Origin: Zygnema cylindricum
Taxonomy: Eukaryota > Streptophyta > Zygnematophyceae > Zygnematales > Zygnemataceae
NCBI GenBank assembly: GCA_037447655.1
Contig: JBBHKE010000070.1
Span: 62,001 to 126,000 of the forward strand
DNA length: 64,000 bases
Reading direction: 5' to 3'
Of this stretch, positions 1 through 64,000 are shown piece after piece. A model generated the notes under the pieces. That model ran no database searches, was not told the origin of the DNA, and worked only from the letters and a program-made list of their open reading frames with translations. The position numbers were made by a program, and so were the translations under genes. The first letter of the stretch is position 1. Each line of letters begins with the position of its first letter.

Positions 1-258
1 GAGTCGCACTTCGATCCAATCTCTCAGACTCTACCTCCGCATTCAAGGAAGGAATCAAACCTCACGAGTGGACCAAAACTCCATGACCTGTCACAAAGAA
101 AACCGAGCCAAATTAGAGAAGAGTCTAACAAAGTCAAGGAAGAAGTAGACAGGAACAGAGTCAAGTCACAAAAGGAGAGGACAGCAGGGATCCCCACAAG
201 AATTAGCCTAGATACTCACCAATCAGTTGGCAGAGAGATCCATGGAACCACGGGAAGC

Positions 259-810
259 ATGCGGAAACGTGGGAAGAGTTGCAAACATGGGGTTACAGAA
301 ACCGATCATGCGACTACAATGGGCAACATCGCTCACAGCAGTAACGTTGGTCTGCAAGACGAAAACAGACAAGGAGGTCAGAAAATAGATCCAACCATGA
401 AGGTAATGCATGGGAGCACATGGAGGGGCAAAGAGGGAACACTGGGAATCAGGGTGCAACCGTCAACAAGCATGACAGATTATTCAGATGCTAACGAGCT
501 CAAAATCCAAAGCAACAACAAGAGCAATGGAGTCGAATCCTCACCAGAGATGGAGACGCCGTCAAGACGCTCCACGGATCGAGCACCACCTTCACCAAAT
601 ACAAGTTCCAAGTCCACATCACTAGTCTCCATCATAAACCGCACAGGTGGAGAAGACCCAAGAGTCGAAAAGGATGAAAGTCTTGCAAAACCATGGAGAG
701 AAGTGTTAGAATTTCCAAATATAGAAACTAACATACCATGGAGACAAGTGTTAGAGCACACAAAAATTGAAACTAACACAAAGGCATTCAGATTAGAGGC
801 TAACATATAG
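259..810 (+). CDS. Hypothetical protein, 183 aa, element-encoded
   Basis: An open frame of low complexity with many Ser, Thr, Lys and Glu. Its C-terminal part repeats a short unit twice (KPWREVLEFPNIETN and IPWRQVLEHTKIETN, about 30 nt of spacing). No known domain is recognised. It lies in the internal part of the LTR-like element whose LTR begins at 2945. The larger frame downstream has a related phrase (TYKEVLLTLNSNT), so the two frames may be broken parts of one ancestral ORF. It may be only a chance frame in purine-rich DNA. Confidence 0.3.
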   Translation: MRKRGKSCKHGVTETDHATTMGNIAHSSNVGLQDENRQGGQKIDPTMKVMHGSTWRGKEGTLGIRVQPSTSMTDYSDANELKIQSNNKSNGVESSPEMETPSRRSTDRAPPSPNTSSKSTSLVSIINRTGGEDPRVEKDESLAKPWREVLEFPNIETNIPWRQVLEHTKIETNTKAFRLEANI

Positions 811-1194
811 AGATGTAGATCTAAGAAAGCCAAAGGAAAAAGAAAATCTGAATTAAACTCAAATGCTTACCGCTCAAGGACTAACAAACATAGACAGTTG
901 AGTAGGGCAAAGGAGGAGACAAATGGGAGTTTACCATCTAAAGACTCGAGCAAGGAGGAGCCAAGAAACAAACAGAATGCCGGAGCATTCAGATCCTCCG
1001 TCGAGACCTCCAGCAAGGAAGACATTGCAAGTCTTTATGTCAACGGAAAAGATGGAAAATCCGCATACGGAAAAGGAGAAAAGGAAGAGTCAAAAATGGA
1101 GTTCGAAATTGTCATTTAAGAAAACGGAGGAAAGAAAAAAGTTGTAAGAAGGCAGGAAAAATTATCAACATGATCCTCAACAAATCTTTAAAAG

Positions 1195-2826
1195 ATGACA
1201 CTAACCCTCAAAACTCTCTTAGGCATCTCTACAGAAAAGGAATGCCAGCAGAAAGCGGACGAATTCACCGGAACTCACCAAGATGGAGTCGAGAATCCGA
1301 CGACAGTGGGAGTGGACATCAAGTCGACACTCCAAACCAAGTCTAATCCATCAAAGAAAGCGGCCAAATCTGAACAGGAAGACAACATGTCAGAAATTCA
1401 GGCCAAGAAAATTCCAAGGACCTACAAGGAGGTATTGCTAACCCTAAACAGCAATACGATAGGTAGTGGAGAATTTCAAGGGAGGGAGAAAGGAAATTTA
1501 CCGAAACTTGGGAGGATAAGTAGCCTTGCCACATCTCCATCCTCAAGGATTCGGGCAACGGTCGAAGTTCAGCCGGTCATACAGCCCATGGAGGAGAACC
1601 TGCAAAGAAAAATCACAGCGGAAGGCATGAGTGGGTTAAGAGGAGTTCACAAAGAAAAACTGACATCAATGTTTGAAATTGGACTCCACATGGAAAACCA
1701 AATCGCAGGAACAGCAGTAGAGGGAGAAAGCCAGATCGAGGGAGAAAGCCAGATCTCAGTCCAGGCAGGAGCCAAAGGAGAAAGGGAGACCGGAAACTCA
1801 GAATTGAAACCTCATCAAGGAGCAAGAAAGTCGTTCTTACCTCAAGATTCCGGGAGACAAGTAGGGAGAAGCCTCACGTCTCCGCCAGAGGAAGTCCACC
1901 ACACAGGATGCGCAGCAGAAGGCGTGGATGGGAGAAAAAAGAAGGAAATCCAAAAACCTAAATTCCATGGCAAACTCATTTTTGAAAGATTAAGAGAGGA
2001 AAAGGGGGCACACAGCTTAGAGGAAGAAAGAAACCTAAGTCAGAAAAACACTCTAAGTCATGGCAGTCTAAGTGATAGAGGGAGTCTAAGCTGTAACATT
2101 CCACGCTATGGCAGAAAGGAAGAAGACTTAGAAGAAATTAAGGGAGAAGGTTTTAAGAAAACAAACCTAATACTTAAAAGTACTAAGCTGTTAGAGCGCC
2201 TCCCACTATATGGATGCGACAAGGGCGGCGGTACAGGTACTTTTGTGAGCAAGCGACGATGGCGCAATCAAAAAGCAGGGTCGCACAATTTGAATGACGT
2301 AATCGCAGCCACAAGTTTATACATCGAACGATCGAAATTGGTCAAGCAACGACAATTTCATCACGCGATGCTTCGCGAAAGAAAAATACGATCGCACATT
2401 TCCAGCGACGCAATCGCGACCACATGTTCAAGCATCAAGCGGTCAAAATTTGTTGAGCGACGACAAATTCATCACGCGACGCTTCACGAACGAAAAGTTG
2501 ATCATGCGACAATTTGTGACATTGAAGTCAGTTCACTTCGCGACAATGAAATCGACGGTTCCGGTTCACCGAATATTACGCGAATCCTGAATTTGGAGGA
2601 TCGCACGAATGAAGTGGATTACACGTCACGTAATCCTATTGAGGAGTCAGGAGCAAAGGACAAAGTCGCCAGCGGCGCAATTCCTTTGTACGGCATACGG
2701 CTCATTTTGGTCCACGTACGACCAGACAGGATTCTAAGAACCAGAGGAGGTCCTAACGGACAAAAATTTCACGTACAGCAAGATCTTCTTGATACTAACG
2801 AAAATTTTTGCAGATTCACAGAGTAG
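1195..2826 (+). CDS. Hypothetical protein, 543 aa, of a non-autonomous LTR element
   Basis: The longest frame in the first 25 kb. It is highly polar (Lys, Glu, Arg, Ser, Gly), with an imperfect internal repeat EGESQIEGESQI near residue 180 and no recognised domain, zinc knuckle or protease motif. It stops about 120 nt before the polypurine tract and LTR at 2945, where an element ORF should end. The part from about residue 27 to 360 is repeated almost unchanged at 3838-4828; only one amino-acid difference (Thr to Ala) was noticed. Its C-terminal third matches 6041-6590 with more differences and frame breaks. The start codon is uncertain because the frame may continue upstream through a break. 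A structural or gag-like role is possible but unsupported. Confidence 0.45.
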   Translation: MTLTLKTLLGISTEKECQQKADEFTGTHQDGVENPTTVGVDIKSTLQTKSNPSKKAAKSEQEDNMSEIQAKKIPRTYKEVLLTLNSNTIGSGEFQGREKGNLPKLGRISSLATSPSSRIRATVEVQPVIQPMEENLQRKITAEGMSGLRGVHKEKLTSMFEIGLHMENQIAGTAVEGESQIEGESQISVQAGAKGERETGNSELKPHQGARKSFLPQDSGRQVGRSLTSPPEEVHHTGCAAEGVDGRKKKEIQKPKFHGKLIFERLREEKGAHSLEEERNLSQKNTLSHGSLSDRGSLSCNIPRYGRKEEDLEEIKGEGFKKTNLILKSTKLLERLPLYGCDKGGGTGTFVSKRRWRNQKAGSHNLNDVIAATSLYIERSKLVKQRQFHHAMLRERKIRSHISSDAIATTCSSIKRSKFVERRQIHHATLHERKVDHATICDIEVSSLRDNEIDGSGSPNITRILNLEDRTNEVDYTSRNPIEESGAKDKVASGAIPLYGIRLILVHVRPDRILRTRGGPNGQKFHVQQDLLDTNENFCRFTE

Positions 2827-2944
2827 AAAATGTACGGAAATAACTTTTTTACAGCAAGTACAGTACCATTAAATCGTCCACCGCATATTACCTATTCGAT
2901 GAAATCGAGGAGCAAGGAAAATATCAACACGAGCTCGAGTGGGA

Positions 2945-3631
2945 GTGTTGATTTTAGGCGATCTCGGACGATATTATTTTACGGATATCGGAGCGCCGAT
3001 ATTGTGTACGGAAATCGGATTGCCGATATTGTACGGAAGGCAAGATCGAATCGTACGGAATCGAGTGACGATTCCACGTCACACACTTTTTGGCGGAAAT
3101 TTTGACACATATTTAGGAGCAGCCACCGACGGCTGACATTACCTATTTCGGCGTGTAGTCATTGGACCACATAGTGCACACATTTAGCAACAAGATTGGA
3201 GTGCACATGTATAAATAACAAGCATTCCACGGAAGAGATTATCTCTCTTAGAACAAGCTTTCATAGCAATTTAGTAGGCAATGATGTGCAACACTTTTAT
3301 TCATTGAAAACATCATTGTATAGAGATCACAGAGATTAGACATTGAGATCTAAGGAGGAGAATCCAGCTTAATTAGATGGAGAGTGTCCAGAGTGACAAT
3401 TGTAATTCCTACTTTTATAATCCTATTCAAAGCTGATTAAACCTGCCTCAAATCTATTCTCTCTATCTATTTCTACTCCCATCTCTAAACCCTTTGTGAG
3501 CCACATAAAAGCACTACCTTCTAGTGCATGATTTAGGCTTATCTACCTCAGCCCTCGGCCAGGGGCTAAGGTGAGCACCTAAATCGAATAGGAGGGAGGG
3601 AGAGAGGGAGGGAGGGAGAGAGGGAGGGAGG

Positions 3632-3670
<39 letters not shown>

Positions 3671-3716
3671 AGATACATATTAGAAATCGGCGATATTCAA
3701 CTTATCGCATGGGCGC
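2945..3716 (+). repeat. LTR of the unclassified element (right end approximate)
   Basis: It begins TGTTGATT straight after a polypurine run and contains a TATA-like box (TGTATAAATAAC, about 3208) followed by transcribed-looking sequence. A related sequence at 21613-22225 (start TGTTGGATTTGTACG, TATA box at about 21858, shared GGGCTAAGGTGA near the end) supports the LTR assignment. The right end may be at about 3590, before a GA-rich microsatellite. Alternatively it is at CTTATCGCA (3716), which is followed by TGGGCGCCAAAGTG, a plausible primer-binding site starting with TGG. Confidence 0.5.
3591..3676. repeat. (GGGA/GAGA)n microsatellite
   Basis: An almost pure purine run of GAGGGAGGGAGAGAGGGA type that degenerates into GA repeats. 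It lies in or just after the LTR that begins at 2945. Confidence 0.9.
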
Positions 3717-3736
3717 CAAAGTGTAAACTTTGTAAA

Positions 3737-3806
3737 ATGGCCAACCCGAGGATCGAACCCGTGACCTGTGTAACACTAGCTTTACCAACTGAGCTACCCG
3801 GCCGAT
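3737..3806 (-). other. tRNA-like sequence with a truncated anticodon arm
   Basis: Read on the minus strand it starts GGCCGGGTAGCTCAGTTGG (acceptor 5' side and a perfect A box). It has a B box GGTTCGATCC and ends in TTGGCC, which pairs with the start through a four-pair GGCC stem plus wobbles. Between the D arm and the variable loop there are only about 11 nt instead of 18, so the anticodon arm is reduced to a GTG/CAC mini-hairpin. It is therefore a tRNA-derived sequence and not a working tRNA gene. It lies 7-20 bp beyond the probable primer-binding site of the LTR ending near 3716. Confidence 0.6.
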
Positions 3807-3837
3807 ATGTATGTAAGCGAGTAACACTGAATTTATA

Positions 3838-4828
3838 CGGAACTCACCAAGATGGAGTCGAGAATCCGACGACAGTGGGAGTGGACATCAAGTCGACACT
3901 CCAAACCAAGTCTAATCCATCAAAGAAAGCGGCCAAATCTGAACAGGAAGACAACATGTCAGAAATTCAGGCCAAGAAAATTCCAAGGACCTACAAGGAG
4001 GTATTGCTAACCCTAAACAGCAATACGATAGGTAGTGGAGAATTTCAAGGGAGGGAGAAAGGAAATTTACCGAAACTTGGGAGGATAAGTAGCCTTGCCA
4101 CATCTCCATCCTCAAGGATTCGGGCAACGGTCGAAGTTCAGCCGGTCATACAGCCCATGGAGGAGAACCTGCAAAGAAAAATCACAGCGGAAGGCATGAG
4201 TGGGTTAAGAGGAGTTCACAAAGAAAAACTGACATCAATGTTTGAAATTGGACTCCACATGGAAAACCAAATCGCAGGAACAGCAGTAGAGGGAGAAAGC
4301 CAGATCGAGGGAGAAAGCCAGATCTCAGTCCAGGCAGGAGCCAAAGGAGAAAGGGAGACCGGAAACTCAGAATTGAAACCTCATCAAGGAGCAAGAAAGT
4401 CGTTCTTACCTCAAGATTCCGGGAGACAAGTAGGGAGAAGCCTCACGTCTCCGCCAGAGGAAGTCCACCACACAGGATGCGCAGCAGAAGGCGTGGATGG
4501 GAGAAAAAAGAAGGAAATCCAAAAACCTAAATTCCATGGCAAACTCATTTTTGAAAGATTAAGAGAGGAAAAGGGGGCACACAGCTTAGAGGAAGAAAGA
4601 AACCTAAGTCAGAAAAACACTCTAAGTCATGGCAGTCTAAGTGATAGAGGGAGTCTAAGCTGTAACATTCCACGCTATGGCAGAAAGGAAGAAGACTTAG
4701 AAGAAATTAAGGGAGAAGGTTTTAAGAAAACAAACCTAATACTTAAAAGTGCTAAGCTGTTAGAGCGCCTCCCACTATATGGATGCGACAAGGGCGGCGG
4801 TACAGGTACTTTTGTGAGCAAGCGATGA
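3838..4828 (+). pseudogene. Truncated second copy of the 543-aa element ORF
   Basis: Same reading frame as residues ~27-360 of the ORF at 1195-2826. It stops at TGA (4826-4828) because CGACGATGG in copy 1 is CGATGATGG here. The open frame extends upstream into the tRNA-like sequence, but this N-terminal part has no counterpart in copy 1 and is probably not real. The high identity of the two copies suggests a recent duplication or gene conversion. Confidence 0.6.
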
Positions 4829-4870
4829 TGGCGCGATCAAAAAGCAGGGTCGCACAATTAGAATGACGTA

Positions 4871-6040
4871 TGTCGTGCATGACAGTACAACCGTGAATGG
4901 CATGCATCACATCCCGCGTGGGTCGCCGAAAAACACCAGAAAATGAATGACCATTACATATGTACAGTATTGTGACCACAATTGGAGGACAAAGAATATA
5001 TACTGCAAGAAATAATAAATGAATATGCTCAAAGAAACAAAGTATTCTGAACACATGGATTTAGCAAGGAAATAAAAACATAACAAGATCAGGTAAGTAA
5101 TTTGCGACAGTAGCCACTAGGCCCTGAAGTCATCAATATTCCCTACAGGAGTCCAATCAGCTTGTGAGAACCCTTCCTTAGCCGGATGAAAGAGCCGAGA
5201 TAACCGGCATTCCTCCAAGGCCGAATAAGGTGAGTACCAGCCCGTGCGGTCAGCGTTCAGACAGCAAGAAAACGCCAAGTCCACAGACACAATTCACAAA
5301 TCACAGCAAGTAGAAAATAGTCTGGAGGGAAACCTTGCAGGCTGGCTTGTGCCGGTAGATTTAGGTAAGGTCTTAATACAAAGAAAAGGAGAAGCTCAGA
5401 GACAATCACTAGCATGAAACTATGGGTCTGAAAAAGGAAAAACCCTAACTCAAAAACTAGCCTGTCACTAAATATTCAGGTGAAACCCTAACAGTAGAGT
5501 TCGACAAATCCCAAGAATAATGCTTGTCAGAAAACGACAACCTTCCAATGTTGGATTCCCGTACGTAATTTGCAAAGGTTACTATCTCGCCAAATGGCAT
5601 TTATCCTATGCTCTCACTAATCCGTACGGCTACACTAATTCCTACATGTCCCTGAGCAGGCAGGTTTCTATGTTAAAACACTGCCAGTTTCAAGAGACGA
5701 CCGCTGCGTGGCCGCCTCGGACTGCCTTACATCTACACCTCGAGGATAAAAACCCTCCCTAAGCTAAGCAAAAATGATGCATGAACCTCCAAGGGTTCAT
5801 GACTTCAGACACCTGTCACGTTTGTAGCCGTTTGAATTCCTGACATCTGATGCCGTACCGTGGTCCAATTCCACGCTGATTTCACATTGTGTTCCCGTGG
5901 TGCCGTACGAGAGTATATTTCGACCTTTGTCCCGTACGAATCTCTAGTTGTACTTTCGGATATGTACCTGTCACGTCACTGAAGCATCAATTAGTACACG
6001 ATCTAATCATAATACCTGCCGACGTCTTACGGCATGACAC
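4871..6040 (-). mobile_element. Solo LTR, 1170 bp, CGTA target-site duplication
   Basis: It is bounded by TGTCGTGCATGACA and CGGCATGACA, so on the minus strand it reads TGTCATGCCG...GCACGACA. It is flanked by CGTA at 4867-4870 and 6041-6044. The uninterrupted copy of the same site (2291-2304, AATGACGTAATCGC) has a single CGTA, which fixes the insertion precisely. A related LTR end, TGTCATGCCGCATTATG, starts at 30788 on the plus strand. The interior (5080-5500) carries CCCTAAC-type and GGTAAG-type leader-like sequence. No coding region was seen. Confidence 0.8.
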
Positions 6041-7181
6041 GTAATCGCAGCCACAGGTTTTTGCATCGAACGATCGAAATTGATCAAGCGACGACAATTT
6101 CATCACACGATGCTTCGCGAAAGAAAAATACGATCGCACATTTCGAGCGACGCAATGGCGACCACATGTTCAAGCATCGAGCGGTAGAAATTTGTCGAGC
6201 GACGACAAATTCATCACGCGACGCTTCACGAACGAAAAGTTGATCATGCGACAATTTGTGACATTGAAGTCGGTTCACTTCGCGACAGTGAAATCGACGG
6301 TTCCGGTTCACCGAATATTACGCGAATCCTGAATCTGGAGGATCGCACGAACGATGTGGATTACACGTCACGTAATCCTATTGAGGAGTCAAGAGCAAAG
6401 GCCAAAGTCGCCAGCGGCGCAATTCCTTTGTACGGCATACGGCTCATTTTGGTCCACGTACGACCAGACAGGATTCTAAGGACCACAGGTGGTCCTAACT
6501 GACAAAAATTTCACATACAGCAAGATCTTCTCGGTACTAATGAAAATTTTGCAGATTCACAGAGTACAGAATGTACGGAATAACTTTTTTACGCAGGTTC
6601 AGTACCATCAAGGCGCCGATCGCAAATTACCGATTCGCTGAAATCGAGGAGCACGGCAAGTAGAGTACCATTAAATCGCCGACCGCATATTACCGATTCG
6701 ATGAAATCGAGGAGCGAGGAAAATATCGACACGAGCTCGAGTGGGAGTATACCCTAGGGATATACATACTAGGGTTCTCATTTGTTTCTAATTACAGTTC
6801 AAAATGATATTAACACGAATCAAATTAAAGTGATGCATATTTTCTCGTCCTAAGTTATAACACTTTAATAGTTTCACCCTACCCAGATTTTAGATTTCAT
6901 GAAATTCTTGGTTATAGCTTTACATTTTTATCATTCAAAATGAGTGATAGAGAATCTCATTTTTGATATTAAATGCTATCGTGCCTTCGAAGTTTCAAAT
7001 TTTGTAATCAAAAAATTGTACACACTATTTGCGGCCACGACACAATACAACTTCAACGAGTCATTGTTAAGTGGTCTTTTTCGGAGAAACATATCATTCT
7101 GAGAAAAAAATTATCTGTTTTTCTAACCCAAATAGAAATTGCAACATCTTAGGGCTTTTTAGGGTAACTTAGGATTTTTAC

Positions 7182-7253
7182 AAGGTCGCCAGATTCTCGA
7201 GAGTGGAAATGTTGTTCACCAAAGTCCCCATAAGATTGTTTTTTGAGAGATCC
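7182..7253 (-). CDS. LRR exon (duplicate of 8854-8925)
   Basis: 72 bp, flanked by CAG and GTAAAA, encoding the LRR core LDLSKNNLMGTLVNNIS. It is identical in sense to the exon at 8854-8925 and lies in the direct duplication. Confidence 0.6.
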
Positions 7254-7569
7254 CTGATAATCACTGAAAACGAATCAGTTTTAGTCTCTTGATTCTTGCT
7301 TTTAGGACAAATCTGTGCCCTAGATTTTATCATTTCTCACTGAATTTTATGTTTTGACATTGAATATTGTACCTTACGAAGTTGTAACCAGCAAAAGTGA
7401 ACTCCAGAATGTGAAAAAAAGAAAAGCAATTGAAAGTCTCATAACCAGTTGTCACCATTGCAGTTGGTATGTTGAGCATCCGTTCATTTCAAAGTTGATC
7501 ATTATTAAACATGCTTTTTTTCATATGACTATTTACTTTGGAGTTGATTCTCACAAAAGAAAAATATTT

Positions 7570-7664
7570 GGTAACCGGAAAATGCTTTCTGGTAAAGTCC
7601 CCGAAAACTTGTTTTCACTCAATATATCCTGCAATGGAAAGAAGAACCCTCCCTCTTCTCTTAA
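7570..7664 (+). pseudogene. LRR-like fragment on the plus strand
   Basis: The plus strand reads LSGKVPENLFSLNISCNG and ends in a possible donor (TTAA|GTAAG at 7665). The phrase fits an LRR end, but the orientation is opposite to the neighbouring exons. It could derive from the same inversion that produced the copy at 27 kb. Confidence 0.3.
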
Positions 7665-7799
7665 GTAAGAAACTTATTATATATTTTTTTCATAAATCAG
7701 TTCCACATGTTTATTCATTACAGTTAACCAAATTAAGTACAAAAATGTGTTAGATTTTCGTGAAATCCGGGATTCGGCATGTCCCATACTAGGGAAAAT

Positions 7800-7898
7800 T
7801 GAGCCGGCCAGGGCTCGAACCTGAGACCTCAGACTTGAGCTCGAACGTGGGACCTCAGACTTGAGCTGCTAGCGCAGTAACCACTGTGCCACTAGCTT
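7800..7898 (-). other. tRNA-like module in TRIM LTR, with internal duplication
   Basis: The minus strand has an A-box-like TGGCACAGTGGTTACTGC, a B box GGTTCGAGCCC, and an acceptor 3' side CCGGCTCA pairing partly with AAGCTAG. A 26-nt segment covering the anticodon 3' side and T arm is duplicated, so the cloverleaf is disrupted in this copy. Confidence 0.65.
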
Positions 7899-8104
7899 GA
7901 TGTAGAGCCTGGCGGGTCCGTACCTATTTATTTTAGGCGCCTTCGAGTGTGACGTATCACATTCTACCCCGAATTGAACCGGCATTCACGTGCCAATCCA
8001 ACACCCCCCCTCACGGGAAGGCTGGTCAAACCATCCGCAATCCCGCTGGCTCCGATACCATGTTAGATTTTCGTGAAATCTGGGATTCGGCATGTCCTAT
8101 ACTA

Positions 8105-8330
8105 GGGAAAACTGAGCCGGCCAAGGCTCGAACCTGGGACCTCTGACTTGAACTGTCAGCGCACTAACCACTGGCACTGTCAACGCACTAACCACTGCAC
8201 TAACCACTGGTAACCACTGGCACTGTCAGCGCACTAACCACTGTGCCACTAACCACTGGTAACCAAACCACTGTATCATGGCTCGAACCTGGGACCTCTG
8301 ACTTGAGCTGTTAGACTGTGCCACCACCTC
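8105..8330 (-). other. tRNA-like module in TRIM LTR, expanded in the A-box half
   Basis: The anticodon stem CTGAC/GTCAG is perfect, with the seven-base loop AGTTCAA (anticodon position TTC). The T arm is CCAGG-TTCGAGC-CTTGG and the acceptor 3' side CCGGCTCA. The A-box half is multiplied: units of CACTAACCACTG (plus strand) recur between about 8158 and 8270, making this LTR about 117 bp longer than its partner. Confidence 0.6.
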
Positions 8331-8853
8331 AATGTAGAGCCTGGCGGGTCCTTACCTATTTATTTTAGGCGGCTTCGAGTGTGACATATCACATTCTACC
8401 CCGTATTAAACCGGCATTAACGCCAATCCAACAAAATCCTCATCCATTCTCATTTGTTTCTAATTACAGTTCAAAATGATATTAACACGAATCAAATTAA
8501 AGTGATGCATATTTTCTCGTCCTAAGTTATAACACTTTAATAGTTTCACCCTACCCAGATTTTAGATTTCATGAAATTCTTGGTTATAGCTTTACATTTT
8601 TATCATTCAAAATGAGTGATAGAGAATCTCATTTTTGATATTAAATGCTATCGTGCCTTCGAAGTTTCAAATTTTGTAATCAAAAAATTGTACACACTAT
8701 TTGCGGCCACGACACAATACAACTTCAACGAGTCATTGTTAAGTGGTCTTTTTCGGAGAAACATATCATTCTGAGAAAAAAATTATCTGTTTTTCTAACC
8801 CAAATAGAAATTGCAACATCTTAGGGCTTTTTAGGGTAACTTAGGATTTTTAC

Positions 8854-8925
8854 AAGGTCGCCAGATTCTCGAGAGTGGAAATGTTGTTCACCAAAGTCCC
8901 CATAAGATTGTTTTTTGAGAGATCC
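8854..8925 (-). CDS. LRR exon
   Basis: 72 bp between CAG and GTAAAA. It encodes LDLSKNNLMGTLVNNIS followed by TLENLATL, one complete LRR in phase 2. Confidence 0.65.
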
Positions 8926-9191
8926 CTGAAACCCTCAAAACATGTTTATGTGTGTTAGTTTTTTAACAAAATACTGTTCTCGTGAAAAAATCATGAACCT
9001 TCTCTTATTTTTGTTTTTTTGTTTTTTAATCAATACAAAAAAATACTAACCAAATCCAAAGGAAAAAATTTGCAGCTTTGACACAAACTAATCAACAAAA
9101 AGCACTTTTGAGAATTGTTCATATAGATGTGTAGATTTGTATTTGATAAAAGTATTCTAGTCAGTTAAAACGGTAAAACAGTTTTTCTTAC

Positions 9192-9263
9192 TGATATCTA
9201 AGCGATTTCAAATTGCCAATTTCTGGAGGAATAGGTCCTCTTAATCCGCAACCTGCACAAGTC
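9192..9263 (-). CDS. LRR exon
   Basis: 72 bp between CTAG and GTAAG, encoding LTCAGCGLRGPIPPEIGNL, a typical plant-specific LRR (GxIPxxIGNL). A decayed relative in the opposite orientation is at 27112-27178. Confidence 0.75.
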
Positions 9264-10254
9264 CTAGAAGAAAGCAAATTCCTTTATCAGTTTTTATTAA
9301 AAGCTTCATAACCACTTTTTAATTTTTATCTGAACACTAATTTGCAAATGAACCTTAAGAAATAAAAAAAAGTACAAAATAAGTTCAGTTTTCCCTATTT
9401 TAAGTTAAACCATTACAGTTTATGGAAGTAAAGAAGAAAAGCTGGTAGTGAAATATGAGCGTGAAGGTCTATGTTTATGTTTGGATTCTCAAACATGATA
9501 TATTTATTTTATACAAAAAAAGTATGTATATTTTTGTGTTCTATCTTGAAGACGTACCGTTTTTTCACCATGACCTATAAACAGTAAAAATATTTACACA
9601 TGAATTATGAAGCTAAATCGATCAAAATTTACTTTTTGAATTTCTATTTAGCATTTCCTTTGAAAGGTGAATACACAAATTCTACTTCACCCTCTACAAA
9701 AGATCAAAGGCAAAAGTTTGCTTTCTTTTATTTTTCACATATTTACTTAGACTGGCATTTTTTCGACAGGTTTTATACATAGTCTCTGCATTTGTTATTC
9801 GAATGCATGTAAATTTGAAAATTTCACAATCTGCAAAAACTAAAAATCTATTTTCCGAAAATAACCCATCGCATAAGATAGAACATACATCAGCTTTTTT
9901 TCTGCAATATTGTGAATATCAAATTTTATCGAATGAGAAAGTTTAAATTTTCGTGAAATTAGTGAACAAAAATTTGGACTAAGAAAAGAGGTTGTCCCTA
10001 CAAAAGTTGCTGAATATTCTGCATTCAATTCAAATATTCGAATAATGTACATATCCCTATTGTCTTACAAACATTTGGCGATATGGGTTGAATATGTTTG
10101 TCATTAATGAAATTGGGGAAGTTTTCTTAGTAAAATATAGAAGTTTAGTTAAAGGCATGAAAAAGAACTTGATTTAAGACTCAAATTTTTTGACGTTTTT
10201 AGGGGTAAATGTTGCGAACCCATTTCTGAGAAAAGGTTTTAAAATTTTACTCAC

Positions 10255-10326
10255 AAACTATCCAAATTTGTAAAATTTGTCAGCCCCAAAGGGAAATGTA
10301 CAGGGAAATAATTGTAATCGGCAATC
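10255..10326 (-). CDS. LRR exon
   Basis: 72 bp between CAG and GTGAG, encoding DYNYFPVHFPLGLTNFTNL. It is a weaker LRR match, but length, phase and splice sites agree with the other exons. Confidence 0.6.
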
Positions 10327-10416
10327 CTGTCAAAAAATATCAAAAATTTTGTCATACAAAATGAGAATTTTGAGAAAGATAGGGTTCTTTTTGACAAATT
10401 AAGAAGACTTTTGCTC

Positions 10417-10420
<4 letters not shown>

Positions 10421-10462
<42 letters not shown>
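10421..10462. repeat. (CA)n microsatellite
   Basis: About 20 uninterrupted CA units followed by TA-rich sequence. Confidence 0.95.
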
Positions 10463-10468
<6 letters not shown>

Positions 10469-10920
10469 CATAATATATAAATATGTGTATATGTATATTA
10501 TACTTAATATACCACAAACAAAACTCACTCTGGAAGCTTCCTCACACTAAATATAGGGTTTTATATGTTTATCCTTTGTTAAATTCTGTTCTTGAAACAG
10601 AAAAAACCCACTCTTATGTTTACTATAATGTTTTTCATTTTTCCCCAAAGATGTTTACTTCACTTCATTGCATTTCCTTTTGCAATCTTGGAATAACAAA
10701 AAATTACTATTTTTCTACAGGAGGATGTTACTGTCTTCGTTGCAATTTTTTCTTTTGGAAAAAACAAACCAACAGATTAACGGACAAGGATTGATTTCAA
10801 TCAAAAGTTAAAAAACATTATTGTAAAAAACGAGTCTGAACTTCAAAACTGTTTCATTAGAAACTTGAAAATAATTATTCAGCAAAATCAATTCTTTATT
10901 GCAAAAATAACAGTACGAAA

Positions 10921-11026
10921 GCAAGAGAAGGAGAGGAAGCGGGAGAGGGAGAGGGAGAGGATAGAGAGATGGAGAGGGAGAGGGAGAGGGAGAAGGAAAG
11001 GGCGAAAGGGAAGGGGAGAGAGAAGT
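10921..11026. repeat. GAGAGG/GGGAGA-type simple repeat
   Basis: A purine-only tract on the plus strand. Open frames across it are low-complexity artefacts. Confidence 0.9.
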
Positions 11027-11224
11027 TTTTTATTTTTTAAAGCGCTGTCATGATTAAAAACCTACACCATTTGCCAGTGTTTAAACCTACACCATTTGAC
11101 AGTGTTTTTTTTTGTAGAAGTGATATTTTCATGCAGCTAATGCTGCCAAAACAGCTTCAATGTAGCTTTTTTTTTTCGACCTTTTTCAAATTGAAATAAT
11201 TTCAGGAAAATGTCGATTTCTTAC

Positions 11225-11290
11225 AAAGCCTCCAGTTTCTGCGACTTTACATTCGGAAATCCTCCTTCAAAATTATTCGGGGCGATGTTT
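11225..11290 (-). CDS. LRR exon, 66 bp
   Basis: Flanked by CTAG and GTAAG. It encodes NIAPNNFEGGFPNVKSQKLE, an LRR shorter by two codons than its neighbours. Confidence 0.55.
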
Positions 11291-11801
11291 CTAGAATCAA
11301 TCCCAACAAAAAGGATTTCAGATTTTTAAAAAGTGTAAGATATTATTGTTAAAAAAAAAAAATAATAATAATTACCTTTTCAGATTTGATCTTATTAAGA
11401 GTCTCACTACAGATTGTGAAAACACGAGAAAAAGAGAAAAGGGGAAAAAAAACAGCTGGTTATCTAATCCTTATCTTTTCCATAAACAAATTTGCAGGCT
11501 TTCCTGATGTTTTAATTCCCAAAGCCTTCTTTCATTCCTTCTACATTCACAGAAAATAAAAAATGGAAAAAAAAAAAACAATCTCCTTTAATGCAACTTT
11601 TCAGATTATTTTCACAACTTTTTTTCCATTGCTCCTATGATTGTTTGCCGAATTCTCAAAAAGTGAAAATAACAAAGAAAATCCAAGGAAGTTTTCACAA
11701 CAAAGATCCATAACGAAATTATAAGTGCACAAGTTTCTTTCACTAAACAAAAAAGTATTTTCAAGGCAAATACAATAAAATAAACAAGAGTACAAACTTA
11801 C

Positions 11802-11873
11802 AGATATTCCAGTTTTGTTAAATATTTAATGTCATGAGGGAATTCTCCACTAAAACTGTTTCCAGACATATCC
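11802..11873 (-). CDS. LRR exon
   Basis: 72 bp between ATAG and GTAAG, encoding LDMSGNSFSGEFPHDIKYL, a full LRR in the common phase 2. Confidence 0.75.
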
Positions 11874-11904
11874 CTATCATCCCTCCCCAAAAGAAATATA
11901 AGGG

Positions 11905-12116
11905 TCGCTCCCTCTCCTTTTCCCTCTCCCTCTCCCTCTCCCTCTCCCTCTCTTCCTCTCCCTCTCCCTCCCGCTCCCTCTCAATCTCCCTCCCCCCCTC
12001 CGTCCCCTCCCCTTCCCTCCCTCCCGCCCTCCCTCCCTCCCTTTCCCCTTTCCTCCCCCCTCTCCTTCTTTCCCTCTCTCTCTCCCTCTCCCTCCCCCCC
12101 CCCCTCCCTCCGTCAC
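11905..12116. repeat. Pyrimidine microsatellite (CCCTCT)n
   Basis: About 210 bp of almost pure C and T on the plus strand, ending four bases before the first LTR of the TRIM array at 12120. Confidence 0.9.
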
Positions 12117-12214
12117 TTCTGTTGACGTATGTGAAACGTGCGATCGATATCCAAAATTGTGGTAAAAATCCACATTAAAACCTATATAAAATCGGACCCA
12201 CCAGCGTAACATCT

Positions 12215-12287
12215 GGGCTGGTGGCACAGTGGTAGTGAGTTCGCAGCTTAAGTGAAAGGTCCCACGGTTAAAATCCTGGCCGGCTCA
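12215..12287 (+). other. tRNA-like cloverleaf in TRIM LTR 1
   Basis: 73 nt with acceptor GGGCTGG/CCGGCTC, D arm GCAC-GTGA (one mismatch), anticodon arm TTCGC-AGCTTAA-GTGAA, and T arm weakened by an insertion. It ends in A with no encoded CCA. Confidence 0.7.
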
Positions 12288-12502
12288 TCAATCCCTTTAT
12301 TGGGATCGTCCATTCTATCCCCCGATTCTAGGAATCTTAACATGGTATTAAAGCCAGGGGGACCAGGTTTACATGGACAATTATGACCGGCTACCTCTCA
12401 AGGGGGGGTGTGACGTACGAAAAGTGTACCGCTCGATACCCGAAATTGTGGTAATATCCACACTAAAACCTATATAAAATTGGACCCACCAGTGTAACAT
12501 CT

Positions 12503-12575
12503 GATCTGGTGGTACAATGGTTAGTGCGCTCGCAGCTTAAGTGAAAGGTCACACGTTCAAATCCTGGCCGGCTCA
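12503..12575 (+). other. tRNA-like cloverleaf in TRIM LTR 2
   Basis: 73 nt: acceptor GATCTGG/CCGGCTC, D arm GTAC...GTGC, anticodon loop AGCTTAA, T loop TTCAAAT, discriminator A. The T stem is partly unpaired. Confidence 0.65.
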
Positions 12576-12782
12576 TCAATCCCTTTATTTGGATCGTCCA
12601 TTCGTTCTAGGAATCTTAAAATGGTATCGGAGCCAAGGGGACCAGGTTTACATGGACTATTATGACCGGCTACCTCTCGAGGGGGGGTGTTGACGTACGT
12701 GAAACATGCGATCGATATCCGGAATTGTGGTAAAAATCCACATTAAAACCTATATAAAATCGGACCCACCAGCGTAACATCT

Positions 12783-12854
12783 GAGCTAGTGGCACAGTGG
12801 TAGTGCGTTCGCAGCTTAAGTGAAAGGTCCCAAGTTCAAATCCTGGCCGGCTCA
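12783..12854 (+). other. tRNA-like cloverleaf in TRIM LTR 3
   Basis: 72 nt: acceptor GAGCTAG/CCGGCTC (one mismatch, one wobble), D arm GCAC-GTGC perfect, anticodon arm TTCGC/GTGAA with loop AGCTTAA (anticodon position CTT), variable loop AGGTC, T arm CCAAG-TTCAAAT-CCTGG with one mismatch. This is the best-preserved copy in the array. No TTTT terminator follows directly. Confidence 0.75.
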
Positions 12855-12925
12855 TCAATCTCTTTATTGGGATCGTCCATTCTATCCCCCGATTCTAGGA
12901 ATCTTAACACCTCCCTCCTTCCCCC

Positions 12926-13438
12926 TCCTTGTAAAAAGGATCACGACTAACCACTCAGCGTAAACTTTATTGCACAGCGGAAGCATTCACCATTAATCAC
13001 ATAAATAAAACATTCACAGATCAAATCGGCCAATATATATTTATGTTACGCCGAAGCTTTTATATACATCATCTCTCACACTTAGTCTCTTACTAACATT
13101 AACCCAATCTGACTGCTACCTGACTACTACCTTACTATACAGAACACACAACAACCTTACTATACAGAACACACAACAGACTTTTGAATACACGGCACAG
13201 AAAACGTGCTTCTCAAACACACAACTGAAGACCAACATCTAGCAGCAAGACTGAAACAGTGTGCTGGTCCGCACACGCGGTACCACCCAACACTACGAAC
13301 CAAAACACAGGTATAACAAACATCTGACCGTACCGAACGAACAAATGAAACGTGACGCGAACCGATACACAAGACTTAGACGTAAAATCGAATAGCAAAC
13401 CGATTTGCCTATATCTCGATTCTACCAATGTCGTAACA
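12926..13438 (-). repeat. Possible solo LTR
   Basis: It begins TGTAAAAAGGATCACGAC and ends GTCGTAACA, so on the minus strand it runs TGTTACGAC...TTTTTACA with short inverted ends. It is about 510 bp without a coding frame, set in a pyrimidine-rich flank that hides any target duplication. Confidence 0.35.
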
Positions 13439-13740
13439 CTTCCCTCCTCTCCTCCCCCTCTCCCCCTCCATCTCTCTCCCCCTACCTTCCTCCTCCCTCC
13501 CTCACTCTCTATAAGCCATAAACATTTCAAGAGAATTCAATCAAATATTTACATATTTCTTCCTTTTTCCTTCGACCTACATTATCACTGGTTTTGAAGT
13601 TTTCCAGAGTGACCATTGTGAATACCATCTCATTTTTTTCACTTCCTCCTCTCCTCTTCCTCTCACCTCTTCCTCTCACCTCCTCTCCCTCTCCTCTCCT
13701 CTTCCTCCCTCTTTTGTCATTTTCCTCAATTTCTTCCTCA
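13439..13740. repeat. Pyrimidine-rich low-complexity DNA
   Basis: Two CCTCTCC-type tracts (about 13440-13510 and 13640-13720) separated by ordinary sequence. No gene seen. Confidence 0.8.
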
Positions 13741-13868
13741 CGTCTCTCTGAATGACACGATGATTGCTTTCAACTGAAAATCAAAATGAGTTTAAAATAT
13801 GTACAAAAAAAACCAACATAAAGAAAAACTTCATTTGAGAGGTTAATAGCGATCTTTAGTAATCTTAC

Positions 13869-13940
13869 AACTTAATAAGTTCTTTTAGATTTCCAATTTT
13901 CTCCGGAAATTTCCCACTGAAGTTATTGTTTAACAAAAAT
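13869..13940 (-). CDS. LRR exon
   Basis: 72 bp between TCAG and GTAAG, encoding LFLLNNNFSGKFPEKIGNL, a complete LRR in phase 2. Confidence 0.75.
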
Positions 13941-14238
13941 CTGACACAATAATAAAGTGAACCCAAATTAGTTCAAATGTTTAAAAAAAAAAATTAACCA
14001 AATTGTCAACGTGTTTTTTTTTTTATGAATGATACACCAAGTTTCAAAAACAAAGAACATTCTAATAAAAAATAAAAATATATATATATCGTTGTTCCCA
14101 AATGGTGCACCTTTTAACATTCTTTATCTAATTTGTAACAATTTCTTCAATAAAGCAAATACTCTACAATGTCAGATTAATTGATTAAGACAAAAACAAA
14201 GTAAATTAAAAGAGGACGGAAACAAAAATAACACTCAC

Positions 14239-14310
14239 AAGTACTCGAGATTAACAAGATTGACGAAAGTATCTGGAAGAGGTCCAGAAAAAGAATTATT
14301 CCAAAGGTAC
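14239..14310 (-). CDS. LRR exon
   Basis: 72 bp between ACAG and GTGAG, encoding LYLWNNSFSGPLPDTFVNL. Its 5' intron contains the copia element at 14653-20486. Confidence 0.75.
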
Positions 14311-14652
14311 CTGTAGGTCCAAATTTTTGTAACAAAAAATTATATCAAATGGGACTTTTTTTTTTTTTTCATTGTATAAAAGTACTCAGAAATGTAAAGT
14401 AATTATTTACAGGGACCATAATTAATATTTTATTTGAATTTTCAAAACATAATAGTTCTTTGGAACCATCTCATCACAGCTTCCAATTTCAATTAATAAA
14501 TATTAATACAGTATTAGGATGCATAGAATAAAATAAAGAGGAAAGGGAGAGGAGGGAGAGGGGAGAGTAATGCAGTAAATCTTAAGTGTGGAAAATTGTC
14601 TTTTCACATATTTGATTTGAAATTTAAAGTAATTGCATACTATTACTGTGCA

Positions 14653-15320
14653 TATTGGAGGTGGATTGGCAAAAGCCATGAAATTATACACAAGAGAAAG
14701 ATCAATGCATTGGAGAGAGAAATTGATATGTATTTGGGATAATTTCATTAAGTGAGAAAAGTCACTTATATACAAAATACACAGTGCTAATTACTGTGGA
14801 GTCTAAGCTCTTTTTGATGCGCTGTAACAAAAGGATCATATTCTAGATTCAAATTAATGTGTTTGAGACTTTACGCAATTGACGTTATGACTAGATTCTA
14901 TTGTATGTAGTCTACATTCTAACGTATGTAGTCTAAAGTCAAAAGGATTGACTTTAGGGCGGCAATGTACAAAAGTAGTTAAAACCTAAAATAAAGACGT
15001 AGAGTCAAGCGACAAAAAGTATGATGACACAATTAAAATACAAAAGAGAATCATAACAAGGAGAAATAAACATACGTCGGACAAACAGAGAGACCGTCGC
15101 CCAAAGGACTTATACGTAGGGCGGCAAGACTGGACCGACGTAGGTAATGACAAGTCAGCCAAAAGATTTGTACGTAGGGCGGCAAGATTGGACCGACGTA
15201 GGAAATGACAAGTACAGACAAGAGCAAAAAGAGAGTCAAGAGTGGACTGGCACATGTAATGAAAGGTACAGACGCGACCAAGAGTGAAAAAAGTGAAGCA
15301 ACGCTAAATGACCCTTAACA
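14653..15320 (-). repeat. 3' LTR of copia A
   Basis: 668 bp, minus-strand ends TGTTAAGG...CAATA, so the last dinucleotide is TA and not CA. It contains an imperfect internal tandem repeat (GGCGGCAAGA..GGACCGACGTAGG at about 15119 and 15178). Confidence 0.9.
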
Positions 15321-15372
15321 CCCCCCCTCGAGCGAAAACTAGGAAGTAGATTGAGATGAAATTAAAGGAAAT

Positions 15373-15882
15373 TTAGCCAAGAGGAGAAGGAAGACGAAGG
15401 CTAGAGGGGAGGCAATGCTGCTCAAAGTGAGGACGACGAATAGCCTTCGTGAGATAATCAACCACTTGGTCGGCGAAATTGACATAAAAAAACTCGAGAG
15501 TGCCATCTTCAACCCGCACCCAAGAGTAATGATATTGAATGTCGATGTACTTGTTCCTTTTGTGGTGAACACGATTGCGGATCAAAGCAAGGGCTCCTTG
15601 AGAATCAGAAAAAATAGTAGGAGCCGAAAGAGGAAATCGAAGATTGGAAAGCAGAGTGCGAAGCCATACAACTTCCTTGGCGGTGTGACAAGCGGCCATA
15701 TATTCCGCCTCAGTGCTGGAGCATGCCGTGGTAGGTTGTTTTCTGCATGACCAAGAGATAAGACCATTGCCCGACAAGAAGCACGAGCGAGTGGTGGAAC
15801 GGCGAGAAAGCTCATCTTGCACCCAATCTGAATCAACAAAACTCGTAAGAGCACTAGAGCCAAAGGAAGAGTGTGGAGACAA
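15373..15882 (-). pseudogene. Copia A RNase H domain
   Basis: 170 codons open at the 3' end of pol. RNase H residues are visible in order: FVDSDW (first Asp), TEAEYMAA (Glu), DSQGALALI (Asp), and the copia-type tail HKRNKYIDIQYH. It would degrade the RNA strand of the RNA-DNA hybrid in the virus-like particle. The preceding RT segment is in another frame, so it is not translated as part of an intact polyprotein. Confidence 0.85.
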
Positions 15883-16905
15883 AAAGTTTTAGTGCCCTGT
15901 AGATAACAAAAGATACGTTTGGCAGCGGCAAGATGATCAAGGGAATGACGTTGGACGAACTCATTGAGCTTACTGACAGCTGTGGCAATGTCAAGGTGGG
16001 TGGGCTGCATGGCGTACATAAAGGCCCCTACCATCGAGTTGTAAGTGGCATGGAGGGAGAGGAGAGGGGCATTGGCATCCAAAATAGTGGAAAAGGAGCA
16101 GTCTGCCATGCCAAAGCGTTCCAAAAGATCAAAGGTAGAGGTCTCCTAAGTGAGAGAGAGGGTGCGAGCTGAGCAGTTACGAGAAACTTGACTGCCCAAA
16201 TAATACGTGAGCTCACCTAGATCGGCCATGTCAAAATGGGTTTGAAGGAGAGATTTGACAATAGAAATTTCATAGAGGGAAGGACCTATAATAAGTATAT
16301 CAATAAAAATGGCAACAATGATTAAAAAGGTTTTCATAGAGGGAAGGACCAATAAGAAGTAGATCATCAATAAAGATGGCAACAATGATTAAAAAAGTGC
16401 CGCAGCCACGAGAGTAAATGCTAAAATAGGCATCAATTTGGGAAAATCTTTCTTTTTTCATAATGGCATCTATGGTATGGTTCCATACACGCGAGGATTG
16501 CTTCAATCCATAAATTGTTTTAATGAGATGGCAACGAGATGTTCAGATCCAAGGGAAATATAGCCCTTAGGATGATGCAATGATGTAAATGTCCTCGGTT
16601 AAAATCCCATTTAAGAAAGCATTCTTAACATCCATTTGATGAACATGGAAATCATGTTCAACAGCTAAAGCAATTAAAGTGCAGATAGTTGTCAACCGTG
16701 CAATTGGAGCAAAGGTTTCAATGAAATCTATACCTTCGATTTGGGAAGAGCCCTTCACCACCAAGCGAGCTTTGTATTTGTCCACTAATCCATCCGCTTT
16801 TTGCTTTACACGGAAGACCCATTTAGAGCCGATTGCCTTTCTTCCAAGGGGAGCGGGAACAGGATTCCATGATTTTTTATAAATTAAGACATTGAATTCG
16901 GCATC
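15883..16905 (-). pseudogene. Copia A reverse transcriptase, frameshifted
   Basis: Minus-strand pieces in several frames: GRKAIGSKWVFRVK and DKYKARLVVKG (about 16760-16850), IDFIETFAPIARL and HQMDVKNAFLNG (about 16610-16740), then FIDDLLLIGPS (about 16350-16380), DLGELTYYLGSQ (about 16190-16220) and YNSMVGAFMYAMQPTHLDIA (about 15970-16040). These are the usual copia RT blocks in order. The catalytic YVDD-type motif occurs twice because of a local duplication of about 62 bp. At least three frame changes are needed to read it through. Confidence 0.85.
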
Positions 16906-17094
16906 AGCGGCGGTCGTCCAAACAGAGGCATCATGACGTCTTAGGGTGGTTTTGAGAAAGAAAGGGGCTGATATAAGAGAGGCAGAGGCCCCACACGAGT
17001 AAGCATAAGCAAGAGAGGCATGGCCTATGGAGGTAATAAGCCGAGAGGGGGGAAATTTAAGGCGTGAGGGGTTTTGGCAAAGTAAAAGAGAAGG

Positions 17095-18410
17095 CTAAGG
17101 AAGAGGGGAAGTTCCAAGAAGAGGAAAAGGCTCAGGTCTAGAAAGAGGTGAGTGAGAAAAAATTGTGGGGGAAAGATAGTCAAAAAAAGGATCATCTTGG
17201 AAAAATAGGAGAGTGGAGGTAGTATCATTGGAATTTGTGATAGGATGGAGAGGAAGGGTGGTTGATTGGCTGGCACCAGTGATGGGAGCAGCTAGGAAAG
17301 CAAAAGAGGGGGGAGAAGATGGAGGAGGAGGGGAATTTGAATATGGTGAGGGAAAAAATAGGGAAGGATTATGAATAGTCGTTTGATTGAATGTAGAGGG
17401 GTGGCAAGGTGTGAGGTAGGTGAGGTCAAATGGTTGACGAGATTGAAGGAGAAGTTTTGCGGGAAGAGGGTCATGGAGGGTGAGGGAAGGAAAGTTGGAT
17501 AAAAGAGGAAAAGGGGAAAAGAAGGGCGTACGAAATAAGGTTTGGAGAAGTGGCGTTTTGTTGAAAGTTACTTCTCTGATGGTGATGACACGATTTTGAG
17601 AAGGACTCGAGATACAGTAGGCTTTGGAATTTAGAGCGTACCAAACGAAAATGCCACAAAATGCGTGAGCACCTAATTTGCTGTCCAATTTGACGAGATC
17701 TTTATACCACGCTTCACATCTAAAGATTCTAAGGTGGCGTATATCTGGTTTGACAGAGTACCACGCTTCCATTGGAGTAGATTTAGGTAAAACGTTACTG
17801 GGACAAAGATGGTATAAGTAATTTGCGCAAACGAGAGCCTCTGCCCAAAATTCATAAGGCAAATTTGAAAAGTACAGCATATAGCGTGACATGTCAGATA
17901 ATGTTCAATTGTACCTTTCTACGATGTCGTTTTGTTATGGCGTCCGAGGCGGTGTAAGTAACGCGAGACTCCATGTTGCGTGAGAAATTCAGAAAATTGG
18001 TTGGACAAAAATTCGCCACCGTTGTCACTTCATAAGACCTTGATCCGTTTGTCGTGAAATTTTTTTGCCAACGCCTTAAATTCCTAAAATCGTGCAAAAG
18101 CGTCAGATTTATGACAATTTGGATACACATGGGAAAAACGAGTGGCATGGACAATGAAAGTGATAAAATAAAGCGATCCACTATAGCTGAGAGTGCGAAT
18201 GGGACCACACATGTCCGTATACACAAGTGCAACTAGTTCATTGATGACGGTAATGTTAGTGGGAAATGAGTGACGCGACATTTTTTGTTGCACGCAACCG
18301 TGACAAAAATCCAAAATTTTGTTAGAAAATGAATTTAGTTTGGTAACAAGATTTGGCAAGATACGCAAACTATCGCTATTTAAATGACCATATCTTAAAT
18401 GCCAAAGTTG
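17095..18410 (-). pseudogene. Copia A GAG-pre-integrase and integrase
   Basis: In order on the minus strand: the pre-integrase zinc motif end FCHGCVQQKMSRHSFP, then VYTDMCGPIRTLS (first catalytic Asp), SDNGGEFLSNQFSEF in another frame (second Asp, about 18000-18040), and LPYEFWAEALVCANYLYH, which marks the copia integrase core end. A Pro/Ser/Thr-rich linker follows. At least two frame breaks are present. Its job would be insertion of the cDNA into host DNA. Confidence 0.8.
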
Positions 18411-18819
18411 AAACTTTTGACGTTAGCATTTAAAAAAAATTCTTTGGTGTATTTAAAGATTTTGGACATACATAGAATCTAGTGCTACGCCAAAACCTAT
18501 AGTACTATTGTCTTTTCTATCAATAAACGTTACTTTATCGTTATTAAATTCAACTTTGCCATAAGTCCGACCAACAAACCTTGTTCATGTATAAAAGTAC
18601 CGCCATGCCGAATGTGACAAAGATGAGAAAGGCAGAAAGGCAGCAAACCAACCCATTCATGGGTGACAAACCAACGACTAAGACTACCATCTACAGCCGC
18701 CCTCGAGGCTCGGAGATAAAAAGCGTACCTTGTGGAAATTGAGTATCCGAGTGACATATTTCGTAAGGGCAACATTACATATCCAAATTCGCGTGAGGGA
18801 GGGAGGACAAAAAGGGAAG

Positions 18820-19844
18820 CTACTGGAGTGGGATAATTAGAGGGAAAATGTGGGGAGAAAGCGGTCGACCTAGGGAGGTTAACGGATTTTGAAGAGGCAT
18901 AGTGCGCTGCGGCGTTAGATCATTCTGGGAGGGATCGAGAAAGGGAATAATGGTGAGGATAGGGAAAATTTGGAGGGAAAGAATGGTGTGGAGGAGCTGG
19001 TGGGGTGGCATAGGCAGCGTTGGCATTCCCTCCATTTTTAGGGGGATTGGAAGCCTCGGTTGCTTTTCGCATCGCCAATTTTCGACAATCTTCAACGGAA
19101 TGTTTGTTTTGCAGTAAGCGCAAAACAAACGCTGCACCCCCCTTGAGTTAGACTTTTGATTTTCACCAAGAAAAGTATTTGCATGAGAGAGATTTGTAGC
19201 ACAAAAAGCGAGAAGTTTGGTCCATTCATGCAAAAGATTTCTACAAAGAGAGTAAAAAGGAATAGATTGATCTAAATTGTCAAACGAGGAAATGAAAGGG
19301 GAAAAGATTTCAGGGAGTCCTCCCAAAAGAGTAGAGGAGAGGTCCTTGTCGGAAAGGTGAACACCTATCATGGTGCACTTTCCAAAAGACAATTGGATCG
19401 TGCTAATCCAGTTTTGTATGGACTCCGTAGGCTTTTTCATTAAGTTAAAAGACGCTCGTTTTTGAATTCGGCGAGCGGCCCATGTGGTTTGAATATAAGC
19501 TTCTTGAAGACGATTCGAAGCCTCGGCCGAAGAGGAGGCGCCAAAAATAAGACGAGTGCGCTCGATAGTAAGTGACATCACTAGGCGAGCGTGCGCATCC
19601 TCGTCCTTTTATTTCCATGTAGATATTGCCAACTCTTTTGTAGCTATTTTTGCTAGTCTATCAGTAGAGGAAAAGATAGGAGGTTTTGAAATTGTTATAA
19701 AATTGTCCCAAATCTTCTCGTGTTTGAAAAAATGCATGGCAAAAAAAGACCAATCATAGAAGTTTTGGCCATCAAAGTTTCGGATGCTATTACAAGTGGC
19801 ATGTCGGGCCCATAACCTATTGGAGGTGGATTGGCGGAAGCCAT
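18820..19844 (-). pseudogene. Copia A gag; start codon inside the LTR
   Basis: The likely start is the ATG at 19844-19842, inside the 5' LTR. From there the frame reads MASANPPPIGYGPDMP through the LTR end and the primer-binding site. The main gag frame (19581-18820) has copia gag features such as ESIQNWISTIQLSFGKC and LSSTLLGGLPEIFSPF. The zinc knuckle is split between frames: FCAYCKT in one, KHSVEDCRKL in the next, together giving CX2CX4HX4C. Confidence 0.75.
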
Positions 19845-20486
19845 GAAATTATACAAAAGAGAAAGATCAATGCATTAGAGAGAGAAATTGATTTGTATTT
19901 GGGATAATTTCATTAAGTGAAAAAAGTCACTTATATACAAAATACACAGTGCTAATTACTGTGGAGTCTAAGCGTTCTTTGATGCATTGTAACAAAAAGG
20001 ATCATAATCTAGATTCTAATTAATTTGTTCGAGACTTTACGTAATTGACGTTACCACTAGATTCACTGTATGTAGTCTACATTCTAAGGTATGTGGTATA
20101 GAGTCTATAGGATTGACTTTAGGGCGGTAATGTATAGAAGTAATTAAGACCTAAAGAAGCGACGTAGAGTCAAGCAACAAAAAGTATGATGAAACAATTA
20201 AAATACAAAAGAGAATCATAACAAGGAGAAATAAACATACGTATGACAAACAGAGAGATCGTCGCCCAAAAGACGTGTGCGTAGGGTGGCAAGACTCGAT
20301 CGACGTAGGGAATGACAAGTTGGCCAAAAAACTTGTACGTAGGGTGGCAAGACTCGACCGACGTAGGAAATGACAAGTATGGACAAGACCAAAAAGAGAG
20401 TCAAGAGTGGACCGACACATGTAATGAAAGGTACAGACGCGACCAAGAGTGACAAAAAGTGAAGCGACGCTAAGTGACCGTTAACA
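19818..20486 (-). repeat. 5' LTR of copia A
   Basis: 669 bp, clearly homologous to 14653-15320 with scattered substitutions and small indels. It is directly followed (minus strand) by the primer-binding site. Confidence 0.9.
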
Positions 20487-20491
20487 GTGCA

Positions 20492-21190
20492 CACTAATAA
20501 TGTAACTCTAGTTAAGGGCGTTGTTTGTTTCGGTCATGGAAATGGCCGAAAAGTCAGATGGAAAAAACAAGAAAAGGCAATAAGAAGAGAAAAAGCAAGA
20601 CATAAGAGAATGCCGTAAGGTTTTTCTTAGCTAACATGGAAAATAACAAGATGACAAAAGGTCTTTATAGGAAAAGACAAGAGCGAAAAGATGAACCGAG
20701 TAGTATCATAGGCGGATTAAGGGAAATCTAATCGTAAAATTTCCTAATCTAGGAAAACACTGGTAATAATATGTCGCTTGTTGAAATGGTAAAAATAGTA
20801 TAAAAGATAATGTTCCCCTACTTTCCAAGCGGATCTTCTACACTACCAATGATATGTACACAATGACAAGAAGTTATGTATAAAGTGATAAAAAGTACAC
20901 AATGCTTGATGGACTTAGGACTTAGCGTTTAGGACTTAATCTTAAAAGAGCAAAAGTTAACTTAGGCATAGGTAAGTGATTTAATGTTAATATGTTTTAG
21001 CTTTTTTTTTGTTATCGCTGGTAATGTCTTTCTTTTTTTTTATGTGTGATCTATAAGAAGATTTGGCTAACGAATCTCATAGGAAAGCTTTGTATGGAAA
21101 CCAGATTTAAGGTATAGATTTTAAAGTTTAAAAAACATTAAAAAAAAATCTTAAACAAAGAACTTGAAAAAAAATTACTTATAAACTTAC
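20492..21190. other. Intron-like spacer of the LRR gene, no gene seen
   Basis: AT-rich sequence with poly-T and poly-A runs between the copia target duplication and the next LRR exon. No ORF, RNA gene or repeat family was recognised. Confidence 0.6.
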
Positions 21191-21262
21191 AAGATTCTTA
21201 AATTTTCTATTTTTTTGAGCATTGGCGAGGGCAATCCACTGAAGCGACAACCGCTCAAATCC
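21191..21262 (-). CDS. LRR exon
   Basis: 72 bp between TCAG and GTAAG, encoding LDLSGCRFSGLPSPMLKKIE, a complete LRR. Confidence 0.75.
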
Positions 21263-21520
21263 CTGATAAATTAAAGTGGCTTTAGAAAAAATGCGTGAAA
21301 AAAAATAAAATAATAAACAAAAAATTTGCCACCTGGATCAACTATCGAAGTTTAAATGGCGAAATGTGGTTATCTGAAATTTGCAGCAAAATGGCAACAG
21401 AAAATGGAGGTAGATCTTGAGCAAAAGTAAAACATATAAAGTTAACTCAAAATTAAAGATTCTATAAGTATCTCTTTTATTTTCTTTGTTTTCTTGGTGG
21501 TTTGGAAATAAGTTACTCAC

Positions 21521-21604
21521 AAATATTCCAACAGTTCAATCTTATCGGGTATGGGTCCATTCAACCCCACAAAAGTGTCAGGATTTAGATTCCCCGCTAG
21601 ACTC
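21521..21604 (-). CDS. LRR exon, 84 bp
   Basis: Between ACAG and GTGAG, encoding SLAGNLNPDTFVGLNGPIPD and then KIELLEYL. It is four codons longer than the standard exon. The solo LTR at 21613 begins only eight bases upstream of its splice acceptor. Confidence 0.65.
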
Positions 21605-21612
21605 CTGTAAAA

Positions 21613-22225
21613 ATGTTGGATTTGTACGATTTCGGACGATACCTTTGTGTACCTTTCGGTACAGATGAACCAACATGATTCATTTGTGTGACGTCACAGA
21701 CTCACACGTGCGAAATCTGACGGACTATTCCACGACAAAAAGTACAGAAAACAGGACAGAAGAAAAACGGCCGTTTGTGGTTGAATAGTGACACGTGGCA
21801 ATTTGTGATAAGACCACTTAAACAAGTATTTCACAGCATAGTGAAGCATACAGAGATATAAAATGCATCCATGCATTAGAGACAAGTATCTCACACAGAC
21901 ATTACAATTCATAGAATTCAAGGAATTCATACATGACATTTATTCTGAGTCTTTCTGTACATAGAGATAGATAGCATTAGAATTAGGAGGATAATTCAGC
22001 AGCTTTATTAGAGTAGAAAGTTCAAGGAACAAATGTACTTTGTTGTCCTTTTTTATTAATGAAAGCAAAGCTGTCTAAACCTACCTCTCTCTAATCTACC
22101 TATCTATGCCTTCTCCCTTCTCTAATCTACCACTGTGATTCTCTAAGGTCCACCCTAGCGGTGTACGTTTAGGACGCGACTACTTTAACCTGAGGCCACG
22201 GGCTAAGGTGACTGTCCCAAACCAA
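21613..22225 (+). repeat. Solo LTR related to the LTR at 2945
   Basis: It starts TGTTGGATTTGTACG and has a TATA-like box GATATAAAATGC at about 21857. Near the end it carries GGGCTAAGGTGA, as in 2945-3590. Flanking A runs obscure the target duplication. It is inserted against the splice acceptor of an LRR exon of opposite orientation. Confidence 0.55.
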
Positions 22226-22871
22226 TAAAAAAAGCATAATAATTTTAGTAAATAAAAACGGAGTAGCATTTTGGCAGATTAAAAAAAAAGGATTTTAAAA
22301 ATATTTCAGAATAACCTTGCAAGTAATCAGTTGTGAATGGAAATCGTCAGCACAATTTTTATGGAAATCTCCTATACCAGTATTTTTATTGAAATTGCGC
22401 CCATAATAAATGGCTATAATGTAAAAATAAGAAGAAGACAAAATCTTTATGCAGGAAAAGACAGATAATAGGGACATAAGTCATTTATTATTAAAAACTA
22501 AAAAAAAATAATAAGGGAGAGTTTTATATGGAGGAAAAAGTGATTGCAGGAGACCAGCCGCAAAAGGATAAGGAACACGATTCCATTTTAATTCGATAGA
22601 AACATCGTTGTAAAATTTTCAACATTTTTAATATTTTTAAGATTTCTGGAACTGTGACAACAGAACTGAAAAAGGCATGTAAAGAAACAAAAAAAATTTA
22701 CTAAACCATAATTGTGTACGGAAAAGACAACGAGATCAAGGTCCGGAACACAGATGAAAAATAGTATTTAAATCCGTACTGTCTTCATAAGCAAAAAGAT
22801 TTATTCTGACTTTCTGTTTGTACAGAGCCAAAATGTTATAAAAATACTGTAATTTATTGAGTTACACTTAC

Positions 22872-22943
22872 AAGTACTGCAATTTTGAAAGATTTCCGAG
22901 ACTGGAAGGTAATTTTCCTTGGAGATTGCTGTAGCTTAAATCT
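22872..22943 (-). CDS. LRR exon
   Basis: 72 bp between TTAG and GTAAG, encoding LDLSYSNLQGKLPSSLGNL, a canonical plant LRR. It is the most upstream clear exon. Confidence 0.8.
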
Positions 22944-23087
22944 CTAAAAAAATACAATACAAACAGAAAAATCGAATTTAAAATGGTAAAATTAATATTT
23001 TCCCCAAAAAAGAAATATTCTTTCAAATCTCAACAAGTTTCATCCTCCAACAGAAAAAACACGGGCATTTCACAATACAATTTCCAA

Positions 23088-23126
23088 TAAAAATATATAT
23101 ATATACATATACATATATATATGCAC

Positions 23127-23158
<32 letters not shown>

Positions 23159-23220
23159 TATGCGTATATATGTATATATATGTATAAATACATGCATGTA
23201 TATACATATGTATATAAAAA
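23088..23220. repeat. (TA)n/(ATACAT)n microsatellite
   Basis: About 130 bp of alternating purine-pyrimidine AT-rich sequence. Confidence 0.95.
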
Positions 23221-23587
23221 AAAAACCGTTTCGAAAGCGCTATAATTAAAAAAAAAAAAAAAATAGGTACCGTATATTAAAACTCGTTAAGTTCCACAAT
23301 TTCTTAGGAACATAAAATCAAGAATGAAGACAAGGGCGTCTGTGTGAAGCTTATTTAAAGATTTTTTTCAAGGTATTGGTATAATTCGTTTTCTTTGTAT
23401 GTTTATATCCATTAGTTTTATTTCTGTAGACCAAATTTGGCTATTTGCTGGACAACATAATTCCAAAGAGGTGGTGTTTATGATGTTATTAAAATTAAAA
23501 AAGACGTTTTCCAAAAAAAGAAAACATTGTAGTAGTTGGAATCCCCCATTACAATCAATTAAATAAAAAGGACGAAAAAAGACTCAC

Positions 23588-23640
23588 AGAAAAATTAAAT
23601 TTTTTAAGTTTCCAAGCTTACGAATGGCGGTCTTAAACTG
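23588..23640 (-). pseudogene. Possible truncated LRR exon
   Basis: It reads AIRKLGNLKNLIFL in the same phase and ends at a GTGAG donor. Its 5' part is replaced by a repeat (GACAAATGTGTACGGAG). A similar sequence in the opposite strand at about 24145-24185 means the match may be repeat-derived. Confidence 0.3.
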
Positions 23641-24103
23641 AAAATTGGACAAATGTGTACGGAGATAAGTTGTTTTCAGTGGCGAAAAAACATACACGCT
23701 AAATACGATCGACGGTGTACATTTCAGTACCGTACTATTGGCGGCCGTACGAGAAACAGACCAAAGGTTTTGATCGAAATAGCGTAGGTGCCGCTTCTGA
23801 AACAATGATTGGGAAATTGGAGAATAAATAAAGCAAAATAATTAAATAGCGCTACCGGTGCCCAATAAAAGAAAACGAAAATATGAAGTTCCAAAGCAGG
23901 AAATGAGGTTTACGTGGATGTAAATGGTCCACTCCATTACAATTTTTGAGTGTCAACAAAAAAGGTACAAAGTACAAAGTAGTACAGGAGTGGCGTACAT
24001 CTTTAAAGTGCCATCCACCTTGAAGTACAGATGTACAAGACAGTTCACTACCGTACACTACTGTACTCTAATGTACAGTACACCTTGTATCATTAGTGTT
24101 TTG

Positions 24104-24255
24104 CCACTTAAAACATATTTTATCCGTACACACTTGTCAGATTTTCAATTTCAGACCGCCAATCGGAAGCTGAGAACCCTAACTTTCAATCGCAACCGTC
24201 GGATCCACAATCCGACAAGTGTGTACGGAGAAAAGATGTTTTAAGCGACGATCAA
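24104..24255. repeat. Foldback repeat with arms of about 40 bp
   Basis: CTTAAAACATATTTTATCC..ACACACTTGTC at 24109-24142 is the inverse of GACAAGTGTGTACGG..AAGATGTTTTAAG at 24212-24245. Single arms of the same family recur at about 23648-23690 and 37047-37090. It is probably a small non-autonomous DNA element. Confidence 0.55.
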
Positions 24256-24765
24256 AACATTAACACTAATAGCGATTTCACGGTATACTGTTCAGTTTAA
24301 TTCGGTACAGTACAAATGAACAGGTGTGAAACAGTCCAAACTCTTTGGAGGCTCGAAAGACTTTCAGGCGACACGTGGAGTACGATTTAAATTGATCTCG
24401 ACCGTCAGATAGTGCAGGACTGTAGCTGGATTGAAGCATAGTCTTAAAAGTAGGGCATTCTTTACCGTACGGGAGCTTTGTTCGCACGATATTACAATAT
24501 ACAACCAGATTGTATGCATATTGATACGCATACTATATTATATTTCACCGAACACATCCCAGTATTACGTCAACATTCGTGATGACTTGTCGAGTGAATA
24601 TGACGTCAGATGACAAAATAGGTCAGACGTTTCTCCCACTAAAATTCCGCACGGTAAAAGGAAATCGCACCAAATATTTCGCATCAAAAAAATCGCACTA
24701 AAAAGTGCCCCAAAAAAACAAAGGCATGTTCCCTTTCACCCTCCCCTCATGAAATTTTGGGAAAG

Positions 24766-25211
24766 ATGGCACATCCTTACCTCCTCAACCCTACCTCTCC
24801 CCTAAAATCACTCTTCCTTCCTCCCCTCTCTCTTCCTCCCTCCCCTCCTCTCCCTTCCTCCCCTCCTCTCCCTCCTCTCCCTCCTGAAACCTTTAAAATC
24901 CACACTATAAACTGTTCCACTCCTAAACCCACAAATTTGTCTCCCTCTCTTAAGAATCCCAAATCCCATGGATCCTGGCCTCCTCCCTCTACCCTTCCTC
25001 CCCTCCAGAAATCCCTTCCTCCTTCCCCCCTACCCCCTCCCTCCCCTCTACCTCCTTTACCTAGGGCCTCCCCTCTCTCCTCGGAACTTCTCCTCAAGTT
25101 TGAGAGGAAAGGCCACGTGGCACTGAGGCAGCTGCTCACACGTGTGGAAATGGCTGACGTGGCGAAAGGGATTGAGGCGGCGGCGGAAAAGCATGTTTTG
25201 GAAGCTTACAG
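24766..25211 (+). CDS. Orphan first exon, possibly a plastid phytanoyl-CoA dioxygenase-like protein
   Basis: It opens with MAHPYLLNPTSPLKSLF and a long Ser/Pro/Leu-rich stretch that looks like a plastid transit peptide in pyrimidine-rich DNA. It ends in the conserved-looking LLKFERKGHVALRQLL and VEMADVAKGIEAAAEKH, and stops at a plausible donor (TTACAG|GTGGGA, 25212). The last 45 residues resemble the N-terminal segment of PhyH-type Fe(II)/2-oxoglutarate dioxygenases, but this is from memory of the motif only. No second exon with the HxD metal motif was found downstream before the repeats begin. It may be a gene broken by the rearrangement or one with a long intron. Confidence 0.4.
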
Positions 25212-26396
25212 GTGGGACGTCACATGGTCAAAAAAGTCAAATTAGGGAAAAGACAAAATAGTGATCAATAATTTAATTGACATTTTTGAGATTGGAAATT
25301 TGGAATTGAGAATTGGTAATTGACATTAGAGAATTAAACCTTAATGAAATTGGAAAAAAAAAAAAAAAAAAAAAAAATTGGAAGTAGAATGAAACTGATA
25401 GCTGAAGGCGTTTCTCCTACAAAACATTCATTCACATAGCGACACGTGGCATGAGTGGCCGTCCCGAACTTTCGTTCGAAGAAATGAGTGGCTTCCTGAC
25501 GTTTTTGATGACGTCAGGTGGCGTCAAAAAGCTGCTAACGTCCAAACAGAATACCGTACATATTTTTCTCGAGTCTAGTGCGAAAAGCACAAATTCCTTG
25601 GTTTCGTACGAATTGAAAACGTAGGAAGCGGAGAGTTCCACGGGCTTCATTTAACACCGCGCGGAATCGTTCGGTGATATTAAATTCTCATTGGTCGCCG
25701 AATGTGACACGTCACGCATACGTCAAGCATTCTTTACTTTATGTGAGATTGTTGGCGCACTCAGTACTTACAGAGAAACTGAGTTGCCGGCCGAGAAAAG
25801 GACAACTTTTGTTTCACGCCGGCAGCTGCTAATTAGTGTAGTGACTTGACTCCAGATCACGTGGAAAATGTGAGACCAAAGGTCTTATTGCCACCGAAAC
25901 CATAACAATATTTTGTCGTTTTCTGCTAGAATGATTGTGGACAAATGATTAAGGTCAGGGAATCGTGAAGCACGTGTAATGGCACAGCACACGTGATGAT
26001 GGTACTTTCATCGACCGTACATCTACTACACCGTGAATGGGTTACGGTGAAGTTTCATTAGACGAAAAGTGAGATTGTTTACAGAAATTCAGACCTCCCC
26101 GTATTATGCTGATCAGAGTTTGGAGTGGGTAGAGATAGGTCAAACACAGAGTAGCTTCAGACATATTTGTTACTTCCCATTATAAGAATAGAAGTACAAT
26201 TGATGTAACACAAATTGGACAGATTGTCCCTATTAATAAAGTTGGATTCCTGTTCTGTCTTTTTCTGTGAATGGTAATTGACTAATCCTGAGCACACACC
26301 TAAATAGCCTAAAGCAAACACACTTACTAAGTGGCGGTCTAATAATAATCTGCCACGTGTCAAATGTCCATCGCACAATAAGACGTGTGGGACTTC
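25212..26396. other. Spacer with a poly-A tract, no gene seen
   Basis: It contains a 24-base A run (about 25353-25378), GTAC-rich repeat fragments, and at about 26030 a CACCGTGAATGGG sequence resembling the TIR of the small TA-flanked elements. No coding exon was identified. Confidence 0.5.
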
Positions 26397-26619
26397 TGTT
26401 GACGTACGTAAAACGTGCCGATCGATACCCGGAATTGTGGTAAAATCCACACTAAAACCTATATAATATTGGACCCACCAGTGTAACATCTAAGCTGATG
26501 GTAAAGTGGTTAGTACATTCACAACTAGAGTGAAAGGTTACAGGTTCAAATCCTGGCCGGCTCATCAATCCCTTTAATGGGATCGTCCATTCTATCCCCC
26601 GATTCTAGGAATCTTAACA
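26397..26619 (+). mobile_element. Solo LTR of TRIM family 1
   Basis: 223 bp, TGTTGACGTACG...AATCTTAACA, like the LTRs at 12120-12909. Flanks ACTTC and ACTTA agree in four of five bases, a likely decayed target duplication. Confidence 0.85.
26492..26564 (+). other. tRNA-like cloverleaf in solo TRIM LTR
   Basis: 73 nt: acceptor AAGCTGA/CCGGCTC (weakened), D arm GTAA...GTAC, perfect anticodon stem TTCAC/GTGAA with loop AACTAGA (anticodon position CTA), variable loop AGGTT, T arm ACAGG-TTCAAAT-CCTGG, discriminator A. Confidence 0.65.
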
Positions 26620-27009
26620 ACTTACTTCTGCATGTCCTGACCTGACAAAAACTGCAAACACTGCAAACAGAAACTGCAAACTGTACTGATTTAATCCCGC
26701 TACGATTCCCCTCCCGAAAATATCGCCTATGCTAACCAAACCGATTCGCCTATCATATGCACACAATACAAATGCGAATCTGTGTGCCGGAGAATCGCCC
26801 GGAATCGCACCAAAAACCAACACTTACATGGTAGGCAAATGAAAATTTTTGGTCGGTGTAAAAATCATTGACGATTTTCAATATCCGATCTTACTCACGT
26901 GGTACCAATTAATTATGAACACGTGGATTACAGAGTCTGCGCAATGGTTCTTTAATTCCAATGACTATAAATAACGATAAATAAAATATGGAAAATTGAG
27001 CTTGGTTTG

Positions 27010-27990
27010 TATATTTTTTGTTCTTAAGGTTCCCATTTGAATTGTTAAGATAAGATTCAAAAAAGTTTGAAGCTATTAATGCAAACTAACAGAGTAATTT
27101 TCTTTTTCCAGGAGCTGCGTAGGTTGTGGATTAAAAGGATCTATTCCTCCATAACAACATGAAATAGCTTTATTATTTGTAAGAGAAAATATTTTCCCGT
27201 TTTAACTGACTAGAATACTTTCATCAAACACATATTTACACATGTATATGGCTAATTTTACAAAAAATATTTTTGTAGATTATTGTACCTCAAAGCTGCA
27301 AAATTACTCTTTTAGATTTGATGCATTTTAGTATTTTTTTGTATAAATTCAAGAAAAAACAAGAAAGAAAAAAAATGGCTCATAAAAGTTTCACGAAAAC
27401 AGTATTTTGTTAAAAATTAACACGCATAAACATGTTTTGAGGGTTTCAGGGATCTCTCAAAAAACTCTCTGATGGGGAATTTAGTGAGCAACATTTCCTC
27501 TCTCAAGAATCTGTAGTCCTTGTAAAACCATCATGGCTTATAGATTTTGAAATTTATTTTTGGGTTAGAAAAACAGATTATGTTTTCTTAAAATTATATG
27601 TTTTTCCGAAGCAGACCAATTAACAATGACCTTTTGAAGTTATATTCTATCTTAACCTTAAATAGTGTTTACAATTTTGAGATTACAAAATCGAAACTTT
27701 AAAGAGTATGATAGCATTTGATATCAAAAATAAGATTCTTTTTCACTCATTTTGAGAGATAGAAATGCTATAATTTCATGTAATTTAAAATGTGGATAAA
27801 TGCATCCTTTGTTGTTCTACAACCACCGTTGCAAGAGGAGGACCAGCAGTAGTAGTGGAAGTAGACATGGAAAACAACAAAAGCTATCAAGCATCTACTC
27901 AACAGCCAACTTTCAGCTTACACAAAATATGACTCAGAACGCCAATATGCCTCAAAGACGCCAATATGCCTCAAATTTGTCACAGTGATA
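27010..27990 (+). pseudogene. Inverted, decayed copy of the LRR gene end
   Basis: It is the plus-strand homologue of the minus-strand region 9263 to 6780. Exon 27112-27178 reads SCVGCGLKGSIPP then TAA and is 67 bp, not 72. Exon 27450-27521 reads LDLSKNSLMGNLVSNIS and then a TAG stop. Introns between them align with 8926-9191. Downstream, 27800-27985 has an open frame with CKRRTSSSSGSRHGKQQK and a repeated NANMPQRRQYA-type phrase. This could be a juxtamembrane segment, but the kinase is not seen. Confidence 0.7.
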
Positions 27991-28909
27991 CACAATACAG
28001 TAAACTGACAATTCCCAAAATTGCAGCCTAAATTACCCTAAATTACCCAGTAAACCATAAGATATGATGTCTGGAAGTTTCCCAAAAACTGCCCTTAGAA
28101 AATCATATTCCCAAAACTGGATGATACAAATTTGGCTAAGTCCTAAGTTATATACTCACAGTGTGTATCTACTATTCTACAATAATTTGGGTAACTGTAA
28201 TAACGTACTATCCTGACTTACGACAAAGTATCCTACATGTACGTCACTGTACCGTGAGTACCTCCAAAACCCTAATTACTACCTGCCGCTATATGAATAG
28301 TATACCACTATTTATTAATGCACTAAACGTTAACATTTTGTTCTCCAGATATTTACAGATGGCGTCCGTACAAATAATGTTATCGACGCTTAGTCAGCAT
28401 TTGTCGCAAAAGTCCGTATGAATGTTTGTCGGCGGTACGAACATCCTGAGTGCGTACGGCGCACTCAGTCAATGTGGTCCTCAAGTAAGGTGTAATTAGT
28501 CAATGTGGTCCCACGCTAATCGCGTCCGTCGAAGCCGCTCCATATCAACGATTTGTCTTTGATTTCGTACAATATTCTCCCAGATACTCAGCTTGGTCTT
28601 CGTCCGTCCGATTCACAAAAACCTCCCGTATGATTTTTGACACGCGTATGTAAATGTCGGCGCTATTCCGGAATACCTGCATCATCTTCAAATCTTGGCA
28701 CGTGTCCCTGTAGACGTACAGTACACTCTTATTGCATATGTGCTACTGTCACACTATAACTGGTAAGAATTAAATCTGACTAAAAATTAATCTAAGTCCT
28801 GAAGACCGATTTTTACTAAACTAAAGATTTAAATTTCAACATCCTTTCGGTTTCATGTGTTAATATTATTTGGGAATGTAAATTTGATGAGGCCTATTGT
28901 ATTTATTCG
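27991..28909. other. GTAC-rich spacer, no gene seen
   Basis: Many GTACG and CGTAC words and a near-perfect palindrome GAGTGCGTACGGCGCACTC at about 28448. It resembles the LTR-derived sequence around 30.9 kb and 23.7 kb, but no element boundaries could be set. Confidence 0.4.
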
Positions 28910-28914
28910 TAAAC

Positions 28915-29385
28915 TATTGAATGTGATGCCATAAAAAGGCTGAAAAGATTAATATGTCGAAAGATCAAGAAAAGCCAAAACAAAAAAAACACTAAGATAA
29001 AATAAGACAAGGAAGAAAGTAACGACAAACAAAGAAACAAGTGAGAGGTTTGTCGTTCAAGTGTCTTTGATTTTGATTAATTGTTTACAACGACACAAGA
29101 GAGTCTTGTAGTAAGACGAGGTAACGGTTAGCCGCAAAAGGCTCTAAAAGGTACATCTAGCCTAGAGCGTAACTTAGGAAAGTACATCTAGTTATGATAA
29201 AAGGAATCTAAGACTAAAGAAATTCCTACGCAAGAATCATCAATTCTAATAGAGGTATGTACATTCCACTAAATAAAGTACAGAATGCTAAACCGAAGTA
29301 CAAGACTTATAGCGTAGCAAATAGAACTCTAAAAGTAGTGTAGGAAACAACAAGTAGTGTAGAATGCTTTAATTGTATTTCAACA
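28915..29385 (-). repeat. 3' LTR of copia B
   Basis: 471 bp, minus-strand TGTTGAAATAC...CATTCAATA, matching 35412-35851. Confidence 0.9.
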
Positions 29386-29800
29386 CCCCCCCTCGATTAA
29401 AGCATGGTTAGTCACGAAGACCGGCATTGTAAATGTGATGACGAAATAACGGACGACGGAGAGATTTGGTAAAAAATCGGCAAGCTGAGAGCCGGATGCA
29501 CAATGAGAGAAGGAAACGGTGCCATCAAGAATTTTATCACGCGTAAAATAAAATTGTATATCAATATGTTTTGTGCGCGTATCATGGATAGGATTTTTCA
29601 TAAGAGCCAATGCCCTTTGAGAGTCACAAAAAATGGGGGTGGGAAAAGATGGAGGAAAAGAGAGATCGGAAAGAAGGCGTCGGAACCAAATAGCCGATTT
29701 CGTGGCGGTAGTGACGGCCATATATTCTGCCTCCGTTGAGGAAAGAGCAACAGTGTTTTGTTTGCGGGATGACCAAGAGACGAGACCACCACCTAGAGAA
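29380..29800 (-). pseudogene. Copia B RNase H domain
   Basis: Minus-strand frames carry VVVSSLGHPANKT, then ATKSAIWFRRLL, FCDSQRALALM (catalytic Asp) and TRTKHIDIQFYF with a conserved copia end (SGSQLADFL). The TEAEY part is in another frame. Confidence 0.75.
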
Positions 29801-30059
29801 AAACATACACCGGAAATGGAACGACGATCGTCGAGTTGATTTCCCCAATCCGCATCGTATAATCCAATAATCGAAGTGTCCGGAGAAAAAGAAGGGGAGG
29901 AGTGCGAGGGAGGAGAAGTATGGGAAAAAGTGAGGTGAAGATGTTTTGTTCCTTCGAGGTATCGAAAGACACGCTTGGCGGCTTAGAGATGAGTTTGAGT
30001 GGCACAATGCTAGAATTGAGACAAAAGACAAATGGCAATACATATATCCGGTCATGTAC

Positions 30060-30787
30060 CAAGCATAGCATACATTAATTTTCCAACAATCGACCGATAG
30101 AGTGAGTTTATATCTCCTTAGGCATTCCCATCGGAGGACTCTTTTGTGAGAGTGGTATTCGGATCAAGAGGGGTAGGCACCGAATTGCAATCGGACATTG
30201 CAAAATGCTCAAGAAGATCAAGAATGTAGTGCTCTTGACTCATTTGCAAAATGCGTGCAGACCTTTGACGTAAAATAGTGATGGCTAAACAATAGTCAAG
30301 ATCGCCTAAATCGGTCATAGGCCAATAGGATGAGAGAATGTCTTTTACTTGAGTAATAGAGGACTTACTAGGACCTGCGGGAACTAAATCATCTACGTAA
30401 ATAATAATGATGATTAACTGGTTTCCTGTACCTCTAATATAAATCCTAGGATCAGCACTGATTTCTTTAAAACCTTCTTTAATTAATGCTGCGACAAGGG
30501 TTTGATGCCAAACTCTAGGTGCTTGTTTAAGACCATAAATAGACTTGCGTAAATGACAAACAAGAGTTTTTATACCAGGAACAGCGTAACCAGGTGGTTG
30601 TTCCATAAAAATATCTTCTGCAAGACTACCATGAAGAAAAGCAATTTTGACGTCGAGTTGCTCAAATTCCCAATCATGAAGAGCTGCAAGGGACAAAATA
30701 GTACCGATGGAGTCAAACTTTGCAACAGGGGCAAAAGTTTCGTTGTAGTCAACGCCCTCTGTCTGTAAGTACCATTTGGCGACGAGC
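30060..30787 (-). pseudogene. Copia B reverse transcriptase, C-terminal part
   Basis: It starts inside the RT at LVAKWYLQTEGVDYNETFAP (minus strand, about 30787). It continues with EFEQLDVKIAFLHGSLAEDI, YGLKQAPRVWHQTL, the catalytic YVDDLVPAGPS and TDLGDLDYCL. About 200 codons are uninterrupted, so this part is better kept than in copia A. The missing N-terminal RT half lies beyond the insertion, at 32110-32320. Confidence 0.85.
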
Positions 30788-32135
30788 TGTCATGCCGCAT
30801 TATGTCGGGACATGTATTTTGTTTATTTGTAGGAATATTACGTGTTGAGGCTACACTAATTCCGGTTGTGTTAAAATCATGCTTGAATGCAGGATTTATT
30901 GTGTACTTACTTCGAAGAGACGCCGGGAATTCCGCGGGAGACACGGAGATGCATATTCTCGTGAACGACGCCGTCCGTACTTTTATTTTTGTCGCAGATT
31001 TTGGAGTGACGCGACGTACAATTTCAAGACATTACCTCCACGACGTACGGTTCCAAAACATTAGTGATGCGACGTACGATTTTGAAACATTGGTGAGGCG
31101 ACGTGCGATTTCGAAATGTTGGCGACGCACGCTGATTGGTTGTATTTTAAGTCGTGAACCCATGTAGGTTCATGCATTTCCATGTAGGTAGGAAGGGTTT
31201 TAATCCGCAGATTGTGAATTTTGTAATGTAGGCATATGGTTCTGGTCGCTTATTGGCCAGGACCCAAACTAGTCGTAAATTGTACAGTGAAATACTTTCA
31301 CGTGAATGGTTAGTTGGCAAATGTCAGAAATTAGAATTTTGGCTATTTCGTTAGTACTTAGGCGATTGCGTTAGGTTTGTACTCTCATAATTTGAGAGTA
31401 CAGGAATTGTTCGAAGAGGATTTAGATTTTTCTGTCTTTTTCCCTTGTCTTTTTCCCTAGTCAAATTGTCAGTTTTTTCCCTGCAAGGCTTTTTCTGCCT
31501 TAGTTTTTTGAGAGCTTAGCTTTTCTCTTTCCTCATTAAACTTTCATTGTAAGACCTACAAGTTAATTCACTCGGTTTCGGCCGGAGTCCGCACGGTTTC
31601 GCTTCAACAACGTCTTTTAGTGTGGATTCTACCTGCTTTCTCAGGCTGTTTACGAACCTTTGTGGATGCCTTTGGTGAATTAGTGTTTGACTTTTTCTTG
31701 TCTAATTTTCGTTGCCTTTGTTGGAGTTTGCTGGTAGTTTGTTAGAATCTGGTTATCTCGGATTCTCTATGGCTTCCAATCGCTTGCTTTCTATTATCAT
31801 TTTTTGCAATTGGTTCCCAGTGTGTCAAAATCCAGTTTTCTCGAATTTTATGCAGATTTTTAACGTTGCTTACTTGTATTTTCTTGTTGCTATTTTTACT
31901 TGTTTGTTAGAATTCGGTTATTTCGGATTCTCTGCATATTTTCATTTCTTGTTTTCTGGTTGTAATTTTCTATAATCGGCGTGCCAGGATCCGTGTATCT
32001 CGGATTCTCCGTAGATCTCTATTGTTGTTTTCTTGCATTTTTCCGGTTTTGTTTTTCTTTATTTGAAATCCTAGACCTAACTCTTTTAAGGAATACGCCC
32101 AGACCATGGAGCCTAGTGGCTACCCATCGGCTTAG
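30788..32135 (+). mobile_element. LTR-type insertion in copia B
   Basis: It begins TGTCATGCCGCATTATG, like the minus-strand start of the solo LTR at 4871-6040, and splits the RT codons for YKA and LVAKW. The second half (31700-32000) has four imperfect units of GTTAGAATCTGGTTATCTCGG type. Its right junction lacks a clear CA end and has probably suffered a deletion. No coding region was recognised. Confidence 0.6.
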
Positions 32136-32340
32136 CAGTGCCTTGTAACGATCGATAGTACCATCCGCCAGTCGTTTAATTTTGAAGACCCATTTTGAAC
32201 CAATCGCACGACGATTTGGTGGAAGAGTACAAAGCGTCCTAGTATTGTTTGTCATTAATGCGTCATAATCCTGTGTAGCCGCAAGTCGCCACATGTCAGC
32301 ATCAAGTCGTTTCAACGCAACATTTAATGTAGGAGGATCT
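32110..32340 (-). pseudogene. Copia B reverse transcriptase, N-terminal part
   Basis: Minus-strand frame with MWRLAATQDYDALMTNNT, RRAIGSKWVFKIKR and DGTIDRYKA, the start of the copia RT domain. It is cut off by the insertion ending near 32135. Confidence 0.8.
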
Positions 32341-32372
32341 TTGACGTCGGCAAGGTTAGCGTGAGCAAGATT

Positions 32373-33752
32373 TTAGCAAATCTTCCACGTCGGTTGTGAG
32401 AGGCGCGTACTTTGACGTACGACAAGTTGTTCAGCAGGTGGCGTAAGTGGCGTAATGATGATTGAATTGCTAGTAACACGTGCCGGCGAAGTAACCTCCA
32501 AAGGACGTGGAAATAAATTTGTCGATGGAAGGACCAAAGCGTCACCAGCGACAGGTCGAACAAGAAAATATGTCGTGTCCAGGACCGTCGCGTCACCAGC
32601 GACAGGTCGTACAGTAGTAAAATTTGTCGCGTCCAAGACCGTCGCGTCACCAATGACAGGTCGTACAGCAGTAAAATTTGTCGCGTCCAGGACCGTCGCG
32701 TCATTAGCGAAAGGTCGTACAGCAGTAGGAGAATTTGTCGCGTCCAGGTGTGTCGCGTCATCAGCGACAGATCGTACAGTACCAGAAATCGTGGAGCGCA
32801 CTTGGGAAAATTCATTGCCGGAATTGGAGGAAGAGACAGAATCTGTGGAAAGAGTAAGATCTGTAGAAATAGGGGAAATGTGAGGGTGTAAAGGGGGCGT
32901 ATTTTGCGATGGGGTTAAAGGGGGTGTGAGCAAGGTGGTATTAGATTTAGAGATGTCAGTTTCATAAGGAGGGAATAAACTGGGTAGAGGAGTGATGGGG
33001 AAATCCGGTACAAGTGTACGTATAAGAGGAGTCTCATGAAAAATAACGTCACGAGTGGTGATAATGCGGTGAGAAGTCGGACACCAAATACGATATGCTT
33101 TGGATTTCGGGGAGTATCCCACAAAAATTCCTCGCATAGCTCGAGGACCTAATTTACCATTGAAAGGGGGAAGGATTTTGAAGTATGATTCGCACCCAAA
33201 AATGCGAAAATGAGAGACATCGGGTTTAGTTCCATGCCATGCTTCAAAAGGATTTTTGTTAGAGAGAGAAAAGGTAGGAGAGCGATTACGGATATAAGAG
33301 GAAGTTAGCAAGGCTTCCGCCCAAAAGTCGAAAGGTAAAGAGGCAAAATGGAGAAGAGAGCAAGACATGTCAATGAGAGTGCGATTGAGACATTCGGCAT
33401 CACCATTTTGTTGGGGAGAATGAGGGGAAGTTTTGTGATGAATAATACCATGTGTGAGTAAAAACTCGGAAAACTCATTGGAAACAAAATCTCCCCCATT
33501 ATCCGTGCGATTTGATGCGATATGACAAGTGATTTTTGACAAGCGCCTTAAAATGTTGGAAATGGGTAAAAACCTCAGATTTTTGACGCATAAAATTAAC
33601 ATGTGTAAAGCGAGAGAAATCATCAATAAAAGTAAGAAAATAAGATTCGCCACTAAGGCTTTAATGGGAATAGGACCGCATACATCACTATGAATGAGAT
33701 CAAGAGGAGCCAAAGAGCGAGAAGAAGAAGAAGGAAAAGGTAAGCGAGGCAT
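32373..33752 (-). pseudogene. Copia B integrase with repetitive linker
   Basis: 459 open codons. The integrase core is recognisable: LDLIHSDVCGPI (first Asp), NRTDNGGDFVSNEFSEFL (second Asp), QQNGDAECLNRTL (Glu), FWAEALLTSSYIRNRSP, and FGCESYFKILPPFNGKLGPR for the end of the core. A region around residues 35-75 reads as hydrophobic nonsense and suggests a double frameshift. The C-terminal third holds about five copies of a unit like VRPVAGDATVLDATNFTT and ends in STRLSQPTW. Confidence 0.85.
32530..32800 (-). repeat. Coding minisatellite in copia B pol
   Basis: About five tandem units of roughly 54-60 bp with the plus-strand core GACCGTCGCGTCACCA and GACAGGTCGTACAG. All stay in frame with the integrase ORF on the minus strand, so the unit length is a multiple of three. 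Confidence 0.85.
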
Positions 33753-33866
33753 TTTTCCAAGAATACAACCATGACAAAAGTCAATCTTGTTTTCATTAAA
33801 AATATCGATGCCATTTACAAGCCCTTTTCCAAGGGAAGCTAGACTATCACCATTAAGATGACCGTA

Positions 33867-35429
33867 TCAAAGATGCCATGTCAAAAAAGAGGAAGAAGAA
33901 GGAGAATGAGCTAAAAAAGCATGAGCAATATCATTAAAAAAATTTAAAAAATATAAGTTGCCCATTCTAGTCCCACTACCAATGAGATCTTTAGAGGAGG
34001 AAAAAAATTGAACGTGGGATTCAGTGATGACACCAAAACTCCCATGGCGCAAAGCCGAACTAGCCGAAAAAAGAGGTCGGGTACGAAATAAACATTGTCC
34101 AATGTGATTGGACAAGAGGCGTGCGAACCGGAATTCATATGCATGTGTCCAATGAGAGTGGAGGTAGAAATCATATTATTACCCAAATAAATGCGTAGAG
34201 GAATGGAAAGGGGAACCATATTAAGTATTATATCACAACACATGTGATGAGAAGCGCATGAGTCAATTAGCCAATCAAAAAGATTGCCTGATTGCGAAAA
34301 AGCGTACCCATAGTCCACGGAGGGAAGTGGGGGAGGTATATTTGGGACAAATACAATTTGCAGGTGACGCAGACCCAATATTTTGGGTGGATGTGGGAAA
34401 AGCATCCGGTCAAACCGACGGATTTGAAGGAGGATAGTAAAAAGGAGGAGTCGTATACCACGGTGGGGGTGGGCAGTACGACAAATTGAAGTCGATCGCC
34501 GCGTGCGCCGCATGACCAGGTGGCGGTGGGTAAGTGTGGGGATACGCCAAGGACTTTGGATTTTGATTTGGTGTAGGAAGTCCTCGCGATCCCCTAGCCG
34601 TACGTTCCTTTTCTCGTTTTCTAGTCAATACAGGGCACGCGTCGATGACGTGGTCACGTTCTTTGAAATATTTGCAAAAAAATTGAGATCCTGCAATCAG
34701 TGGAGGTTTCTTGGGGGAAGAGACAATAAACGCCGAACCATCATTAGAAACGACAGGGTTGTTAAGACTTAAGCGCGTCTCTTCGTGTAACAAACGATTA
34801 GTAAGATCTTGCACAGTGACAGTGGACGCATCAATACTGACTTTACTTGAAAAAGAGTTAAACGAGAGAGGTAATCCACCCAAAATAGTACTTATAAGAT
34901 CCTCATGAGTGATTGTGTAATTAATGCATTTAAGTCGTCTAGCCAATGATTCAACTCGTTGAATAAAGACAAGCATAGATTCAGATTTACCTTTTTGCGC
35001 GTTGTTGAACTGTCGATGTAACGCTAATCGATGTGGCTAAGTGTCGGTTTCGTAGGCGCGACACAAAATCTGCCACGCCTCATGAGAAGTTGTTGTGTCG
35101 CGAATCCGATTTGCAACTGGCCGTCCAAGGAAAGGACAAGACGAGACAAAGAAAGGACAAGACGAGACAACGCGACCGAATCTTTCTCTCTCCATGAAGT
35201 GACAGCTGTCTGAGCGGCAGCAAAAGTGTTAGCAAAGTGTCAGCAGTGACGTGACGTCAGGAAGGACAGGCAACGTGACAGTGCCATTAATGTGCCCCCA
35301 AATTTTTTCAAAAGAAAACAAATGCTGGATTTGGAACTTCCAGTCATAAAAAAATTCGCCTTGAAATTTCGGCACAGAGTTTGAGACAGATGAAGGGCTA
35401 GGCCCATAACCTATTGAATGTGAGGCCAT
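33867..35429 (-). pseudogene. Copia B gag and protease region; gag start inside the LTR
   Basis: The probable start is the ATG at 35429-35427, in the 5' LTR, giving MASHSIGYGPSPSSV through the LTR end and primer-binding site, then KFQGEFFYDWKFQIQHLF. The main gag frame is 34976-34410, with DLISTILGGLPLSFNSF and LLHEETRL. Its zinc knuckle is CKYFKERDHVIDAC, where the second Cys is replaced by Phe. A protease-like stretch lies around 34240-34290 (WLIDSCASHHMC, a DSxA/G-type site). Several frame changes occur. Confidence 0.75.
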
Positions 35430-35851
35430 CAAAAGCCGAAAAGATAAATATGACAAATTATCAAGATAGAGAAGATAGGAAAGGAGTAACGACAAACAAG
35501 GAAACAAGTGAGAGGTTTGTCGTTCAAGTGTCTATTTGATTAGATAATTTACATAGCGACACAAGAGAGTCATATAGTAAGACGAAGTAAGAGGTAGCCG
35601 AAAAGGCTCTAAAAAGTACATCTAATCAAGAGCGTAACTTAGGAAGGTATAACTAGTTACGGTAAAAAGGAATCGTAGTCTAAAAAGATTCGTACGCAAG
35701 AATCATCAATTCTAATAAAGATATGTACATTTTGCTAAATAAAGTACAGAACGCTAAACCAAAGTACTAGACTTATAGCGTAGCAACTAGGACTCTAAAA
35801 ATAGTGTAGAGAACAACGAGTAGTGTAGAATGCTTTAAGTGTATTTCAACA
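35412..35851 (-). repeat. 5' LTR of copia B
   Basis: 440 bp, shorter than its partner by small deletions, directly followed on the minus strand by GGTTATGGGCC. Confidence 0.9.
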
Positions 35852-37763
35852 TATATTACTATTCTATTATCTATTAGTATATATTACTGTATCTAACATA
35901 TAGCTATATCAGATAGTAACATATTACTACATTACTTAGTCAAAATTATTTTATATTATACAATAATTTATATTATTAGATAAGAACCTGCAAACTAAAT
36001 GGGAACCGAAAACATAAAAATGAAAAACTGAAAACTGCAAATTACTAATAGTGTGACAGAAAAATAGTGCAACAGAAAAATAGTGTGGCAGTAACAAAAT
36101 AGTGAGGCAGAAATAGTGCAGTGTATATATATATATTTGTTTATATATATATACCTATCGTCGCCGTGTTCCAGACCTCCCTCAACGTGCTCCCCCGGGT
36201 AGGGGGGACTTACGGGGTTGCTTTTAGATAGATAATTGAGTTGGTGTTAGAGTTGTGGTTTTGGATTTGTGTGTTGCTGGGCTTTTAATTTTGGGTTTGG
36301 GTGCTTTTATGTGCCTTGTTGTTGTTCCCGTTGCTCTCTTTAGTTTTATTGCCCTGGTAGTTTTTATGTGTTGGCCATACCACCCTTTTTGTACCCCCAG
36401 ACTTAGATGGTTTACCATCGTGCTTTTTAATTTATCCTGCCTCTCTTAACTTTATAAGGGCGGGTGTCGCTGATGCCAAGGTGGGACCTCTTCCTTGTTT
36501 TCCCTCCTTGCCCACACAATTTCAACGCCAATTGTGGGCACAAATGAATTGCGAGATACTGTTTTTGAAAAGGTGCATGCCAGCATTTTAGCAGATGGGA
36601 CAAATATTCTGATACTAGAATTTACAGAACTGTATTGATTAGATTCAGCAAATTGAACAAAGTTTGAGAAATTAGAATCATCATACTTTGTCTTAATTTA
36701 TCTATTTATCAAATGCAACATCCATTACCTTTACACTCCGTGCTTCAAAGAGGATTACATTCAAATCTTGGTTTTTTGTATGTTTTTATGTGGGTTTTTT
36801 GCTTCTTCTTTTTGCTTGTCACTCGGTTTTCGCCATGTCCTCGGTCTTTTATAATTTCATCCCATGTGCACTCTGTTGGGTCTTTCCTTAGGTGGTTGTT
36901 GCTTCTTTGAGTGTCTTTGTTTTACCTGACCTTTTTCTGTGTGTTCGTTGCTTTTGCCTTATCTTTTTTGTTTGCTTCCCTCTACATATGCGTGTTGGTT
37001 TTTTAATCTGACTATAGGTCCTCACCTTCCGAAAGTATCCAAACAGAAACGGACAAGTGTACGGAGATTAGTTGATTTAAGTGGCGAAATCACAGGTACA
37101 TTCAATTGCATTCAATTCCTCTAGCAGCCCAGACCATTCATAACAAAGTTTTTAACTGACAGCAATACTCTTAACTTCATCCATGCATGAGATTCAAACA
37201 AAACACCGAAATTGAAAAATGAAGTGTCTTAGAAAGCATCATGTTTTTTACTAAATGTGTCATACAAAAATTTATCCTGCTGCATTAATTCCTCAACTTC
37301 AAGTGGGGGCTGCATAACAAGACACGACACTACAGGACAAATCTACTTTGTTGTATAAAGCCACGTTCAACAGTCTCAAAATAACTGACTGGGAGTTCAA
37401 GTCCCAAATCGGTTATTGCAGCCATAACAGAAAAAATGATTTGCACGTGCGGACTTCACTAACACCACATCTTGGAGAGAGGAGGAGAGAAAGGGAGAGA
37501 GAGGGCGAATAACCGAGAGGAAGACAGGGGGAGGGAGAGAGAAAGAGAACCCAAAAGTTAAACATGAGCTGATTAACAGCCTTAATCAAATTGATTTGAA
37601 ACTGTGTAATAAGATCGCCAAGCGCAATGGTTATTGTCGCGTTCCTTTTTGGCCCTCCCTACTTAAGAGTGAGTTTCCTTCATACTAAACTACATAAACC
37701 AAAGGCAGCATATTGTTGCAGGGATGGCAAAGAATGAATATTCTAAAGGATTTGCATTAAATC
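35852..37763. other. AT-rich spacer downstream of the mTERF gene
   Basis: It holds TA-rich repeats (35852-36160), the LINE- or SINE-like tail at 36373-36438, an inverted repeat TGCCCACACAATT/AATTGTGGGCA at about 36509-36541, a foldback arm (37047-37090) and a short GA-rich tract (37476-37550). No gene is seen. Confidence 0.5.
36373..36438 (+). repeat. Retroposon 3' tail with a conserved hairpin
   Basis: CCACCCTTTTTGTACCCCC, GATGGTTTACCATC and TGCTTTTTAATTTATC recur almost unchanged at 55313-55378. GATGG-TTTA-CCATC is a perfect hairpin. Such conserved tails with hairpins are used by LINE reverse transcriptases, so 3' ends of LINE or SINE copies are likely. Confidence 0.5.
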
Positions 37764-40700
37764 TCAGTTCAGAGTTCTAACCTTACCAAATTTTTTAGCA
37801 AAGTCCTTCAGCATGAGGGAATGCTTGAATGCTTGGTATTCTTCTTCGGAGCACCTAACCATTTTACAAAAGCCTATGTCACTTTGTGTCAAAAATTTCA
37901 TCGGAAATGGACCTTCCGGAAGCATTTTTCGAGTTCGCAAAAACTGATGACGGGGCTTTATTCTCTGCTCCAGAGAAAGACTAAAGAAGGCAGGGAAGCT
38001 TTGCACAGTCGAGCAATCTCCACCGAGTTGATTAATGAGATAGTCATACTTTGGGGCGAGATTTCCTTCCACTGATAGGCACAATATCTGCAAAATACAA
38101 ACAATTACAGATTTACAAATATGAAGCCTGGGCCACCTGAAAAATGAAGCTTTCAGCTAAAAAAAACTTTCTACCATCCTCGACACTACAGTACAGCGTG
38201 AGTTAGCCACATCGTTTAGACCTGAAGTAGAATTAAAAACACTAATACAAAACCCATGCTAATAATTTCTTTACTCTAATAGCGATGAACGGTGTAATCT
38301 CAGCAAACTGCATCCTCTCAGCCATTTTTTATCACTGATAATTGTAGGTAACACCACACTCACAGGCGAAAGGAAAAGAAGACAGAACATGTGGGGGCCA
38401 TGAAAAGAAAGGGGGGGCAAAATGTCCGACTGGAAGGTTTACCTGTGAGAGCCTCACAAGAATGCGAGCCACTTCAGATTTGGACAAGCCAATTTTCCGG
38501 AGGAAATCTACTCGAGGTTGCATACTTTCCTGAACACTGTAGTGCAATAGCTGAGGATGCCTGTACCCCACCAAATACCAGCGAAAATATTTAATCAATG
38601 AGAAATTTAATCAACGAAAAGGCTTAAGGACACAGTCCTAATAAAAGAAAGCAAAGGTGTAGTGCTTTGCCATTTTGAGTCTGACATGACATGTGCCCGT
38701 ATTGAATCCGATAGGGAAGGAAAACTTCACGTTATACATCGGTTTGTATCCTTTTTGATGTGAAGGAGAATCAGAACCAAGGCTAGGTGAAACGACAAAG
38801 CAGAAACACTAATACTCTTTCTGTGTAAATTGAAAAGACATTAAAAAGCTCATGGTTTCACAAGAGGATACTGAAGGTTTCGTCCATGAAATTTCCATAG
38901 GTATAAGAGGTCTTGTGAGAAAAAATTGAAGTAATTCATTCATCATTAATAGTTGGAATGATTAACAGTATGGAGGAAAATAGCATTTCCAATGTCAACT
39001 ACTGCTTGCAAAGCATGGGACTGAGTAGACACTTGTTATCCACCATTTTTCCCGCTCAAGCTTCAAACAAAACGGCAACCTTGGAAATAAGAATATCCAT
39101 ATTATTTACTGTGATAAATAATATTGTGTAGCATGCAAAATTGTCACACAATAGGACAATTTCCAAATGGAACTAGAAGAGAAAGATCTGCCAAATTTTG
39201 GCCAAAAGATGACCCAGATAATATACAATCAATAACAACTGCTTATTAGTTCAATCGTTAATTATCTAAGTAATCTGACTGCATAAAAATATCGCAGATA
39301 GGCTAAACATATCACAACTGATGGGCATAAAAAACCACCAGAAAGAAAATGCGAGAGAATCAGTCTGAAATTTGTACCTGGTGATCATCCGAGAGATACC
39401 GTGAAAATCAACACCCAGAGATTGGAGATATTGAATTTTTGGCTGTAGCGAGTTCTCGATGCTCTGTGTTAAGATTTGTGGACTCCGACACACGACCATT
39501 GGAAGAGTGTGGGCTGAAATACCCACAACTTCCTGCAAATATTGCTTGAAACCCATTAACAAAACAAAAACTTGACAAACCATCTCTATAACATCCCAAC
39601 ATGAGCCATATAAGCATTGAAAAGGATCATGGCTGGCGAAAGAGATTAAAAACTCTGGAAAATCTGACGGTTAAATGATATTTTTGTCTGATTAACAAGC
39701 TGAATTTAAGAGCATGTACTTGAAGAACAACAACTTCATTAACGAATAACTCTATTTCTCTTCCCCCCCTCTCCACCCCTCTCTCCCACCGCTCTCCCCG
39801 CCTCCCTCTTCCCCACTCTTTGCCAGTGACATAATGCTCCCATGGTCAATACAGGCCCTGGGAAGAGAGGCTAGGAAGGGAAAAGAGCCAGAGGGAGACA
39901 AAGGAACATAGATGGGGGAGAGGAAAATAGAAGAGGGACAAGTGGGAAGAAACAAAAGGAAAGGCGAGAGAAAGAGAACAAATGAAGAGGAAGAGGTATA
40001 GGGAGAGAGCAGTGGAGGGCGAGAAACATAGTTGGAAAAAAGAGGGCAGATAAAGAGAAAGGGAGAGAGAATGGAGACAGTGAGGGAGGGAGGGGACGAC
40101 AGGAGAATGAGGGTACAGGAGGGAGGACAGGAGGAGATGAGAAAAATGGAGAAAAATGGGGGTGGAGAGAGAGAAAGAGAGATGAAAAAAAAAGGCAAAG
40201 AGAGTGAAATGGGAAGGACATGGAGGAAAAGAGGAATGGAAGGAGGGGTGGATAGTGGAGCCGGAAGGATAAATGGAGATGGAGGACAAATGGAGGAAGA
40301 TGGAACGGAGGAAGGAAGGAAGATGGAATGAATGGAGATAAAGATGGATCTGAGGAATGAAGGAATGATGGAATGGAGGAAGAATAGGAAGGAAGGGGAG
40401 GGGAGATGATGATGATGATGATGACAAAAGATGATGATGTGATGTGATGTGATGATGATGTGATGATGATGATGATGTGATGTGATGTGATGTGATGTGA
40501 TGTGAGGAGGAGGAGGATGAGGAGGATGAGGAGGGATGTGAGGGGAGGAGCCAGAAGGAGAAGGAGTGGAATGGAGGAAGAGGAAATGGAATGGAAGAGG
40601 AATGGAATGGAAGGAAGAGGGAATGGAAATGGAAGGATGGAGGAGGAAAAAGAAATGGAATGGAACGAGAGAAATAGAGAAGGGCTCCGATTTAAGATTT

Positions 40701-43700
40701 TGAACTGGATTACAAATCAGAGGTTTTAAATCTGGTACTTTAGAAAAGTGATTTCAAGTTCAAGAATCTGGATTACGGATTTTGAATTCAAAATTTTTGA
40801 CCTGGGCTTCTAGACTACGATTTTGTATGCAGAATGTCATGGAATACGTTTTGCTCCCTTTGCAATCAATCCCTGCTCAACAGTCTGCAATCATTCGCTC
40901 GTAAAAACAACACGATTTGAAAACAGGTGACAATTATCACCTGTAAAAACCTCACTCGTGGCTTTAAGCCAGTCTCCACACTGTGTTGAAGAAGTGTAGG
41001 ACAGAGAGTCACAATCCTTCCTAAGCGACTCTCTGGAATGCCCAAACTAACCAAATAGGCCACCCTTTGCTGCATTGTACGCTCTATGCTGTATTCGAGT
41101 AACTGAGGGTGCCGTACAAGAAGCTTTGGAATATCCACATTTCGAACACCAAGAGAACGAAGATAATTTACTCGAGCTGCGGCAGCGTGTGGATTCGTCT
41201 GCAAAAAAACTACCAAATTTCTGTTAAATATTTTTTCTCACTTGCTACACCGCCAATCGCTATAGCATTTGCCAATTATTAGCGTTAACACTTCATTAGA
41301 ATCAACTACACTAAATCATGTTCCGCCACGTGGCTCACCATGGTCCACTTAACTTAATTAGTGTCATAAACTAATTTATAATTCTGGGTCAAACACACAC
41401 ACACGAATTAGAGTGGTTAACTCTAATAGCCATGGGCAGTGCACTTTCTGTTAGCCAAACAGTTTCCTTGACTTGTTGCTTACAAAGGCGGAAATCCTAA
41501 CAGAAAATTAGACCTATCAAGTAGAGCATGCGAATAGCACACAGGATACAACTAAAAACCATCAGCATATGTAGAAACGGATTAAGACCTTCAATACCTT
41601 TCTGGAATTAGAACTTTCAAAGAGATCAGGCTAAACCAAAAGCTACTGTATAGCATGTTGAAAATATAGGCTCACCTCAAATGCCATTCTGCGCTTATTA
41701 GAAAACCTCATCAGGTCTTGCAAAGTGAGGCCCAATGACAGTAGGTAAACAGCTAGTAGGCGTTCCTTCTCTGAGAGCCCTAGTTCCGTCATAATCTCCC
41801 CCTCCTTTTTTGTTAGATCATGACCATTTAACGGAATCTGCAAAAGCCAAAAGTGCGATAAAAATCAAAACAGGGCAAATTCCAAAAAGACATTACTGAC
41901 ATAACTTCACATTGCATGATATAAATCGTTTTGAAAAAGACATGAAAACAATCTGTAAAGCAAGCTTGAAAGGGGAAAGTATTCTCCTAGACAAAGCTGC
42001 AAATCCTACGCGCGCTGTAACGCTACAAAAGATGAGACAACCTAAAGCGTTCAAAAGTTGTGTTTTGGCTTAAAAAGTTAGACTGCAGTAAACCATGATT
42101 GTTCAGCAGGACAACTTATACTTCTTGATGCTACACTGTTCCTGGGACTGGTGAGCGATAATGTTATAAAAGACGCCTCAACAGACATTGAAAGAAGACA
42201 CGTAAAAGAATGAAACAACTATTACCACAAACGACAAGGATGCAGACCTACAAATATCATGAAATTAGTTATGGACATTTTAGGAAGCCCCGACTACATA
42301 TTGAAATAGAGGACTCCCCAACTCCAGAGAAAATTCGACAGAACAGAGCAAGCCCTCTAGAATGCCAAAGCAAATGAAATCCAAGATTCATTAATGATAA
42401 GTAGCTACATTATAGCCAATTGGGCTAGACTAGTAGCTGCAGACAATTATAAGAAGTGAAATATGTAAAACAAGAGGAATATGTAAGCTCTACTGTCAGG
42501 ATTTCGAAGTTGAATAAGGGCAGCAATACTGATGATCCTTCCTTCACTAATGTCAACCAAGACAACCAATGGATGCAAAAGAAAATAAAATAAGACGAAT
42601 GATCATTATCCCAGGGTTACATTCATAATTTACGCAAATTAGTAATTGACATTCACAGGAGTGCTTGAACTCACGTCTCCATCTGGTTGTTTAGAATCTT
42701 CTGTAGCTTGAAACTGTTGACTTGATCGAGATATGGTAGCAATATCAATTGGTGCGGTGCTGTTTGTGACATGCAATTTAGTTTTAGGCCAATTTCCTTC
42801 GGCAGCTTCTGGAGCTCGAAAAACTCTCCCTGAACTAGAAGCGATTGCTTCTTCGGTGGTCAATATTCCTCCCGCATTTCTAGGTTTTGCCTCTTCTTGT
42901 ACCACTTTTCCCTTGGACATTGCCATTTGCCTCAATCGTCGTTGCCGCAACTTTTTCAAAGCCATAGCTTCCCATTCCTCTCTGTTCAGTTTTGCACCAT
43001 GAGAGTTTCCTGACGGAATTCTCTCTTCTACATCTTGCAAAGAGTCTGAAGTCACTAAAGATGTTTGACCTCGATCAATTGTGCTTCCAGAATCCTCAGT
43101 CCGTACAATCTGACGCTGCTGAGCTGAATTCACTAAAGATAGCCTAGGTTTGCGAAAGGCTTCATTCTGTTTTCGCGCTTTTAGCAACAATTCCCGTCCC
43201 TCCCGACCTTCTTTTGATAGAGGAGGCCGTCGTCTCCCTGTATTCGTTTTCCTTCTACTAGTTTTACTAGGTTCTAGGCTCTCGTTTACAGTCGATTTTC
43301 TGCTTCCGTTCGGCTCAGTTCCCGGTTCATTATCATGCTTTCCTCCTCCAGCAGCAAAATCGTCACTCAATATTAAAGCCTGTAAAAGAAAAAATCGGAA
43401 TTTCAGCAGTTACCGCATTTGCCAATTCGAAGAATGTGACAGCTCAAAAACTCTTGCGAATTTCAATGTAATAAAGTAATCGAAACCCGCCAAAATTGGG
43501 GAGAACAAACATTGAGAGATGTTCCTTTAAATAAGCAAAATACTTGGAAGCCAGATTGTTACAATGCAGCATCTCCATCGGACGGTGAAAGACATTGTGA
43601 AAACTGAATACATTTATTTCGTGCATCAAAGAATAAGGCAGTGTGACGAATTTACCAATGTATCATCTTCATCGTAATTGTAGTATTTGATTGTCTCGCC

Positions 43701-43922
43701 TGGGCGGGACTGTCTGGTGCGCATCTTCTCTATAATCTGGGAGAATTGCTCAGACGCCATAACTTTTCCAGGTTTAAAAGCTTTCAAATGAGGATCCTGA
43801 TCACCAATAAGAGATAACGACGAATGTTCCCTTGTCCTTTCCAGAGGCCTAGCTTTCATGAACGAATAATTGGTGTGCAATTGCCAAGAAGTCAATGTAT
43901 GCGCCATTGCAAAAAAGACCAT
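37764..43922 (-). CDS. mTERF-family protein, plastid type (mTERF5/mTERF9-like), 7 exons, ~668 aa
   Basis: Exons (minus): 43922-43656, 43379-42657, 41837-41676, 41198-40941, 39532-39378, 38560-38443, 38087-37764 (stop TGA). All introns are GT-AG, and the frame is kept at every junction (phase 0 except between exons 5 and 6). The N-terminus (MAHTLTSWQLHTNYSF) looks like an organelle transit peptide. Exon 2 encodes a charged, low-complexity 241-residue part. From about residue 335 the protein is a run of mTERF repeats, each with a Pro in the first helix and Leu-rich second helix: IPKLLVRHPQLLEYSIE, IVTLCPTLLQHSVE, MITRHPQLLHYSVQE, FPAFFSLSLEQRIKPRH. Such helical solenoids bind nucleic acid and act in organelle transcription, RNA processing or ribosome assembly. 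The end (LSLEQRIKPRHQFL, then PEGPFP and LKDFAKKFGK) resembles the plastid mTERF9/mTERF5 group; this subgroup call is tentative. MVFFAMAHTL offers two possible start codons. Confidence 0.88.
38184..38298. mobile_element. Remnant of a TA-flanked small DNA element in an mTERF intron
   Basis: It ends CTAATAGCGATGAACGGTGTA, close to the TIR CTAATAGCGATTCACGGTG of the elements at 47881 and 58369, and is preceded by CTAATAATTTCTTTA as at 48400. The left end (TACAGCGTGAGTTAG) is diverged. It is much shorter than its relatives. Confidence 0.45.
39842..40690. repeat. Purine-rich low-complexity tract in mTERF intron 4
   Basis: About 850 bp where the plus strand is nearly all A and G. It includes GGAGGAAGATGGA-type repeats and a (GATGATGTGATGT)n block at about 40403-40502. 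Long Ser/Pro/Phe-rich frames on the minus strand here are artefacts. The mTERF transcript would carry it as a pyrimidine-rich intron. Confidence 0.9.
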
Positions 43923-44870
43923 GAGCAGGAAGACGCAGCAAATTGAGATGAAATGAAACTAACAGAACTTCACATATTTGCAGAGAGTCGGCAGTCGGGC
44001 AGTATTAATCCTGCAGGTTGTCGATTCCAGAAAACGTATTTTGGAAATTCTGACGATGGTTATTGTGAATGGTGGTAACTGCTTGAAAAATACGGATTCT
44101 AAACAACTATATTTTGTTTGCTTAGATTCAGAATTGCCATATTGTCGTTGAACCCCCAGGGATGTGCGCGCAGGCAACCCGAAACCCTCGGCATGAAGGC
44201 GTTATTCACAAACGTTAAATTTCTCGGTACAATACATAGAGGTACAATTTATGGATCAGAAAAGGTACACAAACTGGACCTCAAACGTACTTATATGTAC
44301 TTTATGATAATTTTAGCGGTCATAAGTCTTTTGAGATTTAAAGTGCCTGGAACCACGTGGCTTCCTTTCAGCCTCCGTATGTCAGCCACATCAGCAGATC
44401 ATACGAAAAATATTTTATCCAGGATCTGATATTAGAATCAGGAACACATAGATCGGTCATTCAATCAAAATACGTTTGTAAAGTATTTTGTTTGATCTGC
44501 GGCAAAGACGTAAAGACGTGGATCGAGGTGAAAGGAGGTGCAGCCATAAAGTCGTGCTGTTGAAAACTTGTAAACCCCTGGCCAGCTAGCTCGTATCTCC
44601 ATGCACTGTTATGTCGTTACCGATTTGCAGCATTTGTGTTTTGTCTCATCGTAGATGTCACGAAACGATACGACAAAGAATTCGATCGGCGGGACGATCT
44701 CGGACTGAGGGTACGGCCCCATGTAAATGGAACTTACCGAACTTAATTTGTATTTTAGAGCAAATTCTACGTACACGGTTTTCAAGTGTCCCTATGTGTA
44801 ACAACAAAAATTGTTACTTACGGGTGTGACGATTGTATACTTCGACAATGCCCGTAACGGCTGTCAGCGT
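43923..44870. other. Spacer upstream of the mTERF gene, no further gene seen
   Basis: It would contain the mTERF promoter. It includes GTAC-rich repeat fragments (44225-44300, 44690-44830) but no recognisable coding exon. Confidence 0.45.
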
Positions 44871-44878
44871 GTACAATC

Positions 44879-45376
44879 CATAGTTCAAAAGTAGGCGTTT
44901 TTATGGTAGGCCTTTGGCAGGCGCACAAAACTCGCGTAGAGTAGGCATACTGTATGTGTGTGCGTTTGTGCACACTCTTGTACAAACGTACGAATCTGAC
45001 GTATGATCATAGTACACCGCACGCCGTCGGACGAAATTTTTCAGCAAACTGACACGGCGTAGGATGAGTTGTGTTATGGGCTTTTCATGTGATCTTCTTA
45101 GATCGCTACTCTGATCAGCGACCGTCCGATCATCCAAATCTGACGGTTTAAATAAAAAACACCTCAAAACTCACAGAAAAAAACAAAAATTGTCCGAATG
45201 TTTTTCAAAATTTAGACATGACGTTTATTTCTCTATCGATCGATGTGCAACTCAACCCTGTTACTATTTTTTTTTCATTTTGCGGCCAATACAATATGGG
45301 TCTTAAGGTCATATTGTATGCTTCACATACAATAGGCGTATTGTATGGGACTACTCTCACCTACTTTTGAACTATG
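44879..45376. mobile_element. hAT-type MITE, 498 bp, 8-bp target duplication
   Basis: Perfect 17-bp terminal inverted repeats CATAGTTCAAAAGTAGG / CCTACTTTTGAACTATG, flanked by GTACAATC at 44871-44878 and 45377-45384. An 8-bp duplication is the mark of hAT transposons. No transposase is present. Confidence 0.9.
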
Positions 45377-45741
45377 GTACAATCTATCTTGCCGCACCGC
45401 ATTTTTCGAAACTTTTTGAAACGTCGCAAGACACATCGTAGTATTTGAAACGATTTGGCATGTCGCATGTCATTGCGAGACATTGTAGACGTACAGCCTT
45501 GCACCCGTGGCTGTACGACGTGCCTTTGCATTTGTCTCTCCCGTCCGGCCGCCATGAATGGAAATAAAATTCATGGCACCTTCGAGATTTTCACCTTCAC
45601 AAATTTTTCACCTTTCCGTGAAATGGCACTACAACCACAAGACCACTGCAAAAAAAACCGTACAAGACGCAAGCGGACAAAAGCGAACAGCCTTTTACTT
45701 TTTCTCATCATCAAAAACTTGTGAACAAATTTCACACGTAA

Positions 45742-46523
45742 GGGTGCGTCTCCATGCGCCTAAGTGAGGGTTTTTTTCTGTCGTTTTCCAGTAAAACTAA
45801 GAGCCGTACCGCGTAAGTTTCGACCATACAAAAAAATAGAGAAAATGAGAAGTACATTTTGCGTCATCGTCGAAATTAAGATGTACCACATGTTGTCGTT
45901 TTGTGTTCTTCGACCCACGGCCCACGCCAAAACACGTCATCTTCAAACTTTTCTTTAAAACACAAGGAAGATGTGTTATAAAACAAAGAATTCTCGGAAA
46001 ACAAATCGAAACACGTAGTCGCACGTGTAAACTTTTTTCAATAAATTTCAAAAGAATTCAAGCGACGACGAAAAGTGCACGATCCGCTATGTTTTGTCCG
46101 TTTGCGTTCATGACCGACAAAGCAAAGTACACAATTTGTTTGGTTTTGTCCCTTTGCGCCTCGTACAGATTTTATTTCGCCAGGGGTCTCAAGATCCGAT
46201 GCCATTTCATGTCGACCGGATGAGAGACGCAAAGGCAAAGTGCATAATTTTCAATCGTGAAACGGCACAAGCTGGAATGCGGTACGTCTACAGTGTCACG
46301 AAAACTCATGCGACGTCACAAGCAGTTACAAAAAATAACGTGCGTCATCACATGTTGTACGCTGTCGACAGTCGTCATTGGCATTGTGGACGTATACAAT
46401 CGTCACGCCCTTAAGTGACTACTTCGTTTGTTACATATAGGGACACCCAAAATCCAGATCCGTCGGATCTACGCTAAAATACAAAGTAAATTCTCTAAGT
46501 TTCAAGTACATGGAGACGCACCC
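45742..46523. mobile_element. Tourist/PIF-Harbinger-like element, 782 bp, TAA duplication
   Basis: Perfect 15-bp inverted ends GGGTGCGTCTCCATG, flanked by TAA at 45739-45741 and 46524-46526. TWA duplications with GGG ends fit PIF/Harbinger MITEs. The left 250 bp are found inverted at about 46540-46800, outside the element, so a second related element overlaps or abuts it. Confidence 0.75.
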
Positions 46524-46539
46524 TAATAATATGATTTCC

Positions 46540-46800
46540 TATTTGTGAGAGCGGTTTTACTTTATTTAAAACACATCGCCGATGTGTTTTAAGATTAAGT
46601 GACAAGATGACGTGATAGTGGGTCGAAAAACCATAAGACAACAAATGTTCGTACATCCTAAGTCCAAGGATGACAAAAAATGTACTATAGAATTTTGTTA
46701 TTTTTTCGTACGGATGCAACTTTAGCAGTACGGCTCTAAGTTCTATAGGAAAACGACATAAAAAAACCCGTACTTAGCCACATGGGGTCGTAGCCTGAAC
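46540..46800. repeat. Inverted homologue of the left part of the 45742 element
   Basis: ACATCGCCGATGTGTTTTAAG through AAAAAACCCGTACTTAGCCACATGGGGTCG is the diverged reverse complement of 45757-46010. It ends in a TIR-like CATGGGGTCGTAGCC. Confidence 0.6.
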
Positions 46801-46875
46801 TGAGGAAAAGTAAAACTACTAAATGGCCATATGTACAACCCAACTGCGGTTTACATTGCGCACATGTGACAGTTA

Positions 46876-47863
46876 GGGTATGTCCCCATGCATGAAGGTA
46901 TCGACTTTAATCTGTCGTTTTCGCTCAAAACGCAGTGTTGTACGAGAAAAAAATTAGCTGTAAAAAAAAACAATTCAAAAGTGCAGCAAACGTCAAGTCG
47001 ATACGTTGAATGTACTTCATGATTGTCGTCATGTGAACACATTTTGGCGTTTTCCTTTTTTCGACCCTCGGGCAAACGAATCCAGCCCGTTAAAAAACTT
47101 CATCTAAAATCGCCTCGCAACTAAATTTCAGGGGAAGTATCACTCAAACAACGAATGAAAAACTAACCCAAGCACGCGACACACGAGTGGGGAAATTTTA
47201 GGACAAGGGAGAGTACTCGCTTTTTTTCTCCTTGGCCGTCACGCGCATGTACTGAAAAGACGAGGATGTACGGAAAAAGATGTACGGAAAAAAAATTGCA
47301 GGGGTCTCAGACCTCCACTTTCATTCATGGGTCCTCGGTAGAATTTTGCGTCGTCGTCGCCTTTCCCCTCTCCCTCTCACACTATCAATTTTACCTCACA
47401 CTTTTCAGAATGAGGTATGACAGAACTGGTATGAAATAAAAGATATTTGAGAAATATTTATTTTGATTACCTTTGTGTATATTTTTTTGGCAAGCAGAGC
47501 GAAGAAATTAGAGAAAAAGAAATTGGGTAGCCATGGCCGAAAGTTCTTGAATATGTGACGTCGACGTTGTCACAAGTGAGCGTGACGTCACAATGTCACA
47601 AAACCTAAACACCTGCCATGTCACAAAACTAAAAAAATGTAGACGTCTACAACTGTCGCTGTTTTTGTTGGCGTCACCAATTTCGTACTCGTCGTCAACC
47701 GTCACAAATTTGTACACACGTCTACAACCGTCACATGTCAAAATTCCGATTTCATTTTTTATAATTTCATTTTCGCACATTGGGACGCTCTTCAAAGTAG
47801 TACGGAGCACTTCACTACAATCCAAAATACTTTTTCAAAGTATTGATTACATGGGACGTACCC
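46876..47863. mobile_element. Second Harbinger-like element, 988 bp
   Basis: Ends GGGTATGTCCCCATG and (inverted) GGGTACGTCCCATG are related to those at 45742. Flanks are TTA and TAA, differing by one base. CTGTCGTTTTCGCTC near the left end matches the same subterminal position of the first element. No transposase was seen. Confidence 0.6.
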
Positions 47864-47880
47864 TAAAGTACAGTATAGTA

Positions 47881-48434
47881 CACCGTGAATCGTTATTAGA
47901 CTTATTTACTCTATATCGGCACCCCAAAATTTTGACATTGATACCCGAAATACAGTGACTGACTCGATTTTATCCGTGACGTTAATTACGGTTCTTGTGA
48001 ATTAGCGTCAATGGAATTTCCGTACTTACTTCATGAATATTGTGGTGTACGGAATGTGTTTGCTGGTACAAAGATGTACTTGATTACCGAAAATCGTACG
48101 AAAACTGTAGTTAACTTATGTCGGTTGCATACAGAACTGCGCTTAGAATAAACGTGGAGTCAAGTTTGCGACAAACGCGTTCGCACACCCAAATTAGAAT
48201 TATGTATTAATTACACTGAAATGACGCGACGTGGTACGGGTTGTCAGATTTTGTACTTCTACCTATTTTAACGTGTATGTAATGACGGCGGATTCTGTAT
48301 ACCTAAATCAGCGTTATAGATAAATTACAATTAAACATTTTTTTCATAATGGTATTGATACACAAATTAGAATCAATGACACTAATTTATTATTGATACT
48401 AATAATTTCTATAGTCTAATAACGATTCACGGTG
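47881..48434. mobile_element. TA-flanked MITE, 554 bp (family with 58369-58857)
   Basis: Terminal inverted repeats CACCGTGAATCGTTATTAG / CTAATAACGATTCACGGTG (19 bp, perfect), flanked by TA on both sides as in Tc1/mariner-type elements. It carries no coding region. Confidence 0.8.
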
Positions 48435-49032
48435 TAGTACACATACTGTACTGTATCGTAGCGTGTTGACTTGTTGCCACTTCCTACTTTCTAGGAAAGT
48501 CAAGTCCTGAGTTTTCACATTTTCACCGTTACAGAAACTTCAAAGACGCGTAACAAGGAAAAACTTTTGTAGGGGTACCGCTACATACGTCATATAGAGC
48601 GCTGCGTAATGGGAAATCTAAAATGACGTAATAAAAGGTACACAAAATGTACTTTAAAATTGATGATATCCATACTTTCCTGTCCTGCCTAGTACAATCT
48701 TGTCCTTTTGTCCTCGATACCTGCCCAAGGAACCGGTAAACCGTGGTTTCTCGATAAAGCATCGTCATCATCACCATGAAGTTTCTGCATTGAGTTGCTT
48801 TCATTTTCTACAACTTAGTTGAGGAGCTATCGACCTTTTCCCTTAAATTTTCTGGTTCTCGCGCTTTTCCTTCCTCATCGAACCATTGTTTAATCATTTT
48901 ATTTATCTCAGAGCCTTTTCAAGTCGCAGCTCTTATCGTGAACAAAAACTCGTATCTGCTTTTGTTTTGTTCTGTCGTAAAATACTTGAAACTTGACGTA
49001 TACTGAGAGAGTGCGCTCGAGAGGAAGAGAGG

Positions 49033-52000
49033 ATGGGAGGTTCTGGCGGTGGTCTTTTAGAACTTACTTTACGAGGGGCAGAATGCAGTCCAAGTGAGAA
49101 AGAGAAGGAGCCACAAGGAGTGGATCCTTTTGCTGTCCTTCACTACGGCTCTCAGCACTGGACTGCTAAACTTATAAAAGGTGTGGATGTTACGATTTCG
49201 ATATAAGTTGTTGTACATGCTCAACAAGCTGTTTGTGTATGCCGTTTTTGTTGTTATTGGTGTTATGAGTGCTTCAGGGAACCTTATGTTTAATTTGGAA
49301 TATTGTTCTTGTGTAATCCATTTGGTAGGATTTTCACATGATATGTATTCAAACTGTCCAGCAAAGTCGTTATTGTAATATTACTGTTGTGGCTGTAGCT
49401 CTATCGTTTTCTCATGTTTGATGGATTATACAATCGAGCTATTTTCGAGCCCTTATTTTTTCCAGGACTGTAGACTTATATTTGGTAAATGTTAATAAAA
49501 ACTTTGTGTTGCTAAAATCAACTTTGTCAGGCAAATCTTTTCTTAAGCATGTTCACATATTTTGATGTCTATTTTCATGTGTTGGATTTTCAGTCCTTTT
49601 GTCTGCAATATTCTGAGGCATCGGTTTTTGTCAATTTTTTTCAGACCTTAAGTTTGCTTATCGACTTGAACCCGATGTAAACGACATTGTCATCAAAGTA
49701 TATGATGGGAATAAACCAGAACCTCGGGAGGTTATTGCAACCGTAAAGTGAGTATTCGTGTCCAATAATATCAGTAAATAATGGAAATTTTTGTGTCAAT
49801 CAAGGTTTTGATGAATAGGCAAATCTCTTTTCTCTGTATGGATGTTAGCTGTGGTTTTTGTGTCAGCAATTAGATTGGTGGTGACATGTGTCGGACCTTT
49901 TTAAATCCAGAGGAATCATTCTGTGTCGTGTAATGTTCATGTCTTATCCAGTTGAAACCTGTAAGGTGATGATTCTAGAATCCTAGCAACTTTTTCATAT
50001 GCATAAGTAATATCAGACTTCACAGATTCATGTGCGGCACTTGAGTTTCTTTTAAGTTTGCTAGATTTATAAATCGCTAAGCTATTTGAATTAGTTTCTT
50101 TCGTTTCCTGAACTTTCTGCTGGATTCATTGTTAGTAAGAAAATAGTTCCTTACCGAAGTTTCTTATGGCTACTCAATTGCTGCAGTGTTCGTGCATATA
50201 AAGCTATTTTAGAGGGATCCGACTCACTCTCATGCCCCATTGTGAAGTCAACTGGAGATACATTGGGTCATCTAAATGTTTCGTTGAAGATGATATCTGA
50301 TGTAAGCTGGGATCCAACTACCTCGTGATGTGGATCACCTGTTTTTCACGTCTCTGTTTGTTTTCATAGATACTTCAGGCACATATGATCAGTTCAAAGA
50401 GATAGAGGTTACTTAAGGTACAAAGAAAACAATGGTTAGGCTTGTTCTGGTTTTCCCTGTTCAGGCAGGGTTACTTAATTTGCTGGTTTTGTTCCTTTTT
50501 TAGCTTGTTGAGGACCATTTAGTTTTTAATTCTGATTTATGATAAATGTCAATAGCTTTCCTATCTTTCAGCTCATTCTCTTGTTCGTTTTACCCAATTG
50601 CATAGTTAAGGAAACCATTTGTCATTTTCTGCTGAATGTTTTGACTTTGTCTGCAACCATTTTGTTTACTTCTCACTATTTTGTTTACTCCTCATTATCA
50701 ACAGTCTGACACCATTTTGTTTACCTTTCATGTTACAGACAGACTGGTCTCCTCCGTCACAGTCTTTCCTTTCAGGAACCAGTCCTGTTCCTGGTGTGAA
50801 TGGCCCTTCACCTCCAGCCCCTCCCCATTTTGGTGGTAGTAGCAGTTCTGCCTCTGGTTCCAATCCTCAGTCGGAGGCTATAGCCGCTGCAGCAGCTGCA
50901 GGTGGGCATTTTCTTCAGTCGTTTTTTGACCCAGAAGCATAAGTTATTGCCAAAAACACTATTTATTTGAGTGGCAGATAATGAGCCACGTGGCAAACCA
51001 TAATTTAGTGTAGAAAATTCGAGTAACACTAATATTTCATAAACTCTACTAGTCGTTGGCAGCACTTTTTTTTATTCAACGGTTATTCTTTTGTAAAACA
51101 TACATGTTAAAAAATCAGACTGCCGCTTTCACGTTCATGTTTGCTTGGGCAGATAGTATTGTTGCACTTTTTCTTAAACCTTCTTCAACTCCTTGTTGAT
51201 CCTCCTTTAACATGGCTGCCACGCTAAGCACGCAAGACAAGTTCAGACATTCATTTACTTTTTTGACTGTTCTGAATATTTAACAATTTTGCTCTTGCTA
51301 TCCTAACTTTCTATACTACCATCTGGACACCTTGAGAACACTGATTTCTGTCAGTCTTGAGAATAATGAAACTGCTCCCAAAAAAAATGTTCTTATTGCA
51401 CAAATGTTGAGTTTCAATTGGATTTTGCTATCAAATATCCAAGGGAATTATGCAGCGTTATGCTTTAAGCAATATGTATACAGGCATGTTGTATTATGGA
51501 TTATGCCATGTTTAAGGTTGTTGTTATTCTGCGGTGTAGATAGAATTTACCTCAATTTTTGTGATTTTGTGGGTAAGTAAACATGAAGCCAAAGCTGACA
51601 TGTATACATCATTCGGCATATTGCATAATTCATACACTTAAACATATTTACCGCTGCATTCTCTTCATGTATTACACTGCACTACATAACAAATTTAACT
51701 TAATTTTTATATTATCGACATTTGTGAGTGTTGCAGGTGCTGCAGCAGCTACTGCAATAGCGTCTGTGAACAGGAAACCTGCAAAGGCAAATGGTCCTCC
51801 GAAACCAGGTCAGTGCAGTTTCACATGTTTTTTTGAAAAACTTTCGCATTTAGGACTGGGGCCCCTCGAGCCAGTTTTAGGTCATTGCATGACCCGTTTT
51901 CATTGATTGGGCGGTTTATGGCCGTGGGGTTGTGATCTGGAGGGTCAGAAATCGCTCAATCATTGAAAACTGTCATGCAATGGCTCAAAAAATGGCTTGG

Positions 52001-53713
52001 TGGGGCCCAGTCCTATCGATATCATTTCAGAAAATCTTTGACTTGTAGTGTTGTTGGTTCATATTATTTGAAAAATGTTTCTCTTTTAGCATTGTTTTCC
52101 TGTCTTTTGGTGCTGTACTCTTGACTTTAGCTGAATTATTTCGAGAGCTATTCTGGCAGTTTTTAAAAGTAGAGCTTAATGATAATATAATAGTAATTAT
52201 CTACTGGGAACTCACCAATAGGTCTATTTTAGATTGCAAAAAGAGAAAAAATGGTGAGGTTTTTGCAAAATCTGGTTATTGTTAGCAGATTTGTGTAGCC
52301 TCTGTTTGATCACACAGTATTTCTTGGTTGTTTATTTGATTTCCGCTATTCGTTCGAAGGTAGTTATTTGTGTTTCTGATGTATGTATTATTCTACAATA
52401 TAATTGTACAGTAGTTCTAGTTATATTTTTGAAGTTTTGAGAAGTCTTAGTTTCCTTTCTTTTGGGTTAAGACGTCAGGTTTCAGGTTCAATCATAAGCA
52501 TCAATATTTTGAAATGTATTTTTGTATTTTCTTTTGCTAAAACCGTTGATATTTATATTGTTGTTTTTTCTCTTCCCCCTCTCCCCTCTCCCCTCTCCCA
52601 TTTCTTCTCTGTGGTCGATATGGCAGCAGAAATGGGATATCCCGCAGGTCCTCCTCCCCCTCCACCTCAGGGATCCGCCCCCCCTCCTTATCCTCCTCCA
52701 TCCTATCCTCCCACGGCATACCCCGGTTATTCCCCTTATCCTCAACAGTATTACCCTCCTCCTTATCCTAATTATTATGGTAAGCATTTTGACTTACATG
52801 TTAGCTTCTTCTTCTTTTTGTTTCTGTTTTTTGTTTTGGCGTTTTTTGTTGTGGTTTTGATCTTTGCAGTTTGAAGCATTTCTAGTACGCGTTGTCTTGT
52901 TGTGGGATCTTGTTATAATTGTTGGGGTTTTCTTTTTTTTGCATCTACTTGCTTTTTTTTATCTGTGATGTGTGAGAAGTTTTGGATGATTATGTCCATT
53001 TTGCCAGCTTTGTCTTATTGGGTTTCTCGTTGTTTACACTGAAGGTTCCCCCAGTTTTACAGCCAATACTCTGTTTGGAAAATGCTAAGCTAAAGTGGTG
53101 TCATGAAATAATTGACAAGCGACTGTGGTTTTTGTCTAAGTTATGCAGTTAGGAAATTGAATTCCAAAGTAGAAACTAAGAAGAGATCTGACAGGGTTTT
53201 AGTTTTTTTTTCTTTTTCCCTCGTCTTTGCTTTGCTTTCAGTTCATAGATTGAACAGATAAAATAATGCTGTATAGTTACACTTTAGGGGATGTATTATT
53301 AAAATGTATACACATATATGGTTCACAAAGTCCAGAACTTGGGATTTGAAACAAAAGAAATGGAAAACTTAGTGGGAGAGTTTACGACAACCTCGAGTGC
53401 ATAAACTTAGGGAAACCCGGAGATTAAATGATATTTCAAAGAGTTCTTATTGATTGTATGTGCTACTTTTTTCTTTCATCTTTGTTTATTTTTTGCAGGA
53501 AGCTCTTATTATCCTTATCCTTATCCATATGGATATTACTCGAGTCCTCCCACAACAATTATTATTGACGATGGTTATGGATATGGTGGATATGGTGGAT
53601 ACGGAGGAGGATATGGAGGCTATGGAGGATATGGAGGAAGTGGGGCTGGTCTTGGGGCAGGACTCCTTGTCGGAGGTTTGGGGGGGTTACTTCTCGGAGA
53701 CATTTTGTTTTAG
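49033..53713 (+). CDS. SRC2-like C2-domain protein, 7 exons
   Basis: Exons: 49033-49180, 49645-49747, 50187-50301, 50739-50901, 51737-51808, 52630-52779, 53499-53713 (stop TAG). All introns are GT-AG and the frame is kept; the acceptor of exon 6 could also be three bases upstream, adding one residue. Residues 1-120 form a C2 domain: LLELTLRGAEC, DPFAVLHYGSQHWTAK, FAYRLEPDVNDIVIKVYDG, then SLSCPIVKSTGDTLGHLNVSL. Plant SRC2-type C2 domains bind phospholipid and act in cold and calcium responses at the endomembranes or plasma membrane. After it comes an Ala-rich segment, a PPPP/YPPP-rich linker, a Gly-Tyr repeat (GYGGYGGYGG) and the diagnostic small-residue end GLGAGLLVGGLGGLLLGDILF, which in this family may insert into a membrane. 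The start ATG lies in GAGGATGGGAGG. The family assignment is firm. A physiological role here is inferred from relatives. Confidence 0.88.
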
Positions 53714-56327
53714 TGAAATAAATTTACAACTTCGAACTTAAGAAAGTACACTTCTAACGAGGTTTTTGAGAGTTTAAATAATTGAGCACGGTGATCTTTT
53801 CTTATGAAGTTGGCAGCTTCACAAGTTTCTCGAGTTTGAGGAATTACTTCTCGCCAAACATTTTATGTTTAAATCGAAAGATAGAGAAATCAAAAGCTGA
53901 AACGGGTAACGAAAAAGAAAAGATCCGTGCGAGAATGAATGAACTTCTGAGCGTATAATTTTGCTGCAAGTTATAAGGATTTTGGTTTTGGCTACAAGGA
54001 TGGCTGAGATTTAGCCATGGCGAGATATCTTTACTTTGTAATAAAGTCCCGGTATTATGTATAGGATATGCTCTGTAGGTTTGTTAGGTTTGGTTTCCTC
54101 GAGTTTTTTCTGCATGTTTTTTAGATATGTTGTTTCAGCGTGAATGTCATCAGAGGTAAGAGGATGTTATCTTTACACGTATATCTGCTAATTTTTTATT
54201 TTTTTGTGTATAGAAGGAATAATTTGTGATGGTTAATGTAGTGATAAAAAAACGCCTTTTGTTTTGTGGTATGTGACACCAAGAAATATTGTGTTCTACA
54301 TGTAATTTAGGCTAGCATTTTCACTTTTTTTGTAAAACAGGTGATGATGTCAGTCCGCGATTAAATGAGTTTTGAATTTTAAGCCTCTGGGCTTTATGAG
54401 ATATATCCATTTTTATATTATTTAACAGTTTACTGCACCTTATGGGAAGTGGGATGCGCAAAAAAACAGTATTTGAGATGTGAATGTCTATGGGTTATAT
54501 TGTCTTTCTTACCAACTTGTATGTGACATTATAGTCCAATTAGGAGTACCACCAAAAATGCATTTTCATGTTTTTGTTTTTGCAGTGGTTTTCTGTTTGT
54601 TTGATCTTGGGACATTTTCAACTTCATTTTTCCCTTTTTTCTTTTGTTTCCATGTGCTCAGATAGTTTACCGTCGCCTGTTCAAATGAACCCTATTGTTA
54701 TCATTTGATGCATAACTTCCAAACATGAGAATTGAAAGGTGATGGATTTCTTCACCTTCTGGAATCTTTACAGGTGATAAGTCACTAGTGACTGTTTTAT
54801 TCTGTCACTAGTGAGTGTTTTGGATGTCCAGTTGAAGACCACACATATTATGGCGTTGCTGATGAGGCTTCTTGTTGACGAACATACACAACCATTCACG
54901 CCTTTCCTGAAATTGAGCTTATTTGGTTACCATCTTACAGAATCCATCCCTATCATTCTGTTGGAAAATCATTTCTTTCCTACCTGTGTGCTGCCCTTAC
55001 CTTAAAAAATTGCCAATTGTAAAAGTTTGATAATTTGTGATGAAGCTGTGGTTCTCTTCCTGTCCTTACTTTGAATAAAGTGTACTGTTCTCAGATAGTC
55101 GTTGCAGATAATGCATAATGCTGCTGTATTTTACATTAAAAAGGTTAATTATTTTTGTAAAGAAGTGCATGATGTGTTCAATTGAGGTTGCATGCAATGT
55201 CGTTTAATATGTGCTATAAGTCTATAACCCTCAATTAACTTTGTGATGCATGGAATTCTATGTGATCTGATTTCCAAGGTTATTTTATTCCCCTGCTGGT
55301 AGTTTTTCAGTTTCGGCCATGCCATCCCTTTTGTACCCCCGGACTCAGATGGTTTACCATCGTGCTTTTTAATTTATCTTGACTCGTTATTTCCAAGGTA
55401 CCCTTCTATGAAACAATAGAAGAAAAAACTTTATGAAAAGCTTTTTCAACCTCACCAAATGTACACACAACCCCATAAATCTCATGACACAAATCTCTAT
55501 CCCCAATTAGACTTGACGAACCTAAAACACCCAAGAAAGAGAACATCCTACTAAAGAAAAAACCACATTGAAGCAGAGGTATGATTGAGCTAATCCTAAA
55601 TCTTATTTCAAAACGACTAAAACGATGATTTCTAATTTAGCGTGACACGAGTAACACATTCACTAAACATGAAACAAAAATTCACCTTTAGATATAAGAT
55701 GTTATTTTTTCCTTTTATCAATGATATGGCAGTTATAGGTTAAAGAACTGAACCAAAACACGCCAGCTCATGGTTCAACTATGCCAAAGTAAAAAAGCAC
55801 TGTTAAAATACGGTCCAATTGAAATACTCTTACTGTCTGATATATGTCTCGTTCTAAAAACCATAGTACTCCAATATGTTATTTTCTTCACTGCAAGCAC
55901 CCCTCCCTATATTGGAGAGACAAAAACCAGGGGAGATCCCGGCAGGTGCATTTATCTTCAATTGGCTAAAGCTTTACAAGAAATATTCGAATAAATTTAA
56001 CAAATAACAATCAGGATAAACACAGAAAATGACAAGTCAATGCATTTCCAAAAGATTACAAAGAGTTGTAGATCTTGTATACGGCATTCACTGGAGTACC
56101 CAATTGACATGTGGTAAAGTTTTAATTCAAATAACATGTCAACAGAGAGAAAATAAAAATGCAAGTGAAGAGTTTCACAATAAAGAACCCTGCAAAAAAC
56201 TCCTCAACACTCTCCTTCAATCTTGTACTTTTTACTGCTTCTGACCTGTACAGACTGAAATAACTGAGGTTTACATCAACAGTTGATGCATTTATAAACC
56301 TACAAAATCTTAAACTTCCTATTCAAA
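53714..56327. other. 3' region of SRC2-like gene and spacer
   Basis: It includes the likely 3' untranslated region (AATAAATTTACAAC right after the stop; TTTGTAATAAAG near 54036). The rest is AT-rich, with no exon recognised other than the repeat tail at 55297-55381. Confidence 0.5.
55297..55381 (+). repeat. Retroposon 3' tail with a conserved hairpin, second copy
   Basis: It shares CCATCCCTTTTGTACCCCC, GATGGTTTACCATC and TGCTTTTTAATTTATC with 36373-36438 at more than 90% by eye. The upstream sequence differs, so these are separate insertions. Confidence 0.5.
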
Positions 56328-58238
56328 CTAAAGTACTCCCAGGTGAAGTCGTTCAATTTCATGTGGCTCCAAAATGCACCTTCCAGACAAAGATCTCCCC
56401 AACTTCTTTCTTTGAAAACCCCCATGCTTTCCCGGCCCATAAGCATGATACCCAAAGGAAAAAACTCTACCACTCCTACCAAGCAAAAGCGTATGACTGG
56501 CTACATCATAAAAACTGGATACTACCGACTCAAATTTTTCACCACTTGAAACGGTCACAGCAAAATCCATGTGATCATTGTCCATCTCCTCTTCTGCTTC
56601 ACAATCATCGTAAATGTGCTCAATCTCATCGGCATTTTGAACTTCTTGACAAGCTGATTGTGTGACTCCAAATTCTAAAGCCTCTCCAAGGTCAGTCACA
56701 ACATAGCTTACATACCAGCCTGCAGCTATAGATACCACATTTTTGCCAATAAATTGTTTAACAAGTTTAGGCCGGCAACAAGCTATCTCCTTATTGTGAC
56801 CTAAACAACCTGCTGGCACAATTGCCGTACCCCATTCAGGACCACTTTTTTTGGTAATATCAAAATATTTCGGACGGAACTTTTGTTCTTCAAAACCAAC
56901 AACCTCGTCTGCTATCTCCATTGATTCCTTCTCCTCGTCGCCTTTGTTGCCACTACTGCCTGCAATATCGATGACTTGGGAATCATTTTCACTACAAAAA
57001 TTATGCTTCACTATTCCACTTCCTACATCAAACGATGATCCATTCGCTAACTGAGGCTCCAACCGAGGCTCAAAATTTCCCCATGATAACAAGTTGCCCC
57101 CCAGTAATAAGGCAAGAGAATGATTCCTGCCAGCAGAAACCGCAATAGGCCAAATATCTGCACCATAAAGGTTTGGAATCAACTCCGGAATCCCCTTGAA
57201 TTTCGTTAAACCTAACCCAAGAGCTCCATCCGCAGAAAATCCCCAAGAATAAACACCTCGATGACCAGAGCCTCTGTCAGTTTCAGCTATTGCTAACACA
57301 TGTGAAAAGCCAATTGATACTGAAAACACCTTCTTCCCTGAAAAAGCTACGACTTCTCTAGGTTCATGTTCTTCCCTAAAGTCTCCATGTCCAAGCATCG
57401 ACGGACGTCCTCCAAAAGTGTATAGTTTCCCATATTCATCGATAGCAGATGACATATAATTACCAGCAGAGATCGTAATTATTTTTGCATCTCCAAACCT
57501 TTCGATCTTTTGTGGACTTACAACAGTTGTCCAATAATCTTGCAGGCCTAAACCAAGACTGCCACATACATTGTCACCTGCGGCAAAAACTTCTCCTTCT
57601 TGAGATAAAAACAATGAATGTTCAGATCCTGTGGCAACTTGAGTAATTTTTATACCTCTTGGTAAGCTTGAAATTCTCACAGGAATGTCGACAGACCTTG
57701 CCGTCAAACCAATTCCAAACTTTCTACCAGAACCAAAGCCAAAAACATCTCCAGAAAGTGAAACACATACGCTGAAGCAGCTACCAGCCGCCAGGGAACC
57801 TGTTCTTCGAGATATGACATGTTCTAAAGCATCTAAATGAAACAACATACGAATCCATGAAAGTTTTTTTTCTTGCTCTCCAACTTCTTCTCTCTTCCTT
57901 CCTCCTTTCCTATGCTCTTTCCAGCCTCTCCCTGCTTCTGGAGGCTCTATGTCTTCTAATTTAGTTTTGTAATTGTAACAACCATCGTGTTCCAGGACTT
58001 CATGCTCTTGGAATTTCTGGCATTCTAACCCTAAAGATAAAACATCTTGTAACAAGTTGCTTGGCACGTCACGACAACAGGCATGACGTCTGCAGAGAAT
58101 CTCAGCGGATGTTTGAGCTGGTTTTCTAAACACACGTGCTGCACAGTATAGTCTGGCAAGGTCAGCTGCTTTCAGTGCAGAAGTAGGATGGGAGAGAATA
58201 TGCAGCAGCAATTCAAACGGGAGAGAATCAAGAACCAT
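56328..58238 (-). CDS. RCC1-repeat protein with N-terminal F-box-like segment, 636 aa, intronless
   Basis: One uninterrupted frame. Residues 1-55 (MVLDSLPFELLLHILSHPTS, then LARLYCAARVFRK) have the LPxELLxxIL pattern of an F-box. About residues 85-130 are charged and low in complexity. RCC1 repeats follow: GDVFGFGSGRKFGIGL, GEVFAAGDNVCGSLGLG, GKLYTFGGRPSMLGHGD, GVYSWGFSADGALGLG, NLLSWGNFEP and, after an acidic insert of about 100 residues, GRVFSFGYHAYGPGKHGG. These make a seven-bladed propeller that binds proteins. In F-box proteins it could select a substrate for SCF ubiquitin ligases. It is longer than UVR8 (about 440 aa), and the acidic insert and F-box argue against that identity. The lack of introns could reflect a retroposed origin. 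Confidence 0.85.
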   Translation of the reverse strand: MVLDSLPFELLLHILSHPTSALKAADLARLYCAARVFRKPAQTSAEILCRRHACCRDVPSNLLQDVLSLGLECQKFQEHEVLEHDGCYNYKTKLEDIEPPEAGRGWKEHRKGGRKREEVGEQEKKLSWIRMLFHLDALEHVISRRTGSLAAGSCFSVCVSLSGDVFGFGSGRKFGIGLTARSVDIPVRISSLPRGIKITQVATGSEHSLFLSQEGEVFAAGDNVCGSLGLGLQDYWTTVVSPQKIERFGDAKIITISAGNYMSSAIDEYGKLYTFGGRPSMLGHGDFREEHEPREVVAFSGKKVFSVSIGFSHVLAIAETDRGSGHRGVYSWGFSADGALGLGLTKFKGIPELIPNLYGADIWPIAVSAGRNHSLALLLGGNLLSWGNFEPRLEPQLANGSSFDVGSGIVKHNFCSENDSQVIDIAGSSGNKGDEEKESMEIADEVVGFEEQKFRPKYFDITKKSGPEWGTAIVPAGCLGHNKEIACCRPKLVKQFIGKNVVSIAAGWYVSYVVTDLGEALEFGVTQSACQEVQNADEIEHIYDDCEAEEEMDNDHMDFAVTVSSGEKFESVVSSFYDVASHTLLLGRSGRVFSFGYHAYGPGKHGGFQRKKLGRSLSGRCILEPHEIERLHLGVL

Positions 58239-58368
58239 GGCTGATATCGATAGCTTTTCGGCAGAAAGTTCACAATTGCTGATAAAAATTGCTTATCTGT
58301 TATTTGGTTGTTCCGCTACCAAAGAAACGACGTTTGACACCTCATGCGATCACAAATTGTAAAAACTA

Positions 58369-58857
58369 CACCGTGAATCGCTATTAGCGTACATGACGCT
58401 AATTGGGGTACCCCTTTTTTTGGGGCAAATTCTCAAATAGAATAAAGTACGCTAAATGTTTTTGCACGTTATTTGAGGTACTCCGCTCAATACGGCTCAT
58501 AACTGTAATTTAGTGTCCTTTTAAATAGTGTGGTGTACGGAATGCCATATCTGTACTATTCCGTACCTTTTTAAATATAAAAGTACAGAAAATATAATAA
58601 TATATAATTGCGTAAATATTTTCGGGCATACGCAGATGTCAAAAAAACGCGACGGCGTACGATTTGAACTCTTTCGTACATCTACATGTTCTAGTGTGGA
58701 CATATTATGTGCCGAAAATTTTTACAAAGCAGTTTACAAATTAGAGTACATGATAAATTAGTATCATGGTGTACCCGAAAAAACACAATTTACCGTAAAG
58801 TACGCTAATTGTTTCATTACGCTATATTTTTTATTACGCTAATAGCGATTCACGGTG
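58369..58857. mobile_element. TA-flanked MITE, 489 bp (family with 47881-48434)
   Basis: Terminal inverted repeats CACCGTGAATCGCTATTAG / CTAATAGCGATTCACGGTG, perfect over 19 bp, with TA at both flanks. It shares GGTGTACGGAATG with the 47881 copy. It lies about 130 bp upstream of the RCC1 start codon. Confidence 0.85.
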
Positions 58858-59782
58858 TAGTGTTGTGTATCGGTAAGGATTTGCCGATAACCGATATGGA
58901 CCTTTTTTCGGGTACCCGATAATCGATATATTGGTACGATATATCGCTATCGGTGTTATCGCCGATAAATACCCGATATTTATCGGTTTTATCGGCGATA
59001 ACACCGATATCGATAACTATCGGCGATATTTGTACGGACTGTACAGATAAATGTACGGCTAGTACACTCAACTGTACGTGTCATACCCCGGACGCGCCCT
59101 TCTAACAACCCCTATCTACTGAGGTGCCTACCAATCAGATCGCACAGAAAGTACACAGAAATTACAGTAGCCGCCATGAGATCTGTACGGTTTTGGTACG
59201 GATCCAGTAAGAACGATGTACCTTTCACATCCGACGCCATGGCTTTGTCCCTTTCTTCCTTGGGATCCACTGGGGACCTGTCACGTGTCAATCTGTTGGC
59301 ATTTTGGCATAAGATGCCAAAAGAGACATTCTGGGATGCCGGCGCTCACGCTGGCCGTCCGCTCGTATTTTCTCATTCCAAGTTGTCCGTTCGATTCTTG
59401 GGGCGCGCAGAATGTTATTTTGCGTCCGTTGTACTTTTACCGTTCCATGTTCACCAGTTTGTCGATACAATTCCGTAAGTTACCGTAAAATTCCTGTTCA
59501 GTTAACCGGCCAACGCTTATGTGCTGCGCTGTCCGTAAGACAGCGCAGTTAAACAGAGACGGAACAGATTCTTATACGTGGCATGCCACGCTTTATAAAG
59601 TAAAAAATATAATACAGTATGTTATAAAGTACTATTGTATGCATACTATAATTTTTTAAGTTATCGCCGATATGGAATTTGTTGGTCTCAGACCGATATA
59701 TCGGGACCTCTGACCGTTCGATAACCGATAACTATCGGTATCCGTGTTATCGCGATAAATTTTTTACCGATACACAACACTA
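58858..59782. mobile_element. DNA element with dense CCGATA/TATCGG ends, 925 bp
   Basis: Ends TAGTGTTGTGTATCGGTAA and TTACCGATACACAACACTA are inverted repeats of 19 bp. At least ten TATCGG or CCGATA words lie within the first 180 bp and several more in the last 120 bp, as for transposase-binding subterminal repeats of hAT elements. An 8-bp target duplication is not visible; the left end directly abuts the MITE at 58369-58857. The middle (59160-59430) is a repeat also found at 62870-63130. Confidence 0.6.
59160..59430 (+). repeat. Dispersed repeat, copy 1
   Basis: Shares with 62870-63130 the phrases AGTAGCCGCCAT/TTAGCCGCCAT, GACGCCATGG, GGGATCCACTG/GGGTCCACTG, GTGTCAATCTGTTGG/GTGCCAACCTGTGG and GTCCGCTCGT. 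Found inside two different elements. Confidence 0.6.
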
Positions 59783-59859
59783 GTAAAAACACTCCACTGC
59801 AACGCTATGACATAAGCAGGCAAGAGATTTACGCCGTCTGTCTACGAGTTTGTCAACAG

Positions 59860-61990
59860 AATATAGACATCACATCATCTATACTTCGCATGTTCAAAAC
59901 TTTAAGATGTCTGGTTGGATTTTATCATTTTTTAAGCAGTTAGGCCTGGAGGAATCCGTCCACTCACTATTGGGAAGTATTGGAACTTTTGGTCGCTTGC
60001 GCTATATGCATCCAAACTCCAATGAGCATTTCACGACCGTTGTTCACCATATCAATTTGGTGTTGCTACGAAAAGGGGTTGTGACTTGCAAGTTGTTTTG
60101 CATCTTTATCCAGATCAGGTGGTCTTTCAAGTGGATGTGCCAAACGCTGTCAACACACTTAGATCGTAATGTTTAAGACATGCACCTTCGCCTATAATTG
60201 TTCAAGCATTTTATTCTAGGCCTAGCTCGCTGATCTTTCCTCTTAGGGGTCCATCTTTCCTCTTCAGGTCCTTTGGGTGATGTTGCTACCTTATAGTGTT
60301 CTATTGGCAATCGGGCACCTCTTTTTGCTTTAGCCCACCTTCAAGCATTACAAACATTAGTTACAACCTCTCATGGTTTCTTGTTCCCGTCAATCGCAGA
60401 TGACACGCATATCGTGGATCCGTGCGACCAAGTTTTTTTTGCTTTCTCTCATTGTGTGGACCAACTTCATAGGATCAGGCTCTCTCTTCTTGATGCCCAC
60501 GGGGTTTGCCGTCGAAATGTCCCCTCCCCATGGGCTTTTGTGTTGCATCTTGAGATAAGGGTATAAAGGCTATAGGCCACCCGACCGGAGCCCCTTCTTT
60601 CATGAACCAAGGAATTGGTGATGGGTTGTTTGAGGACCTTTCCCATAGGGACGACCTTTCCAAGTTGTCGGACTCATAGGTGGCTTTTTCAATCTTAATA
60701 CATTGTTTTACTCAACGCCCTCTCTATCTTACAAAATTTTTGCCACCAATGGCTTTTATTGTATTCTCATAACGATTTTGACAATAATATTTTTGGTATG
60801 TTTCACCACCTCTTTGGCCATGGGATTTTTCACAGTCCGAATGGGTCGTTCGCTTAACAACAAGCTAGCCTTCCAATTTCGAATAGCGGTTTATGTTTGA
60901 TTTCCGTTTAAAACATTTCTCTAACATCATATTTGGGTACCTCGACTTTGATGGCGCCAACTATCACTTGTCGATTCATTGTCAATTGTGTCCCTATTCT
61001 AACTCAAGTTTTCCCTAAGGTGGAGGAAGGTGTCTTACCGTCTCCTCTTAGTTGGTGCTTTGATACCTCCCGACCCTCTAAGCCCAGTTCCACTATTTTA
61101 ATACCTCATTAGGAACGCAAACTTCTAAGTACATCAACATATATCTGAGGAAGTAGCCACCATTGCGTTTGGAGACCTATAGAGGTTGTACCTTCTTCTC
61201 ACATCATACTTGTTTATGCTTTCTTTTGTCGTCCTGCGACCTGGTATGCGTTTACATACCACACCAACTTTTAATCTGCTTTGTCTTCTAACCAGATTGC
61301 ATCTGTTTTACGCTTATGCTCGGGTTCTCCTCGTCCTTTGTTGTTATTGGGCCCCAATTATGTTTGCAACCATCCTATTCATGTCGAAGGAATACATTCA
61401 CCTTGTTGTTGAAATGGTAGGGGAACGAACTGTCGCGCATGATTTGGTGCGAGATGCCATTGTTGTTGTTGGTGTTGAGGCGCGCTACACTATCAAACCG
61501 GAGATTTCTCATAAATTACCGTTTCGACCCCAGTCTAAGGGTTTCTCGGGGCCCTCTGGTTAACTTCATTTTCTTCCATGGTGGTGAGAGGACCATTGGC
61601 ACTTTGGTCCTCACGGATCGTACTGTCATCTCGGGCAGCTTTCCATACAGGTGTGGCGTCTCAAGGACGCAACAATTACTATAAAATAGACTAAGGTCGT
61701 CAGGTTAGTTTGCCCCGTTTGCGGTGGATGTCTTTAGATCTTTAGACAAGTCATTCGACGACTTTCTTTACTAGTGTGCGCGAAAAATTGAATCCATAAG
61801 GTTTGTGGAGTCCTCCACTAAGCATTTTGGCTCTTTCTATCTTCACGTGTTTTAATTGCCTTTCAACAAGCGCAAATTGTTGCCCTCTTTCGACAAAAAA
61901 ACGGTGGCGGATAACATGTTATTTCCAAATCTTTCACCAACGCACCGGGTGCAAATCAAGCTCTTCGTGGTTGTGGATCTTAGCTTGTTT
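59860..61990 (+). pseudogene. Reverse-transcriptase-like pseudogene, non-LTR type
   Basis: Pieces in the three plus frames keep a fixed order: VVFQVDVPNAVNTL (60119-60160; compare FQxDVANAFNT), LFPSIADDTHIVDP (60381-60425) with the catalytic Ala-Asp-Asp, PTGAPSFMNQGIGDGLFEDL (about 60585-60645), a RPSYLTKFLPPMAF-like block (about 60716-60760), and GGERTIGTLVLTD (61585-61625). This order matches an RT-like family I recall from plants and algae with LFPSxADDTHIxGP. Several stops and frame changes make it non-functional. Its class (non-LTR or other) and boundaries are uncertain. Confidence 0.6.
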
Positions 61991-62699
61991 GTGAATATAT
62001 TGGTTTAGGTTTTTGCTTTTTGTATACGGTCAATTTGATACCTATGTTTTTGGTGTTTTTTTTATTTATCCGTAGCTAACATTATAATGACTCTTATAAT
62101 CTTTAAATATTTTTTCAATTTTACCTCTTTTTAACAGTTTTCCCATCACAGCTTCTACAATAAAGGCTTCGTCCTTCTTGGGCAAAAACAATTTCAGTCT
62201 AAAAAAGCTGACAGAACTGAGCGCAGATAAAAAAAATTGAGCCCATGGATTTTCACCCCATGGGCAAATCACTACTTACAATGTCTCAGGTGGAGCAATT
62301 AGGGCGATTTTTCGTTGCGAACAAGTGGAAATGTGTTTGATTATCGTATACATATCGTTTACAAAATTGAATTAAAATTCTCTCTAACATATAAGACAAA
62401 TGATTGAAGTTTACGCTTGACAACGGATATCGTATTTGTTTGATTTTTACCGCTAGGCTTGAGAATACAAGTGCGAATTACGTGTGAGCCATGATGTAAT
62501 TATGTGGCCTCCACTGGGACACATAATATGCATCTTACTTCTAGCGTATAAAATAAAGTATGCGCATCGGTGTTTGACCAAGAATATGCGCCACCTTGGC
62601 AAGCAAGAATTATGAGAAACCTCACCCTTGTGAGGGCCCAACTCCCCAAAATCAGATGCAAAAAGAATCGATAAGCTTGCTCCCTTGAGCAGCTAGTTA
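61991..62699. other. Spacer, no gene seen
   Basis: AT-rich. It contains the hairpin GCCCATGGATTTTCACCCCATGGGC at about 62239-62264 (8-bp arms). No coding exon recognised. Confidence 0.4.
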
Positions 62700-63454
62700 G
62701 AGTTGAGCAAAGCCAACAGATATATACAAGAGCACTCCGAAGAGAGGGACCTTAAAAATAACCTAAGTCCTAAACTCCTACTCATAACTCTTATATACTA
62801 GTCTATGTACTGATGAAGAGACAGTAGCGTACTATTGTACATCCTAAAGGTACATTAGCCGCCATACAAAAAGTACGACATTTGTACGACACCAGGAAAA
62901 TTATGGTACATTGGTCAACTGACGCCATGGATTTGTTTCTACCTTCTCCGGGGTCCACTGAGGTAGTGCCACGTGCCAACCTGTGGATTTTTTAGCGTTA
63001 AACGCCAACATAAGTATTTCAAGCCGTCGCCGCCCACGCGCGCCGTCTGATCATAATCTACACTTTATTGATGTCCGCTCGTTTTGACTGGCGTGACAAA
63101 TGTTCTGTCTGGTCCTTTTATACATGCGCCAGCTAGTTGTCTTCCGTTAATTGGTTTATTGTGCGTGGAACATGTATATTACAGTGTAACACTCTATTTA
63201 TGTATCGGCTGTTCTACATCAACTAGTTACGGACAACGGCTTGCATGGACTAGTAGGGTTAGTGATGGAATCCTAGCCCGTCCACTCCCTTTTGCTAGAG
63301 GCGACTTTCTACCCCCTCTCTTTTTCGCGTTCGTTTGTCTTTTTATCTACTAAAGGAGCATCCATGGTTTCCTCTTGTCTGACTTCCCACCTTCGCACTC
63401 TAGAGTCTAAACATAATAACAGAAAGATAGAAACAAAGATTTACTTTTTCAACA
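62700..63454 (-). repeat. 3' LTR of copia C (left end approximate)
   Basis: On the minus strand it starts TGTTGAAAAAGTAAATC directly after the polypurine run AAGAGGAG and downstream of an RNase H ORF, as a copia 3' LTR should. The distal end could not be fixed. It contains the dispersed repeat at 62870-63130. Confidence 0.5.
62870..63130 (+). repeat. Dispersed repeat, copy 2
   Basis: Diverged partner of 59160-59430, here within LTR-like sequence. Confidence 0.55.
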
Positions 63455-63489
63455 CTCCTCTTAAATCTTAGTCTAATTTTTTGTTTTAA

Positions 63490-64000
63490 ACCACATTTTT
63501 CTCTACAAATATCAACTTTGGTGATGGCATAGGTTTTGTCATCATATCTGTTACGATTTCCCCATTTGGTCTATGTTCCAAAGTAATTATTTTATTCTCG
63601 ACTTTCTCTCTTACAAAATTTAGTCTTATGTCTATATGCTTTGCTTTGAAATGATGCTTTGGATTTGTTGCAATTGTAATTGCAGCCTGTTAATCACAAA
63701 AGACCTTTTGTACACCTGTCTTTATAAATCCGATCTCTAGGTGCAAGGATTTCACCCACATCAATCCTTTCATAGCACAACAAGACGTCATATATTCAAC
63801 CTCCTTAGTGGAATGAGCAACAACCTTTTGTTGCTTGCTGCTCCAACAACAAACTCCAAACCCAACTTGCAAAACGTATCGAGCCGTGCATCCTATTGGC
63901 ACATCCCTTTAACTGACATGTTTTCCCCACCCAAATGCAGCCATAGATCCCTTGTTCGTATCAGATATCTCATGACTATTTTAGCAGCCTCTTAGTCTTT
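63490..64000 (-). pseudogene. Copia C RNase H, cut by the window end
   Basis: Minus-strand frame VCCWSSKQQKVVAHSTKEVEY (Glu site), CAMKGLMWVKSLHLEIGF, then VFCD followed by a TAA stop where FCDNQAAI is expected. It continues as AITIATNPKHHFKAKHIDIR, LEHRPNGEIV and MMTKPMPSPK, ending in TAA near 63487. One further frame break lies at about 63890-63920. The canonical copia C-terminus is otherwise well kept. Confidence 0.8.

Follow-up and report, generated by a model that had tools for sequence, protein, structure and literature searches.

The LTR array at 12120-12909 on the + strand of the window, which here means the whole 64,000-nucleotide stretch of Zygnema cylindricum DNA under analysis, raises the question of what a tRNA-like unit does in the LTR of a TRIM. 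The unit could act as a promoter, be kept as a folded RNA, work as a tRNA gene or be carried along as a passenger. We consider it probable that the array is a Helenus-type TRIM that carries, where R begins, an internal promoter of the Pol III type and depends on a Copia-like element for mobilization in trans. This kind of TRIM is already known as Helenus, and the new point is the covariation of the cloverleaf at the level of subfamilies. The array has the tandem order LTR-internal-LTR-internal-LTR, and its features, together with a related solo LTR, are as follows.

12120-12342, + strand: F1 LTR 1 (TGTTG...TAACA)
12215-12287, + strand: tRNA-like unit of LTR 1, with an extra T-arm base; no Rfam match at E ≤ 1
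12343-12408, + strand: internal 1, 66 bp, with PBS TGGTATTAAAGCC at 12343-12355 and a G7 tract at 12402-12408
12409-12621, + strand: F1 LTR 2 (middle), 84% identical to each outer LTR
12503-12575, + strand: tRNA-like unit of LTR 2; Rfam tRNA score of 24.0 bits, under the cut-off
12622-12687, + strand: internal 2, 66 bp, with PBS TGGTATCGGAGCC at 12622-12634 and PPT GAGGGGGGG at 12679-12687
12688-12909, + strand: F1 LTR 3
12726-12742, + strand: U3 inverted repeat TGTGG...CCACA of LTR 3 (LTR position 39)
12751-12757, + strand: TATA-like TATATAA of LTR 3, 32 nt 5′ of the unit
12783-12854, + strand: tRNA-like unit of LTR 3; RF00005 at 45.1 bits, ARAGORN tRNA-Lys (ctt)
from 12790 and about 12833-12843, + strand: A-box-like and B-box-like sequences of the LTR 3 unit
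26397-26619, + strand: solo F1 LTR with an F1b-type unit at 26492-26564 (Rfam 31.5 bits) and flanks ACTTC/ACTTA

The three LTRs of about 220 bp, the two 66-bp internals, the PBS and the PPT that the earlier note had described were all recovered in place. The outer LTRs share 95% identity, both internals start with a PBS-like TGGTAT...AGCC, and a G7 tract lies directly 5′ of the TG of LTRs 2 and 3. Compared to TGGTATCAGAGCC, the array PBS has two mismatches in internal 1 and one in internal 2. This 13-mer with up to three mismatches gives 12 matches where 10.95 are expected and is not rarer than chance, so that the position of the PBS is what counts. No TSD was found around the array, whose flanks are ACTTC and CCTCC. 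The ACTTC precedes both the array (12115-12119) and the solo LTR (26392-26396), which may be due to chance, target preference or shared history.

A 72-73-nt tRNA-like unit, claimed for every LTR, is indeed present in all three, but only that of LTR 3 exceeds the Rfam tRNA cut-off of 29 bits (E 2.2e-6 in a whole-window scan), and this is also the only one of the three LTRs that ARAGORN calls. At the gathering score, the Rfam scan of the window gave two matches, both tRNA. The unit is the most variable part of the four F1 LTRs of the window, with 64/433 differences, compared to 54/551 before it and 15/303 after it. None of these four units has the cloverleaf as its best fold, and in no case is the folding clearly superior to that of the shuffles. 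The stem TTCAC/GTGAA that had been quoted for the array is absent from its LTRs and occurs in the solo LTR at 26397-26619; in LTR 2, the stem reads CTCGC/GTGAA with one pair broken. The pairs TTCGC/GTGAA and TTCAC/GTGAA, previously taken as a hint of selection on structure, differ only by a G-U to A-U step in which one side has changed.

Further copies were sought in the 352.8 Mb assembly of 2689 contigs. The 3′ end of the unit, with up to two mismatches, occurs at 584 + 501 = 1085 places, and the reversed control at 0 + 1. At least three families are present: F1, to which the array belongs; F2, also found in the window at 8433-7748; and F3. Genome searches with the F1 and F2 LTRs gave at least 82 matches (from 40 scored of 787 candidates) and at least 64 matches (from 40 scored of 773 candidates), respectively. 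From 100 retrieved stretches around matching places, given L-numbers as loci, and from the window, we aligned 66 F1, 50 F2 and 38 F3 full LTRs, of which four F1 LTRs and one F2 LTR belong to the window; the sample is not random, since F1 and F2 copies were taken by greatest similarity to the query and F3 copies from the first contigs listed.

The commonest sizes are an LTR of 222 bp with an internal of 66 bp in F1, and 229 bp with 57 bp in F2 and F3. Two-LTR elements measure 495-523 bp in F1 (n = 18) and 515-578 bp in F2 (n = 13), so that they agree with the size definition of Helenus (under 1000 bp, two LTRs, gene-less), the absence of genes being judged by size. The PBS lies directly 3′ of the 5′ LTR and the PPT 5′ of the 3′ LTR, as in the definition of Helenus, and 24 of 35 internals start with TGGTATCGGAGCC, TGGTATCAAAGCC or TGGTATCAGAGCC. 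A perfect 5-bp TSD surrounds 29 of the 46 elements with at least two LTRs and is missing from the other 17; mispaired flanks of different elements match in 6/2070 cases. Among two-LTR elements, perfect TSDs occur in 13/18 of F1, 7/13 of F2 and 8/13 of F3. Some insertions look recent, as LTR pairs are identical at L019 (221/221, no TSD), L032 (222/222, with TSD) and L079 (229/229, with TSD).

The unit is a regular part of these LTRs. It is present in all 66 full F1 LTRs, with a length of 63-74 nt (72-74 nt in 64 of 66), and its region is spanned in all 50 F2 and 38 F3 full LTRs, one F3 unit being reduced to 53 nt. A later SINE insertion in a subset of copies, by which the earlier note could have been refuted, was thus not seen, in a sample biased by the selection of copies for similarity to the LTR or the unit end; a SINE is ruled out by the position of the unit inside TG...CA LTRs with PBS and PPT and by the 5-bp TSDs. 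At 12 loci chosen outside the window and covering F1a, F1b and F2, 22 of 25 units pass RF00005, at 44.4-58.4 bits; this and the count of unit ends in the genome exceed chance. The exact 23-mer of the unit gave no match in viral and prokaryote collections.

The F2 element of the window was discovered by the search with the 3′ end of the unit. It is a TRIM like those of the array, with an LTR that has diverged. Its features and those of the Copia elements in the window are listed below.

8061-8433, − strand: F2 5′ LTR, with a unit enlarged by internal tandem duplications
8004-8060, − strand: F2 internal, 57 bp, with PBS TGGTATCGGAGCC (8060-8048) and PPT GAGGGGGGG
7748-8003, − strand: F2 3′ LTR, with a 26-bp tandem duplication in the unit and TTTT just after the unit
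14653-20486 and 28910-35851, − strand: two Copia elements in a degraded state, whose LTR pairs share 90% and 81% identity

The tandem duplications differ between the two F2 units of the window (7813-7867 and 8152-8265), neither of which gives an Rfam tRNA match at E ≤ 1; both are directly followed by TTTT. Units longer than 73 nt occur in 17 of the 50 F2 LTRs. A 483-bp repeat with 100% identity (6775-7257 and 8447-8929) flanks this TRIM on both sides, and 26982-27798 is an inverted relative of 8552-9402 at 77%. Elsewhere in the window, a 1033-bp repeat with 99.6% identity lies at 1269-2301 and 3838-4870, with long open frames at 1192-2826 and 3575-4828, the former of which has no Pfam match. 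Searches with other sequences gave 51 hits for an F-box/RCC1-type protein, one of them a relative at 77%, as well as mTERF exons, and the few sources named among at least 120 relatives of Copia were Adiantum, Hibiscus and a bacterial MAG.

The two Copia elements have the PPT and the LTR start of the TRIMs and a different PBS, GGTTATGGGCC, which we take to correspond to the anticodon loop of initiator tRNA-Met. The combination of PPT and LTR start is found five times in the window, compared to 0.17 expected, and one of the five is unrelated. The 5-bp TSDs and this common PPT and LTR start make a Copia-type partner probable. The two Copia elements of the window are themselves rejected as the partner because they share the PPT with the TRIMs but not the PBS; the features to be matched in an autonomous partner are the LTR end TAACA, the PBS TGGTATCRGAGCC and the PPT GAGGGGGGG.

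The earlier note regarded the array as a tRNA counterpart of Cassandra. The array is indeed a TRIM whose LTRs contain a tRNA-like unit, but the kind is not new. Helenus was named in 2024 by Kojima for TRIMs with a tRNA-like LTR, from fungi, animals and one plant, Selaginella moellendorffii, according to the accessible part of that paper (PMC10886601). The copies studied here have in common with it a length under 1000 bp, a tRNA-like LTR sequence, a PBS and PPT in a short internal, 5-bp TSDs (in fungal and plant members), solo LTRs, several families per genome, tandem arrays (there LTR-11_DR) and an isotype that is often nonsensical for a tRNA. The LTR and internal of Helenus-1_SMo measure 120 and 85 bp, compared to 222 and 66 bp (F1) or 229 and 57 bp (F2 and F3) in the present genome. 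In the same part of the paper, Pol III transcription of Helenus is called unproven, predicted RNA structures are said to give no support for tRNA function, and retained cloverleaf pairing is not reported; what is added here is the covariation of the cloverleaf, a second tRNA-like unit in the genome and a swap inside one element (PMC10886601). Other reports of TRIMs with a tRNA in the LTR were not found among the matches listed.

Cassandra, as far as the accessible part of its description goes (PMC7215508), also has a small-RNA gene in the LTR, the plant PBS TGGTATCAGAGC and arrays of about three LTRs, and its transcripts are said to read through the LTRs. Its LTR contains 5S rRNA, whereas the LTRs of the window are tRNA-like and the Rfam gathering-score scan returned tRNA only. 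The tandem TRIMs of Gao et al. 2016 (PMC4717578) include L3I2 arrays as in the window; TRIMs are known from a lycophyte and algae in that study, and the word "tRNA" is absent from its main text as accessible. Retrozymes, in the part of their description available (PMC4918200), are likewise gene-less plant retrotransposons with a structured RNA in the LTRs and a tRNA-Met PBS, but they have a hammerhead ribozyme, Ty3-gypsy-like boxes and 4-bp rather than 5-bp TSDs. No hammerhead match was obtained at the gathering score in the window or at 12 other loci.

Arrays similar to that at 12120-12909 recur in the genome. L037 contains three F1 LTRs within the perfect TSD ATATT, in which the outer LTRs, with F1b-type units, are alike at 211/223 positions and the middle LTR, with an F1a-like unit, agrees with them at 195 and 196 of 221. 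Two F3 arrays, at L122 and L121, have three and four LTRs, respectively, and perfect TSDs. The array of the window has the same pattern of like outer and unlike middle LTRs as L037, but without a TSD. Plain unequal crossing-over fits this pattern poorly, as it would give a middle LTR resembling its neighbours; the arrays might instead have formed when a dimeric RNA was retrotransposed or when a circle with one LTR recombined with a resident copy.

Exchange also reaches into the unit. In an F3 element with a perfect TSD (L111:464-980), all differences between the two LTRs fall in the 5′ half of the unit; the 105 nt that precede the unit and the 80 nt that follow it are the same in both. In this one element, one of the units has exchanged its 5′ half for the head of a different tRNA-like unit, and this foreign head also occurs in an LTR-like stretch of L028. 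The latter stretch (L028:176-482) is of another type, has a different tRNA-like unit (ARAGORN Ala-ggc, 283-355) and ends in CAACA, after which an F1 internal and an F1 LTR follow to form a chimeric array. An odd LTR cluster at L118:578-1940 shows four unit ends at a spacing of 243 bp, not about 286 bp, and an inverted copy.

The earlier note would have been contradicted by copies in which the unit neither surpasses the remaining LTR in conservation nor covaries. Within families, the unit is in fact not better conserved: the mean pairwise difference for unit and whole LTR is 0.077 and 0.076 in F1 and 0.072 and 0.069 in F2, and the unit ranks 56 of 150 windows (F1) and 121 of 157 (F2) in conservation. 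Between families, by contrast, it is better conserved, and it covaries between subfamilies. The modal letters of the unit agree at 63/72 positions between F1 and F2 and at 69/72 between F1 and F3, and the alignment scores of 103 (shuffles up to 19.5) and 132 (shuffles up to 12), respectively, compare to 9.5-18.5 outside the unit (U3, the 33 nt 5′ of the unit and the stretch 3′ of it), at or slightly above shuffles. The similarity of F2 and F3 is flat (0.90 in the unit, 0.88-0.91 in the rest), and this pair is therefore uninformative on conservation of the unit. F3 combines an F2-like LTR with an F1-like anticodon arm.

Among 98 units (71 distinct), 95.1% of cells are paired. Double changes were counted in 46 cells, compared to 12.3 in shuffles that ignore the relatedness of the units; none of 500 shuffles was as high, and versions slid along the sequence reached at most 13. 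Eight pairs have a double change, against 4.2 in shuffles (6/500 as high) and 3-7 in slid controls, and further pair types number 25 against 23.3 (84/500 as high). The signal comes mostly from three events, namely a C-G to U-A change in the D-stem of F1b and U-A to C-G and C-G to G-C changes in the anticodon stem of F2; both F1b and F2 also show a change of G-U to A-U. The modal units of F1a, F1b, F2 and F3 each keep 21/21 cloverleaf pairs, and the exact cloverleaf is the minimum-energy fold of F1a, F1b and F3, not of F2, with fold-energy z values against shuffles of −1.94 (F1a), −2.48 (F1b), −0.66 (F3) and −1.13 (F2). In a simulation that presumes independent random changes, all 21 pairs survived three stem changes in 4573/400000 trials and five in 2137/2000000.

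Two other structures accompany the unit. The U3 inverted repeat reads TGTGG/CCACA in 57/65 F1, TGTGA/TCACA in 45/50 F2 and TATGG/CCATA in 36/38 F3 LTRs. Six control stretches have five-pair arms in 0-8 copies each, with one F1 exception (47/65), which lies directly 3′ of the unit and is a separate hairpin. A CCC-loop-GGG with family-specific loops follows the unit in 54/65 F1, 45/50 F2 and 34/38 F3 LTRs.

These data could be explained by selection of the cloverleaf as an RNA, for processing, stability or reverse transcription, beyond any promoter role. The complete pairing of the four modal units, the excess of double changes and the rarity with which random changes keep the pairing agree with such selection, which is made slightly likelier by the cloverleaf folds in three of the four modal units. 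It nevertheless stays doubtful because only about three double-change events lie behind an excess measured against relatedness-blind shuffles, the event-like measures are weaker, the modal F2 unit does not fold as a cloverleaf, the energies are modestly better than those of shuffles, and the four decayed F1 units of the window are not best folded as cloverleaves. Furthermore, the partial swap in L111 suggests that the F2 anticodon arm may have come in ready paired, and import of a paired arm is the main alternative to compensatory change. It is equally tentative that the unit is kept as a folded RNA module, not only a DNA promoter, and exchanged between families as a cassette, or, with a similar degree of doubt, that the unit, the U3 inverted repeat and the CCC-loop-GGG hairpin form a structured R that is processed (e.g., by RNase P/RNase Z) or read in reverse transcription. 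Far less credible is that the TRIM spreads a tRNA gene that functions as such. ARAGORN does label the units, mostly as Lys-ctt (F1), Glu-ctc (F2) and Pyl-cta (F1b and some F1), but the label shifts with drift of the loop. T33 is near universal in decoding tRNAs; here, among 129 units with a length of 72-73 nt, a single one has it, a few units with an extra base elsewhere being read out of register, and a decoding tRNA is made unlikely by this position, which is almost never T. This agrees with the lack of support for tRNA function from the predicted Helenus structures in the accessible part of that paper. None of 20 sampled host tRNA genes, from 63 listed matches, is close to the unit, the best scoring 55 compared to 144 for the unit itself and up to 25 for shuffles.

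The remaining question is which polymerase transcribes the element. A Pol II promoter with a TATA-like box might drive the TRIM, in which case the unit would be a passenger of the R region, kept by common descent or recombination, rather than a working promoter. The TATA-like box (TATATAA or TAAATAG) is located 30-32 nt 5′ of the unit in 6/6 LTRs of the window, although plant tRNA genes, too, have TATA-like boxes near −30. In line with Pol II, T4 is absent from 56/65 F1 LTRs and from all 35 internals examined (22/22 in F1), so that a Pol III transcript of F1 would have no standard stop; for the F1 array itself the absence is not significant, as 102/500 shuffles also lack T4. The unit is, moreover, not the best-conserved part of the LTR within families. 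It is by far the best-conserved part between F1 and F2 or F3, however, and TTTT follows it directly, within 4 nt of its GGCTCA, in 41/50 F2 and 35/38 F3 LTRs (0/65 in F1), which tells against Pol II; after this TTTT, a Pol III transcript would end early in the 5′ LTR. Consensus pairs of A-box and B-box occur in 5/6 LTRs of the window and once elsewhere in it, compared to a mean of 1.2 and at most 5 in 60 whole-window shuffles. Box B is GGTTC in all four modal units, and box A is TGGCA (TGGTA in F1b)...AGTGG, compared to TRGCY...YGG of most Helenus. Judged from these sequence features, the Pol II explanation appears rather unlikely, and Pol III would be moderately preferred over it.

The life cycle proposed for the Pol III-type TRIM could be outlined in a few steps. 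The tRNA-derived unit would sit at the likely U3/R border of a gene-less TRIM of about 510-515 bp, where its A and B boxes may act as an internal Pol III promoter. Since both the Pol III boxes and the Pol II TATA-like box point to a start at the unit, the unit would lie at the start of R. The RNA would begin at or just before the unit and carry it in R at both ends. Presumably, the PBS pairs with initiator tRNA-Met, and the plant tRNA would prime minus-strand synthesis there. Reverse transcriptase and integrase would be supplied in trans, probably by a Copia-type element.

The finding also gives a warning for tRNA annotation because these LTR units are reported as tRNA genes by ARAGORN and Rfam. 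The definition of Helenus was based on consensus sequences and included a single plant family in the accessible part of its description, and the present genome offers about a thousand unit-end places in several families. This natural variation, with some copies that look recently active, is enough to tell whether the unit serves as a DNA promoter or is selected for its RNA fold, and the TRIM is short enough for transient transcription and transposition assays.
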